A DNA stretch of 32,268 bases from the NCBI GenBank assembly GCA_947178035.1, contig CAMWXA010000004.1, positions 1 through 32,268 of the forward strand, read 5' to 3'. Of this stretch, positions 1 through 32,268 are shown piece after piece (position 1 is the stretch's first letter; every line of letters starts with the position of its first letter). A model generated the notes under the pieces. It saw nothing but the letters and a program-made list of their open reading frames with translations. It had not been told where the DNA came from and did not search any database. Source of the stretch: an uncultured Lachnospiraceae bacterium (GTDB lineage: Bacteria > Bacillota > Clostridia > Lachnospirales > Lachnospiraceae). A program made the translations under genes and the position numbers.

Positions 1-1889
1 AATGCCCTACAGAAACTAACAATATACGACATGGCGGTCACCTGGCTCGTATTTAATTCACTTAAGTTCAACCATGACAGACCCGCGCTCCGATAAAACA
101 TTCTGCCCATATCGGTGACCTGGCTCGTATCAAGTTCACTTAGGTCCAAACTGGTCAGCGATTTACAGTTGCAGAACATCGCCCTGGCATCCGTCATATT
201 ATCTGTATGAAAACAATTATTAAATTGAATCCGCTCTGCATTATCATAAAAAGCAAACAATGAATTTCCGGACCCCGCCCAAACTCCGCCATGTCCGGCG
301 ATATAAAGATCATATTCCGCCTGGACTTTTCCTGATGGCAGGATCCATGCCATGACCAGACCATTCTGATCCTGTGACACATCCCACGCATCATTCGGCA
401 TATCCTTTAAAGTATCAAGAAATGTAATCGACGCAATCGAGGAACGCTCCAAGCCTGCCTTTCCAAGTACCCATACATCTTCCCCGTCTGTCGCTACTGC
501 CTCATCTATATCCGCTACCTTATCCTCCATCAGCACATTTTCGGAATAATCAACTAATTTAGGCCCATTCCCCTGCCATGCTTCTGTTCCCATTTCTCCA
601 TAGTCACTATTTATCAAGGCATTGTTCCCACTCTCTTCATGTTGGCTGTCTGCCGCAATATCATGTCCCTGATCGTTACTATGCAAATCCAGTACACTTT
701 CCTCCGACTTTCCGAAACTCCCCCTTCCCACAACCATTCCCACGACAACACATAACACCGCACACGCTGCTGCTATCGCAATCATTCCTTTTTTCTTCTT
801 CGCTGACTGTCCAGTGCCATCATAAATAACACCACCCCTGTCATCTGATGCCTGCGCCGCCTCTTCTGCCGTATCCCCGGACTCCTGTGTCAGATTCGCG
901 CTCTCACTATTTTCTGTCGTTACCTGTGCAGGTTTCTTTCCATGCTCCTGTATTTGTGTTGATTCCATTTCCTGTACAAGTGCAGGCTGCCCCCCATCAA
1001 TCGCCTGCTCAAACTCCGACATACCCTGGAACCGATCCTCCGCCCGCACTTCGAGCGCTCTTAATATCGCATCTTCCGCCCTGTCTGGCAGCTGCACGCC
1101 GCGGGCGGACAGGGGCACGAGATTGTCCTCCTCCATGCGCTCTAAGGATTCCGGCGGCAGATATCCGCTGAGTGCCGCGTAAAAGCACGCCGCCACGGAG
1201 TACACATCCGTATACGGTCCCTGCTTTCCGCGCCTGACATACTGTTCCTTGGGTGCGTATCCGGGTTTTAGCACGACGTCAAGGCTCCTGCTGCGGTCGC
1301 CAAGGCTGTATCTCGCCGAGCCGAAATCCAGCAGTTTTACCGTGCCATCGTCGGCTATGACAATGTTGTCCGGTGTGACATCGCGGTGAACTAATCCCTT
1401 GCTGTGAACTGTATCCAGCGCTTCCATCACCGGCTGCATGACTCTCCACACATCCTCCCACGGCAGCTTTCCGCCTTTTTGCCTGATGTATGTCTTGAAA
1501 TCAATGCCCTCTATGTAATCCATGACAAAATACGCTGTCGCGTTTTCCTCAAAATACTGCTGCACGCCCACGATATGCGGGTTTCCCTGAAACTGCGCGA
1601 GCACCTTTGCCTCCTCCAGAAAGCGTTCCATGCCAAAGCGAAAATTTTCGGAACGCTCATCCGTGTAAGTCCTGATATCAAGCGATCCACTGCTGCGCAT
1701 TGCCATTGTCTCTGGAAAGTATTCCTTGACCGCGACCTTCGTCTTTGTCTGGTAATCCTCAGCCAGATACGTAATCCCAAAACCGCCCTGCCCCAGGACA
1801 TCCTTGATCATATATTTTCCCGCAAGGATTGTGTCCATTGGCAGCGCCGCCGGATACTTTTCCCATGTTTTCTGCTGGTCATCACTCAT
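1..1889 (-). CDS. Ser/Thr protein kinase (PASTA-less) - TM - BspA/DUF285-type repeat protein, 3' end beyond left window edge
   Basis: Reverse-strand translation by eye: MSDDQQKTWEKYPAALPMDTILAGKYMIKDVLGQGGFGITYLAEDY...VAVKEYFP...HRDVTPDNI...DFGSARYS, then TM (KKKKGMIAIAAACAVLCVVVGMVVG), then DUF285-like motifs (MFCNCKSLTSLDLSELDTSQVTDMGRMFYRSAGLSWLNLSELNTSQVT). No stop before position 1. Not in the supplied ORF track as a complete ORF because it is edge-truncated. Confidence 0.9.
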   Translation of the reverse strand, partial: MSDDQQKTWEKYPAALPMDTILAGKYMIKDVLGQGGFGITYLAEDYQTKTKVAVKEYFPETMAMRSSGSLDIRTYTDERSENFRFGMERFLEEAKVLAQFQGNPHIVGVQQYFEENATAYFVMDYIEGIDFKTYIRQKGGKLPWEDVWRVMQPVMEALDTVHSKGLVHRDVTPDNIVIADDGTVKLLDFGSARYSLGDRSRSLDVVLKPGYAPKEQYVRRGKQGPYTDVYSVAACFYAALSGYLPPESLERMEEDNLVPLSARGVQLPDRAEDAILRALEVRAEDRFQGMSEFEQAIDGGQPALVQEMESTQIQEHGKKPAQVTTENSESANLTQESGDTAEEAAQASDDRGGVIYDGTGQSAKKKKGMIAIAAACAVLCVVVGMVVGRGSFGKSEESVLDLHSNDQGHDIAADSQHEESGNNALINSDYGEMGTEAWQGNGPKLVDYSENVLMEDKVADIDEAVATDGEDVWVLGKAGLERSSIASITFLDTLKDMPNDAWDVSQDQNGLVMAWILPSGKVQAEYDLYIAGHGGVWAGSGNSLFAFYDNAERIQFNNCFHTDNMTDARAMFCNCKSLTSLDLSELDTSQVTDMGRMFYRSAGLSWLNLSELNTSQVTAMSYIVSFCRA

Positions 1890-1994
1890 ATGTTCTTCCT
1901 CTTTTTAGATATACTGATTGATATGTTTTATGACACTACTGCTTTGTCTAACTCTTATTAATTGTCTCATCATTTCTTCTGTATTTTGCGGCTG

Positions 1995-3470
1995 TCAGTT
2001 CATTGGTTTACCATCCTTATATGTTATTTTTTTCGTTCTTCCGTCTGCCCATTTGTATGTTCCATCTCCATTTTTTATTCCATCCTGAAATTTACCCTCA
2101 TACATATCGCCATTCGAATATGTTTCTACCCCATGCCCATTTCTCATTCCATCCTGAAATTCACCCTCATACCAGTCACCGTTAGCATATGTTTCTCTAC
2201 CCTGTCCATTTACAAATTCATTATCCTTAAATTCGCCTTCATACCAGTCACCATTGGCATAAATATATTTTCCCTGACCATTCTCTTTGTCAATACTCCA
2301 CTCCCCATCATAAATATCCCCACCGGCATAGACATATTTTCCCTGACCGCTCTTTCTGCCATATCTCCAACTGCCGCTGTACGCATCTCCATCGGAGTAG
2401 ATGATGGTTCCATATCCATGCATATCGCCATTCTCAAAGTTCCCACTATATACACCAATGTCATACTCACGCATGTGCCAGCCGTTTCTGTATGAATGTA
2501 TGATAGCTGCTATGACATTACAGATACTAAAATGTTTTTTCACCTTATTATTCGGCGCCTGCTGCGGTTTCTGTGCCAGTATTGCCTGCTTAAATTCTGC
2601 CATTGTCTGATATCTGTCCCCGGCACAGACTTCAAGCGCTTTTATGATCGCATCTTCTGCTGTCTGGTCAAGCCTGACTCCGCGCGCCGATAACAACACG
2701 AGATTGTCCTCCTCCATGCGGTCTAAAGATTCCGGCGGCAGATATCCGCTGAGTGCCGCATAAAAGCACGCCGCCACGGAGTACACATCTGTATATGCTC
2801 CCTGCTTTCCGCGTCTGGTATACTGTTCCTTCGGTGCATAACCCGGTTTTAGCACCACATCAAGGCTTCTGCTGCGGTCGCCAAGGCTGTATCTCGCCGA
2901 GCCGAAATCCAACAGTTTTACTGCGCCGTCCTTTGAAATAAAGATATTATCCGGTGTCACGTCACGGTGGACCATGCATTTCTGATGCACGGCGTCGAGT
3001 GCATCCATGACCGGGGACATGATCTTCCACACCTCTTCCCATGGCAGCTTTCCGCCGTTTTGCCTGATGTATGTTTTGAAATCAATACCATCGATGTATT
3101 CCATTACAAAATATGCCGTGCCGTTCTCCTCGAAATATTTCTGCACGCCCACGATATGCGGGTTTCCCTGAAACTGCGCGAGAACTTTTGCTTCTTCAAG
3201 AAAGCTGTTCATACCGAATCTAAAGTTGTCAAGGCGTTCGTCCGTGTAGGTCCTCACTTCAAGCGAAGGCGTGCTGCGCATTGCCATTGTTTCAGGGAAA
3301 AACTCCTTTACTGCGACTTTCGCGTCTGTCCTGTACTCCTCTGCCAGATAAGTGATCCCAAATCCGCCCTGACCTAATACATTTTTTATGATATATTCAC
3401 CTGCAAGGATCGTGTCCATCGGCAGTGCCGCCGGATATTTTTCCCATATATTTTGTACATTTTCACTCAT
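1995..3470 (-). CDS. Ser/Thr protein kinase with C-terminal MORN repeats
   Basis: Supplied ORF 1995..3491; preferred start MSENVQ at 3470 preceded by AGGTGGGCAA. Kinase motifs GQGGFGITYLAEE, VAVKEFF, HRDVTPDNI, DFGSAR; C-terminus has tandem MORN motifs (NGQGKYIYANGDWYEGEF, NGHGVETYSNGDMYEGKF). Confidence 0.93.
   Translation of the reverse strand: MSENVQNIWEKYPAALPMDTILAGEYIIKNVLGQGGFGITYLAEEYRTDAKVAVKEFFPETMAMRSTPSLEVRTYTDERLDNFRFGMNSFLEEAKVLAQFQGNPHIVGVQKYFEENGTAYFVMEYIDGIDFKTYIRQNGGKLPWEEVWKIMSPVMDALDAVHQKCMVHRDVTPDNIFISKDGAVKLLDFGSARYSLGDRSRSLDVVLKPGYAPKEQYTRRGKQGAYTDVYSVAACFYAALSGYLPPESLDRMEEDNLVLLSARGVRLDQTAEDAIIKALEVCAGDRYQTMAEFKQAILAQKPQQAPNNKVKKHFSICNVIAAIIHSYRNGWHMREYDIGVYSGNFENGDMHGYGTIIYSDGDAYSGSWRYGRKSGQGKYVYAGGDIYDGEWSIDKENGQGKYIYANGDWYEGEFKDNEFVNGQGRETYANGDWYEGEFQDGMRNGHGVETYSNGDMYEGKFQDGIKNGDGTYKWADGRTKKITYKDGKPMN
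2010..2440 (-). repeat. Tandem MORN-encoding repeats, roughly 69-nt period
   Basis: Recurring + strand phrases 'ccatcctgaaattyaccctcatac..atcgccattcgaatatgttt' encoding repeated [Y]xNGDxYEGxFxDGxxNGxG units. Confidence 0.8.
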
Positions 3471-3528
3471 TTGCCCACCTTCTCTTCTCATGTGTGTTGA
3501 TTCATAGCTTTATTCCTGCCCTGCCGTA

Positions 3529-4902
3529 TCAAAACTGCCTGAATTCATTTTGCGCAAACCCGGTCCTCACCTCATTATGAATATCCCCGAGGTAAAAGCT
3601 CTCTCCCGCTTTTAGATAATAAAGTTTCCCGGGAGTCAGGCGGATGCCATTTTCCAGAAACGTACCATAGGAGGAATCCATATCCGCAAGGATAAACCCA
3701 TCTCTGACATCATCCCAGATCAGTGTGCAGTGAAGCCTGCTTACGCCGGGAGTGCCGTCACCATACAATACGTGGCACTGCTCCGCATCTCTTCCAAAGC
3801 AGATCTGACGCCCGTTCAGCGGGATTTGGATGCCGCCCTGATGTCCCGACAACGGGCAGACTGCCGGAATTTTAGGCGGCGCGTACTTATAATACTGCAG
3901 CTTAAATTCTTCCATAAGCTCCAGTTTATCACCGATCCCGCACGCAGGCATGCTGCCCGCGGTATGCAGGGCATACTCAAAATAATCCAGTAATATTTTT
4001 ATGTCCTTTCTATCCAAGTTTTTATCTGGATTTCTATCCGGGCTTCCTGTTTCCATACCTTGCATCACGCTGTTGATATCTTCTGTCAGGATCTCGAGCC
4101 ACTTCACAAGCGCACCTTTCATATGACTCTCTGCTGCCGCTTCGCATAACATCCGGCGCATCCTGCGGTCACTTGACAATGTATGCAAAAAATCATAGAG
4201 TGCGCCGATATCGGGCGCTGTCGGGGACGCTGATGTAAACAGGGTTTTTCCATATCCCACGATATCGTTTCCGTAGTCTTCCAGCAGATATTTCGCACTC
4301 CTTTGCACATGTGCCAAATCCTCTGCCGTGTTCAACAAATCAATCCTGTTAATGACATACACTACATTTCCACCCAGCATATCCTGCAGTTTTTCCAGCG
4401 TCATTTTCTCATACCATGATCCAAACTTATTGGCATCAAATATAAGAATTGCAAGGTCGCACTGTTCCAAAGCCCGCATCGTTATCTCTGTAAGCTCCGG
4501 TGTATCCTCAAGCCCGGGTGTGTCCCAGATCTCAACTTCACCTGCCTCCCCCAGCAGCTTTGAGTCACACCTGACAGCGATCCTGACCGGCTGGCTGATA
4601 TCCGCATCGATCTCTCCCAGAATCAGTTTGTCTCTTTCTTCAGCAGTAATTTCTACCCTGGTTCCATCTTCCAATACCCTGTAACAGCGCTCACCCCTTT
4701 CGATCTGCGTCACAAGTCTTGTCGCAGTGACAGCCTGAACAGGAAGGTCAAGGCCAAACAACAGATTGATCAATGAAGTCTTACCTGACTTGAATTTCCC
4801 GCATATGGCAATCCTCATGGATCTGCACTGTTGTTTTCCCGACCGGTATGCACTGATCGTCCGTCTGAAATCTTCGTGCTTTTTTATCATGCCCTCCTGC
4901 AT
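3529..4902 (-). CDS. Dynamin/Era-like GTPase with C-terminal FHA domain
   Basis: G1 GKFKSGKTSLINLLFG, G3 DTPGLED, G4 INRIDLL; C-terminal FHA-type signature ICFGRDAEQCHVLYGDGTPGVSRLHCTLIWDD...LADMDSSYGTFLENGIRL. Confidence 0.88.
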   Translation of the reverse strand: MQEGMIKKHEDFRRTISAYRSGKQQCRSMRIAICGKFKSGKTSLINLLFGLDLPVQAVTATRLVTQIERGERCYRVLEDGTRVEITAEERDKLILGEIDADISQPVRIAVRCDSKLLGEAGEVEIWDTPGLEDTPELTEITMRALEQCDLAILIFDANKFGSWYEKMTLEKLQDMLGGNVVYVINRIDLLNTAEDLAHVQRSAKYLLEDYGNDIVGYGKTLFTSASPTAPDIGALYDFLHTLSSDRRMRRMLCEAAAESHMKGALVKWLEILTEDINSVMQGMETGSPDRNPDKNLDRKDIKILLDYFEYALHTAGSMPACGIGDKLELMEEFKLQYYKYAPPKIPAVCPLSGHQGGIQIPLNGRQICFGRDAEQCHVLYGDGTPGVSRLHCTLIWDDVRDGFILADMDSSYGTFLENGIRLTPGKLYYLKAGESFYLGDIHNEVRTGFAQNEFRQF

Positions 4903-4903
4903 T

Positions 4904-5452
4904 TCAGCGCCCCTGCAGCAGGCTGACTAGCGCCTTTCCGAGCGCGTCTACCTGTGCCCTGTATTTATCTCCTGTCCGATGCCATATCTCCTGTTTTTTG
5001 TTCTGATACAGTTCCCTGACAATCCCCACAGTCATCATGCCAAGCAAAACTGCAGCCAGCAGCATAATCAGCCTGACATCAAGGATCCTGCCCAGAAATG
5101 ACCGGCTCGCAAGAAGATATCCCAGAGATGCACCAGCCAGGCAGACAACACACTCGCCTCCAACATATGGAACCACTGACGGCAGTTCGGGGCTCTCAAT
5201 CTCGGTGAATGTAAAATCAGCCAATTTCTTTTGAAATGCATCAGCCCGCTCTAAATCTTCACGCTGCAGGCGCTTTATAAACTCATACTCCGCAGAAAGA
5301 GAATCCGACCACTTTCCTGTCAACGCATAATAGGACTGCTGCAGTTCGTTGCAGGATATTCCATCCGCTTTCTTCTCCTGCAGGATGATCGCCGAATCGA
5401 TCTGCTTTTTCTGCTGCTCCCACAGTACGTCAAAATCACTTGCCACTCCCAT
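4904..5452 (-). CDS. Small membrane protein with a TM hairpin and flanking coiled-coil-like segments
   Basis: 182 aa ORF abutting the downstream GTPase-FHA gene; two hydrophobic stretches (VVCLAGASLGYLLAS; LIMLLAAVLLGMMTVGIV). Confidence 0.75.
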   Translation of the reverse strand: MGVASDFDVLWEQQKKQIDSAIILQEKKADGISCNELQQSYYALTGKWSDSLSAEYEFIKRLQREDLERADAFQKKLADFTFTEIESPELPSVVPYVGGECVVCLAGASLGYLLASRSFLGRILDVRLIMLLAAVLLGMMTVGIVRELYQNKKQEIWHRTGDKYRAQVDALGKALVSLLQGR

Positions 5453-5490
5453 CTATTTCCCCGCTTTCTTTGATCAAATAATAACTATGA

Positions 5491-7584
5491 TTACGCTGTT
5501 GCATCTGTCTTCCTGGTCATTGCGGCAAGTTTGTCAAGACGGCTTTCCTGCAGGGATTTGCCATATACCAGTTGGTACACCTGCGCTACGTTCTGGAACA
5601 GTTTACCGTATATCCCTTCCCTGCGCTGCATCTCCTGTCTGCACGCACTCTCCGAGTGGTTTCTCTGATTCAGGATCTCCTGCATCTCTCTTTTCTTGTC
5701 ATCCAGCATGCCAGATGCAGTGGCACACAATATGTCGCTTTGCCCGCTGAACTGTTCCCTGATCGTACTCTCAACTGTCGGAATCTGCTCCTCAACTTTC
5801 TTCCGGATCTCAGGGAAAATATTTGCAGCGATATTGTCTAAGATCTGGTCCCTGCGCTTTGACGAATTTGCCTGAATCTGAACCGCCTCCACGATCAGTG
5901 CCACGACAACTGCCGTCCCGCCTGTAAACATACTGAGAATGGTCAGGTTGATGATCGCCTGGACAATGTACTTTTTAATGAAATCTCCCCAGCTGAAATT
6001 GCCGCCCGCCGCATTGTCCACGGCAACGCTGAAATCTCCCTGGATCAGACTGAGCGCAAGCTGCAGCTTGTTCGCCCCTCCACCGGAGCCTGCGCTCGCT
6101 TTCACCCCTGTAAACTTTGAAAGGATATTATCCATTTTGACACTGAATTCCTGCGTGCGCGAATCGAGTTCCGCCTCCATATCCTCCAGGTCATCCTTGA
6201 TCAAAATATTGACCGTCTTTCCCCACTGGCTCATCTCATCCTCGATAAAATCATTGACAAATTCCACAAGTGGACGGAGAATCTCTGCGCGCTTTTTTTC
6301 ATTTCTGGTCACAGCGACTTTGACCATTTCAACCATACCAAATTTCTTGTCACACAGCGCCAGGGCCGCAGGCCATGCCGCTGGTATTTCCGTACTCACA
6401 AACTGTCTCAGACTGCTCACTATTTTCGTCGTGACATTGTCGCAGGTTTTCATGATCACTCCGCGCATTCTCTCCAGGTCAGACTCCAGTTGTTTCAGTT
6501 CCTGTTCAGCCCTGTTATAATTTTCATTCAATTCTTTATATGGCACTTTCATGGCGTGCTCCTGAAGTGAATTTTTGCGCCGCACTTCAAGACAGCTGGC
6601 GGCCATGCAGGAGATTATAGGCTGATAGCGCGCTATGATCCGGTCCTCCGATGTCAGAAATTCTTCCAGTGCCTCCTGGAATTCCACCATTCCTGTGTCA
6701 TATGGCACCCTGCCCGCCTTTCTCTCCTGCAGTGCCTTGTAGGCATTGACATAAAATACCCGTTTTTCCATCAGTCTTGCATCAAAATATCCATTATCGT
6801 CCGTAAAGACAGGTTTTAAATGGGCCGATGCCGATTTCCTGACAAGCTCCTGATCCTGTATGGTATTTAACTGGTTAAAGCGGTTGACCAGAAAAAATAC
6901 ATTTCTTGGCACTGTGTCTGCATATTCAAAATGTATTTTGACGTATGCTTTTTCCTTTTCCGAGAACAGTTTTGTAGCATCCAGCAGAAAAATGATCGCA
7001 TTTGCCTTTGGCACAAAATTATCCGTTGTCTTTGTTCTCGCGGAAGCCTCCTCCAGCCCCGGTGAGTCAATAAATTGAACACCGTCTTTGAAGAGTGGGA
7101 GATCGCTCTGCATTTCCACATACTCTATATCTGAAAAGCGATCAAGCTCCCCTGTGTTCTCAATAATCTTTTCATCCTCCTCAGTCAGCTGATACTGCTG
7201 GAAAAACGCCTGCAGTGTCAGGATCTCTGGTTCTTCTTTTCCTGTGCGGTAAATTCTGACATGCTCCTTGTCTACTCCATAACCGACCTGACTGATCACA
7301 GCTGTGGCAGCTGTAGCTTTCGCCGGAAGCATCTCATTTCCAAGAATCGCATTGATCGTAGTGCTCTTTCCATTTTTGAAGGTTCCCATAAACAGGGTAC
7401 GGAACATGCTGTCTCCTAAACGCTGTGATTCATCCCGCATTGCCTTTGATTCTGTTTCCATCCCCTCAATCCCAGCCTCGATACCGTCTACCATGCTGCC
7501 CGTTTTCTTTCCGATGAGTACTGCGCTCTTCTTTGCAAGTCCCTGAATTTTCTTTGCCTTCTCTTGTTCTTCATGAAATCCCAT
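5491..7584 (-). CDS. Dynamin family GTPase
   Basis: 697 aa; G1 GTFKNGKSTTINAILGNEMLPAKATAATAV, G3 DSPGLEE, G4-like LVNRFNQL, coiled-coil, hydrophobic segment AIINLTILSMFTGGTAVVVALIVEAV, C-terminal helical region. Confidence 0.9.
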   Translation of the reverse strand: MGFHEEQEKAKKIQGLAKKSAVLIGKKTGSMVDGIEAGIEGMETESKAMRDESQRLGDSMFRTLFMGTFKNGKSTTINAILGNEMLPAKATAATAVISQVGYGVDKEHVRIYRTGKEEPEILTLQAFFQQYQLTEEDEKIIENTGELDRFSDIEYVEMQSDLPLFKDGVQFIDSPGLEEASARTKTTDNFVPKANAIIFLLDATKLFSEKEKAYVKIHFEYADTVPRNVFFLVNRFNQLNTIQDQELVRKSASAHLKPVFTDDNGYFDARLMEKRVFYVNAYKALQERKAGRVPYDTGMVEFQEALEEFLTSEDRIIARYQPIISCMAASCLEVRRKNSLQEHAMKVPYKELNENYNRAEQELKQLESDLERMRGVIMKTCDNVTTKIVSSLRQFVSTEIPAAWPAALALCDKKFGMVEMVKVAVTRNEKKRAEILRPLVEFVNDFIEDEMSQWGKTVNILIKDDLEDMEAELDSRTQEFSVKMDNILSKFTGVKASAGSGGGANKLQLALSLIQGDFSVAVDNAAGGNFSWGDFIKKYIVQAIINLTILSMFTGGTAVVVALIVEAVQIQANSSKRRDQILDNIAANIFPEIRKKVEEQIPTVESTIREQFSGQSDILCATASGMLDDKKREMQEILNQRNHSESACRQEMQRREGIYGKLFQNVAQVYQLVYGKSLQESRLDKLAAMTRKTDATA

Positions 7585-7606
7585 TGTTTTTCCTCCTTAG
7601 TTTGTA

Positions 7607-9247
7607 TTAATGTACGTTTTGCAGATCTGCAGTTACCTCTGCTGCCTTTGCCAAAAAGCGGTCCCTGTCTTTTGCCTGTTGTCCGCATTGCATTTTCAAG
7701 GAATCCTCCACCTTGACAAACTGCGCATGTGTCCACTGCGTGATCTCGCTCTCCATCTCCTGCAGTTTCGCATTGATTCCTTCTTTCATGCATTTTAAAA
7801 TCTGTCTTTCCTGAAGCGTCGCTTCTTTCATAAGTTCCTTCCTGAACTGCTCCTTTTCCTCCTGCTGGTTCATCTTACTCTTGATTCCTATGGCTGCAAA
7901 TGCCAGTCCGGGCAGCAGTGCACCAGCGACACCTGCAATCGCTCCTGCTGCAATGAAAATTACAGGAAGCGCCTCACTGTCGAGCAGCCCCTTTTCACGC
8001 CGGGTTATACTGCCGGGGATTTGGGGCAAAGCTGCTGTCATTCCAACTGTCGCAAAAGCCCTATCCAGATCATTGTCAATCGTCGGAGCAATGTCCGGGT
8101 TCCCGTTCTGGACAAGCACTCCCGTGACATGTTCCTTCAAATCCTCCCACAACACCTGATTGATAGAATCGGCTTCCGCAGCAGACCACTTTGCAAAATC
8201 AACTTTAAGGTATCTCTCCCACTCTTCCATTAGAAAGGTCATGATACGATCAGCCAGTTCCGACAGATCATTCTCCCCGATAATTCTCTGCTCCAGCTCC
8301 TGCTGCAAAGCGACATCAAATTCTTCCATTTTATGATGCATCTTCTGCTGAAGTTCCCTCAAATGATAAATCCGTATCCTCCGGCAGAAATCCTCCTCTA
8401 CCTTTCCCAGACTCTCGCCCAGCAGCTGCAGCCTGTCAATGATCTCCTGTTGCTCTGCCGCCTGCCTTGAATATGACTCTGCTTCACGGCAAAGCACTTC
8501 TTCCAGCCTGGAAAGCTGCAGCTGCACTCTGCGCTCATCACGCCTCAAGTGCACTGTCTGTGTTTCCCTGCATCCCTCAAAAAGATGCTGACATACCTCA
8601 TCTATCTGATCCGTAATCTGTATGCCATTGGGAAATTGTCTCTCAAATGCATCCACGCTGCTGCCGATATGTACTTTGTCTTCGTCCACCGTGATCAGTT
8701 CCATCTCTCCAATGTAAAAGATATAATCTGTAGAATCATAGTACTTCTCCATTTCCGCCGAAAATCCCCGCTCCAGGGAGCAGAGTAACTTTGTCGCTGA
8801 CAATGCAACACACCATCTGTCAATCCCCCAAAATGCCGTCTTCCACTGTTGTCCTTCCCGATCCTCCTCGATGGATTTTAACAGTACATCAGCCATTTTC
8901 AATGTCTCGCACGGACACTCCACCTTTGTCTCGATCCGCGATTCTTCTATACCATGATCCGTCAGTCCCGACATGTACTCATGCCACAGATCCTCCCCCA
9001 CGGCTTTCCATTCCCCATCTGCCGATCTTATGTAAAATACTGATCTTTCCCCATACGACAAGAAAATATCGTAGGGACGTCCGACGATCCCCTGCAAAAA
9101 AGTATCGATTCCAAATATCTTCCCTGCAAACCGTATCGGAGCCATCATCATTCCAGTTATTCCAATCTGACAGTTGTGATCGTCACCTGTCGCCCCGCAT
9201 TCGAGACCATACTTTTTGAGAAGCTTCTTTTTTTCAATTGTTTCCAT
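7607..9247 (-). CDS. Dynamin-like protein with probable degenerate (pseudo) GTPase domain
   Basis: 546 aa; coiled-coil/hydrophobic hairpin/coiled-coil layout like the adjacent dynamin (LPVIFIAAGAIAGVAGALLPGLAFAAIGI). The N-terminal part looks like a GTPase fold without G1/G3/G4 residues (CVALSATKLLCSLERGFSAEMEKYYDSTDYIFYIGEMELITVDEDKV vs IIFLLDATKLFSEKEKAYVKIHFEYADTVPRNVFFLVNRFNQLNTIQDQEL in the neighbour). CDS itself certain; pseudo-GTPase assignment is inference. Confidence 0.7.
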   Translation of the reverse strand: METIEKKKLLKKYGLECGATGDDHNCQIGITGMMMAPIRFAGKIFGIDTFLQGIVGRPYDIFLSYGERSVFYIRSADGEWKAVGEDLWHEYMSGLTDHGIEESRIETKVECPCETLKMADVLLKSIEEDREGQQWKTAFWGIDRWCVALSATKLLCSLERGFSAEMEKYYDSTDYIFYIGEMELITVDEDKVHIGSSVDAFERQFPNGIQITDQIDEVCQHLFEGCRETQTVHLRRDERRVQLQLSRLEEVLCREAESYSRQAAEQQEIIDRLQLLGESLGKVEEDFCRRIRIYHLRELQQKMHHKMEEFDVALQQELEQRIIGENDLSELADRIMTFLMEEWERYLKVDFAKWSAAEADSINQVLWEDLKEHVTGVLVQNGNPDIAPTIDNDLDRAFATVGMTAALPQIPGSITRREKGLLDSEALPVIFIAAGAIAGVAGALLPGLAFAAIGIKSKMNQQEEKEQFRKELMKEATLQERQILKCMKEGINAKLQEMESEITQWTHAQFVKVEDSLKMQCGQQAKDRDRFLAKAAEVTADLQNVH

Positions 9248-9388
9248 AACATTCTCCTTTCATAATTTTATTCATAATTGCCCTGCCATCTCCACCATAA
9301 CAGAAAGACTATCCAGCTCTTGAAATCTGCTTCCGCAAGAATATTTATTCTCAGCTGTTGATTCCTTGTCTTCCCATTGTTCTATATT

Positions 9389-9417
9389 ATTATATCGGTT
9401 TTTCGTGGTATGTGCAA
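9389..9417 (-). promoter_or_regulatory. Sigma70-type promoter of unit A
   Basis: Minus strand TTGCAC-17 bp-TATAAT (plus gtgcaa 9412-9417, attata 9389-9394), about 140 bp upstream of the 9247 start codon; spacer nearly identical to that at 20545-20573. Confidence 0.75.
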
Positions 9418-9513
9418 TGTTTTTCCGTTTGATTCAGGTTTGACACTCTAATTTTGTGTTACCGTTCACTCCAAGTTAAGCAAACCCTCTGCCAAATTTC
9501 CTGATATGGTTCC

Positions 9514-9549
9514 AAAAAAATGCCCTGCAGCGCGTCCGCTGCAGGGCAT
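9514..9549 (-). terminator. Intrinsic terminator of unit B
   Basis: Perfect 13-bp inverted repeat atgccctgcagcg/cgctgcagggcat (9520-9532/9537-9549), 4-nt loop, followed on the minus strand by seven T's. Confidence 0.92.
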
Positions 9550-9578
9550 GTAAATCTTCTCTTATTCTTCTTCCCTCG

Positions 9579-9794
9579 TCAGTTGTCCGATATCCCTTTC
9601 CTGACAAATTCTTCCCCACCGATACTGTAGGTCCTGAACGATCCGGTAAAGTTACCCTTGTCATCCAGATATGTATACAGCAGGATTTCCAGATCTGACT
9701 CTCCACCAAAACCGTCATCATCTTCCCAGTAACGGCCATCCGGCTGGATTTCCCACACCATCCTCTGGATTCTTAAATTTTCTCCTTTCCTCAC
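9579..9794 (-). CDS. Small hypothetical protein (possible GTG start overlapping the upstream stop as GTGA)
   Basis: 71 aa ORF (WEIQPDGRYWEDDDGFGGESDLEILLYTYLDDKGNFTGSFRTYSIGGEEFVRKGISDN) between lipoprotein gene and terminator; start uncertain. Confidence 0.55.
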   Translation of the reverse strand: MRKGENLRIQRMVWEIQPDGRYWEDDDGFGGESDLEILLYTYLDDKGNFTGSFRTYSIGGEEFVRKGISDN

Positions 9795-11080
9795 TCCCAG
9801 AAATACCAGACCGGTGCAAAAGTGACATCCTCCCCATGAAACAATATCGTTGCCGTATCGTCCTCACACTCTATCTGGACATTGTAATCCGGCATACGGA
9901 TATACCATGCGCCATCCTCCTCCGATTTCCACGCGTCAATCGCACAACTTATTACAGTATCCATGTATGCGGCAATGTCTTCCTCTGTCACATTCTCAAC
10001 CTGCATATACACACCATACTGGCCATCCCCCAGATCGTCCCCGGATTCCGGGTAAATGACACTGCTATCCTCCCCTGTGATAATACTCAGATAACCTGTC
10101 GTCTGCGGATCGTACCATGCAGGACACGGAAGCAGATCCGGCTGACTGGTCATTGTGTGGACAGATGCCAGGAGCGCCTCCCGATCCTCATTTTTGACGA
10201 TCTGTGTCATATGGTACAGCTGCGCCTCTGCCCGGGAAACGATCTCTGACTGCCGCATAACGATCTCCTCGTACTGATCCATACATGCTTCTCCCGCCGC
10301 CTCCAGCTCTGACGCCACCGCACACCACTCTGCCTGTTCGGATGACAACACCGGATAGTTTTCCCTCATGGAAGACCAGTATGTCTTTGCATTGGTATCA
10401 TCTCCCAGGGAAAGCAGGAGGTAGTTGGTCTCAAGATCGACATATTGGCAAATAACAGCGATGGAATCCCTCTCCGCAGATGACTGTTCCTTTAAACTTT
10501 CCACAGTACCCTCAAAATAGATATCCGATTCCAGCCTTTCCAGCAGCTGATTTCGGATGACATTGTGCGCCTCTTCCACAAAGACAGACACAGACGCAAA
10601 TTCCACTGTCTGATAACTTGTATCAAGCCCTGCATCCGCCAAAATAAGGTATTCCTCCTCCGTCAGATCCTCCTCTGTCATGGAAAGCTCAGACAGATAA
10701 CGGGCTGACGCAATGCAGGCCGCCCTCGCCCTGACAAGATCATTCCAGTCACCGCTCTCCAGATAAGCATCGACATAGTCCAACGCCCACAGCTCGCTGG
10801 CATACATCTTTTCCAGTACATCCAGATGGTCAGACCACACTGTCAGCAAATGCTGCCTTACCTGTTCAATATCCGGATTGTCAGCTGCGTCGTCACCAGT
10901 GTCCGCTTCGCCGCCACCAGTGTCCGCTGCACCGCCATCAGGGATATCCTGCTGCCCTGCACTTTCCACTACATAGTCCGCAACCTGTTGCTCCCCGGCA
11001 TTTCCACACCCTGTCACCTGCGTGGACAATAGCGCCGCTGCAAGCAGCATGCAGGCTGCCATCTTATTTTTTCTGATCAT
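9791..11080 (-). CDS. Secreted lipoprotein of unknown function
   Basis: 429 aa; signal peptide plus lipobox MIRKNKMAACMLLAAALLSTQVTGCGNAG, acidic low-complexity linker; ATGA overlap with upstream kinase-NACHT gene. Confidence 0.85.
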   Translation of the reverse strand: MIRKNKMAACMLLAAALLSTQVTGCGNAGEQQVADYVVESAGQQDIPDGGAADTGGGEADTGDDAADNPDIEQVRQHLLTVWSDHLDVLEKMYASELWALDYVDAYLESGDWNDLVRARAACIASARYLSELSMTEEDLTEEEYLILADAGLDTSYQTVEFASVSVFVEEAHNVIRNQLLERLESDIYFEGTVESLKEQSSAERDSIAVICQYVDLETNYLLLSLGDDTNAKTYWSSMRENYPVLSSEQAEWCAVASELEAAGEACMDQYEEIVMRQSEIVSRAEAQLYHMTQIVKNEDREALLASVHTMTSQPDLLPCPAWYDPQTTGYLSIITGEDSSVIYPESGDDLGDGQYGVYMQVENVTEEDIAAYMDTVISCAIDAWKSEEDGAWYIRMPDYNVQIECEDDTATILFHGEDVTFAPVWYFWE

Positions 11081-14040
11081 TCAGACTCCTCCATTCCAGC
11101 AAAAACCGTCATCAGTCCGCTCTGTCTGCATTCCATATCAGCAGCCTTTTGAGCAGCTTTATAGATCTCGATGTCCTCCACGGACTCCTTCGTTGCTTCA
11201 TTTTGTCTGCCCGCCAGGGCATATGTTTTCATATAGCGCACATAGGCCTGCTGCTCCTCTGGCGACGTGCTCCGTTCCATCGCCGTCAGTTCAGGTGCTA
11301 CTATCATGTTATAATACTTTCCGAGCACCCGGGCATCTGCATCAAGATACGCCTGCAGCTTTTCCACATAGGCCTCCCCGTCGAAAAATTCCCATGCACT
11401 GCTGTCCTCCCGCGCCTGAACCAGCACATCCAGATATTCTGCATAGGCCCTCGCCCGCTCCCCGGGCAGGGATGTCAGGGACAGATAAGCCTCCTCGGAA
11501 AGCGGCTGTCCGGACCATGGCATCACTTCGCCGGATCGATAGAGAATGTCCAGATATCCCGCCGCCTGTCCCGCCCCAACCGCACTCGTTGTCTTCAGCG
11601 CATCTCTGCAGTTGGATACCATTCTGTCGTAGGTGCCAGCGTTGTCCGGTGTCTCCTGGATACAGGCCACAAGCTCCGAAAAACATTCATACTGGTTTGC
11701 ACAGCTGATATACGCGGCAAATGCCGCGGACAACACGTTTTCTGAGACAGACTCCTCATAGGGCACTTTCACTTCGGTTGGAACGGGCGCCAGATATGGA
11801 AGGTAGATCCACTGATACATGCCGGCAAAACATAGCGCGCAGAGCGCCGCCGCCAAAAGTGCCTTGATCCGCGCATAAAACGCAAATTTCCTGTCAAATG
11901 CCGCCTGCACCCCGACCAGATAGTCCTCGATCAGCTGGTGGGAAGTTCTGTATCTTCCCTGTTCATCGCGCACGATCATCCCAAGCTTCCGCCAGAGAAT
12001 GCCGTGTACCATCAACCCGTGCCACGCCTCTGCCTCCGCCGTCCCGCCGCGAATATCGGTCATATGCCCGATCCACCCTGGAAACACCCTTGCCATCTCC
12101 CTTGTCCTCATGCGGCGATAGCATTTTTCCAGGACTGGAAGCATATCCTGATCAGACACGGAACGGTTTTTCACCCGCATCAGCTTTGCAAGTTCCGGCA
12201 GAACATAATATAGTGCTGCCTCGATCTGCCAGCGCTCTTTTTCATTTTCCGGAAGTTCCCTGACCGCCTTTGCGCATATCGCTTTGAAATATTTATCCAG
12301 AAGCTGTTCCTGTGAACTGATGACCTCCTGTTTCTCCTGATTCAGAACAATTGTGGCATAGATCGAAAGCATCATGGGCGAGCGCAGCAGCTCTCCTATC
12401 CCGCCCTGCTCCGGCACCAGTATGCCGCTCTCCCCCAGGATCCTTGCAACCTCTGGCTGTTCCAGCGGCCTTAACCGAACTCTCTGAAACGGGATCTCCT
12501 CCACGTCACTTCGCCCGGCCAGAAGGATACGGACACCCGGCATCCTCGACAATTCCAATATCTCCTGCAATAACTCCCCCGCGTCTCCTGGAATCTCGTT
12601 CAGGCCGTCCAGGAGAATGACCAGTTTCGGCCGTTCCCCTTTCTTCGTGTGCATGGGGACAGACAGCAGCTGAACCAGTTCATGTCTTGCCATTTCGATA
12701 CTTTCTGTACCTGGCTTAAAACGAAGTCCCTCCAGGATCAGGTCCTTTATGTAGGAACCCCTCCCCCTGGTATAACCATACAGTGACAGATACGTAAACG
12801 CAGGTTCCGTGCCAGTGTACTTCGCCGGCTGCAGGTATGCCGCCCGCATCAGCGCTGTCGTCTTCCCCGCGCCGCCGCTCCCCAGAAGGAACGCAGAGGA
12901 GCCCTCCGCAGACATTATCCGCTGCATCAGCGCATCAAGGGACACCGTTTCCCCACAGGCCGTCTCGCCTAAGATCGGATACAGCTTTTCCTCCTGTCTG
13001 ATGTATTCCAGAGCAGGATTCAGACGGATTGCACGGGAAATATTGGCTCGCCCCTTCTCCCAGAGCGCTGGGTGCGTGATTCCCTTTCCCTCGATGCGGT
13101 CCTGCAGTTCTTCCAGATCGGAACGCATCTGCAAGGCTGTCTGATACCGTTTTGACACCAGCACGGCAAGACCGCGTTTCAGTATTTTCCGAACCATGCT
13201 GCTGACGGTGTCCGGCATCCCGGCAAGGCAGGGCAGATCTGCGACATCCGGAACCTGCCCGCGCGCGGTCTGCAGGATGGACAATTTCTGCCCGGACAGC
13301 ATCCGGTAAAAGACAGCGGTCAAGGCATACAGATCCGCCGGATACCCGATCTCGGAAAGCTTCCCGGCGCGTATCTCCGGTGCTGTAAAGCCTTCCTTTG
13401 CACTGTAATACACAGACTGTCCCTCCCTGATCTCACAGAGCGTGTGCACACTGTTATAATCGATCAGGGTGACGCGTTCCCGCCTTCCATCACCGATCAG
13501 TAAGATATTGTCAGGACTGATATCCAGATGAAGAAAGCCGGATTGGTGAAATACCTCCAGTACATCCAATATGCCAAGCATCCTGTGGACATGGACGGGC
13601 AGCGATCCCTCCTTTTCCCGCATTTCATCCAGTTCCTTGTCAAGACTTCTGCCGCCCGAAAAACCAAGGACAGAATACAGTGTCTGGTGCAGCGAAAAAG
13701 TATTGATATTTGCGCCGATCTCCTCCGGAGATGCCTCCAATAATTTCAGGTGCACCTCGTTTCCGCGGTTAAAACTCAACCGGTGCAGCGCCATTGTCGC
13801 TGCGGCATCCGCTGTCCAGCAGACGTCCCCGGCCGGGGCGCGGTAGATCTGTCCCCGCGATTCAAACGGAAACAGCTCCTTGATCAAAACCTTATGCCGC
13901 AGCTCCTGAAACTGTTCATCCGGATAGGAACCCATATACACAATGGCGTTGGAACCCTTTCCCACAAAAGAATCGATCCGGCACGCCATTCCCGGAAACC
14001 CAAGCTCTGTCCCCTGTTTCAAAACAATCCTACTATCCAT
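11077..14040 (-). CDS. Ser/Thr kinase-like - NACHT NTPase - TM - extracytoplasmic domain fusion
   Basis: 987 aa; kinase-like HLDISPDNILL and LIDYNSVHTL; Walker A FLLGSGGAGKTTALM and Walker B LVILLDGLNEIPG; TM ALLAAALCALCFAGMYQWIYL; about 230-aa helical tail. Confidence 0.85.
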   Translation of the reverse strand: MDSRIVLKQGTELGFPGMACRIDSFVGKGSNAIVYMGSYPDEQFQELRHKVLIKELFPFESRGQIYRAPAGDVCWTADAAATMALHRLSFNRGNEVHLKLLEASPEEIGANINTFSLHQTLYSVLGFSGGRSLDKELDEMREKEGSLPVHVHRMLGILDVLEVFHQSGFLHLDISPDNILLIGDGRRERVTLIDYNSVHTLCEIREGQSVYYSAKEGFTAPEIRAGKLSEIGYPADLYALTAVFYRMLSGQKLSILQTARGQVPDVADLPCLAGMPDTVSSMVRKILKRGLAVLVSKRYQTALQMRSDLEELQDRIEGKGITHPALWEKGRANISRAIRLNPALEYIRQEEKLYPILGETACGETVSLDALMQRIMSAEGSSAFLLGSGGAGKTTALMRAAYLQPAKYTGTEPAFTYLSLYGYTRGRGSYIKDLILEGLRFKPGTESIEMARHELVQLLSVPMHTKKGERPKLVILLDGLNEIPGDAGELLQEILELSRMPGVRILLAGRSDVEEIPFQRVRLRPLEQPEVARILGESGILVPEQGGIGELLRSPMMLSIYATIVLNQEKQEVISSQEQLLDKYFKAICAKAVRELPENEKERWQIEAALYYVLPELAKLMRVKNRSVSDQDMLPVLEKCYRRMRTREMARVFPGWIGHMTDIRGGTAEAEAWHGLMVHGILWRKLGMIVRDEQGRYRTSHQLIEDYLVGVQAAFDRKFAFYARIKALLAAALCALCFAGMYQWIYLPYLAPVPTEVKVPYEESVSENVLSAAFAAYISCANQYECFSELVACIQETPDNAGTYDRMVSNCRDALKTTSAVGAGQAAGYLDILYRSGEVMPWSGQPLSEEAYLSLTSLPGERARAYAEYLDVLVQAREDSSAWEFFDGEAYVEKLQAYLDADARVLGKYYNMIVAPELTAMERSTSPEEQQAYVRYMKTYALAGRQNEATKESVEDIEIYKAAQKAADMECRQSGLMTVFAGMEESE

Positions 14041-14173
14041 ACTTCAAACCTCATCTCCCATAATCCTGTCTGACCGCGAAATTCTGCTCCGCTTCTGCAT
14101 GTCATTGATACTGTTTTTTCAACAATATCACACAGGACCTGATGAACTTGAGATCTGTTTCCACTGCCCTGGA

Positions 14174-15367
14174 TCAGTCTTCTTTTGTCTCCTCTGCGGG
14201 CCGTTCCCCAAACATTTCTCTGAAAATCGTTCTCATGCGGACATTGATATCAAACATATCCTCCGCGCAAATGCAGTAAAGGATCAGCCAGTCAAAGGGC
14301 GACCGCGGATCCAGCGGCATAAAGCCTGCTTGAAGCAGCATGTCGTTCAACCCCTGATACAGCTGCTCAAAAAACTCTTCCTTCGACAATACAAAATCGA
14401 TATCATTCTCCTCGTCATACGGTGACTCCTCACCTGTCGCAAGAAACAGCAGTATCAGCACTTTCCGCGTCACATCGGTCTTTCTGGACTTCATCTTTGA
14501 GATGGTTGTCTCATCCGGCCAGCTTTTGCTCACCTCTTCCTGGATCACGGTAAAAACAAGCTTCTCTTCCCCGGAAAGTGCGCGGTTCTTCTTGCCGGCC
14601 TGCACCCGCCCCTTGGCATACAACACATTTTTCTCATATAGATACTCCCTCAATATGTCGCGGATCGTCAGTTCTTCTTTCTTAAACAGCCCGGCGCTCT
14701 CCTCCCCCTCATCAGGCAGCGGATTTTCAAGCGCATCCATCATCTCCATAAAGAGCTTGTACGCGTTGTTGTGATAACGTCCAAGTCTCGACACCGCCCC
14801 TGTCAGATAATCGACAAGCTCTTCCCTCGTGCCAAGCGCCGCGACTTCCGAGCGGATGATCGGTGTGAAACTGTCCTCCGAAAGCGTCCCGGACTCCGTC
14901 ACTCTGGAGAGTACTTCCGCCATCTCCTCATTCAATCGATTCGCTTCAGTATAATCCATTCCCTGCTTCAGGGCAAAAAGATACACGATCTCATCCGGAT
15001 TCCTCCAATGAAGCCCCTCCTCAGAGATGAGCGCGACAAATGCATCGGCCTCCTCCACAGACAATCCCAAAATAAAGCAGAGCTCAATGGCATCCTTTTT
15101 CCGCAGTGTCTGGTTATCCGGATTATTCAGCCATCCCCGCACACGCCGCTCCACGGCATCCTTGCTCCGGTCCGGGTGATCGCGCATCAGTCCCTGCACC
15201 AATGTCGTCCGCAGCTCCTGTCCGTGGGAAAACTTCTCCAGTTTCTCCCGTAGCGTGCGCATCTTCGCTTCCTTTTCCAGAAAGTCGACCGCCCCGGAAA
15301 CTGTCAGTGTCCCCGATATGGCCTGATTGTATATTCGTTCAGAAACAACCGTCATTTTGTTATTCAT
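14174..15367 (-). CDS. HTH-like hypothetical protein
   Basis: 397 aa; N-terminal DNA-binding-like segment (DAVERRVRGWLNNPDNQTLRKKDAIELCFILGLSVEEADAFV). Fold assignment is by resemblance only. Confidence 0.65.
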   Translation of the reverse strand: MNNKMTVVSERIYNQAISGTLTVSGAVDFLEKEAKMRTLREKLEKFSHGQELRTTLVQGLMRDHPDRSKDAVERRVRGWLNNPDNQTLRKKDAIELCFILGLSVEEADAFVALISEEGLHWRNPDEIVYLFALKQGMDYTEANRLNEEMAEVLSRVTESGTLSEDSFTPIIRSEVAALGTREELVDYLTGAVSRLGRYHNNAYKLFMEMMDALENPLPDEGEESAGLFKKEELTIRDILREYLYEKNVLYAKGRVQAGKKNRALSGEEKLVFTVIQEEVSKSWPDETTISKMKSRKTDVTRKVLILLFLATGEESPYDEENDIDFVLSKEEFFEQLYQGLNDMLLQAGFMPLDPRSPFDWLILYCICAEDMFDINVRMRTIFREMFGERPAEETKED

Positions 15368-15434
15368 TTCCTGTTTACTCCCATCTGTCCGTTATCCGTC
15401 TCCGCAGACACATTTTTCTTTTTCGTATGGACTT

Positions 15435-17144
15435 TTACCCGATCAGCACATTTTTGCCCTCGAAAGCAAAACCGTATTTCCGTATGCGCTCTGGCAGAAA
15501 TCCTTTTGCCTCCAAAACTTTCGCATACTGTTTTTCCTCAATCTGGGACAGTGCCGCCCTCACAGTTTCCTCCAGGTCTTTCTCCTTCTGCGGACGATGA
15601 ACTTTAAACTCCATGATGATCGCATCATCTGTCTCATTCCCTTTGACTGGCTCGAGCATCACATCATAACGCCCAAATCCGCTTTCCCGGTTGGAAGTGA
15701 TCGTGTACCGGTCTGACAGATCCACCATCAGTCCCAGCACAAACCCGTGATAAAACCGCTCCGGCTGGGATTTTTTAGAGGGATGCCTGCCAGTGTCAAA
15801 GCAGCTGAAGGTCTCCACCGCAACATTGTTCATGTATTCATTCATCGCATCAAGATCGCCCTGCAGCAACGCTTTGAGAAAATCATTGTACTCTGGCGCA
15901 TACTTTTTAAACCAGCCCCTGATCATATTCCAGAACATGAGTTTTGTCTCCATATTTGTAATTTTCAGATCATATTCCTCTTCGCCGGTTTCCTTGTTAT
16001 TTTGATGTTTTTCCACCCTCAGATACCCGCTTGCAAGCAGCAGGCTCCAGATCGCATACTCGTTGTGGTCAAGCTCGTTAAAAACGATCTGTTCATCAAT
16101 CTTTGTGTGGAGCGTGCCGCCATTGAGCAAGTCTTCCATAATGATCTTTACGTCCCTGCTTCCCTCGCGGATCAATTTTCCGACCAGACTGTTACTGCTT
16201 GTGTTGGCCCAGTAAGTTGAAAATTTCTTCTCATCAAGGAAATTGATAATGGACCATGGATTGTAAATATCTGACTGATTTCCAAATGTAAAACCATCAT
16301 ACCATTCCCTGACGCCCGCTTCCATATCAGACATATGATATTCCGCCAGCGCACTGGAAACCTCTTCCTGCGTAAAGCCAAAAGAAGCTGCATATTTTTC
16401 TGAAGTCGTTGTCACCACTGCCAGATTGTTTAAATCCGAAAATATGGACTCTTTACTAATCCTTGTAATCCCTGTCATCAGCGCCTTCGCAAAATGCTGG
16501 TTTGTCTTGAAAGTCGCATTGAACAGATTTCTGATAAACACGACGATTTCGTCCCAATATCCGTTTACATAGGCTTCCTGCATCGGCGTATCATACTCGT
16601 CGAGCAGAATGATCACCTTTTTATTGTAATACCGATGCAAATAATCACTGAGCCTGTGGAGGGATATCGCTGCGTCTGTCACAGACATTCTGTCGGAAAC
16701 ACTGTCAAAATATTCCCTCTCTCTGTCTGTCAGAACATTACTATCCCTCAGAAAATGATGCCGGCTGTACAAGTCTGCCAAAATCTGGCAGATCTGTATC
16801 TTCGTTGTCTCAAACGTATTCTCCTTCACATTGGCAAAGCTCAGGCTGATCACCGGATAGGTTCCCTGCAGCTGTCTGTACGGATACACGCCATCCGCAG
16901 ACTTTTCATTCCATATACGCATCTTTTCAAACAGATCACTCCGTCCTTCATAATCAACAGAAAAAAACTGTTCGACCATACTCATATTGAGTGTTTTCCC
17001 AAAACGCCTTGGGCGGGTGATCAGTGTCACGCTGTCAAAATTCTCCCACCATTCCCTGATAAAATCGGTTTTGTCGATATAAAAACCGTTATTTTCAATG
17101 AGCTCATCGTAACACTGATGCCCGATTCCGACCACTCTCGCCAT
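15435..17144 (-). CDS. AAA-ATPase-like protein with C-terminal PD-(D/E)XK nuclease-like domain
   Basis: ORF 15435..17186; preferred start MARVVGIGH at 17144 with AGGAGACGGGG RBS. Walker A RPRRFGKTLNMSM, Walker B KVIILLDEYDTPMQEAY, C-terminal YDVMLEPVKGNETDDAIIMEFKV. Confidence 0.87.
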   Translation of the reverse strand: MARVVGIGHQCYDELIENNGFYIDKTDFIREWWENFDSVTLITRPRRFGKTLNMSMVEQFFSVDYEGRSDLFEKMRIWNEKSADGVYPYRQLQGTYPVISLSFANVKENTFETTKIQICQILADLYSRHHFLRDSNVLTDREREYFDSVSDRMSVTDAAISLHRLSDYLHRYYNKKVIILLDEYDTPMQEAYVNGYWDEIVVFIRNLFNATFKTNQHFAKALMTGITRISKESIFSDLNNLAVVTTTSEKYAASFGFTQEEVSSALAEYHMSDMEAGVREWYDGFTFGNQSDIYNPWSIINFLDEKKFSTYWANTSSNSLVGKLIREGSRDVKIIMEDLLNGGTLHTKIDEQIVFNELDHNEYAIWSLLLASGYLRVEKHQNNKETGEEEYDLKITNMETKLMFWNMIRGWFKKYAPEYNDFLKALLQGDLDAMNEYMNNVAVETFSCFDTGRHPSKKSQPERFYHGFVLGLMVDLSDRYTITSNRESGFGRYDVMLEPVKGNETDDAIIMEFKVHRPQKEKDLEETVRAALSQIEEKQYAKVLEAKGFLPERIRKYGFAFEGKNVLIG

Positions 17145-17213
17145 GTATCCCCGTCTCCTTTCTCCGCAGCCTGGCTGATCTGCCAATCCGCCCGCTGATA
17201 CTCATATAGGTCT

Positions 17214-17242
17214 ATTATATCCGTTCGCATCGGAATCGACAA
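17214..17242 (-). promoter_or_regulatory. Probable sigma70-type promoter of unit B
   Basis: Minus strand TTGTCG-17 bp-TATAAT about 70 bp upstream of the 17144 start. Confidence 0.6.
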
Positions 17243-17264
17243 GAACAATTTCCCGCAATATTAA

Positions 17265-17321
17265 AATCCCAATGTAAAATATCTCATGTCTTCTACCGAC
17301 GGTATGCTTTACACTGGGATT
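17265..17321 (-). terminator. Long inverted repeat, candidate terminator of unit C
   Basis: aatcccaatgtaaa (17265-17278) / tttacactgggatt (17308-17321); the single mismatch is a G-U wobble on the minus-strand RNA, followed by GGGATTTTAATATT. Confidence 0.5.
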
Positions 17322-17483
17322 CTGTCAATCACTGTTCAGTTTTATCTGGTATCATTTTGTATCGCGGTACACACATCAACCGACTCCTTTCCCTTATCAA
17401 TCTTCATGTTTGAACCAGTCGCCGCATTAATGATCTCTGCCGCATCCCGCTATTTCTATTTTGCTATCCGAATGGAAAGAATA

Positions 17484-18518
17484 CTACTTGTGTAACTTTC
17501 TGGCTGTCCATCTCAAAATCCTCTCCCTCGCCTTTATTGCATCTATTCTGTTTATCAGCTTAGTCGGCTCTGTTTTCCGCCAGATAATTTTTCCTGCTAT
17601 CCTTCTGTCATTTTTATTTTTAAATCTAAGGCGTTTCCATCCCTGCAGTGACTGTACCCATATTTCCACGCAGTTCATACGTCTCGATAAAACCACTACT
17701 TCCCTTGATATCACCGCAAAAATTAAGATACCCCTGAAAGGATCCCCAAATATGTAGATCAATGCCAAGATATCTGCGATCAGCGCGAAAATCAGTCTCC
17801 CCCTGGTCGATTCAGCATCCTCCTTTACGTCCTTTATCTCATCATAATATATCGTTGCCCCCTGATCTTCCACGTATTTGCCAAATACCAGTCTGTCCTC
17901 ATAAAACCTCAATGTTTCATATGACTTTTCTTTTCTGCAGTCGGTTTCATAGATCACAGGGCATTTTGCACAATCTTCCCTTTCATTCCGGACATTCCTT
18001 ACCATCCGCCTTGGCCTTGTCAGTACGATATACCTCAACAGGTTACAGTCTGCAATGAGGTCAGTCTTGAATAAATAAGTGTTTTTGCAGTTTTCACGGC
18101 TTACTCGTATGATGATCTTACCTACAGGACCAAAATGATGTGATACCCCCATGATCACACCCACGAAGCCAAGGAAGCAGCCAAAGATCAGCGTTCTGGC
18201 CATCCAGACTGGTATGTGCGCCATCAGATTCTGTAAAACAGCCAAAAACACACATGAACAGATTCCCATTCCTGCCATCATTTTTATCACTCCGCCGCCC
18301 CCGGCTTCCAGTATCTTCACCTCCCTGTATGGTATCTCTATCTGCAAGCCGCCATGATCGGGTGCAAACAGCATTCTGTCATGATAGAAACGAAGCCTTC
18401 CATGTTCACGATGATGCGCTTTTTTGTCTACATCAGAGCGGCTCGTCTCCTCCATCCATCCTTCCATACCCATAATGTAACAGTCGGGATACATTTGCCA
18501 TGCAGTCCTATTGTCCAT
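17484..18518 (-). CDS. Membrane protein with internally duplicated PH-like/LRFY..DR..F module
   Basis: 344 aa; LRFYHDRMLFAPDHGGLQIEIPYREVKIL and LRFYEDRLVFGKYVEDQGATIYYDEIKDV each followed by hydrophobic segments. Confidence 0.75.
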   Translation of the reverse strand: MDNRTAWQMYPDCYIMGMEGWMEETSRSDVDKKAHHREHGRLRFYHDRMLFAPDHGGLQIEIPYREVKILEAGGGGVIKMMAGMGICSCVFLAVLQNLMAHIPVWMARTLIFGCFLGFVGVIMGVSHHFGPVGKIIIRVSRENCKNTYLFKTDLIADCNLLRYIVLTRPRRMVRNVRNEREDCAKCPVIYETDCRKEKSYETLRFYEDRLVFGKYVEDQGATIYYDEIKDVKEDAESTRGRLIFALIADILALIYIFGDPFRGILIFAVISREVVVLSRRMNCVEIWVQSLQGWKRLRFKNKNDRRIAGKIIWRKTEPTKLINRIDAIKARERILRWTARKLHK

Positions 18519-18686
18519 ACAAACCTCCTTATTTAACTTTTGAAATTCTGATTAAAATCTCATCCGCCGTCATCCCATACAAAAGTACCCCTGAAAATAT
18601 ACAGCTTTCTGCCTCGGATGGAGCACGAATACAGCGTCACACAAATATCAGTCACTGTTTTTCACTGTTATTTAGACAATGCTGCA

Positions 18687-19055
18687 CTAATTTGTGATCC
18701 ACCCGTTCCCTTGACAATACCTGCAGTCCGCCTCGCCGGTTCCCCCACATAAATCACACCGCGTGGTCGTCTTGTACAGTGTCGAGCCCTGTCCAAAGTC
18801 GATTGGATAATGCGTCTTCTGTAGTCCCCCCTGCCCGTCACAAGCAGGACATCTCCGCTTCCCAGCACCATCGCAGACTGAACATTTTGTCTCCTTCTTT
18901 GTCTGCAAATATCCTGATGTGGCTGACATATCTGTATATGTCGCGGTGCTGTTATTGGGAACCACTATCTGGGTTGCTGGTTTTTCATCATCCTGGTATG
19001 CCCACCAGATGACCAGCAGGGCAACGACTAATATTGCAGCTTTTTTCTTATCCAT
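18687..19055 (-). CDS. Membrane-anchored DnaJ-type CxxCxGxG cysteine protein (no J domain)
   Basis: Preferred start MDKKKAAILVVALLVIWWAY at 19055; CSVCDGAGKRRCPACDGQGG...CDLCGGTGEADCRYCQGNG. Confidence 0.82.
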   Translation of the reverse strand: MDKKKAAILVVALLVIWWAYQDDEKPATQIVVPNNSTATYTDMSATSGYLQTKKETKCSVCDGAGKRRCPACDGQGGLQKTHYPIDFGQGSTLYKTTTRCDLCGGTGEADCRYCQGNGWITN

Positions 19056-19134
19056 ATTGATCCCCCTTTCCTTTCCGACAATTTGTTTGCCGCTGACATA
19101 CACAGTATATCAGATTCGGTTTATCCCCGCCTTC

Positions 19135-20139
19135 CTATCTTTGTCCTGTTCCTCCGCAGGTAGTGCAGGTTCCGTCAGTACACTTCGTACAATCCTGATA
19201 CCCATACCCATTAAAGAACTGATGTGATCCATGACACATCCAGCACTTCTTTGAACCGTTGCAGGATGGGCATGGCGAAGGAACGGGCTCATAACTATCT
19301 ATATATGCTTTTGCCTCGTCAATCTCCATGCGTCGGATCTCCGCATCGCTGTATCCCATCCGGCACCATATATCGTGCCTTTTCTCTGTCCATGCCTCCT
19401 GTTCCTCATTATAATCAGGATTGAACATCATACCAAAAGTGCAGTGCGCGCAGATCTGATATCCATCCCTGCAGTCCGAACAGGGGACAAAGGCCGAAAA
19501 CATGGTAATTCCTGGAATTGCCTGCCTTCCGCTGCCATTGCACGACTCACAACGTTTATCCAATTTTCCATCTCCGCCGCAATAGGTGCACGGAATTGTC
19601 ATGGACGGCTTGTTATTCATAAGTTCGCGCATTTCTGCATTCAGTGCATCCCTGCCCGCCAGGCCGGAATTGTCCGAAACAGTATTTTGCTGCGTGCCGC
19701 TGCATATTTTGCAGTTTCTCCCGCCACATTTCTGATAGGTAAAGGACGCTGCAAAAAAGGCATAAAAACCATTCGAAAACCGATATCCGATATTCTGAAT
19801 ACTTCCCGAAACAGTTATTCCATACTCCCTTGTCTCTCCCGGTGAAAGCACAATTCCCTCCAGACTGGCATCATCCATATACACTGTAAACGCATAATTT
19901 CCGCTGCTGTCATAGACTGAGAGTTCTGCATCCTCAAGTTCGTAGATATCATACGTATCACTGGTATTTCCGATAGATCCCGATATGTTGACCTGTTTCT
20001 CATCCCAGGTCATCTCAACCGGATAATAGACCAGACAATTATTGATATCAGCCTGCGCCGCCTTGGCATCGATCCCCATTCCTGTCATCATGATCACCGC
20101 CATAAAAATTCCCAGCCACATTTTCCATCTTGCTTTCAT
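19135..20139 (-). CDS. Secreted protein with multiple DnaJ-type CxxCxGxG zinc-binding motifs
   Basis: 334 aa; signal peptide MKARWKMWLGIFMAVIMMTGMGIDAKAAQA; CTYCGGDGK..CESCNGSGR..CSDCRDGYQICAHC..CPSCNGSKKCWMCHG..CTKCTDGTCTTCGGTGQ. Confidence 0.85.
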   Translation of the reverse strand: MKARWKMWLGIFMAVIMMTGMGIDAKAAQADINNCLVYYPVEMTWDEKQVNISGSIGNTSDTYDIYELEDAELSVYDSSGNYAFTVYMDDASLEGIVLSPGETREYGITVSGSIQNIGYRFSNGFYAFFAASFTYQKCGGRNCKICSGTQQNTVSDNSGLAGRDALNAEMRELMNNKPSMTIPCTYCGGDGKLDKRCESCNGSGRQAIPGITMFSAFVPCSDCRDGYQICAHCTFGMMFNPDYNEEQEAWTEKRHDIWCRMGYSDAEIRRMEIDEAKAYIDSYEPVPSPCPSCNGSKKCWMCHGSHQFFNGYGYQDCTKCTDGTCTTCGGTGQR

Positions 20140-20183
20140 ACATTTTCCTCCATTTCCTGTAAAATTTAAATAGTTTTTGCGCT

Positions 20184-20492
20184 TTACGCAAATTGGTTCA
20201 GGTATCTTCCCAGCTGCTCCCGCACCTGCAGGTCATCCGTATTCATGTAATCTGCGAGCATCCCTATATAGGACGCCCTGTCTACGGGAATGCTTCCCCC
20301 TGAAAACAACTGGTGGTACAAAAAGAAACTATCCTCGTCCCCCAGTTCGATCGCTTTGTGCAAAAAGATACGGCACAAATCCCTGTCAGTACCGCTTCCT
20401 CCCTCTGACAGAGGCAGCGCGAGCTGTCTCCACGCGGCCGCTTCCCCGCCCAACGCCTGAATGAGCAGCTTTTTTACCCTATCCTCCATCAC
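20184..20492 (-). CDS. Small hypothetical protein, first gene of unit C
   Basis: 102 aa ORF MMEDRVKKLLIQALGGEAAAWRQLALPL..., helical repeat-like; sits just downstream of promoter at 20545-20573. Confidence 0.65.
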   Translation of the reverse strand: MMEDRVKKLLIQALGGEAAAWRQLALPLSEGGSGTDRDLCRIFLHKAIELGDEDSFFLYHQLFSGGSIPVDRASYIGMLADYMNTDDLQVREQLGRYLNQFA

Positions 20493-20544
20493 ACCTCACT
20501 CCTTTCTTACTCTTAGAACTTTTTGTTCCGTTTTGTCCTAATTC

Positions 20545-20573
20545 ATTATATCGGTTTCTCGTAATATATGCAA
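20545..20573 (-). promoter_or_regulatory. Sigma70-type promoter of unit C, near-duplicate of unit A promoter
   Basis: Minus strand TTGCAT-17 bp-TATAAT; spacer tcggtttctcgtaatat vs tcggtttttcgtggtat at 9395-9411 (plus strand). Confidence 0.75.
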
Positions 20574-20831
20574 CGTTTATTTGACTTGTTTTCGCCAAGG
20601 CTGCCAGGCAGTGGTTACAATTTGCACCCGCACCAGTTTTTAATAAGATATTAAGGTGTAAATTATAACGAATTTATCAATTGCTAAATCTGTTTGTAAC
20701 AATATAAAGTATAGCAGATACCCCTGAAATTTTTGGAAATTGTTTCCGCGATCAGGCAGGGAGACTTTCCCCACCCGCTGCGCAATCCGTGCGCCGCCTT
20801 AACGGCTTATTTCCTCTGCCCAGATCCGCAC

Positions 20832-20872
20832 AAAAAAATACGGGGCCCTGAAAAATTTCAGGTGCACCCGTA
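20832..20872 (-). terminator. Orphan terminator-like hairpin facing the minus strand
   Basis: tacggg/cccgta outer stem and ctgaaa/tttcag inner stem, followed by seven T's on the minus strand; no convincing minus-strand CDS immediately upstream. Confidence 0.6.
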
Positions 20873-20986
20873 CAAGACATCAATATGTTGTATTTTCGAT
20901 ATATAGGCGGCGTATTGCCGTCGCTTTTATTATTGTGTTTTTTCGGATATAATATTACGTAAATACGCCATGGAGGATATAACAAT

Positions 20987-21307
20987 ATGACAGACATCAA
21001 TCCAATTCTGCACATCAAGGAGCTTTGTGCGGAGAGAGGCTGGTCGTACTACCAGCTTGCCAAATCAGCCGGGCTTCCCTACTCTACATTGAGCACGCTC
21101 TTAAACGGTGACAACCTTCCCTCGCTGACGACACTGGACAAGATCTGCACCGGCTTCGGGATCTCCCTTGCGGACTTCTTCGATCCCGGACGCGATATGC
21201 GTTTCCTGTCGGAGATGCAGGGAGAGTGTCTCTCGATCTTTAACGCACTCCCCGATGACAAAAAACAGCTGGCCATCGCCTACATGAAAGGTCTGAAAGG
21301 GGATTAA
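20987..21307 (+). CDS. XRE-family HTH transcriptional regulator
   Basis: 106 aa; HIKELCAERGWSYYQLAKSAGLPYSTLSTLLNGDNLPSLTTLDKICTGFGISLADFF; RBS GGAGGAT; upstream TATAAT. Confidence 0.92.
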   Translation: MTDINPILHIKELCAERGWSYYQLAKSAGLPYSTLSTLLNGDNLPSLTTLDKICTGFGISLADFFDPGRDMRFLSEMQGECLSIFNALPDDKKQLAIAYMKGLKGD

Positions 21308-21324
21308 ATCTTTTGAATGTCAAA

Positions 21325-21356
21325 AAGCCTCAACATAAAAAGTGATGTTGAGGCTT
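21325..21356 (-). terminator. Intrinsic terminator between convergent XRE and ABC-2/GT2 remnant genes
   Basis: Perfect 12-bp inverted repeat aagcctcaacat/atgttgaggctt followed by T's on the minus strand. Confidence 0.85.
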
Positions 21357-21378
21357 AGATCTGCTCTCGCCCTATTAC

Positions 21379-21695
21379 TCATCTCCTCCCGCCAAGTCCA
21401 CCGATTTCCCCATATATGTTACAAATCCTTTTCGATGCATCTTTAAATATTTTGACATCTACATCTTCCACTGAGAATAAATCCATATAAGTGTCTGCAC
21501 TGGGCGTATACATAATTTTCCACCCATTAGACAATTCAATGCCTCAACCGGCTGCATATATGTCACATCCTCTGCCACTTTGGCACTCACAAATTGATTG
21601 TCGATATACTTTACCCTGCTGTCATAACGCTGATATTCATCACATATCGCGCCTGACTGGTCCCGGGAGCCGTCATCCAACAAAATAAGCTCTGC
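21379..21695 (-). pseudogene. Decayed family-2 glycosyltransferase remnant
   Basis: AELILLDDGSRDQSGAICDEYQRYDSRVKYID directly after the ABC-2 permease stop, matching the GT2 N-terminal nucleotide-binding motif, no own start; frame is lost and a different frame gives IELSNGWKIMYTPSADTYMDLFSVEDVDVKIFKDASKRICNIYGEIGGLGGRR* near the end. Confidence 0.65.
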
Positions 21696-22475
21696 CTACA
21701 TCCCCATACTCTCATAATGCCGGATCCCTCTCTCAAACACGAGCCTCGCCAGAAGAAAAAACGTAACGCTGATCCCGAACATAGCTGCCGCAAAGAGCAG
21801 TTGGTGCTCTCCCCTTAAGATCTGAACGGGAACCACGCAGATAAACGCGTAAGGAATCACAAAAGACAATACGAACCGCACTGCTCCCGGATAAATCTGC
21901 ACCGGGTATTTTGCATACTGTCCGACACTTGCAGCGACATATGGAATCGTCGTCCTGCCTCCGGAATCATACCAGAATGCAGTGCAGTTTCCGATCAGGT
22001 AAACAGACATGCACAGAATCGTACCACACACAACAAAAAACAGGCTCATGAGAATCGTTTTGACACTCAGCACATCAAGCCTCGCAAGCAGAACAAACAG
22101 GCTCACGGTTCCCACGCCAAGGGAACTGATCCCCTGCAGCCCCATTCCATACGAAAGCACCTGAAACAACGGCGAGACCGGCCTGGACAATACCGCGTCA
22201 AACTGCCCGTCAAATATCATGGCAGGTATATCCCATATTCCCTGAAAGAAAACACTGCAGTTTCCTTCGGCAATGAACAGAAACGACATGATCAGAAAAA
22301 TCTCATCCCGCTTCCAGCCGGCTATATCCGGAATATAGCTGTATATGACAAAAGGCACCGCCATACTTAGTACTTTTGTAAGAATGCCTGAAACGAGCAT
22401 CATCCAGAAATTGAACGTGTACTCCATCTCCGTTTTAATATACTGCTCTTTCATTTTCATAAAAATCCTGATCAT
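21696..22475 (-). CDS. ABC-2 type transporter permease
   Basis: 259 aa with multiple TM segments; paired with second permease and ATPase. Confidence 0.88.
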   Translation of the reverse strand: MIRIFMKMKEQYIKTEMEYTFNFWMMLVSGILTKVLSMAVPFVIYSYIPDIAGWKRDEIFLIMSFLFIAEGNCSVFFQGIWDIPAMIFDGQFDAVLSRPVSPLFQVLSYGMGLQGISSLGVGTVSLFVLLARLDVLSVKTILMSLFFVVCGTILCMSVYLIGNCTAFWYDSGGRTTIPYVAASVGQYAKYPVQIYPGAVRFVLSFVIPYAFICVVPVQILRGEHQLLFAAAMFGISVTFFLLARLVFERGIRHYESMGM

Positions 22476-22478
22476 GTC

Positions 22479-23273
22479 TCACCCTCCCGCGATTGTCATG
22501 TTTTTGCGCGCACAGCCGTAAAGCAGGCTGTGAAGCAGCACCAGAATGGCCAGCCAGACAAGCTGCATTCCCAAAATCTGCACAATCCCCATACTGGTAT
22601 CGTCTCCCAGCAGCACGGAGACAGGAACCTGGATCATATACGGAAACGGCGTAAAACGCGCAACGTTCCCCAGCCACTCCGGAAACATTGCCACAGGAAT
22701 CATCGCACCCGAAAAGAAGTCAAAGAGCGCCGCCCGCGTCCACGAAATCCCCAGATAACCCGTAGAAAAAAAACACAGAAGACTGAAAACATCGATCATC
22801 ATGATGCGGAGCAGCACTGCCAGAATGACACAGGGTACGAAGCCCGCCACAGCGGCTGCTGATGGAATTTCCATGTACGCCCCGAAAAAAACAACCCCCG
22901 CCAGAACCACCAGAAAGTTCACCAGCGCCTGAAAAGCCAGCGCCCCCGTCATCTCGGATACAGCCTGCACCAGAAACGGAACCGGGCGGATGCATCTGGC
23001 GACGACCGTACCGTTTCGTATCTCCTTCGCCAACACGTTTTCGGAGGACCAGCCCAGCAGATTATTCAGGGAAAATGCGATCAGAATATACGTAAACATC
23101 TCCCGCTGCGTCATGGAACCAATCGTCCCGCCCTGCTGTCCGTACAGCGCGCCCCACAGCATGTACTGCCCGCAGAGCAGCACAACCGGGGAGAGCAGAT
23201 TCAGCAGAAAACTCGTCTTGTAATACAAATGACTCTGCAGGGAAATCGAAGTAAGCCTGAAAAAAGATTTCAT
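22479..23273 (-). CDS. ABC-2 type transporter permease
   Basis: 264 aa, multiple TM segments; overlaps/abuts the ATPase gene. Confidence 0.88.
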   Translation of the reverse strand: MKSFFRLTSISLQSHLYYKTSFLLNLLSPVVLLCGQYMLWGALYGQQGGTIGSMTQREMFTYILIAFSLNNLLGWSSENVLAKEIRNGTVVARCIRPVPFLVQAVSEMTGALAFQALVNFLVVLAGVVFFGAYMEIPSAAAVAGFVPCVILAVLLRIMMIDVFSLLCFFSTGYLGISWTRAALFDFFSGAMIPVAMFPEWLGNVARFTPFPYMIQVPVSVLLGDDTSMGIVQILGMQLVWLAILVLLHSLLYGCARKNMTIAGG

Positions 23274-24250
23274 GCGTCTTCCCCCTTTTGAAAAATTCTG
23301 GAAACCACCTCATCGATATCGGGTTCCTGGATGGTAATATCCTCAATCTCAAATGCGCTCGTAACAGCATGCAGCACCTCCTCCGAGGAATACTGCCCCG
23401 GCTGGTAGACCACCTTGGTCGTCCGCCCCTCCGCTGAGACTCTCGCTCCCGGAAGCAGCAGCCGTATCTCCTGACGCGGTCTCCCCGTCACCCGCACCAT
23501 TTTTTCCGTCACATACCGGTGCTTTAACTGATCCAGCGTTCCGTCATAGATCAGCTTCCCTTTTGACAGCACAACCGCATCGTCACAGATTTCATCAATA
23601 TCGTCCAGATCATGACTGGTCAGCAGAATACCCGTACCCTTTTCCTGATTCATTTTCCGCAGAAAAGTCCGGATCGTATGCTTCACATTGATGTCCAGAC
23701 CAATTGTCGGCTCATCCAGAAAAAGCAGCTTCGGTTCATGTAGAAAAACCATTCCAATATCCGCCCGCATTCTCTGTCCCAGCGAAAGTTTTCTTGCGGG
23801 GGACGACAAGAGTGGTTCCAGCTCCAGCAGTCCGACGATCTGCTCCAGATTTCTTTGAAAAACCTGCCGATCCAGCCGGTATAACGTCTGTACAGCCTGG
23901 TAGCTCTCGATCACGGGAATGTCGATCCACAGATTTGATTTCTGCCCAAACACCACCCCGATCTCTCTTAGATACGGCCTTCCAGCCTTCCTGGGATCCT
24001 TTCCAAACACGCTGACCTCCCCCGCAGTCGGCGTCAGAATGCCGATCAGCACCTTGATCAGCGTTGATTTTCCGGCTCCGTTTTCACCGATGCACGCCAG
24101 CGCCTGTCCCTCATGCGCCTGAAAAGAGATCCCTCCGATCGCTGTCTTTTCCGTCCATTCCGAACGAAACAGATTCTGCACGGCTCCCATCATTCCCGGT
24201 TTCTTTACATTCACGCGATATACCTTTTTCAGTTCCTTTACTTCGATCAT
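23270..24250 (-). CDS. ABC transporter ATP-binding protein
   Basis: Start MIEVKELKKVYRV at 24250; Walker A GENGAGKSTLIK, signature LSLGQRMRADI, Walker B LLFLDEPTIGLD, H-loop LTSHDLDD. Confidence 0.95.
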   Translation of the reverse strand: MIEVKELKKVYRVNVKKPGMMGAVQNLFRSEWTEKTAIGGISFQAHEGQALACIGENGAGKSTLIKVLIGILTPTAGEVSVFGKDPRKAGRPYLREIGVVFGQKSNLWIDIPVIESYQAVQTLYRLDRQVFQRNLEQIVGLLELEPLLSSPARKLSLGQRMRADIGMVFLHEPKLLFLDEPTIGLDINVKHTIRTFLRKMNQEKGTGILLTSHDLDDIDEICDDAVVLSKGKLIYDGTLDQLKHRYVTEKMVRVTGRPRQEIRLLLPGARVSAEGRTTKVVYQPGQYSSEEVLHAVTSAFEIEDITIQEPDIDEVVSRIFQKGEDA

Positions 24251-24269
24251 ATACCATTTCCCTTTACAG

Positions 24270-26087
24270 CTACCCGATATCTGGCTCACTTTTCAGCTCG
24301 ATCACGCCTGTCGCTTTCCCCTCTGTCTCAAACACAACAATCTCATTTTTCCCCAGTTTCAAGAGCGGTGCCGGTATATACAAACGTCTCTGCGGCCCGA
24401 TCTCCCAGTATCTGCCGAGATTGAAACCGTTCAGAAACACGCAGCCCTTTCCCCAGCCGTCAAGCTCCAGGAACGTGTCGCCCGCCTCATCCACCCCCAG
24501 CTCAAACCTGTAGAATGCGGGAAGCCCCTCCGTATAGCCCCTGTCAAAATCAAGCCTGTCGATGTTGTCGAGCGGCAGCGGATACATTGTCCAGTTGTAA
24601 TGGATGTGACCGTTGATCTGGACACACTCTGCAATTCCTTTTCGCTGGCGTTCCATCATCGGGCCAAAATTCACGCGCCCCATATTTTCCATGAGGATAT
24701 CGATCGGTGCATTCTCCGCAAAGGTAACCGGCTCATTCTGTCTCTCTTCCTCCCCGCCGGCAGCCGGCGCATTCGCATCCTGCGCCTTTTTCACCTTTCC
24801 GGCTATCACGTCATACTCGCCTTCGAGCTCCCTGTCGTACAGGTTTACCACGCGCTTGTTGTCCGCAAAGATATTCGCACGGTCATTCGCCCCCCACAGG
24901 CGGATGCGCTCGATATTCTGCTCATGCTTTAACGTTGAATGATAGAGAATATAGCCATAATTTTGTCCACATTTTTCCATGCAGACCGGAAACTTATCCA
25001 CAATCGGTTCCGACAGATTCTCCAGATTCTGAAACAGTCCTGTTTGTGACACCACTGTCAGTTTTCCGTATGCCTTTTTCCTGATATTGGTCGTGAACTC
25101 TACCTTCGGAATCGGGGCGTATTTGCCTATTACCTTCTGGAATTTGTAATACTTTTCGGTAAAGTCGCCCGCCTCCGTGAGCAGCGCATCATAGTCATAC
25201 GAAGTCACATCCGGCGTCAGCTCATCATAATAATTCGAACCATTCATGAAACCAAAGTTCGTGCCGCCCTCAAACATGTAGATATTGACATGCCCCATGT
25301 CCAGCATATCGTCCAGGTCCTGCGGGCTCTCTGGGTTTCCATGCATATGGCCGCCGTTTCCCCAGTGGTCAAACCAGCCCACCCAGAACTCTGCACACAT
25401 CAGAGGACCGCTCTTGGTATAGGGCGCGAGCACTGCAAAACGCTCTTTGGTGCGCGATCCAAAGTTTCCAGTCGGGTGGATCCCATCAAGACAGCCGCAT
25501 GAGAGCGCTTCCTCAAACGGCCCGTCCGAGGTGATAAGCGGTACTGTCACTCCCCGCTCCAGCATCATGTCGCGCATCATTTCCATATAATGGGTATCAT
25601 CGCCATAATATCCATACTCATTCTCTACCTGCATCAAGATCACCGGACCGCCCTCGGTGATCTGAAGCGGTGTGATCAGCGGAAACAGTCTGTCATAGTA
25701 CTCTCTGACATGCTTCAAAAACGATTCATGACACGCGCGAAGACGCATTCCATCCTCCTGCAGCAGCCATGCCGGAAGTCCTCCAAACTCCCACTCAGCG
25801 CAAATGTAGGGCGATGGTCTGAGGATCACATACAATCCAAGCTCCTGCGCGGTTTTTACAAACTTTACAAGGTCGTTTCTGCCACCAAAGTCATATACGC
25901 CCTTTCTGGGCTCATGGACATTCCATGCAATATAAGTCTCTACTGTATTGCAGCCCATCGCCTTCAATTTTTCCAGCCGGTCACGCCAGTATTCCGGCAC
26001 TACGCGAAAATAATGGATACTTCCGGATATGACCTGAAACGGCTTCCCATCTAAATAAAAATTGTCTTTAATCTCAAATCGTCCCAT
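24270..26087 (-). CDS. GH35 beta-galactosidase
   Basis: MGRFEIKDNFYLDGKPFQVISGSIHYFRVVPEYWRDRLEKLKAMGCNTVETYIAWNVHEP...GGPVILMQVENEYG...MCAEFWVGWFDHWG; RBS GGGGGAGAG. Confidence 0.95.
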   Translation of the reverse strand: MGRFEIKDNFYLDGKPFQVISGSIHYFRVVPEYWRDRLEKLKAMGCNTVETYIAWNVHEPRKGVYDFGGRNDLVKFVKTAQELGLYVILRPSPYICAEWEFGGLPAWLLQEDGMRLRACHESFLKHVREYYDRLFPLITPLQITEGGPVILMQVENEYGYYGDDTHYMEMMRDMMLERGVTVPLITSDGPFEEALSCGCLDGIHPTGNFGSRTKERFAVLAPYTKSGPLMCAEFWVGWFDHWGNGGHMHGNPESPQDLDDMLDMGHVNIYMFEGGTNFGFMNGSNYYDELTPDVTSYDYDALLTEAGDFTEKYYKFQKVIGKYAPIPKVEFTTNIRKKAYGKLTVVSQTGLFQNLENLSEPIVDKFPVCMEKCGQNYGYILYHSTLKHEQNIERIRLWGANDRANIFADNKRVVNLYDRELEGEYDVIAGKVKKAQDANAPAAGGEEERQNEPVTFAENAPIDILMENMGRVNFGPMMERQRKGIAECVQINGHIHYNWTMYPLPLDNIDRLDFDRGYTEGLPAFYRFELGVDEAGDTFLELDGWGKGCVFLNGFNLGRYWEIGPQRRLYIPAPLLKLGKNEIVVFETEGKATGVIELKSEPDIG

Positions 26088-26200
26088 ATCTCTCCCCCAC
26101 ATTCAAGAATTGTTAAATTATTCTGCTCAATTTACCCAGTTGTTTCTGCAGTTTCATCTTTCCTTCTCAGACCCGCTTTCGTGGCTAAATCATATCACTT

Positions 26201-26710
26201 TCAAATACAATCGTCAACGCCAAAACAATCGCGTCTTCCTACGATCCATGACTGCCGGTTTTTGCCCTTTACCTTTATTGGTTCAAGCACAAATAATGAA
26301 TTTACCTCTATCAGCGTAGCATACCTGCATATTTGTCTGCTTTGCCAAAATTCATCATCACCACATATTTTTTCATTATACTGATCCTTCAACATTTGAA
26401 TCCTATGAGGATCTAAACAGTCAAAACAATATACCGATCCCGCTTCGAAAACTCCTTCAATGTCTCCCCCTGACTTTTTTAAAAGAATAATATCCTTTTT
26501 TCCTGCTTTTTGAAACGGTGCAGTCCTCTTTTGGCTAAATCTTGACTCGATCGTCTTTGTTCCGTCAAGAATCCATGACAAATATGGCTCTATCATAATC
26601 GCCATATGGATCCTGTCAAAATCTGCATTTAAAATTTTCCTTTTCCAATAAGAATTCTCTCTTTCAACCGCCTGTTCCAAAACATCACACAAAAAGTCAC
26701 TTGGATTCAT
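26201..26710 (-). CDS. ASCH-domain protein
   Basis: 169 aa; MIEPYLSWILDGTKTIESRFSQKRTAPF..GDIILLKKSGG..G..EAGSVYCFD pattern typical of ASCH domains. Confidence 0.75.
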   Translation of the reverse strand: MNPSDFLCDVLEQAVERENSYWKRKILNADFDRIHMAIMIEPYLSWILDGTKTIESRFSQKRTAPFQKAGKKDIILLKKSGGDIEGVFEAGSVYCFDCLDPHRIQMLKDQYNEKICGDDEFWQSRQICRYATLIEVNSLFVLEPIKVKGKNRQSWIVGRRDCFGVDDCI

Positions 26711-26789
26711 CCTGTCATGTCTCCTATATTGCTAAATTCCTTACACACACTCTCTCCTCTGCACCAGAGCCCCTTCTCCCCTGCTCTCC

Positions 26790-26885
26790 GCACGGATCTG
26801 TGCAATCGAGTAGGAAAGAACCATCTTTCCCTACTCGTGCGCCAGGCGTCCGTCAGCCTCTGCTGACATATTTCCTTTGGACGCC
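26790..26885. other. Compact multi-hairpin intergenic element
   Basis: Stems gcac/gtgc (26790-26803), cgagtaggaaaga/tctttccctactcg (26807-26837, one bulge), ggcgtcc/ggacgcc (26845-26851/26879-26885) enclosing gtcagc/gctgac (26852-26867). Confidence 0.7.
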
Positions 26886-26894
26886 CGTGTGCAT

Positions 26895-26928
26895 AAAAAG
26901 GAGGGTATGACAGTAGTCATACCCTCCT
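26895..26928 (-). terminator. Intrinsic terminator of the sugar ABC operon
   Basis: Perfect 13-bp inverted repeat aggagggtatgac/gtcataccctcct, 4-nt loop, T-run on minus strand, immediately downstream of the SBP gene. Confidence 0.92.
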
Positions 26929-26955
26929 AAGCTGCGAAACCGTCACTGCAGATTC

Positions 26956-28647
26956 TTATTTATAAAGCTCATCAAACTGTCTCTGTAACTCTGCTGTAAC
27001 CTCATCGATACCTGCTGCCTTCAACGCAGACTGATACTCTGCAACGATATCCTCCGCCGTTCCGGAATACTTACCGAATGCGATCTGCTTCATGTAGTTC
27101 GTTGTGATCTCGTTGATGTTGGAGATCTGTGAACGGATGTTGTCAACTTCTGCCACGAACTGACCATACGGATACTCGATCTTGATCTTGTCGTACTCGT
27201 CATACAGTGCATTGATCTTATCCCAGTCGCGTGTTGCGTCGAGGATCTCAAGGTCATCATTACGTCCCCACCAGTAGTTTGTCGTGCCGTTGATGTTGTC
27301 TGTATCCTGGTTGTATCCTTCCGGTGTTGTTCTCAGACCATCAGCTGTCACTTCATAAGAAACACCCTCAATACCATAGCAGAACAGCTTGTAGCAGTCT
27401 GGATCATTTCTCAGTAAATCATATACCATCAGTGCTCTCTCCGGGTTCTTGCTGCCTGCGGAGATTGCCATTGCACCATGAGTGATAGACAGTGCTGTCA
27501 CATTGCCGGTCTCCTGACCAAAATAGAAGAATCCTGTCTCTGCATTCGGGTCATCATCATAAATTGTGTTGGCTGGTGTGTGGCTTACCAGATCCGTCCA
27601 TGTCTGTGTATGATGCTGCTCTGCTGCAACCTTTCCGATTCTGTAGTCATCACGGTTTGTTGAAGAGGTATTGTTCAGAACGTCTGTCTGCCATACGCCG
27701 ATCTCATCCCATTCCTTCATCATCTTCGCAAACTCTACAAGAGAATCTGTGTCTGTCACAAACGGAGAATATACTGTGTAGAGATCACTTCTTGTGCCGC
27801 CCCACATTGCTGCGGAGTTAATTCCGTCGATAGGTACATAATCAGAGTGGGAAGCGATCCAGCCGCCTGCCATCTGTGCGTACTGTGTACCGTCAGAATC
27901 CCAGGGAATAATGTCTGGATATGTTTCCTTTACATATCTAAAATAGGTTGTCAAATCTTCCCAGCTGTTTACACCGTCTGAAAGACCGGCAGCCTTTGCC
28001 CAGTCAAGTCGATAGATGAAACCATGGTTGGTCCACTGTGCGTAATTGTCCTCAGGAATCAGATAAATCTCACCGTCATACTTGCAAAGCTCCCAGTTCT
28101 CAGCCGGAACGCTTGCCCAGGTCTTCGGTGCATAAGTCTTTAACATATCCTCTGACAGCTCTAAGAATGCGCCGTTTTTGGAGTTTGGCCACGCGTCCAG
28201 CCAGTCGGAAGCTGTTCCGACAAGGTCTACAGTACCATCCATCTGCGCCAGTGTCAGGTTGTAGTTAGAGAGATAATCTGTCCAGCTGATGAAGTAAGTC
28301 TGCAGCTCTGCGTTGCACTTCTCTGTCAGAATCTTATTCAGCTCTGTCATCATCTCATCATATTTTTCCTTTGTTCCGGTCGGTGTCTCACCGGTTGTCA
28401 TATATGTAATGACAACATGCTCTGATGTGTCCACATTTGCCCACGGATCATCGGATGAGGCCGCTGCATCACTGCCGGAAGCGTTATCCGATGACGCATT
28501 GTCTGCAGATGCGTTGTCATTGGATGAAGATGAATCTGCTGCCGCCGGTGTGTCACTGGAATTCGAGTCCGAATTTCCGCCGCAGCCTGCTGTAAGCCCG
28601 GCAATCATAGTGGTTGTCAATAATAATGCCAATACTTTCTTTTTCAT
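26956..28647 (-). CDS. Extracellular solute-binding lipoprotein (sugar ABC importer)
   Basis: 563 aa; signal/lipobox MKKKVLALLLTTTMIAGLTAGCGG, Ser/Asn/Ala-rich linker, next to two sugar-type permeases. Confidence 0.92.
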   Translation of the reverse strand: MKKKVLALLLTTTMIAGLTAGCGGNSDSNSSDTPAAADSSSSNDNASADNASSDNASGSDAAASSDDPWANVDTSEHVVITYMTTGETPTGTKEKYDEMMTELNKILTEKCNAELQTYFISWTDYLSNYNLTLAQMDGTVDLVGTASDWLDAWPNSKNGAFLELSEDMLKTYAPKTWASVPAENWELCKYDGEIYLIPEDNYAQWTNHGFIYRLDWAKAAGLSDGVNSWEDLTTYFRYVKETYPDIIPWDSDGTQYAQMAGGWIASHSDYVPIDGINSAAMWGGTRSDLYTVYSPFVTDTDSLVEFAKMMKEWDEIGVWQTDVLNNTSSTNRDDYRIGKVAAEQHHTQTWTDLVSHTPANTIYDDDPNAETGFFYFGQETGNVTALSITHGAMAISAGSKNPERALMVYDLLRNDPDCYKLFCYGIEGVSYEVTADGLRTTPEGYNQDTDNINGTTNYWWGRNDDLEILDATRDWDKINALYDEYDKIKIEYPYGQFVAEVDNIRSQISNINEITTNYMKQIAFGKYSGTAEDIVAEYQSALKAAGIDEVTAELQRQFDELYK

Positions 28648-28751
28648 TTTTTGTCCTCCTGTTATCTTTTATTTGCTTATCTCCGCTCCCGCGGAGCTAT
28701 CGCCTAAAATATATGTTATACCCAGAAGAACGCTGCCCTTTGCGTTCTTCT

Positions 28752-28807
28752 AAAAACTTAGCAGGTCTTAGGCGGCGTATTTTGACGCCTTAGAGCTGCT
28801 TAGTTTT
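28752..28807 (-). terminator. Intra-operonic terminator/attenuator-like hairpin between permease and SBP genes
   Basis: aaaacttagcag...ctgcttagtttt with inner ttaggcg/cgcctta, T-run on the minus strand; second hairpin agaagaacgc/gcgttcttct just downstream. Confidence 0.65.
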
Positions 28808-29734
28808 TTAACCTTTAACGGCACCAACGGTGATGCCGCTGATAAAATACTTCTGTACAAACGGGTACAGCAGAACGATCGGCCCTGTTGCGAGCACAGC
28901 GTTCGCCATCTTAACACTCTCCTGCGGGATATCCGCAAGGTTGATAAACTGACCTGCAACGGAGTTCTTCAGAGCGTCTGTCTTGTTCACGATCTCGTAC
29001 AGTGTAAACTGCAGAGGCTTTACTGCTACTCTCGAGCTCAGGAACAGTGATGACTGATACCACTCGTTCCAGTAACCTAATGCCAGAAACAGTCCGATGG
29101 TCGCAAGCGCCGGCTTTAACATCGGCAGAATCAGTGACACGAAAATTCTCATATCGCCCGCGCCGTCGATTTTGCCTGACTCTGTTATCTCATGCGGAAT
29201 CGACTTGACGAAATTCTTCATCAGAATAATCAGCCAGGGTGACATCAGCAGCGGCAGGAGCACTGCCAGGTAGCTGTCTTTCAGGTGATAAGTCTGTGTC
29301 ATCAGCAGGTAATATGGCGCAAGTCCGGCCTGGAACAGGCTTGTAAAGTATATGAAGAATGATATCGCATTGCGGAACGGAAAATCCTTTCTCTGCAGTG
29401 CGTAACCGGTCATCGAGATGATGGATAATCCAACAGCTGTTCCAACGACTGTCAGAAGTATCGTCACCAGATAGGACCACCAGATTCCGCCGCTCTTTGT
29501 GACCATGTTATACGCAGTCAGCGTTACATCCTTCGGCAGGAACTGCACACCTTCCGCCCTAATCACGGATTCACTGGTGAAGGATGTGCTGACAATGATG
29601 ATAAACGGTACGATACAGCAGACGGAATAGAGTGTCAGGAACACATATCCAAATCCCCTGATAATTTTATCCGAAGTGCCAAGCTTCACCTTGGCGCCTG
29701 ATTCCATAAGGTCTTTGTCTTCTTTCTTTGCCAT
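28808..29734 (-). CDS. Carbohydrate ABC transporter permease (LplC/MalG-type)
   Basis: 308 aa; TM segments and EAA-like loop ESGKIDGAGDMRIFVSLILPMLKPALATI. Confidence 0.92.
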   Translation of the reverse strand: MAKKEDKDLMESGAKVKLGTSDKIIRGFGYVFLTLYSVCCIVPFIIIVSTSFTSESVIRAEGVQFLPKDVTLTAYNMVTKSGGIWWSYLVTILLTVVGTAVGLSIISMTGYALQRKDFPFRNAISFFIYFTSLFQAGLAPYYLLMTQTYHLKDSYLAVLLPLLMSPWLIILMKNFVKSIPHEITESGKIDGAGDMRIFVSLILPMLKPALATIGLFLALGYWNEWYQSSLFLSSRVAVKPLQFTLYEIVNKTDALKNSVAGQFINLADIPQESVKMANAVLATGPIVLLYPFVQKYFISGITVGAVKG

Positions 29735-29749
29735 GTTGCTCCTCCTCTC

Positions 29750-30706
29750 TTAAAACAGTGAATAATCTGGTTCTATTTTCTTTACGATAAAGTTCACAGT
29801 CATAACGATGATAAATCCAATTACGGACTGGTACAGACCCACTGCAGATGCTGTAGAGAAGTTAAAGTCTGTCATCGTCGCACGATATACGTAGGTCTCA
29901 ATGATATCTGTCGTGTTATAGAGAATCGGATTCGTGCCTACGATATTGTAGAACAGTCCGAAGTTGCCTTTTACGATGCCGCCGAGCGCGAACAGAAGCA
30001 GGATAACAATCGTCGGCTTAAGGCTCGGAAGGATTATGTAGCGGATTCTCTGGAAACCGTTTGCACCGTCCACTTTTGCAGCTTCCATCATCTCACCGTC
30101 GATACCCATGATCGCCGCAAAGTACACGACGGAGTTGTAACCGGTCTGCTGCCACAGATACACGATAATCATAATCGGCGGCCAGACATTTGGATTGGAG
30201 TACGGCTGCCACCGCTCCAGGCCAAGACTCGTCAGAATGCCATTCACAAAACCTGTGTCATAGTTGAGCAGGTTGAACACCAGAATACCTACCAGAACCT
30301 GTGAAATAAAGTACGGCAGGAACATGATCGTCTGGGAAATTTTCTTGAACCATTTGCTGCGCATCTCGTTCAGAAGAATTGCCACAAATACTGCCAGGAA
30401 ATTGCCAAGTATGATAAAGGCCAGATTGTACAAAATTGTATTCTTGGTCAGACTTAACAGCTTTCCTGAGGTGGCAAGAAACTTGAAGTTATCCAGGCCG
30501 ATAAACTTGCTTCCGAAAATCCCGTCCCTGTAGTTGTACTTTACAAATGCAACCCAGATACCGGGCATCGGCGCATAGCTGAATGCCAGAAAAAACAGAA
30601 CAGCGGGAAGACACATCAGAAGCAGAACTCTGTATTTCTTTACTTTCTGGAAAAAGGTGAGGCTCGAATTATAATTGCTCTTCACCCTGGTTTTTGTTTT
30701 CCCCAT
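29750..30706 (-). CDS. Carbohydrate ABC transporter permease (LplB/MalF-type)
   Basis: Start MGKTKTRVKSNYN at 30706 with AGGGAGGTAAT RBS; EAA loop MEAAKVDGANGFQRIRYIILPSLKPTIVILLL. Confidence 0.92.
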   Translation of the reverse strand: MGKTKTRVKSNYNSSLTFFQKVKKYRVLLLMCLPAVLFFLAFSYAPMPGIWVAFVKYNYRDGIFGSKFIGLDNFKFLATSGKLLSLTKNTILYNLAFIILGNFLAVFVAILLNEMRSKWFKKISQTIMFLPYFISQVLVGILVFNLLNYDTGFVNGILTSLGLERWQPYSNPNVWPPIMIIVYLWQQTGYNSVVYFAAIMGIDGEMMEAAKVDGANGFQRIRYIILPSLKPTIVILLLFALGGIVKGNFGLFYNIVGTNPILYNTTDIIETYVYRATMTDFNFSTASAVGLYQSVIGFIIVMTVNFIVKKIEPDYSLF

Positions 30707-30740
30707 TGTATTACCTCCCTCATTTTTAAATTGACTACTC

Positions 30741-30752
30741 GAAACCGATTTC
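30741..30752. promoter_or_regulatory. Candidate LacI-family operator
   Basis: gaaaccgatttc, imperfect palindrome GAAA-nCGn-TTTC just downstream of the -10 box. Confidence 0.6.
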
Positions 30753-30760
30753 ATATTTAA

Positions 30761-30789
30761 ATAATATTACTTATGTTGGTGAAAGTCAA
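30761..30789 (-). promoter_or_regulatory. Sigma70-type promoter of the sugar ABC operon
   Basis: Minus strand TTGACT-17 bp-TATTAT. Confidence 0.8.
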
Positions 30790-30901
30790 TATAATTTTTC
30801 ATGCCGAATGACATATTCTATAATTTTCACATTATTCAACCCACATTTTTATGCATATTGTATATCACAGCTTCCAGTTACTTTATTTGCGCATATAAAA
30901 C

Positions 30902-30943
30902 AAAGAGTACAAACAAGACTTTTTCGTCCTATTTGCACTCTTT
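30902..30943 (-). terminator. Terminator of the LacI-family regulator gene
   Basis: aaagagtacaaa/tttgcactcttt with one G-U wobble on minus RNA, T-rich tail. Confidence 0.7.
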
Positions 30944-30981
30944 ATTATGAAATCGCATTCAATGCTCAGTTTATGTGTTTC

Positions 30982-32034
30982 CTAAGTTGCCGGTGCTGGC
31001 CCGCTGCTCTCTCGAATGACAAGACTCGGCATGACCATGCGCAGCGCGTCTTTTTTTCTTCCCTCAATCATGGCAATCGAAGTATCGATCAGTTTTCTTC
31101 CATACTCTTCGTAATTATAGTCGATACTTGTAAGTCTCGGCATCACCATCTCAGCCATATATGTATTATCATAGCTCACGACAGACATATCCTGTGGTAT
31201 ACGAATCCCACGTTCATTCAGGCATTTCATGACTCCTAACGCCGTAAAATCATTGACGGCGATCACGGCTGTCATATCCGCACGTTTTTCCAGCAGTTCA
31301 TTCATCTGCCTGTATCCTGTCTCAAAATCATAACTGCCCCCATCGTCCATGACCAATTCTGGATCATATGGTATCTTGTTCTCCCTGAGAATCTGCTTGT
31401 ACATCTGCGACTTCTCAAAAGTAGCAAGCACATCCTGCCTGCCGCCGACCAGGGCGATTTTCCGATGCCCCAGCCCCAGCAGATGCTCCATCAGCAGCTC
31501 CATGGCTTTCATGCTGTCAATACGGACAACATGGCACCGGGTACCGTCCAATTTTCCCGTCACAATGACAGGTATTGTGGACATGATATCATTGATGAGC
31601 TCCACATACTCTATACTGGACGCGAGGTCGTCCACCCTGCCGCCGAGCTGTATAATCGCATCAACCTTTTGCTGCTGAAGCTTTCCCAGAAGCTCCACTT
31701 CATTCTCTGTCTTCCCCAGTGAATTATAGAGCACCACGGTGTATCCTGCTTCCCTCGCCGCCTGTTCACAAGCGACAAAAAGGGCGGCATAATACGGATT
31801 TCTGATATCCGCTGCCAGCACCCCGATTGTCTTCGTTCTGGTATCTGCAAGTCCCTTCGCCAACACGTTTGGCTTAAAATTGTATTTTGCAATCAATGCC
31901 TCCACTTTTTCCCGTTTTTCCGGCCGCACCTTTGCATTCCTTGTGAGTACTCTCGAAACAGTCGCCGGAGATACGCCCGCTTCCTTTGCTATATCGTATA
32001 TTGTTATCGCCTTGCTCTCACTGCCTTTCTGCAT
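30982..32034 (-). CDS. LacI-family transcriptional regulator
   Basis: ITIYDIAKEAGVSPATVSRVLTRNAKVRPEKREKVEALIAKYNFKPNVLAKGL; sugar-binding domain; AAGGAGG upstream. ORF-track start at 32046 is a GTG overlapping the RBS; ATG at 32034 preferred. Confidence 0.93.
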   Translation of the reverse strand: MQKGSESKAITIYDIAKEAGVSPATVSRVLTRNAKVRPEKREKVEALIAKYNFKPNVLAKGLADTRTKTIGVLAADIRNPYYAALFVACEQAAREAGYTVVLYNSLGKTENEVELLGKLQQQKVDAIIQLGGRVDDLASSIEYVELINDIMSTIPVIVTGKLDGTRCHVVRIDSMKAMELLMEHLLGLGHRKIALVGGRQDVLATFEKSQMYKQILRENKIPYDPELVMDDGGSYDFETGYRQMNELLEKRADMTAVIAVNDFTALGVMKCLNERGIRIPQDMSVVSYDNTYMAEMVMPRLTSIDYNYEEYGRKLIDTSIAMIEGRKKDALRMVMPSLVIRESSGPAPAT

Positions 32035-32160
32035 GGCACATAACACCTCCTTAGTAGTTCCACTTTTCTTTATCTAACACACTCTAATATGAGTATACAC
32101 TTTATCTTTTTTCACTGTCAACTGATTTCATGCCAATCAACCCCCTCTGCTTCACTGGCG

Positions 32161-32230
32161 GTTACTGTTCACTTCGTTCCAGTAACAGGCAAAAATCCAT
32201 GCAAAATTTGCTTCGCAAATGGATTTTTGC
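32161..32230. repeat. Two adjacent hairpins at right edge
   Basis: gttactg..cagtaac (32161-32186) then gcaaaaatccat..atttgc ttc gcaaat..ggatttttgc (32189-32230). Confidence 0.6.
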
Positions 32231-32268
32231 TTTCAGGCTGTACGTTTTTTCACGGAATGCGCAGTCCA

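Follow-up and report, generated by a model that had tools for sequence, protein, structure and literature searches.

A rare Lachnospiraceae gene cluster suggesting phosphothreonine control of a multi-subunit dynamin device

Gene content and transcriptional layout

The window (the whole stretch of DNA analyzed, 32,268 nucleotides) carries six collinear, tightly packed genes on its minus strand between positions 1 and 9417, transcribed in the order P06 to P01 and located just where a sequence-only reading of the same DNA had described them. Successive intergenic gaps are 22, 38, 1, 37, and 105 bp, and no strong terminator was found between the genes of the P06-P01 unit, in keeping with the single operon proposed in that reading. 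A sigma70-like promoter (TGCACA-N16-TATAAT; 9389..9416, minus strand), whose sole basis is a 10/12 match to the consensus, precedes P06, and an intrinsic terminator-like site with a 13-bp stem and a T run (9520..9549, minus strand) separates P06-P01 from the upstream genes P10-P09-P08. Given the terminator at 9549-9520 and the promoter-like site at 9416-9389, the sequence signals indicate that 1-9417 is likely a transcription unit of its own, although the conserved P08, P09, and P10 genes adjoin it. An open reading frame at 9476-9739 was rejected as a gene, since it has no family match and spans the terminator. Neither an integrase nor a tRNA was seen at the locus, nor did the window show any T6SS genes; sugar-utilisation genes lie farther along the contig.

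The last two genes to be transcribed encode the proposed Ser/Thr kinases with MORN or DUF285 domains, as both Pfam matches and intact key residues attest. P01 (3..1889, minus strand) joins a kinase domain to a transmembrane segment (residues 369-387) and extracellular DUF285/PARCEL repeats, but its frame is open at the contig end and its C-terminus is missing. P02 (1995..3491, minus strand), whose gene begins 37 bp past P03, joins a kinase domain to six MORN repeats. The Pfam E-values are 7e-33 and 8e-34 for Pkinase, 3e-10 for DUF285, and 2e-31 for MORN. Both proteins keep the catalytic motifs VAVKE, HRDVTPDN, and DFG and are predicted to be active. Their kinase domains are 80% identical to each other, and that of P01 is 53-58% identical to three kinases from a related cluster in genome G147. 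PASTA domains are absent from the cluster kinases.

The product of P03 (3529..4902, minus strand) is a dynamin-family GTPase (residues 1-245) followed by a short linker and a C-terminal FHA domain (351-445), so that Pfam (Dynamin_N, E 2e-15; FHA, 9e-10) and the motifs agree with the FHA-GTPase fusion claimed earlier. The P-loop is intact (GKFKSGKT at 35), as are the FHA residues that are predicted to bind phosphothreonine (GR at 370, SRLH at 388, SSYGT, and ENG). With its Dynamin_N match and P-loop, the GTPase domain has the features of bacterial dynamin-like proteins, and it aligns to the Cj-DLP chain 5owv_C. P03 has no helical trunk with a membrane paddle: there is no hydrophobic segment, homology to the trunk-bearing ortholog in genome G633 ends at residue ~302, and the FHA domain follows. 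Because P03 also belongs to the dynamin family, the cluster contains three dynamin relatives (P03, P05, and P06), one of them without a P-loop, rather than the pair that had been proposed.

Adjoining P03 is the small hairpin protein that had also been recognized from the sequence, P04 (4904..5452, minus strand), which has 182 amino acids and a two-helix transmembrane hairpin; its position is kept in G633 (52%), G147, and G250. P05 (5491..7584, minus strand) is a bacterial dynamin-like protein with Pfam matches to Dynamin_N (E 2e-19) and PF21808 and a near full-length alignment to BDLP1 (2J68; residues 52-665, E 1e-39). It combines a Dynamin_N GTPase with an intact P-loop (GTFKNGKS at 67) and a helical neck and trunk with a membrane paddle, and contains a hydrophobic segment at 547-565.

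P06 (7607..9247, minus strand) has a long helical stalk and a hydrophobic segment at 422-440 and is probably a dynamin-like pseudo-GTPase, judging from its sequence. The P-loop motif GxxxxGKS/T is absent from all four versions of the protein (window, G633, G147, and G250), and Pfam yields no dynamin match. Single-sequence Pfam and PDB searches would allow P06 to lie outside the dynamins altogether, but this view was rejected with a four-sequence profile, which hhalign matched to dynamin at 96.4% (E 1.4e-9). Foldseek matches to dynamins are weak (E 0.015-0.06), the query being a low-confidence model with a poor N-terminal domain. The G147 and G250 versions also match the helical regions of LeoBC.

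Upstream of the terminator lie three further minus-strand genes. P08 (9791..11080) encodes a lipoprotein with the lipobox VTGC, and its gene overlaps by 4 bp that of P09 (11077..14040), with which it remains paired in G633 and G147. By Pfam and motifs, P09 combines a kinase domain, a NACHT/STAND-like NTPase (GSGGAGKT, LLDGLNE), a transmembrane segment, and an extracytoplasmic domain, and it is 54% identical to its G633 counterpart. Its kinase motifs are HLD and DYN variants (HLDISPDN, IDYN), with the Lys and both Asp residues retained in this putative kinase. P10 (14174..15367) is a predicted helical protein of 397 amino acids with a G633 gene at the equivalent place (62% identity); it is possibly a regulator, and its structure model (pLDDT 48) was too poor for use.

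Related loci and carriage

The neighborhood recurs in other genomes. In G147, which belongs to another genus of the same family, a single contig carries the order P09-P08-...-pseudo-dynamin-dynamin-TM hairpin-GTPase/FHA-...-PP2C-...-PP2C-vWA/FHA-kinase x3, so that the expected co-occurrence of the cluster genes, including GTPase-FHA and orthologous kinases, was found. This cluster includes the three orthologous kinases, two PP2C, and PrsW-FHA, trypsin-FHA, free FHA, and vWA-FHA proteins. Genomes G633 and G250 have an orthologous dynamin core whose GTPase lacks FHA, and no P01/P02-type kinases were seen at these two loci. P05 and P03 each form a supported ortholog clade over the four loci (100/100 and 100/99, respectively). 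Judged from gene order and orthology, the unit is real as a conserved gene set. An M48 peptidase belongs to the core in G633, G147, and G250 and is absent from the window cluster. The P05 counterpart in G147 has a P-loop without its lysine (GFSAGTST), and the frame of the pseudo-dynamin there contains an in-frame TAG; together these suggest either that GTP use varies among subunits or that the G147 copy is decaying.

No PP2C phosphatase is encoded in the window, as noted previously, but two are present in the same genome on contig C27, and their absence from the window is best read as a window-edge effect. The end of C27 carries a matching PP2C/FHA set, in which the block FHA-PP2C-trypsin/FHA-PP2C-vWA/FHA has the same order as in G147. 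On this basis we infer that C4, the contig of the window, adjoins C27. No overlap joining these two contigs, or others that were checked, was found; the assembly has no third kinase domain of the P01/P02 type, which fits a contig break caused by repeats. Dynamin-free FHA/PP2C/kinase sets are also found at other places in G000 and G147, and contig C270 carries a separate kinase-PP2C pair.

The system is rare and patchy, being present in about 1% of the sampled genomes of the family. The sole same-genus genome searched, G196, is without it, and no further relatives were found around G588 and G460. Scans of IMG/VR with P09, P05, and P10 profiles gave no viral match, and carriage on plasmids was rejected after tblastn yielded only distant dynamins and kinases.

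A candidate phosphothreonine-controlled dynamin device

With moderate confidence, these genes can be read as encoding a membrane-located dynamin device of several subunits that would be controlled by phosphothreonine, reversible by PP2C, and protective of the envelope. An envelope signal would be detected by P01 through its extracellular repeats, by P02 through its MORN repeats, and by the linked kinase-STAND receptor P09 with its lipoprotein P08. The sensor kinases would phosphorylate threonines in their own chains or in a partner protein, the FHA domain of P03 would dock on this mark and bring its GTPase to the site, and P03 would then control the assembly of P05 with P06, its pseudo-GTPase partner, and with P04, the membrane hairpin protein. 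This assembly may tether, seal, or remodel the membrane until the PP2C enzymes (on C27 here, contiguous in G147) switch it off. The route from kinase to FHA-GTPase to dynamin is supported by genomics, namely the domain architectures, the intact catalytic and binding residues, the kept gene order, and the FHA-GTPase in both kinase-bearing loci. From these we infer the phosphorylation targets, FHA recruitment, and complex formation; the output would presumably be envelope protection by sealing, possibly during phage attack or as phage defense. Rather more tentatively, the GTPase subunit may have exchanged a membrane-binding trunk for FHA, making its recruitment dependent on sensor kinases and reversed by PP2C within a three-dynamin repair or immune device that includes a conserved pseudo-GTPase.

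The two halves might instead be independent, adjoining cassettes: a dynamin core and a kinase/PP2C/FHA set with other targets, such as the envelope proteins of trypsin-FHA and vWA-FHA type, in which case the GTPase would carry its FHA as a passive fusion. In G633 and G250 the dynamin core indeed has neither kinases nor FHA, dynamin-free FHA/PP2C/kinase sets exist in G000 and G147, and the FHA-PP2C block of the window's genome is on a separate contig. Nevertheless, this arrangement seems unlikely. The GTPase carries FHA where the kinases are present and lacks it where such kinases are not, a correlation over n=4 loci (one of them cut short by its contig), and this pattern supports a single phospho-dynamin system. 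So does the finding that the FHA of each P03 is nearest to a cassette FHA of its own genome (51% to the C27 trypsin-FHA, and 61% to the neighboring PrsW-FHA in G147). The juxtaposition also recurs in two genera, and the kinase gene in the window follows P03 closely. The phospho-control reading is in turn weakened because both halves are found together at only two loci, the window and G147, because the adjacency of C4 and C27 is putative, because the correlation of FHA with kinases covers four loci, because the G147 copy shows the altered P-loop in P05 and the in-frame TAG in its pseudo-dynamin, and because the M48 peptidase is missing from the window cluster.

A less probable reading than phospho-controlled envelope protection is an anti-phage locus, in which phage-triggered kinases like those of PD-T4-6, MADS6, or KKP would activate the dynamins and delay lysis or cause abortive infection by membrane disruption. 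The kinase domains score highly against the PADLOC models for PD-T4-6 and mad6 (E around 1e-50), but such matches are generic, and membership in MADS (MAD6) was rejected with scores of 137 bits against an NCBIfam cut-off of 460. The dynamins score against Leo models, one PP2C matches the candidate PDC-M21C, and the rare, patchy distribution would suit defense, for which there is precedent in the delay of phage lysis by DynA (PMC8844932) and in phage defense by KKP (PMC11341870). Opposed to this are the lack of an integrase or tRNA, the presence of sugar-utilisation genes farther along the contig, and the viral and plasmid searches, with nothing in the former and only distant relatives in the latter. 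A kinase-controlled housekeeping or developmental membrane function, such as division, sporulation, or vesicle formation, is very improbable. PASTA kinases control division in Firmicutes, and bacterial dynamins can act in division, as Streptomyces DynA/B do (cited in PMC6104087). However, the cluster kinases have no PASTA domains, a separate kinase-PP2C pair is available on C270, and a system confined to about 1% of family genomes and lacking in the same-genus G196 is poorly suited to such a role.

Relation to known systems and significance

To our knowledge, the cues that tell bacterial dynamins when and where to act are largely an open question in the field, and no kinase/FHA set is known to be linked to Bacillus subtilis DynA. 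In most cases bacterial dynamins work two by two, encoded in one operon, and tether membranes (PMC6104087); DynA lends membranes support while a phage infects the cell (PMC8844932). The output proposed here would be analogous to that of this membrane-protecting dynamin, although DynA is a single fused protein. Like Cj-DLP1/2 of Campylobacter jejuni (PMC6104087), Nostoc BDLP1 (2J68), and LeoABC, the cluster has adjacent, unequal dynamins in one operon, but it differs from them in having three members, one without a P-loop, together with a transmembrane hairpin protein, FHA on one GTPase, and linked Ser/Thr kinases and PP2C. The word kinase does not appear in the Cj-DLP paper (PMC6104087). Leo profiles match all three dynamin types here, though these matches are partial and mostly weak.

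PppA is a member of the T6SS threonine phosphorylation pathway. In PpkA-PppA-Fha (PMC3953482 for the kinase and Fha), as proposed here, a membrane machine is governed through threonine phosphorylation by kinase, PP2C, and FHA components, but the output there is the T6SS rather than dynamins. KKP (PMC11341870) likewise has two kinases, a PP2C, and FHA in one locus, but it lies on prophages, the kinases that follow its PP2C bear CSD and FHA, and it has no dynamin. Membership in KKP was rejected, since here FHA is on a dynamin-family GTPase, the kinases carry MORN or DUF285 sensors, and P05, P09, and P10 have no viral matches. The DO-GTPase/GAP1-N2 conflict systems (PMC7159879) are also GTPase-centered loci with kinase, PP2C, and vWA genes, but their GTPase family differs, no GAP1 was identified here, and the paper describing them makes no mention of dynamin. 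No published description of the present system was found, nor, among open-licence papers, any literature linking bacterial dynamins to Ser/Thr kinases and FHA readers.

On sequence evidence, the locus would extend the known bacterial multi-dynamin systems by phospho-signaling parts, and it reveals a conserved, probable pseudo-GTPase partner for a dynamin, along with three separate lineages of multi-dynamin loci in Clostridia. Loci that have FHA and kinases and loci that lack them form a natural set of variants in which phospho-control of dynamins is directly testable. The conserved combination of three dynamins, a phosphothreonine-reading domain, kinases, and nearby phosphatases suggests that this bacterium may switch membrane remodeling or sealing on and off by phosphorylation.

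A six-gene unit and its boundaries

The domain architecture and gene linkage of the cluster can be read directly from six minus-strand genes within 1-9417, separated in transcription order by 22, 38, 1, 37, and 105 bp. The dynamin-like P06 (7607-9247) is followed by the dynamin P05 (5491-7584), the transmembrane (TM) hairpin protein P04 (4904-5452), the GTPase-FHA protein P03 (3529-4902), the kinase-MORN protein P02 (1995-3491), and the kinase-TM-DUF285 protein P01 (3-1889), which is cut by the end of the contig (C4, coextensive with the window; the 4.4 Mb genome is 76%-complete in 557 contigs). Pfam bears out the kinase, MORN, DUF285, FHA, and dynamin domains of P01-P03 and P05, and P05 matches Nostoc BDLP1 (2J68) over residues 52-665 (E 1e-39). 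The "paired dynamins" of the sequence-only reading are indeed present, but their number must be raised from two to three relatives, since the GTPase domain of P03 is also Dynamin_N by Pfam and matches a Campylobacter DLP chain as well.

A terminator-like site (13-bp stem and T run, 9549-9520) and a sigma70-like site (9416-9389), both on the minus strand between P08 and P06, make a sensible start for the six-gene operon proposed earlier. No comparable terminator was found inside P06-P01, where consensus promoter matches are weak, and the total of the scan (25 versus 17.3 expected) exceeds shuffles only moderately. The genes farther upstream, P10, P09 (kinase-STAND-TM), and P08 (lipoprotein), make up a second unit.

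Beyond the cluster, an adjoining AAA-ATPase_like and PDDEXK_9 protein (15435-17186) is possibly associated with a mobile element, and its gene resembles one following a dynamin cluster interrupted by several stop codons (L024, G460:C2). Minus-strand ORFs of 344, 138, 334, and 102 aa follow (17484-20492); the two of these scanned against Pfam gave no significant matches. The region at 21696-32046 (ABC-2 transporter genes, GH35 beta-galactosidase, DUF3502 protein, permease, LacI regulator) is devoted to sugar utilization and is unconnected with the dynamin cluster.

Orthologous loci and a probable pseudo-GTPase

A neighborhood search recovered four orthologous loci, the window counted among them, apparently all within one family. 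G633:C15 (MAG S34M_St_66, Clostridia; its family sample looks the same as that of the window) reads P10-P09-P08, HTH, small protein, M48 peptidase, P06-P05-P04-P03, and a 290-aa protein; its P03 has a hydrophobic trunk and lacks the FHA. G147:C138 (listed again as G1152 with identical coordinates and score) reads P09-P08, TA-like pair, HTH, M48, pseudo-dynamin, dynamin, TM hairpin, and GTPase/FHA, continuing with a 189-aa protein, PrsW/FHA, FHA, PP2C, trypsin/FHA, PP2C, vWA/FHA, and three kinases. G250:C11 carries M48, pseudo-dynamin, two dynamins, TM hairpin, and a GTPase without FHA, and no kinases were found near it. FHA and kinases are thus both present in the window and G147 and both absent in G633 and G250, which is suggestive only, with four loci and a G633 contig that stops 0.8 kb past the cluster.

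In a GTPase-domain tree, the P05-position (100/100) and P03-position (100/99) clades stand apart from two other multi-dynamin lineages; the G147/G250 join inside the P03 clade is uncertain because the branches are long. One of these lineages (G980:C84, G925:C46, G273:C36; loci L040, L039, L100) has a repeat-rich acidic protein, a ~180-aa protein, and then two to three dynamins; in G980 these come after a beta-lactamase-fold protein with weak likeness to kinases and another whose N-terminus looks PP2C-like by eye. The other (L101, G258:C14; L028, G428:C30) has three dynamins and an M48 peptidase akin to those of G633, G147, and G250.

P06 was present in 1 of 299 family genomes searched. At E<=1e-25, the P05 profile matched 3 of the 391 genomes sampled from the class and 5 of the 397 sampled from the family, the latter count taking in other dynamin lineages; the cluster was absent from the sole other same-genus genome searched.

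P06 is probably a conserved dynamin-like pseudo-GTPase. It lacks a P-loop in all four loci, and a Pfam scan found no dynamin match. A profile of P06 and its three positional equivalents matched a dynamin profile with a probability of 96.4% (E 1.4e-9); the aligned stretch starts in the GTPase domain and reaches into the stalk. LeoBC helical models match the G147 and G250 versions. Long stalk helices appear in the low-confidence structure model (pLDDT 55.6), whose best PDB neighbors include several dynamins, at weak E-values. In G147, an in-frame TAG divides the pseudo-dynamin frame into 114 + 421 aa (L041:12426-14054); either the gene is split, or this is a nonsense mutation or an artifact of assembly. 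The P05 ortholog there (L041:10201-12339) shows GFSAGTST where the P-loop GKS is expected and may, judging from this motif, have lost GTP hydrolysis; the neighboring FHA-GTPase retains its own P-loop.

Kinases, FHA domains, and phosphatases

The cluster kinases of the window are 50-58% identical to those of the G147 cluster, versus at most 38% for other kinases compared. Three tandem G147 kinases (L042:2-5364) have kinase domains 75-79% identical and unlike C-termini (DUF6273, multi-TM); considered alongside the window's MORN and DUF285 types, the pattern suggests that kinase domains were kept alike while sensors were swapped.

The sequence-only reading saw no PP2C in the window, but the same genome encodes two on another contig, C27, in a block matching that of G147. 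At its end, C27 encodes a truncated TM-MORN protein that probably represents the C-terminal portion of a third kinase. FHA, PP2C, trypsin-FHA, PP2C, and vWA-FHA come next, arranged as in G147 (39-49% identity), with PP2C and trypsin motifs intact. We only infer that C27 adjoins C4, because no sequence overlap joins the two contigs and no other contig of this genome was found to carry a P01/P02-type kinase domain; the break could plausibly stem from kinase domains being nearly identical.

The P03 FHA shares 51% identity with the C27 trypsin-FHA but no more than 39-41% with the FHA of G147 P03, which is itself 61% identical to the neighboring PrsW-FHA. Since these FHAs are closest to those of their own cluster, exchange or re-acquisition of FHA domains inside each cluster is probable, and this suggests that similar phospho-marks are recognized by the GTPase and by the membrane proteases.

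A possible role at the envelope

Full-text searches of open-licence literature found no published account of a dynamin system with FHA, PP2C, and kinases in an operon; with that coverage, absence of a description is no proof. The nearest known systems are the kinase-kinase-phosphatase defence system KKP (PMC11341870), T6SS phospho-control (PMC3953482), DO-GTPase loci (PMC7159879), where kinase, PP2C, and vWA are linked, and dynamin pairs (PMC6104087).

As the best reading, we infer a scheme in which sensor kinases would phosphorylate Thr residues at the membrane, P03 would dock there via its own FHA and control the assembly of P05, P06, and P04, and the PP2Cs would reset the system. By analogy with the phage-protective dynamin DynA (PMC8844932) and the Cj-DLP1/2 pair (PMC6104087), the likeliest output would be envelope protection or sealing, perhaps during phage attack.
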